Shown here in pieces: positions 1 through 42,957 of a stretch of 42,957 nt of DNA. The notes beneath the pieces are model-generated. The model saw only the letters and a list, made by a program, of their open reading frames with translations. It was not told where the DNA came from and did no database searches. Where the stretch lies: positions 1-42,957 of the forward strand of contig NZ_CAXQBR010000050.1 in NCBI RefSeq assembly GCF_964222135.1. Reading direction: 5' to 3'. The translations under genes and the position numbers were made by a program. Numbering within the stretch: position 1 is the stretch's first letter; every line of letters starts with the position of its first letter. The stretch comes from Euzebya sp. (GTDB taxonomy: Bacteria > Actinomycetota > Nitriliruptoria > Euzebyales > Euzebyaceae).

Positions 1-126
1 AGGGGGTGACCCCGCTCACCACACCCTGACCGGGGAGGTTCTGGTGGCCACCAGCGGGGAGATCTGGTGGCCACCAGCGGGGACAACCCGTGACCGCCCC
101 TGGGGAAGTTCTACTGGCCCTTGACA
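1..126. mobile_element. Terminal end of an IS21-like insertion sequence
   Basis: Positions 40-60 and 63-83 are two copies of the same 21-base unit (TCTGGTGGCCACCAG followed by CGGGGA), and a third, degenerate unit lies at about 102-119. Multiple terminal repeats next to a TG...CA end are typical of IS21-family (IstA/IstB) ends, and the likely outer end is the TGACA at 122-126. No transposase is visible, so the body of the element must lie to the left of the window. The family call comes from the look of the repeats, not from a transposase. Confidence 0.6.
40..83. repeat. Tandem 21-bp direct repeats in the IS end
   Basis: Two exact 21-base copies lie at 40-60 and 63-83, separated by two bases. 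Each contains the palindrome CTGGTGGCCACCAG. They are probably transposase-binding sites of the IS21-like element. Confidence 0.75.
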
Positions 127-719
127 CGCCACAACGCGACGTGCCCACAGCGGATGTGGCCGAGCTCGTGGGCCAGGACGAAGCGGAGGGTCGCCCAGTC
201 GCCGTGCTCATAGGCGACATCGACCAGGTCGCTGGCCACCACGACATAGCCACGCCGCACCTGACACTTCGATGCCCACGCGTTCAACGCCCCGTTGCCG
301 TTGGTGACGTACAGCCGCGGCACATAGTCGAGCCCGATGGCGGTGACGAGCTGGAGATAGACGGTGTGGAGGTCGCCGAGCTGGTGGTCGGTGACCTCGA
401 CGCTGTTGGCGACCTGACGCCAGTAGGTCCACCGGATCACCACCGCGGCCGCGAGCATCGGGACGGCGGCGCCCGCCATCGCCAGGGCCGCCCAATACGG
501 CACGCCTTGGCCCTTCAGAAGGGCCGTGGTACCGACGATGATCCCCGCGGCGGTGGTGAAGCCGCAGGCGATGAGCATCGGCACCTCGGCGCGATGCCGG
601 AGATCCCTCACCGTCGGATGACCGAGGGGCAACGCGTCGTCTGGGACCGGAGTCGCCCGGGGGATCGGGGCCGGTGCCGGCCAGTCGAGGGGGCCGATGT
701 TGGCGTCGTTGACGTTCAT
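111..719 (-). pseudogene. M48-family membrane metalloprotease, 3' end cut off by the IS
   Basis: The open frame encodes 202 residues, with two predicted membrane segments (about 47-68 and 75-96) and the zinc motif HELGH at 184-188. This is the HtpX/Ste24-like M48 layout: N-terminal hairpin, then the HExxH domain. An M48 protease should continue well past HExxH to supply the third zinc ligand (a Glu in a later helix). Here the frame runs only about 10 residues further into the IS end (from about position 126) and stops, so the enzyme should be inactive. The gene lies 150 bases downstream of the kinase gene on the same strand and may have been the last gene of the sigma-kinase operon. The family is clear from HELGH plus topology; its substrate is unknown. 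Confidence 0.72.
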
Positions 720-869
720 GCCCGGTGAGACGGGCGCACCCCCGCGTCTGTGTCAACCAATTTGAGATTCTTCGTGGGACCGGTCCGAGGCCGGTGTCCC
801 GCCCTCAATGCCGAGGCGGCTTCTCGGGCTGGTGGCGGCGTTCCGACTGCGTCTGTGATGATGTCGGCG

Positions 870-2585
870 TCAACTCGGTCGGGACATCTCCACGACCTGG
901 TCGCCGGACAACTCGCAGGCCTCTTGGAGGACGTAGTCGTTCCTGATCGGGTGCAGGGCGACTGTGCCATCCCGTCTGAGGATCACCTCGCAGAAGCCCC
1001 CGACGGGGATGTCGAAGACGTACTGGCTGGGGACCAGCTCTTCTGCGCCCGCAAGGAGACCGTCGAGGTCTGCCTCATCAAGCTGGGGACTCTCGGAGGT
1101 GATGGCCTGCCCGTCGTATCCCTCCGTCAGGCGGCACACGATTCCTTGATCGGGGATCGCATCCCAACGTCGAGGTAACGCGTCACAGGGCCCACGACGG
1201 GTCCAGAACACATCAACAGGACGCCCTGGAAAGACCGCCTCGACCAACGGCCAGCGCAGGCGGGGGGCTTCTCGTCCCTCCAAGGTCGACGTGTAGCCCA
1301 GATCGATGCCTCCCGACACCGCTGAGACGAGGCGGGCTATTCCCGGCGGAGAATCGGAGATGTCCTTGGCGAAGTAGAAGGCGGCATCGACTGCGACGTC
1401 GATGTCGTACTCCCATCCCAGATGGTCGACGACGTGGAACTGCCAGCGGTGCTGTTCGCGGGGACCAACCTGGTCGGTGACGACGCCTTCCGGATCAACC
1501 TGCAACTCTGCGGTGGGGTCGTCACCTGCGGCGAGGTCATCCAGATCTGCAAGCGACAGCCCGCTGACATCCTGATCGCCGAACTGAGCCATGGCGTCGT
1601 CGCGATCGTTCCCGAAGGCCGCGGCGACGGCTGCAGCGATTGCGATCACCGTGAGTGCAGCCGTCACCGCGATCACCCGGCCTGGTGACCACCTGCTGGC
1701 CGGTGTCGCCGTGTGGGCCACAGCGAGGGCGGCCTTGGACACGTCCACCGATGGGGCCGCGTCGACGATGCCACCGAGCCACGCCTCAGGGGTCGCCGGA
1801 CGCTCAGCCACGCCACGCGCGAGGCCCGCGGCGACGGCTGCGGACAACCCGGCCGTAAGACCTGCCGCCTCCAACGCGGACGTGGCCTGAGCGACGTCCT
1901 CGAACGTGCCGTCGGTGAGCACCCACGTGAGCACCGCACTGGCCGCCCAGATGTCGGTGCGGACGTCCACGGGCTGGCCGGGGATCCGCTGCTCAGGCGC
2001 CCGGAACCCCTCGGTACCGCCGGTCGCTGAGATGCCGCTGTTCACCTTCAGGTCCTTGCAGAACCCGAGGTCGGTGACCACGAGACGTTCACCCTCACCG
2101 ATCAGCGACGACGGCGGCACCGTCGTATCGACCCGCGGCGGGCGGGTCGTCACCAACACATTGGCGGGGGTGAGATCGCGGTGCACCACACCTTCGGAGG
2201 CCATCGTGGCGACCGCGGCAGCGAGCGCAATGGCGATCGTGACCACGTCAGCCTCAGTCGGCCGCCACCCCCGTCCCCGTGCCTCAACAGCCCGGTCACG
2301 CAACGTTCCCCGATCACACAGCTCGAGGACGAGGAACGGACTGCCGTCCTCAGTCTCTGCGAGGTCATGGACGGTCATGACGTGCGGCGAGGACAGCCGA
2401 CGCAGGATCTGCCCCTCGGCGATGAACCGCCGCCGGATGTCGGGGTTCGCCGCATGGTTGGCCGCCAAGACCTTGACCGCGACCCAATCGTCCAGCTGCT
2501 CGTCGTGTGCCCGATGCACGGTCGCGAACGCGCCGGTGCCAAGGAGCTCCTCCAGGCGGTAGCGGCCGAGCAGGCGGGTTGTCAC
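870..2585 (-). CDS. Membrane-anchored Ser/Thr protein kinase (PknB-like) with extracytoplasmic domain
   Basis: A 571-residue protein. The N-terminal Hanks-type kinase domain (about 8-275) has a glycine-rich loop (LGTGAFATV), the ATP lysine in VAVKVL (K38), the catalytic loop HRDLTPANVL (D137), a DLG in place of the usual DFG (D172), and the APE motif at 196-198. One membrane helix follows at about 303-324, and a 245-residue extracytoplasmic domain of unknown fold completes the protein. There are no PASTA repeats. The start ATG overlaps the stop of the ECF sigma gene by 4 bases, so the two are translationally coupled. The likely role is to sense an envelope signal and phosphorylate a cytoplasmic partner, most simply the sigma factor. 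The kinase call is firm; the partner is inferred. Confidence 0.92.
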   Translation of the reverse strand: MTTRLLGRYRLEELLGTGAFATVHRAHDEQLDDWVAVKVLAANHAANPDIRRRFIAEGQILRRLSSPHVMTVHDLAETEDGSPFLVLELCDRGTLRDRAVEARGRGWRPTEADVVTIAIALAAAVATMASEGVVHRDLTPANVLVTTRPPRVDTTVPPSSLIGEGERLVVTDLGFCKDLKVNSGISATGGTEGFRAPEQRIPGQPVDVRTDIWAASAVLTWVLTDGTFEDVAQATSALEAAGLTAGLSAAVAAGLARGVAERPATPEAWLGGIVDAAPSVDVSKAALAVAHTATPASRWSPGRVIAVTAALTVIAIAAAVAAAFGNDRDDAMAQFGDQDVSGLSLADLDDLAAGDDPTAELQVDPEGVVTDQVGPREQHRWQFHVVDHLGWEYDIDVAVDAAFYFAKDISDSPPGIARLVSAVSGGIDLGYTSTLEGREAPRLRWPLVEAVFPGRPVDVFWTRRGPCDALPRRWDAIPDQGIVCRLTEGYDGQAITSESPQLDEADLDGLLAGAEELVPSQYVFDIPVGGFCEVILRRDGTVALHPIRNDYVLQEACELSGDQVVEMSRPS

Positions 2586-3298
2586 GCTGCTGTCCTCACC
2601 CAGGCGGCGGCGATCATTGCCCGTCCGCGTTTCACGCGGGTCCGCACCGTCGCCTGATGCAGGTCGAGCAGCCGTGCGATCTCCGCATACTCCAGCTGCT
2701 CGACATCCCGCAACGTCACCGGCTCGCGGTAGGCCTCAGGCAGGTCCGCCAACAACCCGGTGACCGCCTCCCGGGTGGCGATCAGGGAGCTGATGCGCCG
2801 TTGATCCGATACCACGTCCTCGGGTAGGCCCTCGGTGGGGCGGAGCGTGCGGAGGTGGTCGATGGCCTTGTTGCGGGCGACGGTGTACAGCCAGGTCGTG
2901 AAGCGGCTGCGGCCATCCCATGAGCCGATCCGCTCGGCCACCAGGATCAACACGTCCTGGCTGATGTCCTCCACCGCCTGGGGGTTCGTGACCAGCCGTC
3001 GGACCGGCACCCGGATCGACCCGTCCCCGTCGATGAGTTCGAGCAGTTCCACCAGCGCCGCGCGGTCTCCCGCCCGTGCCCGGACGGCAAGGGTCTCATG
3101 TGCTCCGACGTCCGGTTGTGTCGTTGACCGACCCACCGCTGGTTCCTCCGCCGTCCCCCGATGCCTGGTGTCCGGTTCTGAGCATGCCCCAGAAAAACTA
3201 GTCCCGACAACCATCGTTTCCCCAGCATCCGTGCCACAGCGCTCTGCCGGGACTGCCAAGACGTGCTCGACGAACGGGTCGATGACCGTTCTCGCCAT
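2582..3298 (-). CDS. ECF-type RNA polymerase sigma factor
   Basis: About 238 residues from the ATG at 3298, which follows a GGGGAG ribosome site; the frame stays open to 3565, but the extra N-terminus looks non-coding. After a roughly 60-residue poorly conserved leader come sigma region 2 (VEDISQDVLILVAER, then SRFTTWLYTVARNKAIDHLR) and region 4 (LPEAYREPVTLRDVEQLEYAEIA, then a helix-turn-helix with VRTRVKRGR). There is no anti-sigma gene next to it. The partner is instead a membrane Ser/Thr kinase coupled by a 4-base overlap, which suggests control by phosphorylation. The DNA target is unknown. Confidence 0.85.
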   Translation of the reverse strand: MARTVIDPFVEHVLAVPAERCGTDAGETMVVGTSFSGACSEPDTRHRGTAEEPAVGRSTTQPDVGAHETLAVRARAGDRAALVELLELIDGDGSIRVPVRRLVTNPQAVEDISQDVLILVAERIGSWDGRSRFTTWLYTVARNKAIDHLRTLRPTEGLPEDVVSDQRRISSLIATREAVTGLLADLPEAYREPVTLRDVEQLEYAEIARLLDLHQATVRTRVKRGRAMIAAAWVRTAA

Positions 3299-3812
3299 CT
3301 CCGCTCCCCCAGGCGGAGATGCGCATCGTGATGGCCTGTGCGCGGGGTCGGCGCCATCGTCCCTGATGCGGTTCGAGTCCGGGCCGGCGACTGCGAGCCC
3401 GGCCACGCCCGAATGCGGAGACAGCAGGACGCCAACGACGTGACGTGTCTTGTCATCCGGTGTGCAGCCGTCGTGTGCGTTGATCGGGGTCATCCCAGCC
3501 GTCCTGTCACAGTCGATCCGGACGACGCCATGTGGTGGCGTCACCTGGTGGGACGCAGCAGCCACCCGCGTTGTGTCACCCGATCCACCACGTCAGCCGA
3601 TCGGCTTCGGTCATGTGTGGCACGGTGCGGCCGAGGAGTGGGTCGGCGCCCGCGCCAGGCGGGTGGGGCTGGGCGGGCGCCTCCAGCCGCGGGGAGACGG
3701 GGATCTCCCGGTGACCGGCTGGTCGCCAAGAGACTAGTCCATCAGTTTGCCGCGGAGGAAGTTGTTCACCGCAGCGCTGGGGTGCGTCCCGCCGACGGTC
3801 CACAGCCCCTGC
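3299..3812. other. Intergenic region upstream of the sigma factor
   Basis: About 510 bases without a convincing gene. A short inverted repeat, GACGCCA-TGTGG-TGGCGTC, lies at 3524-3542 and could be an operator for the sigma-kinase operon, but 7-base arms arise easily by chance in GC-rich DNA. I see no tRNA, attachment core or terminator. Confidence 0.4.
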
Positions 3813-4454
3813 CTACTGGGAGGCGAGCCAGCGCCCGATGGTGGAGGGGTGGACGCCGAGTTCCTTGGCGATGCGCGTGTTCGTCCAACCGTCACGCCGG
3901 TAGGCCTGCGCCTGCGCACGCCGATCAGCACGTCGCAGGCTGGGTTTCGAGGCGGGCGTCGGGGCTTGGCTCGTGTGCCGGTGAGTTGCGCCGTCGGGGC
4001 CCGCGGCGGTGGTGCGTCGGGTGAGTTCGACGGTGAGGTGGGTGATGGCGAGTAGGACCAGCGGCGGTACCGAGGCGATCACCGCGGCGAGCAGCTCGGG
4101 AACGTCGCCTTCGGTGGCGACCATGGCGTGGGTGGCGTTGCCCGCGACGGAGATCGTGGCGCCGGCGACCAGCAGGGTCCAGGGGTACCAGGTGGCCCGC
4201 CTGCCGTGGGGGGCGAGGGCGACCACCGAGATCGTCGCGACGACGGTGATGCCGTCCACGATGAGCGGCCACACCCACGCCTGGCCAGCGGGGATGCCGG
4301 CGCGTCGGGCGAGATCGGCCAGGGCGGTGAAGGACAGCCAAAACGCCCCGAGCGCGATGGCCACCGTGCCCCCAACCGCGGAGCCGACGACCCACCGCGA
4401 CACCGACCCCGCCGCCTCACTGGTAGACGGGACTGGCGATCGCGTGGTGGTCAT
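3813..4454 (-). CDS. DUF2637 membrane protein with C-terminal helix-turn-helix (plasmid-transfer type)
   Basis: A 213-residue protein. The first about 145 residues hold four predicted membrane helices (starting near 22, 60, 90 and 120), with the DUF2637 signature LIVDGITVVATISVVAL. A basic linker follows, then a helix-turn-helix at about 170-212 (RRDGWTNTRIAKELGVHPSTI). DUF2637 proteins are common on actinobacterial conjugative plasmids and integrative elements beside replication and transfer genes. The start overlaps the stop of the primase-polymerase gene by 4 bases. The C-terminal HTH suggests DNA binding at the membrane, but the exact role is unknown. Confidence 0.78.
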   Translation of the reverse strand: MTTTRSPVPSTSEAAGSVSRWVVGSAVGGTVAIALGAFWLSFTALADLARRAGIPAGQAWVWPLIVDGITVVATISVVALAPHGRRATWYPWTLLVAGATISVAGNATHAMVATEGDVPELLAAVIASVPPLVLLAITHLTVELTRRTTAAGPDGATHRHTSQAPTPASKPSLRRADRRAQAQAYRRDGWTNTRIAKELGVHPSTIGRWLASQ

Positions 4455-5314
4455 CGGCTGAGGCTCCGATCGGGGCGCCCTTGGCGCTGGGTCCGTGGCG
4501 GTGGCAGCGGGTGGGCGGTGCGGTAGGCCGAGCGGATCGTGGCGGCCGCCTCGGCGGGGCCGAGGCCGGCCTGGGCGGCGGCGGTGCCGAGCTCGTCGTG
4601 GGCATCGAGGTGGGAGACGTCAGCCTCGGCGTACCGGCAGGCCGCCCAGAACAGGCTCGCATTGCGGGTCCCCTCCGGCCTCGTCGCCACCCAGCCGGCC
4701 AACCGCGACGACACCCCCGCGATCCTGCCCTGCGCTGACACCCTCCGCGGTGGCGGCCGGTCGGGGGTGAGGTGTCGACGAAGCGCTGCCGCATCGAGTG
4801 GCCGGCCCTCCTCCCCCACCGCGATGGGCCGGTAGGTGCCGGCGCCGGTGATCACCGATGGGGGGACGAGGACGTACCCGCCGACCCCACGGAAGTCCAC
4901 GTGCACGCTGGTCAGCGACCAGGAGGGCTGGGGCCGATCAGGCTCGGCTGGGTAGTAGCGGTGCTCCCCACCCGACGGCGTCGCGACCCGACAGACCCAC
5001 CCGGCCGTCATGCCGGCTTCCTCCGCACCGGTCATCGCGGCGAACCCCGACCCGGTGGGGCGGCGGTCGATGTCGACCACGTCCACGCCGCCTCCCCCGG
5101 TGGCCAGGCCGATGTTCCCATCCGGCCAGCGTGCCCACCAGGCCCGTAGCTGGGCGGGGTCGGTCGTGGCGCCCCGGAACCCGCGGGGCGTGAGGGGCCG
5201 CTTCGCACCCGGCGCGCACGGGAACACCGCATAGCCCGCTGCGGCGTACACCAGCGCCGCACCAAGCCGACCCTCCTCGTCGCTGGCCCGGGCCATGACC
5301 TGACCGATCTTCAT
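4451..5314 (-). CDS. Bifunctional DNA primase/polymerase (Prim-Pol, AEP superfamily)
   Basis: 287 residues from the ATG at 5314, which is preceded by GGAGGTGGCAGAAGG; the longer frame to 5455 adds a Gly/Arg-rich tail that looks non-coding. The three archaeo-eukaryotic primase motifs are visible: the metal-binding DID (D81, D83), the SxH-like SGGEH (H118), and the later hD motif in HVDFRG (D140). Such proteins start plasmid or integrative-element replication by making primers. There is no fused helicase domain, so a partner helicase is expected elsewhere. It forms an operon with the DUF2637 gene and diverges from the relaxase. Confidence 0.85.
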   Translation of the reverse strand: MKIGQVMARASDEEGRLGAALVYAAAGYAVFPCAPGAKRPLTPRGFRGATTDPAQLRAWWARWPDGNIGLATGGGGVDVVDIDRRPTGSGFAAMTGAEEAGMTAGWVCRVATPSGGEHRYYPAEPDRPQPSWSLTSVHVDFRGVGGYVLVPPSVITGAGTYRPIAVGEEGRPLDAAALRRHLTPDRPPPRRVSAQGRIAGVSSRLAGWVATRPEGTRNASLFWAACRYAEADVSHLDAHDELGTAAAQAGLGPAEAAATIRSAYRTAHPLPPPRTQRQGRPDRSLSR

Positions 5315-5499
5315 CCTTCTGCCACCTCCAGCTGGGTCGACCACTTGCGTCGTCACCAACCAGGTGCACCGCCCCTCCCAGCCACCCCCGCCGCGGCCTC
5401 GTCCCCCGTACCCCTGCGCGGCTCCTCGACGCCCGCACCCACCACTCCCGGACACACTTCTTGCAGATCGAGGAGGTCAGGCGGCCGCCGCACACCTGT

Positions 5500-5518
5500 G
5501 AGATGTGGAGCACATCTC
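5500..5518. repeat. Perfect 8-bp inverted repeat before the relaxase gene (candidate oriT or leader hairpin)
   Basis: GAGATGTG (5500-5507) and CACATCTC (5511-5518) are exact reverse complements around a 3-base loop. The repeat ends 12 bases before the GTG start of the MobF relaxase. MobF relaxases nick beside an inverted repeat, and oriT often lies next to the relaxase gene. The repeat could equally be an RNA hairpin controlling translation of the relaxase. Confidence 0.5.
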
Positions 5519-5530
5519 GGGGTGGTCTGG

Positions 5531-8500
5531 GTGACGGTGTCGATGCGGGTGATGTCCGCCGGCGCCGGCTACCGCTACCTGCTGAACTCCGTCGCCGTCG
5601 GCGACGCCGTCCGCGAGCCCGGACGCGGGCTGGCGGACTACTACACCGTTGAGGGCTGCCCGCCAGGCCGGTGGCTCGGTTCAGGACTGCCGGCCCTCGG
5701 CAGCGGGCACCTGCGGGCAGGGGACGTGGTTGAGGAGGAGCAGGTGGCGCGCCTGCTCGGCCAAGGCCGCGACCCGCTCAGCGGGGAGCCGTTGGGACGC
5801 GCCTACCCCCAGTACCGCACCCGGTCGGAGCGGATCGCCGACCGCGTCGCCACCCTCGACCCTGACCTGTCCGGGGAGGCACGGGCGGCCGCCGTCGAAC
5901 GGATCGAGCGGGAGGAAGGTGAGCGGCGGCAGCGGCGGGCGGTGGCCGGGTTCGACCTGACCTTCAGCGTCCCCAAGTCCGTCTCGGTCCTCTGGGCCCT
6001 CTCCGACCCCGACACCCGCACCACCATTCTGGAGGCGCATCATGCGGCGATCGGTGACGTCATCCAGCTGGTCGAGCGGGAGGTTGCCGCCACTCGCATG
6101 GGCGCATCCGGACCGGACGGCGCGGTCGCCCAAGTGCCCGTCACCGGCATCATCGCCGCGGCGTTCGACCACTACGACTCCCGCGCCGGCGATCCACAAG
6201 TTCATACGCATGTGGTGATCGCCAACAAGGCTCAGGCGGTCCTCGACGGCCGATGGCGCAGCCTGGACGGCCAACCGATCCACGCCGCCATGGTCGCCTT
6301 GTCCGAGCACTACAACGCCATCCTCGCCGACCGCCTCACCGACACCCTCGGCAGCGTGTGGCGTCAACGTGACCGCGGACCGGACCGCAATCTGGGATGG
6401 GAGATCGCCGGCGTCCCCGAGGAGCTACTCGACGCGTTCTCGACGCGTACGACGGGGATCGAGACGGCGGTGGTGGACCTGATCGATGACTACGTCGCCA
6501 CCCACGGCCACCAGCCATCCCCGCGGACGGTGATCCGTCTCCGCCAACAGGCCACCCTCGCAACGCGTCCCGACAAGCAGTTTGCGTCCCTGGCCGACCT
6601 CACCGAGCGGTGGCGTGCAACCGCTGATGCGGTCGGCATGCCCGCTACCCGGTGGTTGCAGGGTGTGCTGGCCGGTCGTGTGCAGCAGCGGTTGCGTGCA
6701 GACGATCTGTCGGCTGCAACGCTCAGCGCGATCGCGGCAACCGTGGTCGATGCAATCGGAGAACGCCGCTCGACCTGGCGACGCTGGAACCTGCACGCCG
6801 AAGCAACCCGCCAACTCATGGGCGTCCGCTTCCACAGCACCGCCGACCGCAACACCATCCTCACACAGGTCATCGACGCCGCCGAAGCGTCGTCGGTGCC
6901 GCTCACCCCACCCGACCTCGCCCCCGTCCCCGCCGAGCTGCAACGCACCGACGGCACCAGCGTGCTACGACCCCGCCACACCACCGTGTTCACCTCCGCC
7001 GAGCTGCTCGCCGCCGAAGACCGACTCATTGCGCTGTCCCGCACAACCCACGCCCCGCAGATCCCCGCGGATACGGTGATTCATCACGCCGACGGGCTCG
7101 GCGAGGACCAGGTCGCCGCCATCAGCAACGTGGCCACCTCTGGCCGCGTGGTGGATGTGCTCGTCGGCCCGGCGGGGGCGGGCAAGACCACCACCATGCG
7201 CGCCCTCCGTGCCGCGTGGGAGCACCTCTACGGCACCGGATCCGTCCTCGGACTCGCCCCGTCAGCCGCCGCCGCGGAGGTCCTCGGCACAGAACTCGAC
7301 ATCACCGCCGACACCACCGCCAAGTGGCTGCATGACCACCACGCCGGACGCGCCCAGTTTCGGGCCGGGCAGCTGGTCGTTGTCGATGAGGCTTCGCTCG
7401 CGGGCACCCACACCTTGCACCGGATCGCCACCGCGGCCGCCGACGCCGGCGCCAAGGTTCTCCTTGTGGGGGATTCCGCTCAGCTCGCCGCCGTCGATGC
7501 CGGCGGGGCGTTCGCCATGCTGGTCGGCGACCGCGACGACGTCGCCGAGCTCACCAGCGTCCGGCGTTTCCACCACGACTGGGAGAAGGATGCATCCCTG
7601 CGTCTCCGCAACGGCGACCCCGCCGTCCTCGACGACTACAGCCAGCACGGCCGGCTCCATGGCGGCGACACCGACACGATGCTGGACGCCGCCTACACCG
7701 CATGGCAGACCGACCTCACCGCAGGCAGGACCAGCCTGCTGATCGCCCCCACCCGCGACCAGGTCACCGCCCTCAACACCCGCGCCCAAACCGATCGTGC
7801 CGCCGCCGGCGCCGTCGACCTCACCACCAGCGCACCGTTGCGGGACGGCACCGCCGCCGGCATCGGCGACCTCATCGTCACGCGGCGGAACCGCCGGCAA
7901 CTCACGACGACGTCCGGCCGCTGGGTCCGCAACGGTGACCGGTGGACCGTGGACGCCGTCCACCCCGACGGGAGCCTGACCGTCCGAGCGCCGGGGGCGG
8001 GGACGGTGCAGCTGCCCGCCGGATACGTCGCCGACCACGTCGAGCTGGGCTACGCCGTCACCGCCCACCGCGCCCAAGGAGCCACCGTCGACACCGCCCA
8101 CGCCCTCATCACGCCCGGCATGACCCGCAACACCGTCTATGTGGCTCTAACCCGCGGTCGACAGGTCAACCACGCCTACACCTGCACCGACACCCCCGAT
8201 GCGGAGCTCCACCAGGTCGAGAACGAGCCGCTCTCGGCACGGGACGTACTCGTCGCCGCCATCAGCCGCTCCGGTGCCGAACAGTCCGCTCACGCCACCA
8301 CACGGACCGAGCAGGACCGCTTGGGCAGCGTCGCTCAGCTCGCCGCGGAGTACGAGACCATTGCCGCAGCCGCACAACGACCCCGCTGGACCACCCTGAT
8401 CCACACCTGCGGCCTCACCACCGAGCAGGCCGAGCAGGTCCTCACCTCCGACGCGTTCAGCGCGCTCACCGCCGCCCTACGGCGCGCCGACGCCCACCAC

Positions 8501-9046
8501 CTCACACCCGAAAGACTCATGCCCGGCCTCGTCGCCGACCGCGACCTCGACGACGCTGACGACATCGCTGCCGTCCTCCACCACCGCGTGACCGCCGCCA
8601 CGACGAGAGCGTCCAGGACCCGGCAGCGGCCCTCGCACATGGTCGCCGGACTCATCCCGAAAGCCGACGGGCCCATGTCCGACGCGACGCGCGTCGCCCT
8701 GGACGAGCGCGAACAACTCATCCTCCAGCGCGCGAAAGCCGTTCTCCAGGAGGCCGCCTCGAGCGGCGCGTCATGGCTCCGTCACCTCGGCGCGTTGCCG
8801 CCCTGGGCCGCGCAGCGAGCCCCATGGACCAGCGAGCTCATCACCATCGCCGCCTACCGCGACAGGTACGCCATCACAGCCGACACCCCGCTCGGGGCGA
8901 CACCAACGTCAGACGCACAACGCGCTGACGCCGCCACCGCCGCCGCGGCACTCGAACGTCACCGCCTCCGCTCGCCCTTCACCGAGCGCGAGGCGCTCCA
9001 CGGGCAGAGACGCAAGATGCAGCCACGCGGGCTCACCCGACCCTGA
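5531..9046 (+). CDS. MobF-family conjugative relaxase with TraI/RecD-like helicase domain
   Basis: 1171 residues from the GTG at 5531, giving the N-terminus MTVSMRVMSAGAGYRYLL that is usual for this family (the frame stays open back to a TTG at 5345). The N-terminal TrwC relaxase domain has the early Tyr region, LTFSVPKSVSVLWAL, and the three-histidine metal site in DPQVHTHVVI (about residue 223). A UvrD/RecD-like SF1 helicase domain follows, with Walker A GPAGAGKTTTM (about 546), Walker B VVDEAS, and a late motif around YAVTAHRAQGATVDTAH. It should nick oriT, stay covalently bound to the strand and unwind the plasmid for transfer. No coupling protein or type IV secretion genes are in the window. 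The call is firm; whether this is a plasmid or an ICE cannot be told here. Confidence 0.93.
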   Translation: MTVSMRVMSAGAGYRYLLNSVAVGDAVREPGRGLADYYTVEGCPPGRWLGSGLPALGSGHLRAGDVVEEEQVARLLGQGRDPLSGEPLGRAYPQYRTRSERIADRVATLDPDLSGEARAAAVERIEREEGERRQRRAVAGFDLTFSVPKSVSVLWALSDPDTRTTILEAHHAAIGDVIQLVEREVAATRMGASGPDGAVAQVPVTGIIAAAFDHYDSRAGDPQVHTHVVIANKAQAVLDGRWRSLDGQPIHAAMVALSEHYNAILADRLTDTLGSVWRQRDRGPDRNLGWEIAGVPEELLDAFSTRTTGIETAVVDLIDDYVATHGHQPSPRTVIRLRQQATLATRPDKQFASLADLTERWRATADAVGMPATRWLQGVLAGRVQQRLRADDLSAATLSAIAATVVDAIGERRSTWRRWNLHAEATRQLMGVRFHSTADRNTILTQVIDAAEASSVPLTPPDLAPVPAELQRTDGTSVLRPRHTTVFTSAELLAAEDRLIALSRTTHAPQIPADTVIHHADGLGEDQVAAISNVATSGRVVDVLVGPAGAGKTTTMRALRAAWEHLYGTGSVLGLAPSAAAAEVLGTELDITADTTAKWLHDHHAGRAQFRAGQLVVVDEASLAGTHTLHRIATAAADAGAKVLLVGDSAQLAAVDAGGAFAMLVGDRDDVAELTSVRRFHHDWEKDASLRLRNGDPAVLDDYSQHGRLHGGDTDTMLDAAYTAWQTDLTAGRTSLLIAPTRDQVTALNTRAQTDRAAAGAVDLTTSAPLRDGTAAGIGDLIVTRRNRRQLTTTSGRWVRNGDRWTVDAVHPDGSLTVRAPGAGTVQLPAGYVADHVELGYAVTAHRAQGATVDTAHALITPGMTRNTVYVALTRGRQVNHAYTCTDTPDAELHQVENEPLSARDVLVAAISRSGAEQSAHATTRTEQDRLGSVAQLAAEYETIAAAAQRPRWTTLIHTCGLTTEQAEQVLTSDAFSALTAALRRADAHHLTPERLMPGLVADRDLDDADDIAAVLHHRVTAATTRASRTRQRPSHMVAGLIPKADGPMSDATRVALDEREQLILQRAKAVLQEAASSGASWLRHLGALPPWAAQRAPWTSELITIAAYRDRYAITADTPLGATPTSDAQRADAATAAAALERHRLRSPFTEREALHGQRRKMQPRGLTRP

Positions 9047-9664
9047 CCGTGCCCTGCAATCACATGGGATGTCGCCCCTGGACCTTTCCCCGACGGCGCG
9101 TCCTCGTTCACAGAACAGACTTCGGAGCTCTGACGAGGACGCCAACAAACGGTCGATGATCCCGGTTGCCTGCCCTCCCGTCGAGGAAGGACGACGTGCA
9201 AGGAGCGCCCTGTTCGACGGGCCTTGTCCCTGCCGGCATGAACGGGGCGCTCCTCTCGGCCACCGTGCCCACGCCATGACGCCCGTACACCAAGGTGGCG
9301 TCACACGCCCGACCCGACAGGGGATTCGATTGGTCACGTCCGCTTCGAACGAGCCTCGTGGGCGCCAGCCCATCCACGATGGCGACGAGTAGGAGCGTGG
9401 ATTGCGCCCGGCGGAGAGCGGGTACGGGACCGTCACGGCCGTACACGATGCAGCTCTTCGGTGATGCATCCTGTACGGCCGTCCACCAGACCCCGTCCCG
9501 GTCCGGGTAGGGATCAGTCAGCTGCATGTTGGCCGCTCCCGGGGTACACGCAGCCGCGGCATCGCGAAGAAGGGTTCATCGCGTCTGTCCACGGACCCTG
9601 GGGCAAGGACCCTTGGACGCGTGATCGCGTCCACCTGTCGACCGACCCGGTCTGCGCTCTCGTC
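9047..9664. other. Non-coding stretch after the relaxase
   Basis: About 620 bases with no recognised protein. A 139-residue minus-strand frame (9108-9527) is open but resembles nothing I know and runs straight through a large hairpin, so I do not call it. The notable content is the long inverted repeat at 9435-9482. Confidence 0.5.
9435..9482. repeat. Long near-perfect hairpin (18-bp arms, 12-base loop)
   Basis: The outer arms ACGGCCGTACA (9435-9445) and TGTACGGCCGT (9472-9482) are perfect reverse complements. After one C/C mismatch, the inner arms GATGCA (9447-9452) and TGCATC (9465-9470) also pair, leaving a 12-base loop. No T-run follows, so it is not a standard terminator. Candidate roles are an origin element, a recombination site or a structured RNA. 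Confidence 0.8.
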
Positions 9665-10150
9665 ATGTCCCACGACGTGTCCACCGGCGTTCCTGCTGCA
9701 CCGCACCCCTGCGAGGCTGACCCTCGTCCGGTCGTGCTGGTCCTCGTCGGCCTGCCAGCCTCGGGCAAGACGACCGCGGCGCGGGCGTGGGTGGTTGCTG
9801 ACCCGTCGAGGCGGTTGCGGTTCTCCAACGACGACGTCAGGTCCATGTTCGGCCATCCCCTCCCGTCGGATGCCCGCTGGGACGCGGTCCCCCGCGCCTT
9901 CATGACGATCATGCGGACCATGCGCAACGCCACCATCGGTGCTGCGGTGACCCGGCGGAGTGTCGGTGGTCGTGGACAACCTCAACATCGCGCCGCGTCA
10001 TGCCCCCCGTCTCAGCGAAGTCGCCGGCGACGCTAGGGTCGTCGTGGACGATCCGTTCCTGGCCGTCGACGTCGCCATGGACGCCGTCGAACGGGCCAGC
10101 ACACCCGTGCCGTCGGGGAGGTCAGCTTCGGCGTGCCGCGACCCGCCTGA
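9665..10150 (+). pseudogene. Polynucleotide kinase-like P-loop ATPase, frameshifted
   Basis: From the ATG at 9665 the frame encodes a P-loop GLPASGKTTAARAW and then FSNDDVRSMFG, matching the Asp/Arg segment of T4-type polynucleotide kinases. The expected next segment, VVVDNLNIAPRHAPRLSEVA, is in a different frame (from about 9960). A third frame then carries the RAVGEV ending to the stop at 10148-10150. At least two frameshifts are therefore needed to rebuild one protein of about 160 residues. It is most likely a dead gene, or the assembly has small indels. The family is inferred from the P-loop and the DN-N-RH motif. Confidence 0.62.
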
Positions 10151-10349
10151 TCCCGTCCACGGATCGGCGTCGGTGAACAGCTGCACGCAGGGCCAGCCCG
10201 CCCGTCCGCTCAGGCGTCGGGGTGGTGCACCGGGGTCGAGGATTGCCGGTCAGGTCCCAGCACCTGCCCACGTTCGCGCAGCTCTCGGGCCAGCCGGCGG
10301 ATGACGTGTGCGCCGATCGGGTCGGGCCGGGTAGGAGGCCTGCGGCAGC

Positions 10350-10762
10350 TGACAGGCCGTCCTGGGCACGGATGACCTCGACCTCGCACAGGCGCCACCG
10401 CTGGTGCACCACCGGGGTGTAGACCAGCCGCCCGGCGACGAGGGAGTGGGCCCCCCAACGGTTCACCAGCCACCGGTCGACCGCATCCAGACCCCTCCGC
10501 TCCCCGATGCGGACACCACATCGCTGGTCCCCGCGGCCCCGGGAACCGGCGTCGACACCGGTAGGCCACCGCATCGTCGCGTTTGGTGATGCGCATCCGC
10601 GACCAGGTGTAGGGCTGGCCGATCAGCCGCGGCAGGGCGATGCCGACCAGGTGGGGGATGTCAAGGGAGCAGAACCACAGCGCCGGCCCGCGTGGCCCGC
10701 GCACGTACGTGCGGACGTCAGTCTCGAGAAACGTGCCGAGCACCGGGGGCGTGGTTCTTGGT
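10350..10762 (-). pseudogene. DUF2071 (YqjF-like) remnant, 5'-truncated and frameshifted
   Basis: The minus strand reads FLETDVRTYVRGPRGPALWF, a DUF2071 core, followed by WSRMRITKRDDAVAYRCRRR. The characteristic C-terminal part (VDRWLVNRWG then VVHQRWRLCEVEVI) is in another frame, shifting near 10540. The first 60 or so residues of the family are missing. The remnant lies directly downstream of the methyltransferase on the same strand. DUF2071 has no established biochemical role. Ends are approximate. Confidence 0.65.
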
Positions 10763-10774
10763 GTAGACAGCGGT

Positions 10775-11386
10775 TCAGGCAGAGCCCCGTGGCATCCGCT
10801 CGGCGACGCCGAGGGCGTAGTCTCCCGCGAGCATCGTCCGGTGTCGATCACCGACGTGCAGGTCGTGGTCCTGGAGAACGCCGACGAAGTCGTCGGCGGT
10901 GAAGCGGTCGTGGTCGGGGTGGTCGAACAGCAGCCGGTAGGTCGGCCGGTCCAGCGCGTGCTTGGTGACCTCGCTGTAGTAGAAGCGGCCGCCTGGCCGC
11001 AGGACCCTGCGGATCTCTGCGACGGCGGCCCGCCAGTCGGGGACGTGGTGGACGATGGCGAAGTCGAACACCGCATCGACGCTGGCGTCGGCCACATCGA
11101 TGGACGCGGCGTCCCCGACGTGGACCTCCACCTCGGGTCGGTGGGCGTGGCGGCGGCGAGCGCGCGTGACCATGGCGTCGTCGAGGTCGATGCCGATGAC
11201 GCGGTCGGCACCGAACCGGTCAAGGATGAGCTCGATGCCCGCGCCTCGTCCGCAGCCGATCTCCAGTGCCGTGCCGCCGGCCAGCCGACCGCCGAGCCGC
11301 AGCAGCAACGGAGTCTCCACGGCGCGCTGCAGCCACCAGCGGGGGGCACTGTTGATGAGCACGGTCTCGGCCTTGTTCATCCGCAT
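10775..11386 (-). CDS. Class I SAM-dependent methyltransferase
   Basis: 203 residues with the SAM-binding glycine motif ALEIGCGRGAG (about 40-50), the acidic residue after strand 2 (VIGIDLDD), the motif II region VDAVFDFAIVHHVPDW and the post-motif RVLRPGGRFYYSE. This is the Methyltransf_11/UbiE-like fold, acting in the cytoplasm on an unknown small molecule. The start codon shares a base with the P450 stop (TGATG), so it is coupled to the CYP152 gene. That link suggests both act on the same lipid or fatty-acid pathway, but no substrate can be read from the sequence. Confidence 0.85.
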   Translation of the reverse strand: MRMNKAETVLINSAPRWWLQRAVETPLLLRLGGRLAGGTALEIGCGRGAGIELILDRFGADRVIGIDLDDAMVTRARRRHAHRPEVEVHVGDAASIDVADASVDAVFDFAIVHHVPDWRAAVAEIRRVLRPGGRFYYSEVTKHALDRPTYRLLFDHPDHDRFTADDFVGVLQDHDLHVGDRHRTMLAGDYALGVAERMPRGSA

Positions 11387-12642
11387 CAGCGCCGCACCGC
11401 CGGGCTTCGCACGTCACGGATGACAACGCCGCTGTGCGGACGCGCGGGCATGTGTGACAGGCTGACGTGGAGGTTCTGGTGGGGGACCGTGTACGTCATC
11501 TCGCGGGTAAGCACGGCGACGGCGGTCTGCATGAGCCGGATGGTGATCCACTCTCCGGCACAACGGTGACCGGTGTGATGGTCACCGCCGCCCTGCGGGA
11601 TGAGGGTGAAGGGGTTACCATCCCACGTGGCGAACCGTTCCGGGCGGAACCGGTCGGCCTGCTCCCACAGGTCGGGATGCCGGTTGGTGCCGTACAGGTC
11701 GAGTAGGACCCGGCGACCACGAGGGAACCGGGCGCCGTGCCAGTCGAAGTCGTGGCGGACCCGTGCGGCGGCGGCCGGAAGGAACGGGGAGGTGCGGCGG
11801 ACCTCGTGCACGAACCACTCCACCTCCTCGTCCGATCCGTCTGCGAACCGGTCGCGCCACTCGGGGTGCTCGTGCAGCGCCAGGGCGGCGAAGGCGATGA
11901 AGTGGGTGATCGCCACGGTCGGACGCAAGACGTTGATGACCTCCACCGCCGCGACCTGGGCGGGCAGCAGACGTCCTGAGGGGTCGCGGTGCGTGGCCAC
12001 GACCTGCAGTGCGCTGCCGTCCGGTGGTTGCAGCGTCCCCCGGCGGGTCTGCTCGACGAGCTCACCGATCCACGCGTCTGTGCGGCGACGGGCGCGGCGG
12101 GCGGACAGGTAGGGGACGTGCGGGAACCCGAGAGGGTGGAACAGCGCGACGAGGTCGTCGGTCCGCTGCGCCACCTCGTCATCAGCTAGGGATACGCCCG
12201 TCCATGCGCACACCGTCTCGCACAGCAGCCGTGCCACCTCGTCGTACAGCACGACCTCCTCACGCGCCGACCAGCGGCCGATCGCCGTTCGCCAGCGTGC
12301 CGCGAACCGGTCGGCCAAGTCGTCGATCGCCGCCGGTGTCATCAGCGACATCAGCATGTGCTTGCGGTGGTGGTGTGCCGCGTCGTCGAGACCCTGGACC
12401 CCGCCCTGTCCGAAGAGGGTCCTCAGGGCGATCGCCGGTGATGCACCGCGACGCTCGAACCGGTCGCTGTAGAACATCTCGGCCGCCGCCGCGCCGCGCA
12501 TGCAGATCACCGGCTGGAGGAGCAGCCGGGTCTGGAACACGTCCGAGCGGTAGTGGCGACAGCGGTTGGATATGAACGCGTACCCGTCGTGGAGGAACGC
12601 CAGCGTGCTGTCAGGTCCACGGTTATGTGGCAACTCGGGCAT
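11386..12642 (-). CDS. Cytochrome P450 of the CYP152 family (fatty-acid peroxygenase)
   Basis: 418 residues. The heme-binding loop PQGGGDHHTGHRCAGEW carries the cysteine ligand C361 and is the CYP152 signature. The usual acid-alcohol pair of the I helix is replaced by an Arg-Pro (R240-P241, VLRPTVAI), the feature that lets CYP152 enzymes use hydrogen peroxide and bind the fatty-acid carboxylate. The residue matching Gln85 of P450-BSbeta (His85 in the decarboxylase OleT) is Gln (Q83, GVQGLD), which favours alpha/beta-hydroxylation over alkene formation. A good AGGAG lies 8 bases before the ATG. It sits 16 bases after the lspA frame, in an unusual place at the end of a metal-resistance operon. 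The subfamily call is strong; product preference is inferred from one residue. Confidence 0.92.
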   Translation of the reverse strand: MPELPHNRGPDSTLAFLHDGYAFISNRCRHYRSDVFQTRLLLQPVICMRGAAAAEMFYSDRFERRGASPAIALRTLFGQGGVQGLDDAAHHHRKHMLMSLMTPAAIDDLADRFAARWRTAIGRWSAREEVVLYDEVARLLCETVCAWTGVSLADDEVAQRTDDLVALFHPLGFPHVPYLSARRARRRTDAWIGELVEQTRRGTLQPPDGSALQVVATHRDPSGRLLPAQVAAVEVINVLRPTVAITHFIAFAALALHEHPEWRDRFADGSDEEVEWFVHEVRRTSPFLPAAAARVRHDFDWHGARFPRGRRVLLDLYGTNRHPDLWEQADRFRPERFATWDGNPFTLIPQGGGDHHTGHRCAGEWITIRLMQTAVAVLTREMTYTVPHQNLHVSLSHMPARPHSGVVIRDVRSPAVRR

Positions 12643-12658
12643 CTGATTGTCTCCTGGC

Positions 12659-13149
12659 TCAGCGCTGCGGGTTGACGGAGTCGTCCGTCACCGTCCGCGG
12701 AGTGGCATATACGTCGGTCCGGTCGTCTGCGGCCGCGGTGAGCAGTAGCAGGGCGACGCCTGCGGTGATGAAGACGTCGGCGACGTTGAACACCGGGAAC
12801 CAGCCCAGGTCGAAGAGGTCCACGACGCCGCCGCCGCTCGCACGGTCGAGCAGGTTGGCCAGGCCACCGCCGACGATGAGCCTGGCTGGAAGGCGGCCGC
12901 CGAGGTGGCCAGGCCAGGCAGTGACGGCCAGGGCGAGGACCGCCATGCCGGTGAGGGAAAGGATGAGAACCCGTGGCTGTCCGCGCCCAGGCTGAACGCC
13001 ATCCCGGTGCTGGAGGCGACTCGCAGACGGAGGAGCCCGAGATCGACCGGTCCGCTGAGCCATCCCACGGCGGCCAGCTTGGTGGCGGCGTCGATGGCCA
13101 CCGCGGTGACCGCGACGGCGAGGAGCCCGCGGTGCTGCGACGTCTTCAC
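12659..13149 (-). pseudogene. lspA: Lipoprotein signal peptidase II with one frameshift
   Basis: The start ATG at 13149 overlaps the metal-ATPase stop by 4 bases. The first frame reads MKTSQHRGLLAVAVTAVAID and continues to TGMAFSLGADS. The rest (VLILSLTGMAVLALAV, GGGLANLLDRA, FNVADVFITAGVALLLL) is in another frame, so a single base change near 12965-12985 breaks the gene. Both catalytic aspartates (LLDR and FNVAD) lie after the break. LspA is a four-helix membrane aspartyl protease that cleaves lipoprotein signal peptides. Copies beside metal P-type ATPases are known from lead/cadmium resistance loci. A sequencing indel in a G/C run is possible. Confidence 0.82.
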
Positions 13150-15062
13150 GTTCGGGCCAACCGGGTGCCGTTGACGATCACGACCAGCTCGGACAGCTCG
13201 TGAGCGAGCACGGCCAGCGGCAACCCGATCAACCCGAGCAGCGCACCTGGGACCAGCACGCCGAGGATGACGAAGGACAGCACGAGGTTCTGGCGGACGA
13301 CGCGGCGGGTCCGCCGCCCGATCCGGATCGCGTCGGTGAGCTTGCCGAGGTCGTCGGCCATCAGGGCGACGTCGGCGGTCTCGATCGCGATGTCGCTGCC
13401 GGCGGTGCCCATCGCGATGCCCACCGATGCGGTGGCCAGCGGCGGGGCGTCGTTGATGCCGTCACCGACCATGGCGACGTGGCCGAAGCGACCGCCGAGC
13501 TGCTGGACGTACTCTGCCTTGTCGTCGGGGGAGAGGGCCGCTCCGACCTCGTCGATGCCGACCTGCTCAGCGATGAACCGGGCGGTGCGCGGGTTGTCAC
13601 CGGTAAGCATCACGACGTGCTCGATCCCCAGGCGGTGCAGGTCCTCGACGGTGCGGGCGGACTGCTGGCGCACCGTGTCCGCGATCGCGAGGACCCCGAG
13701 GACGCCGTGGTCGTCGGCCAGCACCACGACGGTCCGCCCCTGCGCTTCCAGATCCTCGATGTCGGCCCGTATAGCGCTGACGTCATGTCCCTCACCCTCT
13801 ATGAACGCAGGTGAGCCGATGCGATGGACCGTGCCGTCCAGCGTCGCCCGCGCGCCGCCACCGGTGACCGCCTCGAACGCCGTGGCCTCCGGGACCGCGA
13901 GTTGGTGGTCGTCGGCGGTGGCCAGGACCGCACGCGCCAGCGGGTGTTCGGAGCGCCGCTCCACCGCCGCAGCACGCACGAGGACGTCATCGCGGTTGTG
14001 CTCGCCGGTGGGTCGGACGTCGACGACCTCCGGTGCGCCGCGGGTGAGCGTGCCGGTCTTGTCCATCGCCACCGCGCGCAGCCGGCCCAGCTCTTCGAGG
14101 TAGATGCCGCCCTTGATCAGCACGCCCTTGCGGCTGGCGCTGCCGATCGCCGCGACGTAGGTGACGGGGATGGAGATCACCAGCGCGCACGGTGCGGCCG
14201 CGACCAGCACCGTGGCCGACCGCAGCACCCACACGCCCCAGTCGCCCGACACGATGCCACCGACGAGCGCCACGAGGGCACCGGCGGCCAGGACCGCCGG
14301 CGAGTAGATCCTGGCGAATCGCTGCATGAATTGTTCGCCGCGGCCCTTGCGTTCCTGCGCGTCGCTGACCAGCTCGACGACCTTCGCCAGCGTGTTGTCC
14401 GACGCGGTGGCGGTGGCCTGGACCACCAGTGCCCCCTGGGCGTTGGAGGTGCCCGCGAACACGCGGTCACCGGGCTGCTTCTCCACCGGTACCGACTCAC
14501 CGGTCACCGCTGACTCGTCGATCGCGGTCCGGCCCTGCTCGATCGCACCGTCGGTCGCCACGTTCTGCCCCGGGCGCACGACGAACCGGTCGCCGGCGGC
14601 GATCGCGTCGACGTCGACCTCCTCCTCGGTGCCGTCGTCGCGCAGACGCGTCACACGCCTCGGCGCGAGGTCCAGCAACTTGTTGATGGCCGCCCGCGTG
14701 CGGTCCTCGGTGAACTCCTCCAGCGCCTCGGAGATCGAGTACAGGAACGCAAGCGACGCCGCCTCGCCCCACTCGCCCAGCAGCCCCGCGACCACCGTGG
14801 CGACCGTCATCAGCAACTCGATGCCGATCTCGCGGTCCTCCCACAGCTCCTCCACCGCCTCGGCGGCGAAGAAGCGGGCGCCGACCACGGTTGCGACGAC
14901 GTAGACCCCGGTCACCAGGGGCATCGGCACCCCGGCCAACCCGGCGACGAAGCCCACCGCAAGCAGCACGCCAGCACTGGCCGACCACCGGACCGGACGG
15001 GAGTGCCACAGCCGCTCCACCGACGGCTGGTCCTGCCGCGTCACCTGCGCCGCGTCGGTCAC
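13146..15062 (-). CDS. Heavy-metal P1B-type ATPase, CtpG-like (Cd/Zn/Pb efflux)
   Basis: 638 residues from the GTG at 15062, which overlaps the repressor stop as GTGA; an upstream GTG at 15095 is possible but lies inside the repressor gene. Features in order: the first membrane helices, the actuator-domain TGES (about 187-190), the ion-path motif APC (AAAPCALVIS, Cys about 292) in place of the common CPC, the phosphorylated Asp in DKTGTLT (about D334), the hinge MVGDGINDAPPLA, and a last helix with HELSELVVIVNG. There is no N-terminal HMA metal-binding domain. APC plus HELSE, and the partner repressor, recall mycobacterial CmtR/CtpG. It should pump soft divalent metals out of the cell. The exact ion is inferred. 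Confidence 0.92.
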   Translation of the reverse strand: MTDAAQVTRQDQPSVERLWHSRPVRWSASAGVLLAVGFVAGLAGVPMPLVTGVYVVATVVGARFFAAEAVEELWEDREIGIELLMTVATVVAGLLGEWGEAASLAFLYSISEALEEFTEDRTRAAINKLLDLAPRRVTRLRDDGTEEEVDVDAIAAGDRFVVRPGQNVATDGAIEQGRTAIDESAVTGESVPVEKQPGDRVFAGTSNAQGALVVQATATASDNTLAKVVELVSDAQERKGRGEQFMQRFARIYSPAVLAAGALVALVGGIVSGDWGVWVLRSATVLVAAAPCALVISIPVTYVAAIGSASRKGVLIKGGIYLEELGRLRAVAMDKTGTLTRGAPEVVDVRPTGEHNRDDVLVRAAAVERRSEHPLARAVLATADDHQLAVPEATAFEAVTGGGARATLDGTVHRIGSPAFIEGEGHDVSAIRADIEDLEAQGRTVVVLADDHGVLGVLAIADTVRQQSARTVEDLHRLGIEHVVMLTGDNPRTARFIAEQVGIDEVGAALSPDDKAEYVQQLGGRFGHVAMVGDGINDAPPLATASVGIAMGTAGSDIAIETADVALMADDLGKLTDAIRIGRRTRRVVRQNLVLSFVILGVLVPGALLGLIGLPLAVLAHELSELVVIVNGTRLART

Positions 15063-15409
15063 CGCGACCCGTCCGGCCGGATGTAGTTGTCGCACAGGGC
15101 GATCTGCGAACCGGTCGCCGCCAGGAGCACCTCAGCGGCGAGTAGCAGCTCCACGACCTCCTCCTGGGCGATCCGGTAGTGCACGGCCCGCCCCTCGGGT
15201 CTGTCGACCACCAACGCGCACTCTTTCAAGCACGACAGGTGCGCCGACACGTTGGCCTGGGAGCACCCGAGCCGCTCCACGAGGTCCTTCACCCGCAGCT
15301 CCCCCTCGTCGAGCAGGGCCAGCAGGATCCCCAAGCGCGTCGGATCCGCGAACCCGCGGAACAGCTTCGCCGCCGTGGCCACGTCCACCGCCGACACCAC
15401 CTCTGCCAT
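15059..15409 (-). CDS. ArsR/SmtB-family metal-sensing repressor, CmtR-like
   Basis: 116 residues with a winged helix-turn-helix (FADPTRLGILLALLDEGEL, then recognition helix QANVSAHLSCLKECALV). Cys60 and Cys64 in the LSC-x3-C stretch and Cys106 (ALCDNY) match the Cd/Pb-binding cysteines of Mycobacterium CmtR (Cys57, Cys61, Cys102). A further Cys49 precedes the recognition helix. It should repress its own operon and release DNA on binding Cd(II) or Pb(II). It is the first gene of the run repressor, ATPase, lspA, P450 and methyltransferase, and a palindrome overlaps the presumed -35 upstream. Confidence 0.88.
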   Translation of the reverse strand: MAEVVSAVDVATAAKLFRGFADPTRLGILLALLDEGELRVKDLVERLGCSQANVSAHLSCLKECALVVDRPEGRAVHYRIAQEEVVELLLAAEVLLAATGSQIALCDNYIRPDGSR

Positions 15410-15447
15410 CCCTTACCTCCCACGCGGTTTCGCCCCTCACCATCTGG

Positions 15448-15475
15448 AGCATAGTCTACAGCGATGTCATCGCAA
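15448..15475 (-). promoter_or_regulatory. Likely promoter and operator of the cmtR-like operon
   Basis: On the minus strand TTGCGA (15470-15475), a 16-base spacer and TATGCT (15448-15453) form a plausible -35/-10 pair about 40 bases before the repressor gene. The perfect 13-base palindrome GCGATGTCATCGC at 15461-15473 overlaps the -35 and is a good candidate operator. It also lies upstream of the divergent CDF-like gene and may control both. Confidence 0.55.
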
Positions 15476-15545
15476 ATCAGTGATGAGACGACCACCTACC
15501 AGCGCAACCACCCGGCGATGGACACGTTGCCTTGGAGGCTCACCC

Positions 15546-16196
15546 GTGCCTGACGAGCACGCATCGACATCCGGACGGGGTGTGACATCACGTGACGGCC
15601 TGCTCCGGCGCGGGGAGCGGTTGGAGACCTTCAGCGTCACCTGGGACGTCGTGGAAGGCATCGTCGCGACCATCGCCGGGCTCGCCTCTGGCAGCACGAC
15701 GCTGCTGGGCTACGGCTTCGAAAGTGTGATCGAGGTCACCGCAGCGGGGACGCTGCTGTGGCGGCTGCGGCGGGAACGCCGCGATGAGGACGCGTCGGAA
15801 CGCGTGGAGCAGCGGGCGCTGCGCGTCGTGGGCGCGTCCTTCTTCGTCCTGGCCGCCTACGTCAGCTACGAGGCGATCTCCAAGCTCGTCCAAGGAGTGG
15901 CGCCGGAGTTCAGCATCCTCGGCATGGGCATGGCGGCGGCCACCGTCGTGGTGATGCCGCCGCTGGCCCTCGCCAAGCGGCGCACCGGCAAGGAACTGGG
16001 CAGCGACGCGCTCGTCGCCGACTCACGCGAGACCATCGCTTCGACGTACCTGGCGGTCACGGTGCTGGCCGGCCTCGGGCTGTACCAGCTCTTCGACTGG
16101 TCGTGGTCGGACGCCGTCGCCGCGCTGGCCATGGTCCCCTACCTCCTGTGGTCTGGGATCGACGCGTGGCGCGACGCGTCCGACGACGGTGGCTGA
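15546..16196 (+). CDS. CDF-like cation transporter (divergent from the cmtR operon)
   Basis: 216 residues from the GTG at 15546, preceded by GGAGG at a 7-base distance. About five to six membrane helices are predicted. The pattern TTLLGYGFESVIEVTAAGTLLWRLRRE followed by SDALVADSRETIASTYLAV and SWSDAVAAL matches a compact CDF-like group in which acidic residues (E in GFESVIE, D in ADSRE, D in SWSDA) replace the classical HxxxD. There is no C-terminal cytoplasmic domain. It should move divalent metal across the membrane, and its position opposite the CmtR-like repressor suggests shared metal control. The ion is unknown. Confidence 0.75.
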   Translation: MPDEHASTSGRGVTSRDGLLRRGERLETFSVTWDVVEGIVATIAGLASGSTTLLGYGFESVIEVTAAGTLLWRLRRERRDEDASERVEQRALRVVGASFFVLAAYVSYEAISKLVQGVAPEFSILGMGMAAATVVVMPPLALAKRRTGKELGSDALVADSRETIASTYLAVTVLAGLGLYQLFDWSWSDAVAALAMVPYLLWSGIDAWRDASDDGG

Positions 16197-16215
16197 GACC
16201 CGTCGGTGCGCTCCA

Positions 16216-16496
16216 CGACGTTGCGGCGCAGCTGCGCGCCGATGCTCGCGCCGAACACGTCGTCCACTCCATGGAGCACGGCGCGGCGTGGGTCGCCTAC
16301 GACCCCGCACGGATCGGGCGCCGACGTCGAGGAACAGCCGGGCGCGCCGGTCGTCGCCACGGCCTGGACGTACCAGCTGCGGCTCCACGGCCTTCACGAC
16401 CCGACGCTGGACGCGTTCATGCGCCAGTTCAGCAAGGTCCGCAGACACCGGAACCTGGCGCCGCGGGCACCGGCGGTGTCGGTGAGCAGACCTACA
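16216..16496 (+). pseudogene. DUF3105 remnant (decayed relative of the gene at 40.7-41.3 kb)
   Basis: Three pieces of a DUF3105 protein lie in shifting frames: VVHSMEHGAAWVAYDPARI, then GAPVVATAWTYQLRLHGLHDP and LDAFMRQF, then QQGPQTPEPGAAGTGGVGEQ. The intact gene at 40677-41309 has the matching segments VHSLEHGAVWITY, SPIVASAWGKQLQL and QQGPQTPEPGAVC in the same order. The middle ALAERAGGYVLV part is missing. Nothing can be translated as one protein. Confidence 0.75.
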
Positions 16497-16546
16497 CCGA
16501 CATCCTCGGAGCCGTAGTGTACCTGGCTGTCGGGACCGAACCAGGA

Positions 16547-17253
16547 TCAGCCCAGCGTCGTGGAGACGACCGTGAAGTCGCGAAGCCGAGCAGCAGCGCC
16601 GCGGTGGAGGCCTGGGTGTCCTCGGTCTCGTGGGCTTCGGCGATCATGTCCTCTAAGGCGGCGACGACGAACAGCCCGGCGGTGCCCACCAGCGCGGTCA
16701 GACTGCCAGCTCTCCGGCCGGCCTCTCAAGGTCAGGTAGGGACACCACCGCACCGAGCAGGACCGGGACGACTGTGGCGAGTGACAGCAGCAGCCGTCGT
16801 GACCGCGGCACGCCATTGCCTCGGAAGGTCATCGTGGCCGCTGCCCCCCTCGGGCCCGTCGGCGAGGACCAGTCCGACGGCTAGCACGAACCCGAGTCCA
16901 CCGCCGACCGAGGCGCCCGCGCCGATCAGCAGCCCGTCGCCGAACAGGTCGGTCGCGACGGCCAGGTAGATCATCCACATCCGGCCGCCACCTTCGCTGC
17001 GCACCTCGATGGCCCGCTGGGCCAGCAGGTATAGCCCGCCGCCGACGAGGAACGCGGCGGCGATCACCCAGCCGGACAGCACGTCGACCGCGCGCGGCAT
17101 GATCTCGATGGCCACCACCGCAACCACCACGCCGGCCGCGGCGTGCAGCGCACGGTTGCGCCACCGGTCCGACGGCGGAGCCAGTTCAGCGGTCAGGCCA
17201 CCGGCTATGTTGCCCGCGGCGGGCAGCAACGCGAGGAGCAGCACGTCTGCCAT
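16547..17253 (-). pseudogene. ZIP-like metal transporter, multiply frameshifted
   Basis: From the ATG at 17253 the frame reads MADVLLLALLPAAGNIAGG and continues through EIMPRAVDVLSGW and ATDLFGDGLLIGAG to LADGPEG. It then shifts near a run of six G (about 16844). MTFRGNGVPRSRRLLLSLAT follows in another frame, then a third frame has GTAGLFVVAALEDMIAEAHE, and a further shift restores the end VVSTTLG. The protein at 28726-29310 aligns to every segment. ZIP proteins import divalent cations. This copy cannot make a full-length product. Confidence 0.8.
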
Positions 17254-17321
17254 GACCGTGCGCTTCCCGCTGTGATCGGCTGCGCAACCCACGACGCCAC
17301 CAGCGACGGACGTGCCGGCGC

Positions 17322-17466
17322 ACCGCCACTGCAGAACCTCACCCTGTCCGGCGATCCTGCTCGCGCTCCTGACCTGGCAGCCACCGGCGTCCCCGACCTG
17401 GCGACCGTCGTCCTGGCCCACGAGCTCGCCGAGGTCCTCGTCATCGCCAACGGGGGCGCGCTGGTC
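17322..17466 (+). pseudogene. C-terminal scrap of a CtpG-like metal ATPase
   Basis: The plus strand reads LQNLTLS, then in another frame AILLALL, then DLATVVLAHELAEVLVIANG. This mirrors the last two helices of the intact ATPase at 13146-15062 (RQNLVLSFVILGVL and LAVLAHELSELVVIVNG). Only about 45 residues remain and they are frameshifted. It is probably the last piece of a second metal-ATPase gene. Confidence 0.6.
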
Positions 17467-18100
17467 GATGCCGCCACGCACCGCTATCCACCGTCCGCCA
17501 GGACCCTGCCACCGCCGAGTCGCCCAAGATGGCCATCGGCCGCGCGGTGCACCCACCGATGTGCGAGACGACCGCCGCCTCCAGCTTGGCTTCGACGGCC
17601 GCGCGCTACCCCCCGTCGCCGTCCTCGCGGGTCACGGCCCGCCCACCTGCAAGTTTGAAGGCGGTCGTACAGCCGGGACGGCGCGCCGGTCCGAGGATTC
17701 CGCACGCCGCTGCGCGGACGGCCAAGGTGGGTGCTGCGCCTGACCCGTACCCGCAGCGAGGAGGGGCACGCTTGGAGGCGCCAGGACTGTGCGATGGCCC
17801 TTCGACGCGATCAGTGTCCTCGGCCTGACGACCGACACGACGTTGCCGTTGCCGGTGGACTGCTTGGAGCAGCTCGTTGGGTGCCGGCGGTGGTGCTGAC
17901 CGATCGGAGGCCGGCGGCGCGCCAGTGCGGGGACGAGGGGCGGGGTCCCCTTACGGTGGACTCCTCTCGCTCATACCGGTGGCGCCGACGTGTCGGCGTC
18001 GCACCCCGCCCGTGCCGGACGTCGCCGTGCTGACGCGCAGGTCGAGATGCTCGTGCGCAACGCGACGACGAGGCCACAGGAGCCAGCCCGAGGACGCAGG
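17467..18100. other. Degenerate stretch without a recognisable gene
   Basis: About 630 bases downstream of the ATPase scrap. Frames are open on both strands, as expected at this GC content, but none shows a family motif. It is probably decayed DNA between two remodelled blocks. Confidence 0.5.
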
Positions 18101-18499
18101 TCAGCTTCCGACCGACATCGTCGTCTCCATGCCCTGCTGGCGGTGACCTGGCAGCGTGCACCACAACGTGAGGGTGTCCTCGCCGGAGGTCTCGACGGTT
18201 ATGGTGGTGATGTCCCCTGGCTGCAGGACCGACGTGCGGACGTCGGTGGTGGCCCCGGCGATCCGCAAGTCGTGGGCGGTCGCGCCTGCGTTGGTGACGT
18301 CGAGCGTTACGGTACCTTCGACAAGCCGGACAGCGGACGTGGCGATGGCGAAGTCGGTCAGGCCTACATCGATGGTGTCGGCGGGGATTCGCTGGGTGGT
18401 CACGCCGCCCCAGGCGGTGACGTCGCCGGTCGGGCCGCAGGCGCTGGCGGCGATGACCGACAGGGCCAAGACCGCGAGTTGTCGGCGGTGGCGGGTCAC
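18101..18499 (-). CDS. Cupredoxin-like blue-copper lipoprotein
   Basis: 132 residues from a GTG that overlaps the upstream (broken ccmI) stop as GTGA. A lipoprotein signal ends at the lipobox IAASAC (C21). The mature part is a plastocyanin-like beta-sandwich with the full type 1 copper set: H76 (TAHDL), C114, H119 (CTLPGH) and M124 (QGM). It should carry electrons or hold copper at the outer face of the membrane. It is grouped with ccm-type genes, which fits a role in a respiratory chain or copper delivery. The partner is unknown. Confidence 0.82.
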   Translation of the reverse strand: MTRHRRQLAVLALSVIAASACGPTGDVTAWGGVTTQRIPADTIDVGLTDFAIATSAVRLVEGTVTLDVTNAGATAHDLRIAGATTDVRTSVLQPGDITTITVETSGEDTLTLWCTLPGHRQQGMETTMSVGS

Positions 18500-19400
18500 C
18501 GTTGCGGGTCCAGCAGCGAGCGGGCCAGCGGGATGCCGGGGTGGCCTGCCGGGGCGGCGTCGAGAAAGCGCTGCAGGGTCTGCGGCGCAACCGGTGAGCC
18601 GTCGGTCGCGAGGGCCAGGCCGAGCAGTAGCAGCCCGTCGGGCTGGTCCGGCTGCTGGGCCAACACGGCTTCGGCGGGGGCACGGGCGCCGTCGAAGTCG
18701 CCGGCCCGCAGCAGGCGCCCGGCGAGCTCCAGTTCGCGCGGGGACGTCCTGGGCGTCCCGTTGGACGGTGGCGCGCAGGGCGTCGAGCTCGGCGGTGGCG
18801 GCGGATCCTACGGCGTCGGCTGCGGGGAGGTTTCCCGTGGGGAGATCACTGGTCCCACGGGGTGCGACGTTCAGGAGCAGCAGGCCGGCCAGGACGAGGA
18901 CGAAGGTGGCGGTCACACCGGCCCACGCCAGCCCCTGGCGGTGGGCGGTCGACCGACCGACGATCGGCCCCGCGGCGGTCGCCGCCTGCGTCGCACGCCG
19001 CCGGGCGGGGGTCGTGGTCGGCGCCTCGCGACGCTGTGCGGCCACCGCGGCGGCGGCCCGTGTCAGGGCGGCTCGGTGCGTCTCGGCGGCCGCGTCCTCG
19101 TCGGCGATCGCGGTGGCGTGCGCGAGCGCCGCTTCGAGCCGCTCCCCGGCGGGTCTGGGGCAGCGCGACCCGTCCCTCAACGTACAAGGCCGCCAGGTTG
19201 GCGGCGTGGTCGACGTCCGCCGCCGACACCGCGGTGGGACGCCGCCCCGTGTGCGCCATGGCGACGCCAGCGCCGCCCAGGACGGCCAGGACCGGCAGAC
19301 CCCAGACGAGCCACCCGAGGCCACTGGCTTCAGGCGACAGCAGGATCCAGTCGCCGTAGCGCTGCACGAAGTAGCCGCGGACACAGAGACGGCCGTCGTG
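18496..19400 (-). pseudogene. Broken ccmH-ccmI-type gene (cytochrome c maturation)
   Basis: The frame starts abruptly with GYFVQRYGDWILLSPEASG and a membrane helix WLVWGLPVLAVLGGAG, which match the C-terminal half of CcmH (intact copy at 25553-26017: MERYGEWVLLDPPVSG). The N-terminal part with the CxxC is gone. A CcmI-like segment with a membrane helix (WAGVTATFVLVLAGLLLLN) follows in a second frame, and a TPR-like end (ELELAGRLLRAGDFDGARAP to ARSLLDPQR) in a third. The stop overlaps the cupredoxin start. Two frameshifts plus the lost N-terminus mark it as dead. It is apparently a second, decayed ccm locus. Confidence 0.75.
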
Positions 19401-19401
19401 A

Positions 19402-19968
19402 TCAACTGCGGGGCGACGCGCGCGATGCCAGCGCGGCCCCGACGATCCACCCGGCCACGAAGGTGACCAGGAGCACCAGCACGCCGGTGAACCAGCTCGG
19501 CTTGTAGACCATGAGTGCAACCAGCCCGATGCCGACCCCTACCAGGGAGTGGACCGGACCCCACAGCGTGGCCGCGGAGGACCGAGCACGCAGCGCCGGC
19601 GGCGCGGTCCCGTCACCGACCGCGTCGGCCTCGTCGGCCAGCCGACGCAACCGCGTCCCGCCGACCATCGGACCGACGGGTGCCAGCACCAGGAGACCCG
19701 CCAGTCCCAGGGTGATGAACGGGTTGGCGAAGCCACCCGCGTCGCCACCCCACACGGCGCCGGCAAGATGCCCCCCCGTCATCAGCGAGACCACGGCGGA
19801 CCCGACGATCAGCACCCCGGCGCTGCGCGTGAACCGTGCCCACATCGCGATGTCCCGACCGGTGTCCGCTGCGCGTACCCGCACGCCGGCGAGGACCTGG
19901 ACGATCCCACCACCGACGATCCCGATGGCGGCCAGAACGTGCAGGAACAACGATGATGCGTCAACCAC
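19402..19968 (-). CDS. Four-helix integral membrane protein, function unknown
   Basis: 188 residues from a GTG at 19968, with AGGAGG just upstream. Helices are predicted at about 6-28, 45-67, 78-100 (NPFITLGLAGLLVLAPVG) and two near the C-terminus (LVGVGIGLVALMVY, GVLVLLVTFVAGWIVG). It resembles DUF2269-like or CopD-like small membrane proteins, but I see no decisive motif. It lies between ccdA and the broken ccmH-ccmI on the same strand, suggesting a role near heme or copper proteins of the membrane. Confidence 0.65.
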   Translation of the reverse strand: MVDASSLFLHVLAAIGIVGGGIVQVLAGVRVRAADTGRDIAMWARFTRSAGVLIVGSAVVSLMTGGHLAGAVWGGDAGGFANPFITLGLAGLLVLAPVGPMVGGTRLRRLADEADAVGDGTAPPALRARSSAATLWGPVHSLVGVGIGLVALMVYKPSWFTGVLVLLVTFVAGWIVGAALASRASPRS

Positions 19969-20023
19969 TGGTACCTCCTGATCGGCGAACTCGCCTGCCG
20001 TGACGAACTCCGGCGCCTGTCGG

Positions 20024-20746
20024 TCACAACGGCGGCCACCCCAATTGTGCGTACCAGACGAGCATTCGGCTCATCAGCACCGTCCACCCGCCTGTGGCGA
20101 TGGCGATGCCCATCGCGACGAGCAGCACGCCGCCGGCGACCTCGATGTGCCTGCCGTGGCGTCGCAACCAACCCAGGCGCATGCGGCCGCGTGTCACCGA
20201 TCTGGCGAGGAGCAGGAACGGGAGGCCCAGGCCCGCGGCGTAGAGCGCGAGCAGCAGCGCACCCCTGCTCACGGTCGCCTGCGTCGCTGCAGTGGCGAGG
20301 ATGCCTGCCAGCACCGGTCCCACACATGGTGTCCACCCCAGCGCGAAGGCCGCGCCGAGCGGCAATGCGCCGGAAGGCCCGCGCCGGATCGTGTCCAGGC
20401 GCCACCGCACCTCCCTGTCCAACACAGGAATGCGGATGACCCCGAGCATGAGGAACCCCATCCCGATGATCACCGCCCCGGCCACCCGGTCCACGATGTC
20501 GGCGTTGAACGCGAGAATGCGTCCCAACGAGAACGCGGCCACCCCCATCACCGTGAACGTCGTCCCGAAGCCGACCACGAAGAGCGACGCGCCGAGCCAC
20601 ACACCTCGCCGCTTGTGCGTCGCCGACTCCTCCAGGCCGGACACGAATGCGACGTACCCGGGCACCAGGGGCAGGGCACACGGTGAGGTGAAGGAGATCA
20701 CGCCGGCGACGAAGGCCAGCGCACCCGTCGTGACGAGTTCCGTCAT
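20024..20746 (-). CDS. ccdA: CcdA-type thiol transporter
   Basis: 240 residues from the ATG at 20746 (the frame is open to 20869, but the extra residues look unlike a membrane protein start). Six helices carry the two conserved cysteines, C23 in SFTSPCALPLVPGY and C141 in FALGWTPCVGP. CcdA moves electrons from cytoplasmic thioredoxin across the membrane to thioredoxin-fold proteins such as CcmG, keeping apocytochrome CxxCH thiols reduced. It diverges from the ccm operon and completes its reductant supply. A second, truncated ccdA lies at 42381-42866. Confidence 0.9.
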   Translation of the reverse strand: MTELVTTGALAFVAGVISFTSPCALPLVPGYVAFVSGLEESATHKRRGVWLGASLFVVGFGTTFTVMGVAAFSLGRILAFNADIVDRVAGAVIIGMGFLMLGVIRIPVLDREVRWRLDTIRRGPSGALPLGAAFALGWTPCVGPVLAGILATAATQATVSRGALLLALYAAGLGLPFLLLARSVTRGRMRLGWLRRHGRHIEVAGGVLLVAMGIAIATGGWTVLMSRMLVWYAQLGWPPL

Positions 20747-20856
20747 CGGCCGCGCCCGCTCCTGTGCAGGCCGATCGGTGCAGGAGGTGCGCTGCACGAG
20801 TTCGACGTCCTGGGCCGGCCCCATGGAGTGCGACATGGCGGAGGCATGACACGACG

Positions 20857-20880
20857 CTACTATGCGCACGACGTACTACG
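20857..20880. promoter_or_regulatory. Weak CTACTA-type motif between ccdA and ccmA
   Basis: CTACTAT and GTACTACG flank a 9-base spacer in the 164-base divergent gap between ccdA and ccmA. It recalls, but does not match, the CTACGA inverted repeats at 39.9, 41.36 and 41.52 kb. The halves are not true reverse complements, so this may be chance. Confidence 0.25.
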
Positions 20881-20910
20881 CCCTTGAAGTAGGACAATCC
20901 TCGCCACCCG

Positions 20911-21600
20911 ATGCCCACGTCTCGACCGAGTGTGATGGCGTCCCCCGCCGTGTCGTGCCGGGAGCTTCCCGTCGTGGATCTCCGCGGTGTGGACGTCCAC
21001 CTCGGTGGACAGCCGGTCTTGCGTGGCCTCGACCTCCAGCTGAGGTCCGGTGAGAGCCTCGGGATCAGCGGCCCCACCGGCAGTGGCAAGACCACCCTGC
21101 TCCGGTTGCTCGCAACGCTCCTCGTCCCCACACGCGGCGAGGCTTCCCTCTTCGGGCATCGCCTCGGTCGTGGCATCGCGACCGTCCGGCCGAGGATTGC
21201 GCTCGTGGGCCACGAGGCCGCCTTGCACCCCGACTTGACGTTGGCCGAGAACATGGCCCTGGTCGCCCAGCTGCGCGGCGTCGAGCAGTGCACCGCACTC
21301 GAGGTTCTCGACGAAGTCGGTCTCGGTGCCGCCGCAGCGCGCCGGTCCGTGACCTGCTCCGCGGGGATGATCCGCCGGGCGGAGCTCGCCCGGGTGCGCC
21401 TGACACGTCCGAGCTTGCTCCTGCTCGACGAGCCGCACGCCTCCCTCGACGAGAGCGCACGACGGCTGGTCGACGATGTGATCAGAGAGGTCATCGATGA
21501 CCGTGGAACGGTGGTGATGGTCAGTCATGAGACCGACCGACTCGAGACGGTGATCCACAGGGCACATCTGAGCCATGGCCGGTTGCAGGCGCTGGGATGA
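20911..21600 (+). CDS. ccmA: Heme-exporter ATP-binding subunit CcmA
   Basis: 229 residues; an internal ATG at 20935 is an alternative start, and neither start has a clear ribosome site. An ABC ATPase with Walker A GPTGSGKTTLLR, a degenerate signature CSAGMIRRAELARV (ABC consensus LSGGQ) and Walker B LLLLDEPHASLD with the catalytic Glu, then the switch His in MVSHETD. With CcmB it powers release of holo-CcmE from CcmC/D in cytochrome c maturation System I. It is the first gene of the overlapping ccm operon, and its stop overlaps ccmB by 4 bases. Confidence 0.9.
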   Translation: MPTSRPSVMASPAVSCRELPVVDLRGVDVHLGGQPVLRGLDLQLRSGESLGISGPTGSGKTTLLRLLATLLVPTRGEASLFGHRLGRGIATVRPRIALVGHEAALHPDLTLAENMALVAQLRGVEQCTALEVLDEVGLGAAAARRSVTCSAGMIRRAELARVRLTRPSLLLLDEPHASLDESARRLVDDVIREVIDDRGTVVMVSHETDRLETVIHRAHLSHGRLQALG

Positions 21601-22295
21601 GCGACGCGTTCTCGGTCACCGCTGGCCGTTCGCGACTCGGACGCGTCGGCGTGCTGGTGCGCGCGGAGGTCAAGGCGGAGCGCCGCGCAGGCCAGGCGGT
21701 GTGGATGACCGTGCCGTTCGCAGCAGCGAGCATGATCGTCGTGGCGATGGCCGTCGGAGCCGACACACCCCTCCTGCGACGGATCGGCCCCGGTGTCTAC
21801 TGGGCGGTCGTGATGATCCTCGGGGCCATGGTGACCGCACGGACATCGATCGCCGCACACCCCGCCCACCGCGACCTGCTGCGCCTCCTCGGGATCGATG
21901 CGCTGACCGGATACCTGGCTCGGACTGCCACCACGGGGCTCATGCTCACCGTCCTGCAGGTCATCATGGCACCGATCGCCGTCGTCCTGTACGACATCGA
22001 CCTCATCGCCGTCCCCGAAACGGTGCTCGTGGGGGCGGTGGGTGCGGTGGGATTGGCCGCGCTCGGCACGCTCGCATCCGACCTGGCGGACCACCACCGA
22101 GTCGGATCGACCTTCGTGCCCCTCGTCACCACCCCACTGGCCGTCCCACTTGTCCTTGCCGCTGTCCAGATGCGAGAGGCCGCCACCTACGGCGGCTCGA
22201 CCGCCCCCTGGCTCTTCCTTGCCACGGCGATGGCCAGCCTGAGCCTGCTCTGCGGCTCCGTCGCCGCGGGCCTCCTCGAGGAGAGCTCTGAGTGA
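21597..22295 (+). CDS. ccmB: Heme-exporter membrane subunit CcmB
   Basis: 232 residues with about six hydrophobic helices (TVPFAAASMIVVAMAVG, VYWAVVMILGAMV, TTGLMLTVLQVIMAPIAVVL and others) and a basic N-terminal region LVRAEVKAERR like the CcmB RDL..E start. It partners CcmA as the permease of the CcmABCD complex. It overlaps ccmA and ccmC by 4 bases each. Motifs are weak, so position in the operon carries much of the call. Confidence 0.85.
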   Translation: MSDAFSVTAGRSRLGRVGVLVRAEVKAERRAGQAVWMTVPFAAASMIVVAMAVGADTPLLRRIGPGVYWAVVMILGAMVTARTSIAAHPAHRDLLRLLGIDALTGYLARTATTGLMLTVLQVIMAPIAVVLYDIDLIAVPETVLVGAVGAVGLAALGTLASDLADHHRVGSTFVPLVTTPLAVPLVLAAVQMREAATYGGSTAPWLFLATAMASLSLLCGSVAAGLLEESSE

Positions 22296-23074
22296 TCGCC
22301 CGACCGACCGCAGAACCGACCCTCGAGCGCTACGCGCAGCGGACGACGATCTGGAGCTGCCTGGCCGCCGGCTCGGTCCTCGCGGCCCTGGTCCTGGCGT
22401 TCACCGCGCCACCGGACCGGCTCCAAGGCGATCTTCAGAGGTTGTTGTACGTCCACGTCCCTGCCGCCTGGTTGGCCTACCTGGCGTTCGCCGTCACCCT
22501 CGTCGGCAGCGTGGCGTGGCTCCGCACCAGACATGACCGGTGGGACCGCCTTGCGGCGTCCTCAGCCGAGGTGGGCACCCTCTTCACAGGGCTGGCGCTC
22601 GTCCTGGGATCGATTTGGGGCAAACCGGTATGGGGGGTGTGGTGGACGTGGGACCCACGGCTGGTGACGACCGCGCTGCTGCTCTTGGTCTACCTCGGCT
22701 ACCTCGGGCTACGGCGGGGCACCCCACACCCGACCAGCCGGGCCAAGCGATCAGCCATCCTCGGGATCGTCGCGTTCGTGCAAGTCCCCATCGTCCACCT
22801 CTCGGTGGTGTGGTGGCGGACCCTCCACCAGCCAGCCACCGTTCTGAGGCCGTCCGCCGCCAGCATGGCCCCCACGATGTTGGCCGCACTCTTCGCAAGC
22901 CTGGCCGCCTTCACCTTGCTCTACATCGTCTTGGTGCGCACGCGGATACACCTCGCCGTCCTCGAAGGCGACGCCGATCGGCCCTTCGTCGCCGACGACG
23001 CCCCAGTCGCCGGAGATGCGGTTCTGCCCGTGGCGGGGACGACCGGGGGCATGGGGAGGGCCACGGGTGCCTGA
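22292..23074 (+). CDS. ccmC: Heme-handling membrane protein CcmC
   Basis: 260 residues starting at a GTG that overlaps the ccmB stop. It has six membrane helices and the tryptophan-rich heme-binding motif GVWWTWDPRL (about 115-124), flanked by two histidines on the outer side (YVHVPAAW near 55 and PIVHLSVVWW near 168). CcmC presents heme to CcmE in the periplasm-equivalent space. The C-terminal tail (about 225-260) is longer than usual and polar. Confidence 0.92.
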   Translation: MIARPTAEPTLERYAQRTTIWSCLAAGSVLAALVLAFTAPPDRLQGDLQRLLYVHVPAAWLAYLAFAVTLVGSVAWLRTRHDRWDRLAASSAEVGTLFTGLALVLGSIWGKPVWGVWWTWDPRLVTTALLLLVYLGYLGLRRGTPHPTSRAKRSAILGIVAFVQVPIVHLSVVWWRTLHQPATVLRPSAASMAPTMLAALFASLAAFTLLYIVLVRTRIHLAVLEGDADRPFVADDAPVAGDAVLPVAGTTGGMGRATGA

Positions 23075-23189
23075 CCTCGGTTGGATCGCGCTGGGCTACG
23101 GCGTCACCGTCGTAGGCATCGGCGGGTACCTGTGGAGTCTTCGTCGACGGATCTCCCGTGCCAAGGACACCACGGGAGCCGACCGATGA
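23067..23189 (+). CDS. ccmD: Small membrane protein CcmD
   Basis: A 40-residue GTG-started frame that overlaps the ccmC stop by 8 bases and the ccmE start by 4. It has one membrane helix (IALGYGVTVVGIGGYLWSL) followed by a basic stretch LRRRISRAK, exactly the CcmD layout. CcmD helps release holo-CcmE from CcmC. Size, topology and place between ccmC and ccmE all agree. Confidence 0.85.
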   Translation: MPDLGWIALGYGVTVVGIGGYLWSLRRRISRAKDTTGADR

Positions 23190-23593
23190 GCGGTCGATGG
23201 GTCATCTTCCCGCTGAGCGGGATCGTCATCGTGCTCCTCGGCGCGCTCGTGTTCGGCGGGCTCGGGGAGAGCCTGACCTACTACTTGACGCCTTCGGAAG
23301 CGGTCGCTCAGCGTGCGGAGTTCGATGACGGCCGTCGGTTCCGGTTGGCCGGCATCGTGGCGCCCGGTTCCGTCTCGCCGGCGGGCGATTCGGTCCGCTT
23401 CACCGTCGCTGATGCCGAGACGGAGATCACCGTGGTGCACGGCGGGGCGCCGCCGCAGCTGTTCCGGGAGGGGATCGAGGTGGTCGTCGAAGGTGCGTGG
23501 ACCGGCGAGACGTTCACCTCGGACACCATGCTGATCAAACACGACGAGGAGTACTACCCACCGACCCAGCCGGGGGCCGAGGGACTCCCATGA
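23186..23593 (+). CDS. ccmE: Heme chaperone CcmE
   Basis: 135 residues from the ATG at 23186 that overlaps the ccmD stop. An N-terminal membrane anchor (about 7-27) is followed by an OB-fold with RRFRLAGIVAPGSV, VRFTVADAETEITV and LFREGIEVVVEG, and the heme-attachment segment LIKHDEEYYPP. H119 with Y123 forms the HxxxY type that binds heme covalently; some Gram-positive and archaeal CcmE proteins have Cys here instead of His. It carries heme from CcmC to CcmF/H. Confidence 0.93.
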   Translation: MSGRWVIFPLSGIVIVLLGALVFGGLGESLTYYLTPSEAVAQRAEFDDGRRFRLAGIVAPGSVSPAGDSVRFTVADAETEITVVHGGAPPQLFREGIEVVVEGAWTGETFTSDTMLIKHDEEYYPPTQPGAEGLP

Positions 23594-25560
23594 TCGGCCT
23601 CGTGGGCACGGCGGCAGTCGGCGTCGGCGCCGTTGCAGCAGCAACACTCGTGGTTCTCGGCGCCATGGCTGCCCGGGGATCTGCCATCGGCGTGCGCGTT
23701 CGAGTGGTGGCCGGCGTCCTGTTGTTGGCGGCCGTCTGTGCGATGGGTGCCCTCGAGGTGGCGTTGGTGACCGACGACTTCTCCGTGGCCTACGTCGCGG
23801 AGAACCACGCACGGTCCACGCCGCTGCTGTTCAGCATCGCCACGGCCTGGGCCGCCCTGGAGGGCAGCATCGTCCTGTGGTGTCTGGTGTTGGCCGCGTT
23901 CACGTTCCTGTTCGTCCGACGGCTTGACGAGTCCGACCGGTTGGGGATGGCAGCGACCGCGGTGATCGGCGTGGTCGCCCTCTTCTTCTTCGGCCTGGTG
24001 CTCACGGTAGCCAACCCCTTCGGCACCCTCGCGAACCCGCCTGCGGATGGTCCCGGCCCCAACCCGTTGTTGCTCGACCACCTGCTCATGGCGGTGCACC
24101 CGCCGCTGCTCTACCTGGGCTACGTCGGCTTCACCATCCCGTTCGGGCTCGGGGTAGGGGCCCTCATGGTCGGCGACCCCGGACCCGGGTGGCTGCACCG
24201 CACTCGACGGTGGTCCTTGGTCGCATGGACCTTCCTGACCGCCGGCATCGCCGTGGGTGCGCTGTGGTCCTACGAGGTGCTCGGATGGGGCGGCTACTGG
24301 GCGTGGGACCCGGTCGAGAACGCCTCGCTGCTGCCGTGGTTGGTCGGCACGGCGTTCGTGCACTCCAGCCTCGCACAGGTGCGACGAGGGGCGCTGAGCG
24401 CATGGAACCTGCTGCTCGTGATCGCCACGTTCAGCCTGACCATCCTGGGCACCTTCCTCACCCGCTCCGGAGTCGTCGCCTCCGTCCACAGCTTCACCCA
24501 GTCCGCGGTGGGCCCTGTCCTCCTCGGCTTCTTCGTGTTCGTGGTGATCGGCGCCTTGGGTGTGTTCGCCACGCGGGTCCACCTCATCGCCTCCCCTCCA
24601 CGGATCGAACGGATCATGAGCCGTGAGGGGGCGTTCCTGGTCAACAACCTCCTCCTGTCCGTCCTGACCGTCGTGGTGCTGCTCGGCACCACCTATCCCC
24701 TGATCCTGGAGGCAGCGACGGGCGCACAGGTGTCGGTCGGACGGCCGTTCTTCGACCGGTTCGCCGGGCCGATCGGGCTGGCGCTTCTTGTCGTGATGGC
24801 GGTCGGTTCGGTCCTCCCCTACCGCGCAGTGCGACCAGGCGTGGTGTGGGATCGCCTGCAGTGGCCCTGCGTCACCGCGTTGACGGTCGGGGTCGTCGTC
24901 GTCATCGCCGGCCCCAGAAACCCGTGGGTGGTCCTCACCGTGGTCCTCGCGACGCTGGTCCCCGCGATCACCGTGGCCGAGGCCCGCCGCCAGACCGCCG
25001 CCCGGTCGGGACGACGGTCGCAGGCGTTGTGGGGTCTCGCGATGCGTAACCGGAGCTACTGGGGCGGCCAGATCAGCCACATCGGCTTCGCGCTGTTCGT
25101 CCTCGGCGTCGTGCTCAGCGCCAACCTGGGCACGCAGACTGCGGTCACCCTCCCCCGCGGAGAACCGGTCGCTGCGCTGGGCACCACCTTCCGCTTCGAC
25201 GGGATCGTCGAACATGATGAAGCCAACCGGACAGTCCGGGTGGCTGAGATCGCCCTCCTCGACGGACGCCGGACCGTCGCGGAGATGCGCCCCCGCATCG
25301 CCACGTACCCCGCCCGGGGGCAGAGCGTCGCGGGCCCTGCCGTGCGGATGACGCTGCGGGACGACCTGTACCTCGCTCTTCGGGGCATGACCTCGGACGA
25401 GGTCGCCCTCGACGTCTACCGGCATCCGTTCATGTGGGTGCTGTGGCTCGGTGGGGGCATCACCGTCCTCGGAGGTGTGTGGGCGCTCCAGGGCAGAGCC
25501 GCGAGGCGCCGAGGGTCACCGATCAGGCAACATCCCGCGACGGTGATGCAGGATGCGTAA
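23590..25560 (+). CDS. ccmF: Cytochrome c heme lyase subunit CcmF
   Basis: 656 residues from the ATG at 23590, which overlaps the ccmE stop. It is a large polytopic protein with the WWD-type motif GWGGYWAWDPVENASLLPWL (about 232-251), the upstream histidine region LMAVHPPLLYLGYVGF and the later FLTRSGVVASVHSF. The C-terminal soluble loop ends with LDVYRHPFMWVLWLGGG. CcmF takes heme from CcmE and joins it to CxxCH cysteines of apocytochrome c, with CcmH/CcmI. The length is normal. Confidence 0.95.
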   Translation: MIGLVGTAAVGVGAVAAATLVVLGAMAARGSAIGVRVRVVAGVLLLAAVCAMGALEVALVTDDFSVAYVAENHARSTPLLFSIATAWAALEGSIVLWCLVLAAFTFLFVRRLDESDRLGMAATAVIGVVALFFFGLVLTVANPFGTLANPPADGPGPNPLLLDHLLMAVHPPLLYLGYVGFTIPFGLGVGALMVGDPGPGWLHRTRRWSLVAWTFLTAGIAVGALWSYEVLGWGGYWAWDPVENASLLPWLVGTAFVHSSLAQVRRGALSAWNLLLVIATFSLTILGTFLTRSGVVASVHSFTQSAVGPVLLGFFVFVVIGALGVFATRVHLIASPPRIERIMSREGAFLVNNLLLSVLTVVVLLGTTYPLILEAATGAQVSVGRPFFDRFAGPIGLALLVVMAVGSVLPYRAVRPGVVWDRLQWPCVTALTVGVVVVIAGPRNPWVVLTVVLATLVPAITVAEARRQTAARSGRRSQALWGLAMRNRSYWGGQISHIGFALFVLGVVLSANLGTQTAVTLPRGEPVAALGTTFRFDGIVEHDEANRTVRVAEIALLDGRRTVAEMRPRIATYPARGQSVAGPAVRMTLRDDLYLALRGMTSDEVALDVYRHPFMWVLWLGGGITVLGGVWALQGRAARRRGSPIRQHPATVMQDA

Positions 25561-26017
25561 CTCCACGTCGAGGAGGTACGCAACCGCGCTGACCGCCGTG
25601 TTGCTCACCGGGATCATCGTCACCGGTCTCCTTCGCGGTTCTGCGGAGTCCCGCGATCGGGCATGGGACCTGGCTGGGCAACTCCGGTGCCCGGTGTGCC
25701 AGGCAGAGTCGGTCGCCGCCTCCTCCTCCGACACCGCCATCGCCATCCGCGACCAGATCGACCAGTTCATAGCCGAGGGACGCAGCGACACCGAGATCTT
25801 CGACCACTACATGGAACGCTACGGAGAGTGGGTGCTGCTGGACCCGCCGGTCTCCGGAAACACCCTCGTGCTGTGGCTCGCCCCCATGGTGTTCCTCCTG
25901 CTGGGTGCCGGGCTGGTCGTCGTCCAGCGGCAGCGGCGCAGTCGAGGTTCGCGAGCGCCCTCGGTGATGACCGCCCCGACGGCGGATGCAGACCATGGCG
26001 GCGAGGAACGCTCGTGA
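25553..26017 (+). CDS. ccmH: Apocytochrome thiol-handling protein CcmH/CycL
   Basis: 154 residues. Signal/anchor helix at 10-27, then the three-helix redox domain with the LRCPVCQ motif (C46, C49) and the conserved FDHYMERYGEWVLLDPP, then a C-terminal membrane helix (LVLWLAPMVFLLLGAGLVV). It reduces or holds the cytochrome CxxCH thiols for CcmF. It overlaps ccmF by 8 bases and the next gene by 4. A damaged second copy of its C-terminal half is at about 19.3-19.4 kb. Confidence 0.93.
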   Translation: MRNSTSRRYATALTAVLLTGIIVTGLLRGSAESRDRAWDLAGQLRCPVCQAESVAASSSDTAIAIRDQIDQFIAEGRSDTEIFDHYMERYGEWVLLDPPVSGNTLVLWLAPMVFLLLGAGLVVVQRQRRSRGSRAPSVMTAPTADADHGGEERS

Positions 26018-26817
26018 GCGCCGCCGGCCGATCCGCAGATCCCGGCTTGGACCCCCACTTCGAGGCTGCCCTGCGGGACCTCGCAGAGACACGTCGACAA
26101 CTCGAGGCGGGGGAGATCGACCACCGCACCGCCGAGGAGTTGTCCCGCCGCTTCGAACTCGATGCGGCCAAGGCGATCGGTGCACGGGCACGAATCGATG
26201 ACGAGGACGCCCATCCCGGTGAGATGAGCCACGGCCGCAGTGCCGTCCGGACGCTGACCGGCATCGTCGCGGTGGTGGTCGTCATCGTCGTCGCGACGGT
26301 CCTCCTGGTGCGCTCTGCCGATGAGCGCGAGCCAGGCGAGCTCATCACGGGGAACGTCGACGGGGCGGCGGGCGCGGGCCGGGATCGGTCCGAGGTCACC
26401 AACGAGGAGATGGAGGCGGTGGTCGCCGAGAACCCGTCGGTCACCGGCATGCGAATGCGGCTTGCGGACCGGTACTTCGCCGAAGGTGAGTACGACCTCG
26501 CCCTCGATCACTACATGGCGGTGCTGGAACACCGCGACGAACCCACGGCCATGGCTCGCATCGCCTGGATCCTGCACGACAGCGGAGAAGTCGAGCTCGC
26601 CGAGCAGATGGTGCGTCAAAGCCTGCGGCGGGCCCCCGACCACGTCGAGGCGCGGTGGACCCTCGCCAACATCCAACTCGCCGGTCTGGCGAACCCGCAG
26701 GCTGCAGCCGAGACGCTCCGGAGCCTGCGTGACGACCCGGACCTGCGACGTGAGGACCGTGTGCTCGTCGAGAACCTCCTCGTCCTGGCAGAACAAGCGC
26801 TGTCCGATGAGCGCTGA
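26014..26817 (+). CDS. ccmI: CcmI-like TPR protein of the heme lyase
   Basis: 267 residues from the GTG at 26014 that overlaps the ccmH stop. A coiled cytoplasmic start (LRDLAETRRQLEAGEIDHRTAEEL) is followed by one membrane helix (about 85-100) and an outer TPR region (MRMRLADRYFAEGEYDLALDHY and further repeats). This is the split CcmH/CcmI arrangement, in which CcmI binds apocytochrome c and presents it to CcmF. The sequence is divergent; topology and position support the name. Confidence 0.78.
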   Translation: MSAAGRSADPGLDPHFEAALRDLAETRRQLEAGEIDHRTAEELSRRFELDAAKAIGARARIDDEDAHPGEMSHGRSAVRTLTGIVAVVVVIVVATVLLVRSADEREPGELITGNVDGAAGAGRDRSEVTNEEMEAVVAENPSVTGMRMRLADRYFAEGEYDLALDHYMAVLEHRDEPTAMARIAWILHDSGEVELAEQMVRQSLRRAPDHVEARWTLANIQLAGLANPQAAAETLRSLRDDPDLRREDRVLVENLLVLAEQALSDER

Positions 26818-27406
26818 CCTCCGTCCGCGTGGCAGGTGGATCCGGCGTGGAGCCGTCCTGGCCGCCATCGCGGCGTTGCTCCTCGCCGCCGCCTTCGGCA
26901 CGCGCTTCGGCCGTGATCCCACACTCGTCGATTCGCCACTGATCGGGCAACCCGCGCCACCGATCGATCTCATCCGGTTGGACGGAGAGGCGTCGTGGTC
27001 CCTCGCAGACCAGGCCGGCGACATCGTCGTCGTGAACTTCTGGGCGTCGTGGTGCGTCCCCTGCCGTGAGGAGCACGACGACCTCGTCGCAGCGGCGGCA
27101 CAGTACGAGCGGGCGGGTGTGTCCTTCGTGGGGATCGTCTACCAAGACGACCCGTCACAAGCCGTAGCCTTCCTCGACGAGCTCGGGCACGGCTACCCAC
27201 ACCTCGTGGATCCCGGCTCCCGCACGGCGATCGACTACGGGGTGTTCGGGATCCCCGAGACCTACTTCATCGACCGCGACGGCACCGTCGTCGCAAAGGT
27301 GACAGGCGCCAGCGACCTGGAGCTGCTCACCCGCACCCTGGACACGATCCTCGCGGGCGACGTTCCCGAGAGCGCAACGCGGCCCGGGTACCAGAACCAA
27401 CGCTGA
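26807..27406 (+). CDS. ccmG: Membrane-anchored thioredoxin CcmG/DsbE (TlpA-like)
   Basis: 199 residues from the ATG at 26807, overlapping the ccmI stop by 11 bases. Signal anchor at about 15-31, then a thioredoxin fold with NFWASWCVPCREE (C83, C86) and the cis-proline GIPETYFID (P150) characteristic of CcmG/DsbE. It reduces cytochrome cysteines before heme attachment and is itself reduced by CcdA (divergent gene at 20024-20746). It is the last gene of the operon. Confidence 0.92.
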   Translation: MSADLRPRGRWIRRGAVLAAIAALLLAAAFGTRFGRDPTLVDSPLIGQPAPPIDLIRLDGEASWSLADQAGDIVVVNFWASWCVPCREEHDDLVAAAAQYERAGVSFVGIVYQDDPSQAVAFLDELGHGYPHLVDPGSRTAIDYGVFGIPETYFIDRDGTVVAKVTGASDLELLTRTLDTILAGDVPESATRPGYQNQR

Positions 27407-27506
27407 CCCTGTGGCCGGCTTTGACGAATGCTCAATGGCACCGACCTGCACGTGCCCCCACACACCCAGGCCGGCCTCGAGCGGGATCACCGAGGGCTCT
27501 GGCTGT

Positions 27507-27522
27507 GGCGGCCTCTGCCGCC
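27507..27522 (+). terminator. Possible hairpin after the ccm operon
   Basis: GGCGGC-CTCT-GCCGCC forms a perfect 6-base stem 100 bases after ccmG. No T-run follows, so it is at best a weak or Rho-assisted terminator. Another short dyad, GTTGT-N7-ACAAC, lies at 27600-27616. Confidence 0.3.
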
Positions 27523-27692
27523 GGCCGCCCGCGGACCGGCAACACGTCTCGGGCCTGCTCGGCATGCGGCAGGTCGAGGCACAGGAGTCAAATCCATCCG
27601 TTGTCATCATCACAACACTCCAACGAGGATTAGGATGAGCAGCGTACCCGGCCATCGTTGGGTGACGCTGCCCTACGGCCGCGGCGGAAGGA

Positions 27693-27898
27693 GTGGACGT
27701 GGACGACACCGAGGCGAGCGTGCTCATCGGGTCCCCAAGCGTGCTGGTAGATGGCGGGGACCTGTTCGCGCAGGGCGGTGAGCCGATGGGGTTGTCTGTC
27801 AGTTGTCCTGTCGGATCTACCGGACCCCAGAGGGGCCGGCTGGCTCTCCTGCCCTGGAGCAACTCCGCGCCGCGCTGACACGGAGGATCCCCCGGTGA
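27693..27898 (+). pseudogene. Thioredoxin/alkylmercury-lyase-associated family remnant
   Basis: The plus strand reads EASVLIGSPSVLVDGGDLFA and then, after a frameshift at about 27800, SCRIYRTPEGPAGSPALEQL. This pair of motifs is the C-terminal half of small thioredoxin-like proteins often found with mercury genes. The N-terminal half with the redox cysteines is missing. The stop at 27896-27898 overlaps the GTG of the next methyltransferase gene, so the two were once coupled. The family name is from memory of the motif, hence moderate confidence. Confidence 0.6.
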
Positions 27899-28677
27899 CG
27901 GGTGGGCCGGATGCCGATCACGAGCTGGAGACGGTGCTGAACCGGCGGGCGACCCCTCTCGTCGCGGTGGTCGCCACTGCAGGGATCGTCCGGTGGTGGC
28001 GCCGTGGACGAGCGAGCCGTCCGTCGGTTCTGGATGCTGCAGGGGTCCGACGGCTGTATGACCGGATGGCGCCGCTCTACGATGTAGCGACGTTGGCCTA
28101 CCAGGCGGTGGGTGCCTACCGGTTGGCGGACGAGGCCATCGCGACGTTGGGTCTGCAGCCTGGTGACATGGTGGTGGACCTGGGTACCGGGACGGGACGA
28201 AACCTGCCGTTGCTCGCTGAGGCTGTGGGTTCGAGTGGCCGGGTGGTCGGGGTGGACGTGTCACCGGGCATGTTAGAGCGGGCCCGGCGCCGGGTGGAGC
28301 GCGCCGGCGTCGACGTGGTGGAGCTGGTTGAGGCTGACATCGCCACCTACGAGCTTCCGCCGGGCACGTCGGCGGTCATGGGCTCCTTCGCCATGGAGAT
28401 GCTGCCGGATTACCGCGAGGTCATCGATCGTCTTGTCACCCAGCTCCCCACTGGTGGGCGGGTGGCCGTCACCGGTCTCCGTGATCCTGAGGGATGGCCG
28501 CGGTGGCTTGTGCGGCTGGTGTCGGCGATCAACCGCCCCTTCGGGGTGTCCGAGGCCTATCGGGACCATCGGCCGTGGGAGGCGGTGGAGGCGGTGACGT
28601 CCGACACGGCGTATGTCGAGATGCTGGGCGGGGCCATCTACTTGGCCGCCGGCACCGTGCCGGAGCGTCCCCGCTGA
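27895..28677 (+). CDS. UbiE-like SAM-dependent methyltransferase with N-terminal hydrophobic segment
   Basis: 260 residues from the GTG at 27895. A short hydrophobic helix (PLVAVVATAGIVRWWRR, about 21-37) may tether it to the membrane. The catalytic domain has DLGTGTGRNLPLLAEAVG, VVGVDVSPGMLERARRR and the MEMLPDYREVIDRL region typical of Methyltransf_11/25. The substrate is unknown; a lipid or quinone is plausible for a membrane-tethered enzyme. Its start overlaps the thioredoxin-like remnant. Confidence 0.8.
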   Translation: MTGGPDADHELETVLNRRATPLVAVVATAGIVRWWRRGRASRPSVLDAAGVRRLYDRMAPLYDVATLAYQAVGAYRLADEAIATLGLQPGDMVVDLGTGTGRNLPLLAEAVGSSGRVVGVDVSPGMLERARRRVERAGVDVVELVEADIATYELPPGTSAVMGSFAMEMLPDYREVIDRLVTQLPTGGRVAVTGLRDPEGWPRWLVRLVSAINRPFGVSEAYRDHRPWEAVEAVTSDTAYVEMLGGAIYLAAGTVPERPR

Positions 28678-28725
28678 TCCATCACGAGCTCTCCGCGGCC
28701 GCCGGTGGTCGGAGCCGGGTGGCGG

Positions 28726-29310
28726 TCATCCGAGCGCGGTGGATGCGATGGTGAAGACGGCGAACCCGAGCAGGAGGGCGACGGAGGAGGTCTTTGAGTC
28801 GTCGTCGCTCTCGTGGGCCTCCTGGATCATGTCCTCGAACGCCGCGACGGTGAAGAGACCTGCGGTGCCGACGAGGGCCGCGAGTTGGTAGCCTTCGGGT
28901 CGTCCGCGCAACAGCAGGAATGACAGCGCTGCCCCGGTGAGGACGGGCAGGACCGCGGCGGCGGACAGCCACAGCCGTCGACGGCGGGGCACGTCGTTGG
29001 CTCGGAAGGTCATCGTGGCCGCGGCGCCCTCGGGGATGTCGGCGAGGATCTGCCCGATGGCGAGCACGAGGCCGACGCCTGATCCGATCGAGGTGCCGGC
29101 GCCGATCATGAGGCCGTCACCGAAGAGGTCCGTCGCGATGGCGAGGTAGATCAGCCACATCCGTCCTCCGGTGGTGCTGCGCCGTTCGATCAACGCCTGG
29201 GCGACGAGGTACAGCACCCCCCCGGTCGTGAATGCCGCCGCGATGTGCCAGCCGTTGAGCACGTCGAGGGCTCGCGGCATGATCTCGACGGCGACCACCG
29301 CGACGACCAC
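28726..29310 (-). CDS. ZIP-like divalent metal transporter with a damaged 5' end
   Basis: Open from the GTG at 29310 (194 residues), but similarity to the copy at 16547-17253 continues upstream in frame to about 29437 (LLALLPAAGNITGGTIAEL). That part has no start codon: an ATG at 29490, which overlaps the M23 stop by 4 bases, reads 16 codons into an in-frame TGA at 29440-29442. Either the gene is broken by that stop, there is a sequence error, or a short protein lacking the first helix is made. ZIP features include ATDLFGDGLMIGAG, LADIPEGAAATMTF (like HNxPEG) and FEDMIQEAHE. It should import divalent cations. Confidence 0.72.
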   Translation of the reverse strand: MVVAVVAVEIMPRALDVLNGWHIAAAFTTGGVLYLVAQALIERRSTTGGRMWLIYLAIATDLFGDGLMIGAGTSIGSGVGLVLAIGQILADIPEGAAATMTFRANDVPRRRRLWLSAAAVLPVLTGAALSFLLLRGRPEGYQLAALVGTAGLFTVAAFEDMIQEAHESDDDSKTSSVALLLGFAVFTIASTALG

Positions 29311-29486
29311 TCCGGCGGCTGCGTGCAGCGCGCGGTTGCGCCATGCGTCCGATGGGGGGCTGAGCTCGGCGATCGTGCCGCCGGTGATGTTGCCGGCGGC
29401 GGGCAGGAGGGCGAGCAGGAGCGCGAGGAGGATGGGCGATCAGTCCCAGTGGGGCACTACCCGGTGTGGCGCCGGAGGCTTGGGGG

Positions 29487-30572
29487 TCATGAACTGCGAC
29501 AGAGCAGGTCGGCGAGAGGGAACGGGTTGACCGTCGGCCCGCCGCCGGGCCGGACCTGCCAGTGGAGGTGCGGAGGGGTGCCGGCGGCGTTTCCGGAGGT
29601 GCCGGCCAGGCCGATGACGTCGCCGGCTGAGACCTGCTGGCCGGTCCGGACGGTGGTGGCGTCGAGGTGAGCGTAGTAGTAGGCGTTGCCGGCGACGTCC
29701 TCGAGGTTCACCGTCAGGCCTCCAAGCCGGTTGTCGCCGACCCTGACGGTGCCGTCGGCGACGGCGTAGACGGGGGTGCCGCGGGCGGCGAACATGTCAA
29801 CCCCTTCGTGGCCCCGACCGCCTGAGCGGGGGGCGCCCCAGGAGTCGGTGAAACCGTTGGGCAGACCCAGCGGGCAGGCCATAGTGGGTGGTGGCTGGTC
29901 GAGATGGGTGGCCGCGCGTGCCGCCTCTTCGGCAGCAGCTCGGCGTGCGGCTGCGCGCCGAGCGTCTTCCAGGCGGTCTTGTGCGGAGGTGACCACCGCC
30001 CGCGTAGCGGCCAGCTCGGCCTCCAGACGTCGGCGGGCATCGGCCAGGTCGGCGGCGCCCGCGGCGACTCCGACGAGCGTCATGGCGTGCTGGGCGACCT
30101 CGTCGGCGACGAGGTCAGTGGTCCGTCGCAGCCGGTCGGCGCGGGCGGCCATGCCCACGGGGAGCCGTTGGAGCAGCGCGATGCGATGCAGGGCGGATCC
30201 GACAGAGGGAGATGCCTGGACCGCGTCGATCGCCCACTCCGCGAATCCTCCGGGACGCATGTACAGGCGTCGGATCGCCACCTCGACGCCAGCTCGTGCC
30301 GATGCCACGCGCCCGCGGGCTGCATCGACGCGTTGCCCTACGTCCCCCCGTTCGTCCTCCAGGCGGGCCAGATGGCTGATCGCCTCCTCGTACTCGCCGC
30401 TCAGCCGGTCGAGCCCGGCCTCGACGGACGTCAGTGCGTCACGAGCCTCGTCGAGTTGCACCTCGGCGTCCTCGACGTCCAGCCCTGCCGCGCCGCTCGG
30501 GACCGCGACGACCACGACCAGCAGCACGGTCACGGCCAGCCGGCTGGGTGTAGGGACCGGTGGACTTCTCAT
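29487..30572 (-). CDS. Secreted M23 peptidase with N-terminal coiled coil (EnvC/LytM-like)
   Basis: 361 residues. Signal peptide at about 10-29, a long Ala/Glu/Arg coiled coil (about 33-220), then an M23 domain with the zinc motif HEGVD (H255, D259), middle His H302 (YYYAHLD) and HLHW (H335, H337). All catalytic residues are present, so it should cut peptidoglycan crosslinks. It has a 4-base overlap with the small membrane gene upstream and ends on ATGA into the ZIP-like gene. It is one of three M23 proteins in this operon run. Confidence 0.9.
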   Translation of the reverse strand: MRSPPVPTPSRLAVTVLLVVVVAVPSGAAGLDVEDAEVQLDEARDALTSVEAGLDRLSGEYEEAISHLARLEDERGDVGQRVDAARGRVASARAGVEVAIRRLYMRPGGFAEWAIDAVQASPSVGSALHRIALLQRLPVGMAARADRLRRTTDLVADEVAQHAMTLVGVAAGAADLADARRRLEAELAATRAVVTSAQDRLEDARRAAARRAAAEEAARAATHLDQPPPTMACPLGLPNGFTDSWGAPRSGGRGHEGVDMFAARGTPVYAVADGTVRVGDNRLGGLTVNLEDVAGNAYYYAHLDATTVRTGQQVSAGDVIGLAGTSGNAAGTPPHLHWQVRPGGGPTVNPFPLADLLCRSS

Positions 30573-30862
30573 GGGTCGCGGGGTGGGGGGCCGTCATCGT
30601 CGGCTGCGGCGTCGGGTGAGCTCCGGGGATGAGGCTCGGTGGGCTTCTGGGGGTCACCGCCCCCCACCGCGTCGTCGTGGCCGGCTGGCGACGGCGGCTG
30701 TGGTGTGGACGTCCTGGTCATGACACGCCGGACCATGAGCCCCAGGACGGTGACGGCCACGGTGACCGTGACCAGGAATGCGATGGTGGGGCCCGCGCCG
30801 CCGCTGTCCTGGGTGGTCGCGAGGAGCGGTGGGATGCCCGATGCGACGACGTGCACCGTCAT
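30569..30862 (-). CDS. Small single-helix membrane protein, function unknown
   Basis: 97 residues with one membrane helix (TIAFLVTVTVAVTVLGLMVRR, about 26-46), then a Pro/Asp-rich cytoplasmic tail. The N-terminus (MTVHVVASGIPPLLATTQDSG) has no clear cleavage site. No family is recognised. It overlaps both neighbours by 4 bases, which argues that it is a real gene of the operon. Confidence 0.65.
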   Translation of the reverse strand: MTVHVVASGIPPLLATTQDSGGAGPTIAFLVTVTVAVTVLGLMVRRVMTRTSTPQPPSPAGHDDAVGGGDPQKPTEPHPRSSPDAAADDDGPPPRDP

Positions 30863-31428
30863 GTCTGGTCCGCTTCCGGGGCGTCTGGGGGACGGGGTGT
30901 CCGGTCGGTTCCGGGCACGAAGGGGTCTTCGACGGCGTAGGCTTCGATGAAGGTCTCGATGGCGGACAGGTCGAGGTCGTCACAGCGCTGGACCACACCC
31001 CACGCGGTCATCGCCACGGCGCTGTCATCAAGCCGTTCGTACGGGGTGACGGCGGCCTGGCCGGCGTGGGCGGACTCGATGCGGTCGGTGAGCGACTGCA
31101 CGTCGTCCTCGGCGAGTTCGTCGTAGGTGATCACGACCGCGCCTGACTCAAGGATGCTGACCTGCTGTGGTTCACTGAGGGCGTTGGACGGCGGGTAGAT
31201 GGCGATGTCCAGCGCACCAGATGCGTGCCATCCCGACGAGGGAGGCACAGAGCTGTAGGGCACCGGCGGCTTCGCATCGCCGAGGAGGTGGCTGCCGAAC
31301 TGCACCAGGGGGAACTCCGGTGCATCACAGGACGCGGTGGCCGACGGCTGGTCTCCCGTGCCCGTGTCACCACACCCGACCAGCCCGAAGAGCATGACCA
31401 GCGGCCCGAGCACGTGCAGCGGCTTCAT
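30859..31428 (-). CDS. DUF3105-type lipoprotein
   Basis: 189 residues with a lipobox (FGLVGC, Cys about 19). The mature part follows the DUF3105 plan: PPSSGWHASG, then LSEPQQVSILESGAVVITYDEL, then VTPYERLDDSAVAMTAWGVVQRC. The His of the usual ALEHG motif is replaced (SILESG). DUF3105 has no known activity but recurs with copper and redox genes in this window. The start overlaps the thioredoxin-fold gene by 4 bases. Confidence 0.7.
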   Translation of the reverse strand: MKPLHVLGPLVMLFGLVGCGDTGTGDQPSATASCDAPEFPLVQFGSHLLGDAKPPVPYSSVPPSSGWHASGALDIAIYPPSNALSEPQQVSILESGAVVITYDELAEDDVQSLTDRIESAHAGQAAVTPYERLDDSAVAMTAWGVVQRCDDLDLSAIETFIEAYAVEDPFVPGTDRTPRPPDAPEADQT

Positions 31429-32375
31429 GCCGTGGCGGTCGCGAGGGCGGCGATCTCATCGGGCAGGACGGTGAGGGGGCCGTCGAGCCGGCCGACGACC
31501 GTGCCGGCGCCATCGATCCCGAAGATCCACGGCTCGGATTGCAACTGGAAGGCCTCGACCTGGTCGGCCAGGGTGGTGCCCGCGTCGCTGAACACCTCGA
31601 GGTGGATCCACTCGATGCCCTCGGGCACCTCACCGCCGGTCCGCACGTCCTCGACCACGTCCACCGTCGGCCCGCAGATCGCCGTCTCACAGAACGCCGG
31701 GGTGGCGATGGTCAACATGACCGGCCGTCCCTCAGCGAGGGCGGTGTCCAGGCTGGCGGCGTGCATGTCACAGGGAGGCTGACGGGTGCAGATGGACTCG
31801 AACCCCAATGGGTCATCCAGTGTCGGGGTGGCGACCGCCGGAGCTTCTTCACCGGTGGCCAGCACCACCGAGGATTCCGGGTCGGCGACCCGCAGGGCCG
31901 TCTGCCCGGCCCCGCCGTCGGCGGTCACGGCGATCAACGGCACCGTGCCGGCCTCCGGCAGGTCCAGGCGGACCGAGTACATGCCCAAGGGCTGGTTGGG
32001 GACGTCGTGGAACGTCGTGGTCAACGGTCCCTGCAGCGCCTCGTTCATCCTGACGCCGGCGTACACCGTCACCTCCTGGTCACGGACCGGGGTGTTGTCC
32101 GGTCCGACCAGTCCGAAGGCGAAGAGCCGATCCTCGCCGGTGAGCGTCTCGAAGCTCGCGTTGATGACCGACAGGTCGGCCGTGCGGTCCGGGGCGATCT
32201 GCTCCAACAAGGTGGCCTGAGCGGCTTCGCTGACCGGTGTGGCGGCGATGTCGGTGCCGTCGTCATCGGACTCACAGCCGACGACCAGCAGAGCCATGGC
32301 GGCGGTCGCGCCACGCAGCAGCGTCCGGCGTGTCGGCGTGCGGGCAGGGTGGGTCGTGTGTTCCGTGTGGATCAC
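31425..32375 (-). CDS. Thioredoxin-fold lipoprotein with possible Tat signal
   Basis: 316 residues. The N-terminus has a twin-arginine-like TRRTLLRGATAAM and lipobox LLVVGC (Cys about 34). A beta-rich domain (about 60-165) precedes a TlpA-like domain with paired cysteines in SICTRQPPCDMH and FCETAICGP, then WIFGIDGAGTVVGRLDGPL, a thioredoxin C-terminal strand. The CETAICGP site resembles a redox CxxxxC rather than a classical CxxC. It probably acts in thiol or metal transfer at the cell surface. It overlaps both neighbours. Confidence 0.7.
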   Translation of the reverse strand: MIHTEHTTHPARTPTRRTLLRGATAAMALLVVGCESDDDGTDIAATPVSEAAQATLLEQIAPDRTADLSVINASFETLTGEDRLFAFGLVGPDNTPVRDQEVTVYAGVRMNEALQGPLTTTFHDVPNQPLGMYSVRLDLPEAGTVPLIAVTADGGAGQTALRVADPESSVVLATGEEAPAVATPTLDDPLGFESICTRQPPCDMHAASLDTALAEGRPVMLTIATPAFCETAICGPTVDVVEDVRTGGEVPEGIEWIHLEVFSDAGTTLADQVEAFQLQSEPWIFGIDGAGTVVGRLDGPLTVLPDEIAALATATA

Positions 32376-33298
32376 CAGGTCTCCTCACAATCGGCGCAGT
32401 GGGCGTGGTCGGGCACTTCGACTTGCAGCGTGGAGTGGCTGATGCCGTGCTCGGTGCGCAGGAGGTCACGGGCGCGGTCGAGCACCACGTGGTCGTCTCC
32501 GCCGTCGGCGATCCGGAGGTGGGCACTGACCACATCCATCCCGGATGTCAGCGTCCAGACGTGGAGGTCGTGGACGTCGGTGACATCTGGCAGGCCGGTC
32601 AGGTCGGCACGGATCGTGTCGACGTCGACGTGCGGCGGAGCCTGTTGCAACAGGACCCTGAGCGCCTTGCTGCCCAGGCGCCAGGTCCGCGGCAGCACGA
32701 ACAGGCCGATGCCGACGGCGAAGATCGGGTCGATCAGCGTGAACCCGGTGGTCTGGATGACGATCGCGGCGATGATCACCCCGACCGAGCCGAGGGTGTC
32801 GGCGAGGACCTCGAGGTAGGCGCCTTCGACGTTGAGTGACTCGCCTGCGCCCCGTCTGAGCAACAGGTAGGCGATCACGTTCACGACCAGACCGACGACG
32901 GCGACGACGAGCAGCGGGGTGCTGAGGACCTCAGGCGGATCACCGAAGCGGCGGACGGCCTCGACGAGGATCCAGATGGCCACGCCGAAGAGCAACACCG
33001 CGTTGGCGAGTGCGGCGAGGATCTCCAGGCGGTACAGCCCGAACGTCCGATGCGATGCCGCGTCGCTCCGGATGGCCGCCTGGATGGCGGCCAACGCCAT
33101 GCCCAACCCGAGGACGTCGGTGAACATGTGTGCCGCATCACCCAGCAGCGCCAAGGAGTTGGTGATCAGCCCCCCGATGAGCTCCACGAGGAAGTAGCCG
33201 CCGGTCAGGCACGCCGCCGCCAAGAGGGGGCGGCGGTGGGCGGCTCCCGCGTGGGCGGCGTTGACGTGTGCGTGGTCATCACCCATGTCGGTCCTCAT
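32372..33298 (-). CDS. Cation diffusion facilitator (CzcD/ZitB-like) metal exporter
   Basis: 308 residues; the start at 33298 overlaps the copCD stop, with an alternative ATG at 33286 behind GAGGA. The His-rich N-terminus is followed by six helices with the metal motif GDAAHMFTD (H57, D61) in helix 2 and the matching HxxxD-like site in helix 5. The C-terminal cytoplasmic domain has VTDVHDLHVWTLTSGMDVVSAHL, a CDF signature. It exports Zn/Cd/Co by proton exchange. It ends with HCADCEETW, a short Cys/His tail that may bind metal. Confidence 0.92.
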   Translation of the reverse strand: MRTDMGDDHAHVNAAHAGAAHRRPLLAAACLTGGYFLVELIGGLITNSLALLGDAAHMFTDVLGLGMALAAIQAAIRSDAASHRTFGLYRLEILAALANAVLLFGVAIWILVEAVRRFGDPPEVLSTPLLVVAVVGLVVNVIAYLLLRRGAGESLNVEGAYLEVLADTLGSVGVIIAAIVIQTTGFTLIDPIFAVGIGLFVLPRTWRLGSKALRVLLQQAPPHVDVDTIRADLTGLPDVTDVHDLHVWTLTSGMDVVSAHLRIADGGDDHVVLDRARDLLRTEHGISHSTLQVEVPDHAHCADCEETW

Positions 33299-35139
33299 CT
33301 GATGGTCAGCGTCGACGTCGCATCCTCACTGGTCCCGTCCAGGTCCACGCCGATCTGGACCTGGTAGTCGCCCGGTTCGGGGAGTCGTTGTGAGAGGGTG
33401 GTGAAGTGGCCGGGGCCGGCCACCAACAGCTCGACGGTGAGCGCGTCGCCGGAGGGGGCGATGAGGCGCATGGTCGTGTCATCGACCGGACGTGGCCGTC
33501 CGTCGGGGCCCAGGATGTAGAGGTGCACCACGTTGGGACCCGACTGGGCCGGGTCGACGGTCAGGTTGACCGTCGCGGTGTCGGTCAAGGCGATGGTGAC
33601 CGACTGGATGCGGCTGGCGACCTCTGCCTCCGCGGGGATGCTCGACGCCAGACCACCGGCCAGACCGAGGGCGAGGACCATGACGGCGATCTCGACGCCG
33701 GCGAAGCGGCGGAACAGTCCGACGGTATGGCTGTCCGCGGTCCGGGCCAGTCGCGGGAGCACCGTCGCGCGGTTGCGCCAGCCCAGCCCGGCGATGACCA
33801 CGAACGCGACCACCTTGCCGAGGACGAGCAGCCCGTATCTGGTGTCGGTCAGCTGTTCAACCGCACCGACGTGCAACAACGCCGAGCCGACCCCGGACGC
33901 GAGCAGCAGCCAGATGGCCGTCCCTGCCACCTTGCTGAACCGCCGGGCGGGGCCGACGAACTCCTCGGGCCCGGCGATGAGCCCCCAGACGACCACGACG
34001 GCCAGTCCCCCCACCCACGAGGTGGCCGCCGCGACGTGGAGCCAGTCAAGGCCGACGGCGATCCACATGGGATCGGTGGCACCCGCATGCCCCCACAACC
34101 CTGGGAGCGCCGCCGCGACGGTGGTCGCCGTGGCGGCCATGACCAACCCTGCGCGTCCAGCGGTGACGGCGAGGAGGGCCGCCACCCCGATGGCCACCAG
34201 CCCCTGGACCGCCACCAACAGCCCGAAGCGGGTGGACAAGAACCGGCCGATCAGGTCGCCCGTCACCGCTTGGGGCAGGGGTTCGGCCGCAGCGGTGGAG
34301 AGCCCGAAGATGAACAGCAGCGCTGACGCGACGGCCAGGCCAGACGCCGCGGCAACGGCCAGGCGTCGCAACCGGCGACGCGCCGACGGGGCGCCCTCGT
34401 CTGGACCGACCATCCACATGAGCGCGAGCAGCGTGCCGACCAGCACTGCGAGGGCCGCGTAGTCGACCACCCGGGCGACGAACAAGCCCGCTGAGCTGCC
34501 CGGACCGGCCTCCTGCAGCTCGAAGGACGCCGGGTCCACCCCGGCCGGCGCGGGTTCGGCGACCGGCGGCTCGGGGTCACCCTCGGGGGGAGGGGATGGG
34601 TCCTCAGGTGTGGGTGCTGGACTGCTGTTCGCGCCGCTGCTGGCCGGTTCAGAGTCCGCCGCCGGTTGACCCGGCGCCTCCGACGCCGCTGCAGTCGGGA
34701 AGGGTGTCGGGGTGGCCGGCGCGGGTGGTGCCGGCGTCGGGCTGCCAGAGACTGCCGGTTCGTAGCCGAAGGTGTAGCGCGATTCCACCGGGTGGCCGTC
34801 GGCACCGATCACCCGGAACACGACCGTGTAGGTGCCCGATGTGGTGAGCGGCTGCATCGGCACCGTTGCCACCGCACCGTCGATGGCGGCCGACCCGGCA
34901 TCGACCCGCTGGCCTACGGGGTCGAACACCTGTACACCGGAGAAGGTCTCCTCGATCGGTTCGCTGTAGGTCAACGAGATCTCCACTGGCGACTCGGTGA
35001 GGGTGGCACCGGCCGGCGGATCAGTCACCTCCAGCTGGGCGTGTGCGGCCGCCGGACCGGCGCTGAGGAGTACACCCGCACCCGCGGCCACGAGCGCCAA
35101 CACGACGCTGACCGCACCCGTGACCGTGACGGCCCGCAC
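33295..35139 (-). CDS. CopC-CopD fusion copper protein (YcnJ-like)
   Basis: 614 residues. The signal peptide ends at AAA, exposing H33 as the first mature residue (HAQLEVTDPPAGA), as in the CopC histidine brace; D and H of ADGHPVESRY complete the Cu(II) site. A Pro/Ser-rich linker (about 130-200) joins it to a CopD domain of about eight helices (LDWLHVAAATSWVGGLAVV and so on). A C-terminal extracytoplasmic beta domain (about 505-614) is YtkA-like. It should bind and import or sequester copper. It overlaps the CDF gene and is 12 bases from the M23 gene upstream. Confidence 0.92.
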   Translation of the reverse strand: MRAVTVTGAVSVVLALVAAGAGVLLSAGPAAAHAQLEVTDPPAGATLTESPVEISLTYSEPIEETFSGVQVFDPVGQRVDAGSAAIDGAVATVPMQPLTTSGTYTVVFRVIGADGHPVESRYTFGYEPAVSGSPTPAPPAPATPTPFPTAAASEAPGQPAADSEPASSGANSSPAPTPEDPSPPPEGDPEPPVAEPAPAGVDPASFELQEAGPGSSAGLFVARVVDYAALAVLVGTLLALMWMVGPDEGAPSARRRLRRLAVAAASGLAVASALLFIFGLSTAAAEPLPQAVTGDLIGRFLSTRFGLLVAVQGLVAIGVAALLAVTAGRAGLVMAATATTVAAALPGLWGHAGATDPMWIAVGLDWLHVAAATSWVGGLAVVVVWGLIAGPEEFVGPARRFSKVAGTAIWLLLASGVGSALLHVGAVEQLTDTRYGLLVLGKVVAFVVIAGLGWRNRATVLPRLARTADSHTVGLFRRFAGVEIAVMVLALGLAGGLASSIPAEAEVASRIQSVTIALTDTATVNLTVDPAQSGPNVVHLYILGPDGRPRPVDDTTMRLIAPSGDALTVELLVAGPGHFTTLSQRLPEPGDYQVQIGVDLDGTSEDATSTLTIR

Positions 35140-35151
35140 CGCGGCACGTCG

Positions 35152-36744
35152 TCACCTCGCACGATCGATCACCGCCCTGACCGCCTCATCGGGCAGCGCC
35201 GCGACGCCGCCGATCGCATGGACCTCCTCGATGCCGTCCCGGGCGTCGACCCAGTCCAGCACCGGCCGGCTGCGGTCAACCGCGTCCATGAGCACCATCA
35301 CCGAACCAGAGGCGACCAGCGCCGGTCCTGCCGCCAGCGCATCGGGGTAGTCGCTGGCGGTGGCCAGGTGCAGGACCCCGTCGTCGGCCTGTCCCTCATC
35401 CAACAGCGCGTCGGCGACGACCAGCGCCGTCTCCAGACGACTCGGCCCGGCCAGCCGCATCGTCGTCACGGTGTCGGCAAGCCGGGCCTCGACCTGCGGA
35501 TCGACGGCCATGATCCCCCCGACGACGTCCACACGCGCAGGGCCGATACGGTCGATGGCGTTCGCCACCACCGTCGGCAGTTCGTCCGGCCTGGTCAACA
35601 ACACCGGCGTCCGTCGGTAGGCACCGAGCAGGCTGGCCATCAGCGCATCGGGCCATCCCCCGCCGGCCGTCCGCCCTTCACCAGCCGCCAGCAGGACACC
35701 CGATGCGTCACCACCGGCAGCGACCACCGCGTCGGCCACGCGTGCGGACAGCTCGTACTGATCGTCACCGGTGATCCGGATGATCCGGTCCGGCGCCAGG
35801 TCCGCGGTCGCGGACAACTCGGCGACGACCTCCGGTGCGACGTCTCCGATGACGACCGCGTCACGTGGGTCCAAGCGCTCCAACTCTGAGGCGAGCGCGT
35901 CGGGGAGCCCACCGCGAGCTGGGCTGAGGAGAACCGGCCCGTCCAGGGCAGCCGCGAGCGGTGCGGCGACCAGCGCGTCGGTGTACCGATCGGCCCTGGC
36001 CACCACCACGGTCCGGGCCGTTGGGAAGCCATCCGCCGACAGCGCCGCGGCCGTGCCGATGCGGTCGTCACCTGCGTCGCGGTGCATGACGGCCTGATCG
36101 ACACCGCCAGATCCGGTGGTCCTCCCGGCGTCCTCCGCGGCGCTGAGCTCCGGGTAGGGGTTGGTCTTCCCCGTCACACCCCAGTCACGATCGTTCCAGA
36201 TCTCGAAGTGCAGTTGGTCGATCCCGCAAGCCGCGTTCCCCGAGGAGCCGATCCAGCCGATGTGCTCCCCACGGTCCACCCGAACGCCGGCCAAGGTCCC
36301 CCGATCCGCGAGTTCGCGGACCAGTCGAGGGCTGAACGCATGCTCGACACCCCCCAGCCCATCACAGCCGTTCGGCCGGTCGGGTGTGTCGTTGTTCAGG
36401 TGGACGTAGAAGTAGCCGCGGCCGTCATCACCCGCGACGGCGAGGTAGTAGGAGTCACACGGTGCCCCGACCGGGCAGTCCTCCCCCTTGGCCTTGATGA
36501 TCTCCCCGCCCACGGCGGCGTAGACCTCGCGCATCTGGGGGGCCAGAATGTCGGTGCCCTCATGGCTGCGACCACCACCACGCGGGGCACCCCAGGTGTC
36601 GGCATAGCTGTCCAGCGGCAACTGGACGGGGAACCACACCCCGTCCGACGTCGCCCCGGCCGGTACGGCGGACAACACGAGCGAGACGGACAAGAAGACG
36701 ACGACGGACAGGACGGGACGTCGATGACGCCGGTGTGCTGGCAT
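35152..36744 (-). CDS. Secreted M23-domain protein with cell-wall-binding type 2 repeats; HxH altered to QLH
   Basis: 530 residues from the ATG at 36744 (GAGG upstream). Signal peptide to about residue 31; M23 domain (about 50-190) with HEGTD (H61, D65) and H115. The usual HxH at the second zinc motif reads DQLHFEI (Q177, H179), so one catalytic histidine is missing. The rest (about 215-530) is three cell-wall-binding type 2 repeats (DRIGTAAALSADGFP, AVVIGD, GPSRLETALVVADALL). It probably binds the cell wall and may be a reduced-activity or inactive peptidase. Confidence 0.88.
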   Translation of the reverse strand: MPAHRRHRRPVLSVVVFLSVSLVLSAVPAGATSDGVWFPVQLPLDSYADTWGAPRGGGRSHEGTDILAPQMREVYAAVGGEIIKAKGEDCPVGAPCDSYYLAVAGDDGRGYFYVHLNNDTPDRPNGCDGLGGVEHAFSPRLVRELADRGTLAGVRVDRGEHIGWIGSSGNAACGIDQLHFEIWNDRDWGVTGKTNPYPELSAAEDAGRTTGSGGVDQAVMHRDAGDDRIGTAAALSADGFPTARTVVVARADRYTDALVAAPLAAALDGPVLLSPARGGLPDALASELERLDPRDAVVIGDVAPEVVAELSATADLAPDRIIRITGDDQYELSARVADAVVAAGGDASGVLLAAGEGRTAGGGWPDALMASLLGAYRRTPVLLTRPDELPTVVANAIDRIGPARVDVVGGIMAVDPQVEARLADTVTTMRLAGPSRLETALVVADALLDEGQADDGVLHLATASDYPDALAAGPALVASGSVMVLMDAVDRSRPVLDWVDARDGIEEVHAIGGVAALPDEAVRAVIDRAR

Positions 36745-36793
36745 GGGAGAACCTCGGTGTGGAGCACCAGCAGCGGTGCAGCTGGAGACGCAG

Positions 36794-37411
36794 TCAGCCC
36801 AGCCACACCGGGGGAGCCCGCGACTCCGCCACCGACCACAGCGTGGACCGAAGGGCTCCACCGACGTACACACACCCCGAGGGACCACCACTGGCCACGC
36901 TGACCCAACCCAGCCGGACGACGACCGCCAACGCCGCCACGATCACCCCCGACGCGCTGTCGAGGACCAGCCGCGCGGCGATCACCGCAATCGGCGCCAG
37001 CCACAACCACGGGTCCACCACGACATGGCTGAGCTCACCGCCGGCCATGACGGTCTCGGTCGCGAGGTACACACCCAACACCGACGTCGGGGCGATGACC
37101 CCCCGACCTGGCTCTGCATGGACCGAGGAACCCAGCCGGCAGCGGACTGCCACGGCCAAGCTCACAAGAGCACCGACGCCCGCCGCACCCATGTGCACCC
37201 GATGACCGTCCGTCAACGCTGGATGGCCGACCAGCTGGGCCACCACGGCCAACACGGCATGCGCGGTGATCGCGCCGGTGACGGCACGAGCGATCGCGGA
37301 CGCCGCTGAGCCCATGTCACGTCGAGCGTAGGGGCGCACGACCTCACCCGCAGGCTCCGAGCGCGGCAACCTCCGACCGATCGCCCTCACTGATCCATCG
37401 GTAGCGATCAT
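36794..37411 (-). CDS. Multi-helix membrane protein, function unknown
   Basis: 205 residues starting at an ATG that overlaps the upstream stop (ATGA); an internal start at 37315 is possible. About four helices (TGAITAHAVLAVVAQLVG, MGAAGVGALVSLAVAV, LWLAPIAVIAARLVLD, GVIVAALAVVVRLGWV). No recognised family. It sits between the envelope gene above and the cell-wall-binding M23 protein and is part of the same run. Confidence 0.6.
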   Translation of the reverse strand: MIATDGSVRAIGRRLPRSEPAGEVVRPYARRDMGSAASAIARAVTGAITAHAVLAVVAQLVGHPALTDGHRVHMGAAGVGALVSLAVAVRCRLGSSVHAEPGRGVIAPTSVLGVYLATETVMAGGELSHVVVDPWLWLAPIAVIAARLVLDSASGVIVAALAVVVRLGWVSVASGGPSGCVYVGGALRSTLWSVAESRAPPVWLG

Positions 37412-38499
37412 TCCCCGCTCACCACCGCCGACGGCACGTCGTCGGGCTCGTCATCCCACTGGGGCAGGAGCGCACGGGTCCCGAGGACCGAGGCGATGCC
37501 GAGGGGGACGATCTGTGCAAGGCTCGCGGCGATCACGCCGCGTGTGAGGAACTCCGGGAACACCGTCGCGGTCTGGCTTGCGGCGAGCACGCTGGCGTAG
37601 AGCAGTCCCTGACCGATGAAGATGGCGCCTGTTCCGGCACCCAGCGCCACGAAGGCGCCCTCCCCTCCGATGATCGTCCGGAACGCTGCATACATCGCGA
37701 TGCTGATGAAGAAGGCGGTCTGCAAGGCCGATGTGATGCTCTGCGTCAGCGGTATCGGGGTGGCCACCAGATCATCGACGAGGTGGATCCCGTTGGCGAT
37801 GGCGAGGAGCAACAAGACCGTCCCGGACACCAGGGACAGCCCTCGCCAGCGGCCGGACCCGACATCCGGACGCGTACGCCACAGAGCCCATCCGATCGGG
37901 ACGCTGAGCAGGACGAGGGCGGTGATCAGCCAGGGCAGTGGACCGCTGCCGGGGACCCAGTAGAGCTCGCCGATGATCTCGGCGGGGCGCCCGCCGATCT
38001 CGACGGGGACCGTCCACTCGTTGACGAGATGGCGCGACGCAGGATCGGTCTGCACGACGGGGGGGTTGGTCGTGGCCATCCAGTGGATCCGGTGGTCGTG
38101 CCAGGCAAAGGCGCCCTCGCTCGACACCTGCTCCCACCGCGGCTCGGCGTCACCGTCGACCCCTCTCGGCACGACCGTCTGCCCGTACCGGTCAGCGTTG
38201 AGGTACGTGGCAGGCGAGTTCTCATTGCGCCACGCGCCGTCGGGTCCGATGCGGAGGTACGGTTCGCCGGTGTAGCCGGCGACTGCTACCTCCTCCTCAC
38301 CGTCGTTCCGCACCAACAGGTACTCGTCAGAGTTGACGATCTCGAACGTCACACCATCGTCCTCGGGGGCCGAGGTGATGACCGAGAGGAAGTTCGTCGC
38401 GTCAGACCCCCGCCCGTGGGCGGCCGCAGGGGACGCCGTGGCCATCAGCGCCATGATGCTGAGCATCACGGCCACACCGCCTCGTTGCAGTGCACGCAT
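37408..38499 (-). CDS. Secreted/membrane protein with HDHRIHWM motif, unknown
   Basis: 363 residues from the ATG at 38499 (GAGGG upstream). Signal peptide cleaved near AAAHGRG, an outer beta-rich domain (about 30-185) with a His cluster FAWHDHRIHWMATT, then five to six helices in the C-terminal half. An N-terminal His after the signal plus the WHDHRIHWM motif suggest metal binding, perhaps copper, but the family is not known to me. Such proteins are seen near copCD in actinobacteria (recalled, not checked). It overlaps the next gene by 4 bases. Confidence 0.7.
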   Translation of the reverse strand: MRALQRGGVAVMLSIMALMATASPAAAHGRGSDATNFLSVITSAPEDDGVTFEIVNSDEYLLVRNDGEEEVAVAGYTGEPYLRIGPDGAWRNENSPATYLNADRYGQTVVPRGVDGDAEPRWEQVSSEGAFAWHDHRIHWMATTNPPVVQTDPASRHLVNEWTVPVEIGGRPAEIIGELYWVPGSGPLPWLITALVLLSVPIGWALWRTRPDVGSGRWRGLSLVSGTVLLLLAIANGIHLVDDLVATPIPLTQSITSALQTAFFISIAMYAAFRTIIGGEGAFVALGAGTGAIFIGQGLLYASVLAASQTATVFPEFLTRGVIAASLAQIVPLGIASVLGTRALLPQWDDEPDDVPSAVVSGE

Positions 38500-38546
38500 G
38501 GTGTCGCCCTCGATCGATGGGTGTGGCCGTGCTCTGGCCCGCACGT

Positions 38547-39896
38547 CTACATGTGGCCGCGCGGGTTGACCGGGCTGCCGTTCACTCGAACCTCCCAGTG
38601 GAGGTGGTTGCCGGTTGAGTACCCCGTCGTCCCCACGTAGCCGATGGTCTGGCCTTGGGACACCTGCTGGCCGACGGTGGATCCCAGGCGTGATTGGTGG
38701 GCGTAGAGGGTGGCGACGCCTCGCCCGTGGTCGATGATGACCGCGTTCCCGTAGCCGCCTCGCCAGCCGGCGAAGATCACCGTTCCGGCACCGGCCGCAC
38801 CGATGGGCGTCCCCCCGGCCGCGGCGATGTCCATTCCCGCGTGCAGACGCGTGGTCCCTGATATGGGATGGGTGCGGTAGCCGAACTCCGAGGAGATCCG
38901 ACCGCCGACTGGGATTATGAACCCACCCCCTCCACCGGTCGAACCGGCGTCCGGGTCTGCTGCTGTGGCGTCCCCAGATCCCGAAGGGTCTGGCGAGGAG
39001 GCGCTCGCCTCTGAGGACTGACCACGACCAACGGTTTCGGACGTGGCCTCCTCGGCTGCAGCCCGACGGGCTTGCTCGGCGGCGGCCGCCAGCTCCCGCT
39101 CGATCTGCGCCGATTCGGCCTCGAGGTCAGAGACCAGCGCCTCAGCAGATTCACGGTCAGCCTCAAGAGCCGCGAGAACCCTCCGCTTGTCCTCGGCTTG
39201 CGCGGTCACCTCGGCCAGCAGTTCTTGCTGATCGGCGACGAGTCGTGCCACCCGGTCACGTTCCTCCGCCGCGGCCACGCGCTGGTCGTCTTGCCGTGCA
39301 CGGAGACGCCCGAACTCCTCCTCCGCTGCGGCGATCCGCGCCTGGAGGACATCGATCTCCTCATAGACGACTCGGTCGCGGCTGACGATCGCTTCCATGT
39401 ACGTGGTCGCCTGGGCGAAGTCAGCGGCGTCTCCTGCACTGAGGACGGGGAGCGACTGACCCGGCCGAGCGCTGATGTAGGACTGCCGCACGCGGGCCTC
39501 GTACTCGCCTCGGGCGGCATCAAGTTCTCCACGGGTCAGCTCCAGCCGTTCGGCCGTGGATTCCAGCTGTGCGGTGGTTGCGGCCAGGGTCCGCTCGCGA
39601 TCGGCCAGTTCGGCCTCGGCAGCGGCAAGCTCATCGTTGAGGGCCGTCAACGCGGCCTGGCGGGCCTGTTGCTCCGCGAGGATCGCATCGAGCTGCTCCA
39701 GGGAGACCTCGAGCTCACCACCAAGGCGCTGCACCTCTGCTTCAGCCTCCTCTATGCGGTCCTGGACCGCATCGAGGTCCGCCTCAGACTGGGCATCGAC
39801 CGGCGCCACCGCCGCAGTGAGGAGCACGGCTGCAGCCAGTGCGAGGGCCGACAAAGCGCGCAGGGAGGCGCGGCGCAGGTGGGGAAGCACATCCAT
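38547..39896 (-). CDS. Secreted M23 peptidase with long coiled coil (EnvC/RipA-regulator-like)
   Basis: 449 residues. Signal peptide to about residue 36 (PVDAQ), two coiled-coil stretches (about 37-140 and 185-285), a low-complexity Ser/Gly linker, and a complete M23 domain with HAGMD, YAHQ and HLHWEV. It should be active on peptidoglycan. The start ATG lies only 14 bases from the CTACGA-type operator with no ribosome site, so the mRNA may be leaderless or nearly so. It appears to be the first gene of an 11-kb run reaching to 28.7 kb. Confidence 0.9.
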   Translation of the reverse strand: MDVLPHLRRASLRALSALALAAAVLLTAAVAPVDAQSEADLDAVQDRIEEAEAEVQRLGGELEVSLEQLDAILAEQQARQAALTALNDELAAAEAELADRERTLAATTAQLESTAERLELTRGELDAARGEYEARVRQSYISARPGQSLPVLSAGDAADFAQATTYMEAIVSRDRVVYEEIDVLQARIAAAEEEFGRLRARQDDQRVAAAEERDRVARLVADQQELLAEVTAQAEDKRRVLAALEADRESAEALVSDLEAESAQIERELAAAAEQARRAAAEEATSETVGRGQSSEASASSPDPSGSGDATAADPDAGSTGGGGGFIIPVGGRISSEFGYRTHPISGTTRLHAGMDIAAAGGTPIGAAGAGTVIFAGWRGGYGNAVIIDHGRGVATLYAHQSRLGSTVGQQVSQGQTIGYVGTTGYSTGNHLHWEVRVNGSPVNPRGHM

Positions 39897-39909
39897 CGAG
39901 GCGTAGAAG

Positions 39910-39929
39910 CTACTATTGCCATGTCGTAG
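39910..39929 (-). promoter_or_regulatory. CTACGA-type inverted repeat before the M23/copCD operon
   Basis: CTACTA (39910-39915) and TCGTAG (39924-39929) form an imperfect inverted repeat with an 8-base spacer in the gap ahead of the M23 gene. On the minus strand it reads CTACGA-N8-TAGTAG, nearly the same arms as the two sites at 41.36 and 41.52 kb. It is a candidate shared operator. Confidence 0.5.
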
Positions 39930-40062
39930 GACCGCTGGCCGACCGGACGGGTCGCATGCGGCTCACGGCGTGCGAGATACCAGCGTCCACCACAGGCCGG
40001 GCACGGAGAGACCGGCACGGCGATCGCACCGAGCTGCTCGACAGCTCATGCGCAGGGAGGGT

Positions 40063-40680
40063 TCACCGGCGGTCGAGCAGTTGTTCCATCTGTGCGATCT
40101 CACTGGCCTGGCTGGTGATGATCGCCGAGGCGAGCTCACGAACCACTTGATGATCGCTGCGCGACAACACCGCCTCAGCCATGCCGACCCCGCCACGGTG
40201 GTGGGCGATCATGAGCTGGAGGAAGCGCCGTTCCGCCTCCACCCCGGACGCTTGTGCCAACTCCCGGAGCTCCGACTGGCTCCCCATGCCAGCCATGGGC
40301 ATGCCAGCCATGCCCATCCATGTCATCGGCGCCTCACTGCCGGCAGCCGGCAGCATCCACAGGTCCAACCACGCCTGCATCTGCCCGATCTGCGCCTGCT
40401 GGGACAGCATGATGTCCTCCGCCAGGATGCCGATCTCCTGGCTCGGGGCCGCTCCGAGGATGATGCCCGCCATCTCGACCGCTTGGGCGTGGTGGGCCGA
40501 CATGTCTCGGGCGAACCCGGCCTCAGGCGAACGGTCCCCGGGAGTGGTCCGTCCGACCACCACCGTTGCCACAGCCGCACCGACCAACAATGCGACCACG
40601 ACCACACTGACCATCCACCATCCGCTGAAGGAGCCTCCGGTGGAGTCGGTACATGGAACCGTGACGGGAGGAGCGGTCAT
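40063..40680 (-). CDS. DUF305 membrane protein, Met-rich (copper-associated)
   Basis: 205 residues with one N-terminal membrane helix (about 22-42), then a DUF305 helical domain with DMSAHHAQAVEMA (H63, H64), MIAHHRGGVGMAEA (H160, H161) and a Met-rich insertion MTWMGMAGMPMAGM (119-132). Paired HH-motifs and Met clusters suit Cu(I) binding, as DUF305 is often found with copper genes. The start overlaps the DUF3105 gene by 4 bases. The biochemical role is unproven. Confidence 0.88.
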   Translation of the reverse strand: MTAPPVTVPCTDSTGGSFSGWWMVSVVVVALLVGAAVATVVVGRTTPGDRSPEAGFARDMSAHHAQAVEMAGIILGAAPSQEIGILAEDIMLSQQAQIGQMQAWLDLWMLPAAGSEAPMTWMGMAGMPMAGMGSQSELRELAQASGVEAERRFLQLMIAHHRGGVGMAEAVLSRSDHQVVRELASAIITSQASEIAQMEQLLDRR

Positions 40681-41309
40681 GTGGGTTCGCCCACGCCGCG
40701 AGTACAGACTGCACCCGGCTCAGGGGTTTGCGGACCCTGCTGGAACGCACGTATGAAGTCCTCCAGCACAGGGTCGTCAGCGTCGTCGAGCTGAAGTTGC
40801 TTGCCCCAGGCTGACGCCACGATCGGTGACGGGAGGTCGTCCCTGGGGCTGACCAGGACGTAGCCGCCGGCCCGCTCGGCCAGCGCCTGCACCGCGGCTT
40901 CGTCCAGATCCGACCGGTAGGTGATCCAGACCGCGCCGTGCTCGAGGGAGTGAACGGCGTTCTCCTCCCCGATGGGTTCGGGGTAGAAGCCGCAGTTCTG
41001 CCACACCGGCGAATGGTCCCCACCCGCTGGCGGCACGGTGTCATAGACGACGTCTCCTTCCACGTGCCCGCGGCTGTCGACGGTGATGTCGGTGATCCCC
41101 TGCGGCGGGTCGACCGGGAGGACGTCACGAACCGCGCTGAACAGGAGGACCGCGAGTGCGCCGCCGCCGAAGACGATCAACAGCGCCCAGCGGAGCAACC
41201 GAACGCGGTTCTCTCGCCGTCGGACATCCCGCTCCCGAGCGATCCGGTCTTGGCGCCGTGCCTTCTGTCGCTGCCGCTTGGACAGCATCACACCATCTGG
41301 CTCATCCAC
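40677..41309 (-). CDS. DUF3105 membrane protein
   Basis: 210 residues from the GTG at 41309, which sits 7 bases after GGAGGT (the frame is open to 41348). A basic cytoplasmic start (SKRQRQKARRQDRIARERDVRRRE) precedes one membrane helix (about 37-58). The outer domain has the DUF3105 motifs AVHSLEHGAVWITY and SPIVASAWGKQLQL and ends with a C-terminal QQGPQTPEPGA. The function is unknown. Its coupling to DUF305 and the operator upstream place it in a copper/redox unit. A broken copy lies at 16.2-16.5 kb. Confidence 0.85.
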   Translation of the reverse strand: MDEPDGVMLSKRQRQKARRQDRIARERDVRRRENRVRLLRWALLIVFGGGALAVLLFSAVRDVLPVDPPQGITDITVDSRGHVEGDVVYDTVPPAGGDHSPVWQNCGFYPEPIGEENAVHSLEHGAVWITYRSDLDEAAVQALAERAGGYVLVSPRDDLPSPIVASAWGKQLQLDDADDPVLEDFIRAFQQGPQTPEPGAVCTRGVGEPT

Positions 41310-41357
41310 GTATGACACCTCCGACTTCGGTCGATGGGGGGCATGCATCCGCGGATG

Positions 41358-41374
41358 CTACGACACCATCGTAG
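41358..41374 (-). promoter_or_regulatory. Perfect CTACGA-N5-TCGTAG operator candidate
   Basis: CTACGA (41358-41363) and TCGTAG (41369-41374) are exact reverse complements, 48 bases before the DUF3105 start. The arms resemble dyads bound by BlaI/CopY-type winged-helix repressors (CTAC/GTAG cores), but no such regulator is encoded in the window. Confidence 0.6.
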
Positions 41375-41507
41375 TAGTGGCACCCGGCGCCATCCCGGCG
41401 AACAGGTTCGGTCCAAGGACTGACAGACAGTCGTCGAACGTCAGCCCACCGCGGAGCTCCGGGCCGGTTCAACGTCGCAGTCGCAGCCGACGCCGATCAC
41501 GTGAACT

Positions 41508-41537
41508 TTGGACCGCGGTGCTACGACGCGATAGTAG
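41508..41537 (+). promoter_or_regulatory. Promoter overlapping a CTACGA-type operator
   Basis: TTGGAC (41508-41513), a 16-base spacer and GATAGT (41530-41535) form a plausible -35/-10. The inverted repeat CTACGA-CGCGA-TAGTAG (41521-41537, one mismatch to a perfect dyad) covers the -10. It would drive the copper-chaperone gene to the right and could be blocked by the same factor as the divergent site. Confidence 0.55.
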
Positions 41538-41651
41538 TAGTGCGGGCAGCGCTGTGCGGTCGATGGGTTGCCGGGTCATCCGGCGCGACAGGGAGAGGAG
41601 ACGTAGTGGCAGAGACGCCTCGTGGGGACGTCCCGACTCCGTGGCGAAGTG

Positions 41652-42158
41652 ATGGTCCCGCTGCGGACGCCGTGGCGGCGACGATCCGTTCACCTCGTGA
41701 TCCTCGCCCTCATCGCGGTCGGCTGCACTTCGGCGCGCGGTGATGTGTCGGAGTTGGTGTTCGAGGACGTCCGCAGCCCGGTGGCGGCCTCTGCCGCCGC
41801 TGCGGCGGTGTACCTCGACGTCTTCAACAACAGCTCAGCCGACCAGGTCCTGACCGGTGCCAGCACCACGGCTGCGAGGCAGGTCCAGGTGCATTAGACC
41901 ACAATCGATCCAGACGGTCGCGTGGCGATGGACGAGTTGCCCAGCTTGACCATCCCTGCCGGGGACTCGATCTCCTTCGGTCCGGGGGATGTCCACCTGA
42001 TGCTGATCGAGGTGACACCCGTGGAGGTCGGCGGGACGATCGACGTGACCCTGGAGTTCGGTGAGGACACCCGCACTGTGACGGCGTCGGTCATCGATCC
42101 CACCGATGCGCGCAAGCGACCGTCAGTGCTCTCCCTCGACCAGCCGGGGTCATCGTGA
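41652..42158 (+). pseudogene. PCu(A)C copper chaperone broken by one amber stop
   Basis: A lipoprotein signal (LVILALIAVGC) is followed by the PCu(A)C fold YLDVFNNSSADQVLTGASTTAA. The frame reaches the first copper ligand region VQVH, then TAG at 41895-41897. The same frame continues to 42158 with DPDGRVAMDELPSLTIPAGD and PGDVHLMLIEVTPV. The H-x(n)-M and HLM ligands (H, M, HxM) are all present, so one base (likely CAG to TAG) is the damage. A strong GGAGAGGAG at 41592-41600 precedes a GTG at 41606 in another frame, so the 5' end may also be shifted. PCu(A)C hands Cu(I) to cytochrome oxidase. Confidence 0.8.
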
Positions 42159-42380
42159 CCGTCCGGTGTCTGCTCTCGCCTGTCGTGACGGCGCTGCCCA
42201 CTCCCACGCACAGCAGGATGCCGGGGCGCCGATCTTCGTCAACAAGCCCCCGATGCGATGGTCGGCGCCGATGTCATACCCCCACGACCGTCAGGTGATC
42301 GCCGACGCGGCGTACCTGCACGAGTCGATCACCGAACCGCACGCTGCCGTCGCGGACGACAGCACTGGAGGGAGATAGGC
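42155..42380 (+). pseudogene. Uncertain remnant between the copper chaperone and ccdA
   Basis: A GTG at 42155 overlaps the chaperone stop, as if a next gene began, but its frame soon becomes unconvincing. Another frame reads RQVIADAAYLHESITEPHAAV, which resembles the ending of a cytochrome c or oxidase subunit II domain (DEAYLRESILDP). The pieces do not make one protein. Confidence 0.35.
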
Positions 42381-42866
42381 GTGGATGCCGTCGTGGCACA
42401 GGGCATGTCGGACATCGGGCAACAAGCTCAGGCAGCGGTCATGGACGCCAACGTCGTCGTCGCCACGGGGATCGCGTTCATGGCCGGTGTGGTCTCCTTC
42501 GCCAGCCCGTGCGTCATCCCGCTCGTCCCGGGATACCTGGGGTACATGACCGGCCTATCGGGTCAGGAGCTCAAGGCTGGCGCAGACGCATCGGGGACGC
42601 GCGTCCGCATGCTCAGCGGAGGCATGCTCTTCATCGCCGGGTTCACCGTTCCCTTCACCCTTCTCGGGCTGACCGCCGGGAGTCTGTCCAGGCTCTTTGA
42701 TGGGCCATCGGCCCAGAAGGTGATGGGGCTACTGGTCATGGCGCTGGGGATCGCGTTCACCGGCCTGTTGCCCTTCGACGTCCTTCGACGCGAAGCCCGC
42801 TTCGCGACTGAAGCCGTCGATCGCGGGGTGCGGGGTGGGCGAGTTCCAGCAGCCAGTGCGCGGTGA
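42381..42866 (+). CDS. Truncated CcdA-like thiol transporter
   Basis: 161 residues from the GTG at 42381, with GGAGGGAG 6 bases upstream. It has the first conserved cysteine in VSFASPCVIPLVPGYLGY and three helices, but changes to non-CcdA sequence after GLLPFDVLRREARF and stops at 42866. The second half with the GWTPC cysteine (present in the ccdA at 20024-20746) is missing, so it should be non-functional unless a frameshift restores it beyond the window. Confidence 0.75.
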   Translation: MDAVVAQGMSDIGQQAQAAVMDANVVVATGIAFMAGVVSFASPCVIPLVPGYLGYMTGLSGQELKAGADASGTRVRMLSGGMLFIAGFTVPFTLLGLTAGSLSRLFDGPSAQKVMGLLVMALGIAFTGLLPFDVLRREARFATEAVDRGVRGGRVPAASAR

Positions 42867-42883
42867 CCGGCCATGATGGCCGG
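42867..42883. repeat. Perfect 8-1-8 palindrome at the right edge
   Basis: CCGGCCAT-G-ATGGCCGG starts directly after the stop of the truncated ccdA. The one-base centre makes a hairpin unlikely, so a protein-binding site is more likely if it is meaningful. Short GC palindromes are common here by chance. Confidence 0.4.
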
Positions 42884-42957
42884 GCCTACCACCGCCACAC
42901 CGACTGCTGGAGTCGACCATCCTCGCCTACACACGCCTTTCCGTCACCGACCGCGAG

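Follow-up and report, generated by a model that had tools for sequence, protein, structure and literature searches.

A CYP152 fatty-acid peroxygenase gene in a predicted metal-responsive operon of Euzebya sp., and the recurrence of CYP152 beside metal exporters and lspA on plasmids

The window, i.e., the whole stretch of DNA that was analysed (42,957 nucleotides from Euzebya sp.), carries on its minus strand a run of five genes in the order CmtR-like repressor, P1B ATPase, lspA, CYP152, methyltransferase. The features of this region are:

15582-16196, plus strand: short CDF cation-efflux protein, 204 aa, divergent from arsR (PF01545, 63 bits)
15460-15473, minus strand: candidate operator GCGATGACATCGCT, a 14-mer made of a 13-base near-palindrome plus T
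15448-15475, minus strand: promoter guess TTGCGA, 16 bases, TATGCT, read by eye and overlapped by the candidate operator
15409-15059, minus strand: ArsR/SmtB-family CmtR-like metalloregulator (arsR/cmtR-like), 116 aa (HTH_5 and NF033788 matches; best PDB match CmtR 2jsc)
15095-13146, minus strand: P1B-type heavy-metal ATPase, 649 aa (TIGR01525 over cut-off; best PDB match 7qbz)
13149-12659, minus strand: lspA (signal peptidase II), frame split (PF01252 on the C-half; intact orthologue in the sister species)
12642-11386, minus strand: CYP152 fatty-acid peroxygenase P450, 418 aa (NF053744, 538 bits; PDB 6fyj/3awq/1izo)
11386-10775, minus strand: class I SAM-dependent methyltransferase, 203 aa (Methyltransf_11, 89.6 bits; orthologue of 82% identity in the sister species)

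The initial annotation had described these five genes as following one another with overlaps or tiny gaps, and coordinates and strand agree with it. The repressor and ATPase genes overlap by 37 bases, the ATPase end and lspA start by 4 bases and the P450 stop and methyltransferase start by 1 base. The sole intergenic gap of the run, 16 bases, separates the lspA stop from the P450 gene, which has a ribosome site of its own (AGGAGA, rated good). The divergent CDF gene encodes a protein 38% and 35% identical to CDF proteins encoded next to CYP152 at two other loci (L039 and L076, respectively); in the sister species (locus L053, 5057-5284) it is fragmented. Farther out, positions 4451-9046 and 20024-41348 hold genes for a TrwC relaxase, primase-polymerase, cytochrome c maturation (CcmB, CcmC, CcmF, CcdA), CopCD, DUF305 and DUF3105 proteins. 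They form an island of metal and cytochrome-c genes, carried by a probable mobile element. Its gene content resembles that of alphaproteobacterial metal plasmids.

The regulator had been annotated as CmtR-type, and its best solved relative is indeed M. tuberculosis CmtR (Rv1994c, 2jsc). Both are ArsR/SmtB regulators with the HLSCLxxC motif and a C-terminal Cys, and in both cases the repressor gene overlaps a metal ATPase gene (CtpG in M. tuberculosis). The complete Cys57/Cys61/Cys102-type ligand set of CmtR is present in the window regulator as Cys60, Cys64 and Cys106, which we take to correspond to the Cd/Pb ligands; the first two align directly with those of CmtR, and all three are invariant across ten regulators of CYP152-linked clusters. 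We call the protein CmtR-like because its score against the CmtR Cd/Pb sensor model (NF047906, 67.9 bits) falls under the curated equivalog cut-off of 150 bits, which rules out CmtR equivalog status. To our knowledge, no lspA, CYP152 or methyltransferase gene has been described at CmtR-CtpG loci.

The metal ATPase likewise belongs to the P1B family (TIGR01525, 592.9 bits vs. a cut-off of 346), and the earlier ctpG label proved loose, as APC replaces CPC/SPC in the metal-site helix. The SPC motif of the P1B-4 group is thus missing from the window protein. APC is also found in the sister species and in a planctomycete (L076), while the Arthrobacter protein (L084) has SPC. The ATPases at 13146-15095 of the window, 1740-3860 of L076 and 6712-8664 of L084 all have APC or SPC, not CPC, and no N-terminal CxxC.

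The lspA gene lies where it had been annotated, but not as one intact reading frame. A one-base deletion near 12979/12980 puts the N-half, which begins at 13149, and the C-half, which carries the catalytic Asp motifs and ends at 12659, into different frames. An intact LspA/PbrC-type peptidase, with its catalytic Asp pair in a single ORF, is therefore ruled out for the window as sequenced. The gene is a single intact ORF in the sister species, and a second, intact lspA is located elsewhere in the genome of the window (G000:C14). Frameshift aside, lspA is under relaxed constraint, with dN/dS of 0.4-0.55 compared to about 0.14-0.23 for the repressor, ATPase, P450 and methyltransferase genes (window vs. 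sister operon). The split could be either a sequencing error or a young pseudogene.

Just upstream of arsR, GCGATGACATCGCT occurs once in the genome of the window and once in that of the sister species, the two genomes that bear the operon, and a search of the whole genomes of two congeners without the operon (G001 and G002) did not find it. As read by eye, it covers the stretch between the TTGCGA box (CTGCGA in the sister species) and the −10 element TATGCT (kept as TATGAT). This promoter guess was not called by a simple, strict promoter scan. The initial annotation had named a separate promoter before the P450 as evidence against its reading. The same scan, which covered 10200-15800, found no promoter-like and no terminator-like site, including no intrinsic terminator 3' of the methyltransferase gene; because the likely operon promoter escaped it as well, the absence of an internal promoter-like site is weak evidence. 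An internal promoter inside lspA could place the P450 and methyltransferase genes outside the control of the metal repressor, in which case the broken lspA would matter less, and in Arthrobacter the P450 gene lies upstream of the repressor gene. We nevertheless regard such an internal promoter as very unlikely, given the outcome of the scan, the gap of only 16 bases after lspA and the overlaps at the other junctions.

The window P450 matches the solved CYP152 structures (6fyj/3awq/1izo) from end to end, with E below 1e-120. Aligned with them are the three residues by which we recognised the family: the active-site Arg for the substrate carboxylate (Arg240), the distal Gln/His residue (Gln83) and the heme Cys (Cys361). 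With about 48% identity to the SP-alpha-like protein of Sphingomonas naphthae, it also qualifies for the CYP152 name, for which convention asks at least 40% to characterised members. The CypC equivalog model (NF053744, Bacillus fatty-acid beta-hydroxylase) gave 538.5 bits, under its curated cut-off of 600, and CypC equivalog status is ruled out. Since the distal residue is Gln83 and not His, the pattern favours a hydroxylase, and an OleT-type alkene-forming decarboxylase is disfavoured. H2O2-driven fatty-acid hydroxylation is established for SP-alpha and BS-beta, SP-alpha being an alpha-hydroxylase in vitro (PMC5818669). Peroxide-driven fatty-acid hydroxylation by the window P450 is well supported by inference from these features; by analogy with SP-alpha, it would act at the alpha carbon. 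The methyltransferase is only weakly similar (27-41%) to methyltransferases elsewhere, which does not prove orthology.

A scan of genome contigs for related loci gave three relatives only; the survey covered plasmids and genomes of the phylum. In the sister species, a congener (G003, locus L053), all five operon genes occur in the same order, with protein identities of 88% (repressor), 88% (ATPase), 68% (lspA), 83% (P450) and 82% (methyltransferase). Judged by the dN/dS values above, the P450 and methyltransferase genes are kept under purifying selection. CYP152 is absent from the two other congeners checked (G001 and G002), one of which has an ATPase of 78% identity with no lspA or P450 gene beside it. 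A more distant member of the phylum (G399) carries the regulator, the ATPase (63%) and lspA with no P450. Because this core exists there without the P450, we consider repressor, ATPase and lspA to be the core of the operon and the P450 and methyltransferase genes an add-on.

CYP152-like matches were found in 132 plasmid records, from which 26 loci, picked for variety and not randomly, were read. A P1B ATPase or CDF gene counted as linked within 5 kb, as did lspA. An exporter was present at 19/26 loci (none at the other seven), lspA at 13/26 and both at 12/26. Four of the same plasmids supplied 604 overlapping control stretches, each 11.25 kb long, which contained an exporter in 28%, lspA in 0% and both in 0% of cases. 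Once pairs with identities of about 80% or higher had been merged, the counts were 13/20 for the exporter (binomial P = 6e-4 against 0.28) and 9/20 for lspA (P = 1.5e-13 against an assumed rate of 1%); these P-values are a guide only, because the loci were not chosen randomly and overlapping control stretches are not independent. At nine plasmid loci, as in the window and the sister species, lspA lies directly 5' of CYP152 on the same strand. The linked loci belong to Alphaproteobacteria, Bacillota (Peribacillus, Cytobacillus), a planctomycete and Arthrobacter FB24. None of 15 other actinobacterial CYP152 loci has an exporter nearby, so the linkage does not hold for actinobacterial CYP152 in general. 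Conserved linkage in other genomes, the test set by the initial annotation, was thus found on plasmids of several phyla.

In a tree of 43 proteins, 7 changes suffice to account for the exporter label, compared to a mean of 14 for shuffled labels. Exporter-linked proteins fall into several separate clades, with differing partners and gene orders, and therefore the data suggest that the linkage was assembled repeatedly. An ancestral linkage followed by losses is a possible alternative. Mobile metal islands gather genes, and CYP152 could also be cargo that has no functional tie to metals. In favour of such hitchhiking, the plasmids of many linked loci also carry transposases and further cargo, and the window itself holds the TrwC relaxase gene; the lack of an exporter near seven of the 26 plasmid loci and all 15 other actinobacterial ones speaks against the metal reading. 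Hitchhiking is difficult to reconcile with the recurrent same-strand pairs of lspA and P450 genes that overlap or nearly do so, the several clades with differing exporter partners, the purifying selection, and the control stretches of the same plasmids, with their lower exporter rate and complete lack of lspA. We therefore consider hitchhiking improbable.

LspA-type peptidases beside metal ATPases are already known: PbrC is one, encoded with PbrA in the pbr lead-resistance operon, whose regulator is the MerR-family PbrR. Like the window, this operon and the Mesorhizobium cadA-lspA cluster combine a metal ATPase with an LspA-type peptidase, and both are metal-induced. The Mesorhizobium cluster is induced by Zn/Cd, its lspA more than 3-fold by Zn, and no P450 is mentioned (PMC3668242). 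Closer to the window are Marinibacterium pLA6_005 (cmtR-czcD-lspA-cypC) and Arthrobacter FB24 plasmid 2, which share with it a CmtR-like regulator, an exporter, lspA and CYP152. They differ from it in that a CDF protein replaces the P1B ATPase or the gene order is another, and such a methyltransferase gene does not directly follow the P450.

CYP152B1 (P450 SP-alpha of Sphingomonas paucimobilis) offers a further comparison. It belongs to the same family as the window P450 and has the same Gln/Arg/Cys motifs, at about 48% identity. The crystallised protein (3awq) shares 99.8% identity with a P450 encoded on a S. naphthae plasmid (L079), and this near-identical gene sits in a metal island, as does the window P450. 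Its neighbours are cueR/Cu-ATPase and MerR/MerT genes instead of a CmtR-ATPase-lspA operon; on both Sphingomonas plasmids (L079, NZ_CP117412.1, 5001-6248, and L078) the gene lies between the Cu ATPase/cueR pair and MerR/MerT. Searches of the full texts of an open-access library found no mention of the place of the SP-alpha gene among copper and mercury genes. More generally, these searches found no report of CYP152 or another peroxygenase with metal operons. The combination had initially been described as not known from operons; no report of it was found in these texts, but it is widespread and not peculiar to this genome. What appears new is the link between CYP152 and metal operons, not LspA beside metal ATPases.

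The sequences themselves show the gene identities, the layout and conservation of the operon, the cysteines of the regulator, the candidate operator and the recurrence of the linkage, and co-regulation of the P450 with a metal exporter is well supported by inference from them. The metal induction of the operon and its physiological purpose we infer. We favour, with some confidence, a metal-derepressed operon in which the peroxygenase acts on fatty acids with the H2O2 that metals induce. The CmtR-like repressor would occupy the GCGATGACATCGC site, which overlies the promoter of its own gene, until the three cysteines bind a thiophilic divalent metal, most likely Cd, Pb or Zn, and the repressor is released. 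A single transcript would then give the metal-exporting ATPase, LspA (whose frame is broken or misread here), CYP152 and the methyltransferase. The P450 would work without a redox partner, H2O2 raised under metal stress driving the hydroxylation of free fatty acids, chiefly on the alpha carbon like SP-alpha. Most likely, it would serve both to consume peroxide along with fatty acids that damaged membrane releases and to provide the envelope with 2-hydroxy fatty acids, and the P450 product may be a substrate of the methyltransferase. The gain for a metal-stressed cell could be the use of metal-made peroxide, the disposal of freed fatty acids, or 2-hydroxy acids for the envelope.

Genes for peroxiredoxin, MAPEG, thioredoxin-like and CcdA proteins adjoin CYP152 in several linked loci; those for peroxiredoxin, MAPEG and CcdA point towards a redox theme. 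The P450 could accordingly be a sink for peroxide and lipid damage that removes H2O2 and free fatty acids, its 2-hydroxy product being waste and not a membrane component. These neighbours would fit such a role, as would the stoichiometric consumption of H2O2 by the CYP152 family. P450 peroxygenases are, however, poor peroxide scavengers compared to catalase, and the linked methyltransferase would be needless. We consider a mere sink rather unlikely, if less so than hitchhiking, and prefer the metal-derepressed operon with a use for the hydroxylated product.

Beyond this locus, we propose tentatively, and with less conviction than the operon model itself, a cross-phylum, repeatedly assembled metal-stress module in which CmtR-type metal sensors control CYP152. 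The SP-alpha branch would then natively serve metal resistance through peroxide-driven alpha-hydroxylation of fatty acids. As peroxide-driven biocatalysts, CYP152 enzymes have attracted intensive study, and the open-access papers that were read do not discuss their gene neighbourhoods. The metal sensor, exporter and lspA shared with CYP152 across phyla point to a specific, testable role, in which metal stress would be the signal, peroxide made by metals the co-substrate and fatty acids the target. The recurring metal partnership suggests a stress role for the CYP152 family, and if this holds true, lipid oxidation would join the known metal-resistance repertoire of plasmids.

Other plasmid loci showed different surroundings. 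A divergent CYP152 clade on Lactiplantibacillus and Staphylococcus plasmids (L087, L088) is flanked by transposases and located away from metal exporters; on the Staphylococcus plasmid, a catalase gene lies upstream. Additionally, partial or two-piece CYP152 matches were observed on Enterococcus plasmids (H77-H79, H89, H90, H98), apparently decaying copies.

Follow-up and report, generated by a model that had tools for sequence, protein, structure and literature searches.

PetR/PetP of Synechocystis, a copper-responsive BlaI/BlaR1-like pair known from cyanobacteria, is encoded by a BlaI gene with a membrane protease gene directly behind it, and its targets are plastocyanin/cytochrome c6 and two unknown proteins (PMC7896320). 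YcnJ of Bacillus subtilis is a copper importer with the order CopC-CopD-YtkA (PMC13344008); it is regulated by YcnK, and no M23 genes have been described alongside it. ShyB of Vibrio cholerae is an M23 endopeptidase under the control of Zur during zinc starvation (PMC6381278), and CopM is a DUF305 copper metallochaperone (PMC4335983).

The window analyzed here (the whole stretch of 42,957 nt of Euzebya sp. DNA) contains M23-type genes inside a copper operon. The initial annotation had called such a combination an undescribed system, which is not fully supported: zinc control of wall hydrolases is already described (ShyB/Zur), but a copper-linked version was not found in a literature search, and copper operons with M23 genes had no clear precedent there. 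Our preferred explanation, with a probability of roughly 55%, is a copper-supply and copper-handling regulon under a BlaI-type repressor and an M56/M48-type membrane protease, resembling PetR/PetP, to which spare wall hydrolases have been recruited.

Composition of the gene cluster

Eleven genes form a run on the minus strand (28726–39896), in which three M23-type genes are joined with CopC-CopD, CDF, ZIP, thioredoxin-fold and DUF3105 genes. The run is headed by M23a, a coiled-coil M23 peptidase (38547–39896; Pfam/NCBIfam M23, 119.9 bits). TM10 (37408–38544), with a signal peptide, C-terminal membrane helices and no Pfam family, contains an invariant WHDHRIHWMA motif and is conserved across the genus and in G021 and G017; its PDB profile search gave weak or spurious matches only. 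TM9 (36794–37411) is a small membrane protein without a Pfam match and a weakly conserved partner of CopC-CopD. It is followed by M23b (35152–36744), a secreted protein with an M23 domain (31.0 bits) and three CWB2 wall-binding repeats (100.8 bits), by the CopC-CopD fusion (33295–35139; CopC 81.5 and CopD 73.9 bits, both above cut-off) and by a CDF cation efflux protein (32372–33298; Pfam Cation_efflux, 148 bits). The remaining genes encode a lipoprotein that combines an N-terminal domain with a thioredoxin-like part (31425–32375), the DUF3105b lipoprotein (30859–31428; Pfam, 70.7 bits), a small membrane protein (30569–30862; small proteins occupy the equivalent position in G023 and G024), M23c, also a coiled-coil M23 peptidase (29487–30572; 83.5 bits), and a ZIP-type transporter (28726–29438; Pfam Zip 26.6 bits, below the cut-off of 35.1, with a 73% identical ortholog in G022).

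Upstream, with a 166-nt gap before M23a, lie the minus-strand genes for a DUF305/CopM-family metallochaperone (40063–40680; Pfam, 156 bits) and the DUF3105a membrane protein (40677–41348; Pfam, 148 bits; orthologs in G022, G024 and G021). The former scores just above the NCBIfam cut-off for CopM (91.1 against 90), but its partner here is DUF3105 and not CopRS. The gene set named in the initial annotation is thus real, all of its genes having been found with Pfam/NCBIfam and the DUF305/DUF3105 genes lying upstream as described. Its statement that the eleven genes overlap or are spaced by less than about 50 bases holds at six junctions within the run (4-nt overlaps each), at M23a-TM10 (2 nt), at M23b-CopCD (12 nt) and, with the ATG at 36744 taken as the M23b start, at TM9-M23b (49 nt); DUF3105a and DUF305 likewise overlap by 4 nt. 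ZIP lacks an ATG, GTG or TTG at its natural N-terminus, and its reading frame begins at 29438, following a stop codon, which leaves the distance between M23c and ZIP uncertain. The same neighbourhood carries PCuAC and one CcdA-type gene on the plus strand (41.6–42.9 kb), and a Ccm gene set also lies in the window. Both halves of the PCuAC copper chaperone (41622–42158) were recognized by Pfam, and translation and DNA place an in-frame TAG at 41895–41897; one of the dyads described below therefore precedes a damaged gene, which counts against the regulon reading.

In CopC-CopD, the Cu(II) ligands are conserved, with H33, D114 and H116 as well as H351, H368 and H423 invariant among five orthologs. 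As in YcnJ, the order is CopC-CopD-YtkA-like tail with conserved His/Asp residues, and copper import is predicted from sequence. Unlike in YcnJ, the match of the tail to YtkA (PF13115) reaches 14.9 bits, below the Pfam cut-off of 25.9, although the tail is conserved and has an invariant His. The label thioredoxin-fold needs qualification, given that the lipoprotein carries a CX4C motif (FCETAIC) instead of CXXC and has no match among Pfam or NCBIfam families; its PDB profile search was weak or spurious, and a single-sequence AlphaFold model (pLDDT 40) was unusable. The DUF3105b gene adjoins the gene of this protein in several relatives.

Putative operators and the BlaI-protease pair

The dyad CTACKA-N5/8-TMGTAG precedes the M23-led operon (CTACGACATGGCAATAGTAG on the coding strand, 39910–39929, 13 nt upstream), DUF3105a-DUF305 (CTACGACACCATCGTAGTAG, 41358–41377, 9 nt upstream) and PCuAC (CTACGACGCGATAGTAGTAG, 41521–41540). 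The last two fit both the 17-bp and the 20-bp forms; the M23a-side dyad fits the 8-nt spacing (20-bp form) only, a point against the regulon reading. CTACKA-N8-TMGTAG was found at three sites in the 5.06-Mb genome, all of them here and each before a gene start. With spacers of 0–16 nt there were four sites genome-wide, three at this locus, and since about four are expected from composition alone, the count is not in excess and only the clustering is unusual. A similar dyad, CTACTTGACCGTAGTAG, is located just before the cluster M23a gene of G024 (L068, 11831–11847). Outside the window, eight exact 17-bp dyads were found class-wide, and three of them have a BlaI gene nearby, at distances of 115 bp, 1.0 kb and 4.1 kb (P ∼2e-6). 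Two of these BlaI-side dyads are outside the genus, each by a gene for a BlaI 54% identical to that of the own genome and with a protease gene downstream of it, at loci that hold Lgt, DUF3105, Ccm/CcdA, cupredoxin or amidase genes. In relatives, the same dyad stands beside BlaI and M56-type protease pairs at copper/cytochrome loci. The dyad also matches the 6-5-6 geometry of the motif reported for BlaI of C. thermocellum (PMC8457756). From their position, geometry and co-occurrence, we infer that the dyads are putative BlaI sites; regulation common to the M23-led operon and the copper genes is well supported.

The window contains no BlaI gene, the own BlaI-protease pair being encoded on a different contig (C27), which also counts against the regulon reading. 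As in PetR/PetP, the BlaI gene is followed by a membrane protease gene both there and in G024, copper and electron-transport loci are involved, and dyads precede copper genes, other putative target genes and blaI; the proteases belong to the BlaR1 family and lack a beta-lactam sensor. BlaI scored 70.7 (own) and 81.3 bits (G024) with Pfam. The G024 protease (241 aa) matched M56 with 31.9 bits (cut-off 31), and the own protease (226 aa) matched M56 with 19.4 bits, below that cut-off, and M48 with 34.3 bits (cut-off 20.3). The own pair is divergent from coxBAC and beside a P-type (Cu-type) ATPase gene, and the space between BlaI and cox contains a dyad with one mismatch, CTACTACGTCGGCGTAG. Unlike those of PetR/PetP, the putative targets here extend to wall hydrolases and, in relatives, to lipoprotein acyltransferases.

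The proximity to cox bears on the first alternative, namely that the locus supplies copper for cytochrome oxidase, the M23 enzymes opening the wall for large envelope complexes or lipoproteins and the switch sensing copper scarcity rather than excess. This comes near the suggestion of the initial annotation that room is made for large surface complexes. The CopC-CopD protein with its YtkA-like tail resembles YcnJ, which supports oxidases under copper limitation (PMC13344008). The Ccm set in the window, the cox genes beside the cluster in relatives, the recruited M23c of G024 directly before coxBAC and the fourth genomic dyad, before a Rieske protein gene in a Ccm locus, point the same way. That dyad may be due to chance, however, at the expected number given above, and DUF305, CDF, ZIP and P-type ATPases indicate tolerance too. 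To our knowledge, most bacteria assemble such oxidases without dedicated M23 enzymes, and we consider this alternative rather unlikely. The heavy-metal tolerance suggested by the initial annotation is not supported: given the resemblance to YcnJ and the Ccm/cox ties, a role in copper supply is no less probable.

Activity, origin and conservation of the M23 genes

M23a and M23c have complete motifs (HAGMD/HEGVD, AH and HLH, i.e., the HxxxD zinc ligands, the middle catalytic His and HxH). In M23b, HEGTD and VHLN are retained, but QLH replaces HLH, so that the first His of HxH is missing; this holds for all four orthologs (including those of G022, G023 and G024) and for one Acidimicrobiia relative. 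M23b is therefore probably an inactive, M23-like, wall-anchored pseudoenzyme, as judged from sequence, and the three hydrolases proposed earlier become probably two hydrolases and one pseudoenzyme without the catalytic His in every ortholog. A PDB profile search with M23b gave weak or spurious matches only, and the AlphaFold model of its M23 part (pLDDT under about 35) was unusable. QLH was rejected as a pseudoenzyme mark specific to copper clusters, given that the Acidimicrobiia M23-CWB2 protein (L073), which has no copper neighbours, also carries it.

M23a shares 66% identity with the M23 protein whose gene immediately follows ftsE-ftsX in the own genome and is, by sequence, a spare copy of that hydrolase. 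It thereby resembles the FtsEX-linked coiled-coil hydrolases of the PcsB/RipC/EnvC kind, but it has no adjoining ftsEX and heads a copper operon. M23c forms a monophyletic clade with the copper-cluster copies of G022 and G023, whereas the cox-side M23c of G024 is an independent duplicate, recruited from a different M23c copy; by sequence, M23c-type genes have entered copper/cox loci on at least two separate occasions. No sign of copper tolerance was found in M23a or M23c, which counts against the regulon reading.

The 5.06-Mb own genome contains some 14 M23 genes, and three within 10.4 kb would arise by chance with P ∼0.004 in a simulation; more weight attaches to the conservation in relatives. 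The set CopCD-TM10-M23b-Trx-DUF3105b is present in 4/4 genus genomes (identity ∼50–60%), and M23c accompanies it in three of the four. Conservation in other genomes, whose lack the initial annotation had named as decisive against its proposal, was thus found, and the link between metal genes and wall genes is borne out by conservation in the genus, absence from 40 controls and an operator in common. The M23b-copper linkage is limited to this one genus (four genomes), a further point against the regulon reading. G022 and G023, whose BlaI belongs to another subfamily (∼38% identical), keep M23b/M23c with the copper genes and lack the dyad, and the operator is therefore not essential to the linkage. 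In the phylum-wide control, copper or BlaI genes occurred in none of 40 other M23c-relative neighbourhoods, and M23c was rejected as a general copper-cluster marker. The sole outside exception is an Acidimicrobiia MAG locus (L085) with M23c, DUF305, BlaI and a Cu-type ATPase.

These comparisons weigh on a second alternative, in which a mobile island gathered copper genes and M23 duplicates that are functionally unrelated. In its favor, relaxase (TrwC-like), primase-type, kinase and sigma-factor genes are present on the contig, and the G023 cluster is adjoined by relatives of the kinase, sigma and relaxase genes. G023 also has a deletion remnant (ZIP::M23c) where G022 has the cluster, and damaged gene copies lie at 16.2–17.3 kb. 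Retention of the set in four genomes across 40–50% sequence divergence, the repeated recruitment of M23c-type genes, the operator shared with the M23-led operon and the lack of comparable linkage in the controls make such hitch-hiking distinctly unlikely.

Proposed mechanism and wider scope

For the copper regulon with recruited hydrolases, a response to metal would follow by analogy with PetR/PetP; we infer both what induces it and what the hydrolases are for. BlaI dimers on the three dyads would repress the M23a-led operon, DUF3105a-DUF305 and PCuAC until a copper signal leads the membrane protease to destroy BlaI, as modelled on PetP. Judging by their families, CopC would capture Cu(II) on the outer side of the membrane for CopD to move inward, DUF305, PCuAC, the CX4C lipoprotein and DUF3105 may carry out copper and thiol/redox steps toward cuproenzymes such as cytochrome oxidase, and CDF and ZIP may correct zinc. 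M23a (a second FtsEX-type hydrolase) and M23c (which duplicates a housekeeping hydrolase) could sustain wall cutting when copper disturbs the housekeeping copies, which depend on zinc, or else change the wall for a new envelope load, and M23b would grip the wall through its CWB2 repeats without cutting. The placement of spare wall hydrolases in one operon with copper proteins, behind a dyad shared with other copper genes, suggests that the cell adjusts its wall when copper supply changes. As with ShyB, an additional M23 enzyme under metal-linked control would stand alongside housekeeping M23 enzymes; unlike ShyB/Zur, the putative switch is of the BlaI type, several M23 genes lie inside a copper operon, and the wall is an actinobacterial one.

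That the pair instead senses wall damage, with the copper proteins as passengers of a wall-stress regulon, is very unlikely: BlaI/BlaR1 are classically beta-lactam sensors and related regulons include wall and lipoprotein enzymes (Amidase_2, Lgt, Lnt-like), but the proteases across loci have just 226–246 residues, the two tested with Pfam lack a penicillin-binding sensor domain, all loci found center on copper, Ccm or cox genes, and no beta-lactamase-type gene turned up at any of these loci.

More tentatively, and at somewhat under even odds, a PetRP-like BlaI/protease pair in this class of Actinomycetota may control a joint copper-and-envelope regulon. Proteins of copper import and trafficking would then be switched along with lipoprotein acyltransferases and wall hydrolases (M23 isoforms of division and housekeeping enzymes and, in one relative, an amidase), which would form a copper-conditional wall-remodelling set. 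If true, copper homeostasis, respiration and cell-wall turnover would be joined in one circuit through FtsEX-type hydrolase copies under a BlaI/protease switch, and BlaI/M56 pairs without a beta-lactam sensor would gain a function open to testing. Of the 66 class genomes searched, 62 have BlaI genes.

Gene order and conservation of the cluster

Gene calls and spacing along the complete contig (42,957 bp; the genome is 5.06 Mb in 111 contigs) bore out the eleven-gene minus-strand run that the initial annotation had read as a possible metal-responsive envelope system. From 39896 to 28726, the order is M23a, TM10, TM9, M23b, CopCD, CDF, Trx, DUF3105b, a small membrane protein, M23c and ZIP, where M23a, M23b and M23c are M23-type wall proteins, TM10 and TM9 are membrane proteins, CopCD is a CopC-CopD fusion, Trx is a CX4C thioredoxin-fold lipoprotein and DUF3105b is a lipoprotein. 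Neighboring genes overlap by 4 nt or are separated by 2, 12 or about 49 nt. The weakest member is ZIP, whose frame begins directly after a stop, with no ATG, GTG or TTG before 29310. Upstream, the DUF3105a and DUF305 genes overlap each other, and the end of the pair lies 166 nt from M23a.

Relatives were searched for in 66 genomes of the class, including four from the window's genus, and neighborhoods of the Trx-fold protein were fetched from 19 other genomes; the relatives' genes were called with a simple codon-usage caller made for this analysis. Each of the other three genomes in the genus (G022, G023 and G024) has CopCD, TM10, M23b, Trx and DUF3105b as a group (∼50–60% identity) in varying order, with CDF also in the cluster of G022 and M23c also in those of G022 and G023. 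The wider locus of G024 begins with DUF3105a, DUF305, an Lnt-like gene, BlaI, an M56-type protease, an M23a relative, CcdA, Ccm genes and P-type ATPases, continues with DUF3105b-Trx-M23b-TM10-CopCD-TM9, and ends with a Cu-type ATPase, CsoR-like, CopC and cupredoxin-like genes (the CsoR-like and cupredoxin-like genes assigned by eye), an M23c relative and coxBAC. In G021, from another family, CDF, CopCD, DUF3105b, Trx, TM10, DUF305 and DUF3105a were found together without M23 (locus L038).

Neither copper nor BlaI genes were found in any of 40 control neighborhoods of M23c-domain relatives in the phylum, copper-cluster copies left out; thus, copper genes are not the usual neighbors of M23 genes, and the linkage belongs to this genus, with one exception outside it (L085, Acidimicrobiia). 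The proposed coupling of metal and wall genes as a conserved set was upheld by the neighbor-gene survey, being kept in 4/4 genomes of the genus and absent from the controls; the linkage rests on these four genomes, two of which are without the operator. The CX4C lipoprotein and DUF3105b (window 30859-32375; L041, L050, L054) form an uncharacterised pair that stays adjacent in several families across the class, also where CopCD is missing.

Operator-like dyads and BlaI genes

Three inverted repeats (CTACKA-N5/8-TMGTAG) were located at gene starts: CTACTATTGCCATGTCGTAG (39910-39929) before the M23a-led operon, CTACGACACCATCGTAGTAG (41358-41377) before DUF3105a and CTACGACGCGATAGTAGTAG (41521-41540) before PCuAC. 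No dyads were expected from shuffles of the window, and the 20-bp form (8-nt spacer) occurred genome-wide only at these three sites. When spacers of 0 to 16 were allowed, one further site was found in the whole genome, before the Rieske protein of a Ccm locus (L129 8642-8660, contig C79). Since a simple base-composition estimate predicts ∼4 such sites, the evidence lies in their clustering at gene starts, not in their count; the Rieske-side dyad may be due to chance or could mark a fourth target. The genome's own BlaI-protease pair (BlaI on contig C27) is oriented divergently to coxBAC. A dyad with one mismatch, CTACTACGTCGGCGTAG, occupies the space between the pair and coxBAC.

A 17-bp form, with arms of 6 bp and a spacer of 5 nt, was found at 10 sites in the 66 genomes, two of them in the window. 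In the G024 copper locus, one site precedes the BlaI gene by 115 bp. The G060 site precedes an Lgt gene by 67 bp, with a BlaI gene 1.0 kb away, and the G044 site, 4.1 kb from a BlaI gene, stands ahead of an operon that encodes a Met-rich protein, DUF3105 and Lgt; an Amidase_2 gene lies alongside. No BlaI gene was nearby for the other five. Of the eight sites outside the window, three fall near one of ∼85 BlaI genes, for which random placement gives a P of about 2e-6. The 20-bp form also occurs at the G044 locus, before a DUF2933 gene, which supports this spacing before M23a. Identity to the own BlaI was 54% for G044 and G060 and 50% for G024; the G022 and G023 proteins are different (about 38%), and no dyads of this type were found at their clusters. 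Dyad-like sequences, CTACTTGACCGTAGTAG, lie just before the start of the M23a gene in G024 (L068 11831-11847).

BlaI-protease loci of other genomes (L141, which also has Amidase_2 and sortase genes, and L140) combine Lgt-type lipoprotein acyltransferase genes with the same dyad, and the Lnt-like gene of G024 adjoins BlaI; lipoprotein maturation may be part of the regulon.

States and origins of the M23 proteins

All catalytic motifs are present in M23a and M23c. M23b, which has three CWB2 repeats and four invariant cysteines, keeps HEGTD and VHLN, and QLH replaces the usual HLH in 4/4 orthologs; the position of the Q is H in a chain of known structure that contains an M23-like segment. Judged by these motifs, two of the three supposed peptidoglycan hydrolases, M23a and M23c, are likely hydrolases, and M23b is likely a wall-anchored pseudoenzyme. 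QLH is not peculiar to the copper cluster: an Acidimicrobiia M23-CWB2 protein without copper neighbors shares it, which makes it a feature of the M23b subfamily.

M23a shares 66% identity with a housekeeping M23 from the same genome, encoded directly after ftsE and ftsX (named from reading their translations), and groups with the M23a relative of the G024 copper locus with moderate support (82/81) and a long branch. A single clade (97/99) unites the copper-cluster M23c copies of the window's genome, G022 and G023, apart from the remaining M23c copies in these three. The M23c next to coxBAC in G024 instead groups closely with a second copy from that genome, as its duplicate (100/99); M23c-type genes were thus recruited to copper or cox loci at least twice. 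A ZIP fused to an M23c tail in G023 (L070 5958-6931, contig C4) is a deletion remnant at the site that holds the whole cluster in G022; G023's own cluster lies elsewhere (L037).

Precedents, proposed working and signs of mobility

The 17-bp dyads share their geometry with the DAP-seq motif of one Clostridium thermocellum BlaI, six-base inverted repeats five nucleotides apart, for which EMSA was performed on single repeats (PMC8457756). In cyanobacteria, the BlaI-family regulator PetR and the BlaR1-family protease PetP are copper-responsive (PMC7896320), and ShyB under Zur is a zinc precedent for a controlled M23 (PMC6381278). For each part, a relative is already known (CopC-CopD importers, CopM, PetRP-like switches, FtsEX-type hydrolases, metal-controlled M23). 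What appears new is their combination, isoforms of wall hydrolases that share an operon with copper genes behind a BlaI-type operator, for which no clear precedent was found in an incomplete search of the literature.

From the observed gene order, conservation, dyads, motif states, paralogy and recruitment, we infer the remaining steps. BlaI would bind the dyads, with copper as the presumed signal; copper could be imported by CopC-CopD, which resembles the YcnJ importer (PMC13344008), and handed over via DUF305, PCuAC, the CX4C lipoprotein and DUF3105. M23a and M23c would be copies under the control of this switch, maintaining or altering wall cleavage as the copper status shifts, possibly because copper can displace the zinc of M23 enzymes, or alternatively because the envelope load changes.

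Ccm genes (cytochrome c maturation, system I type) with CcdA and TlpA occupy 20024-27406 of the same contig, and no CXXCH protein was called within the window. Damaged second copies of a DUF3105 gene and of the ZIP gene at 16200-17250, the latter with 68% identity to the G022 ZIP and a frame broken by stops, are a decayed duplicate of cluster parts. The PCuAC gene has an in-frame TAG mid-gene (41895-41897), and a CcdA-type gene diverges from its relatives near 42836, close to the contig end (42836-42957); both may reflect decay or assembly error. Genes for a kinase, a sigma factor and a TrwC-like relaxase are found with the copper cluster in the window (870-9046) and again in G023 (L037 15140-19998), which suggests that it lies on a mobile or integrative element. 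A chromosomal TM10 paralog (51-60%) with a broken frame stands alone beside a NUDIX gene on contig C83 of the window's genome (7850-8883).
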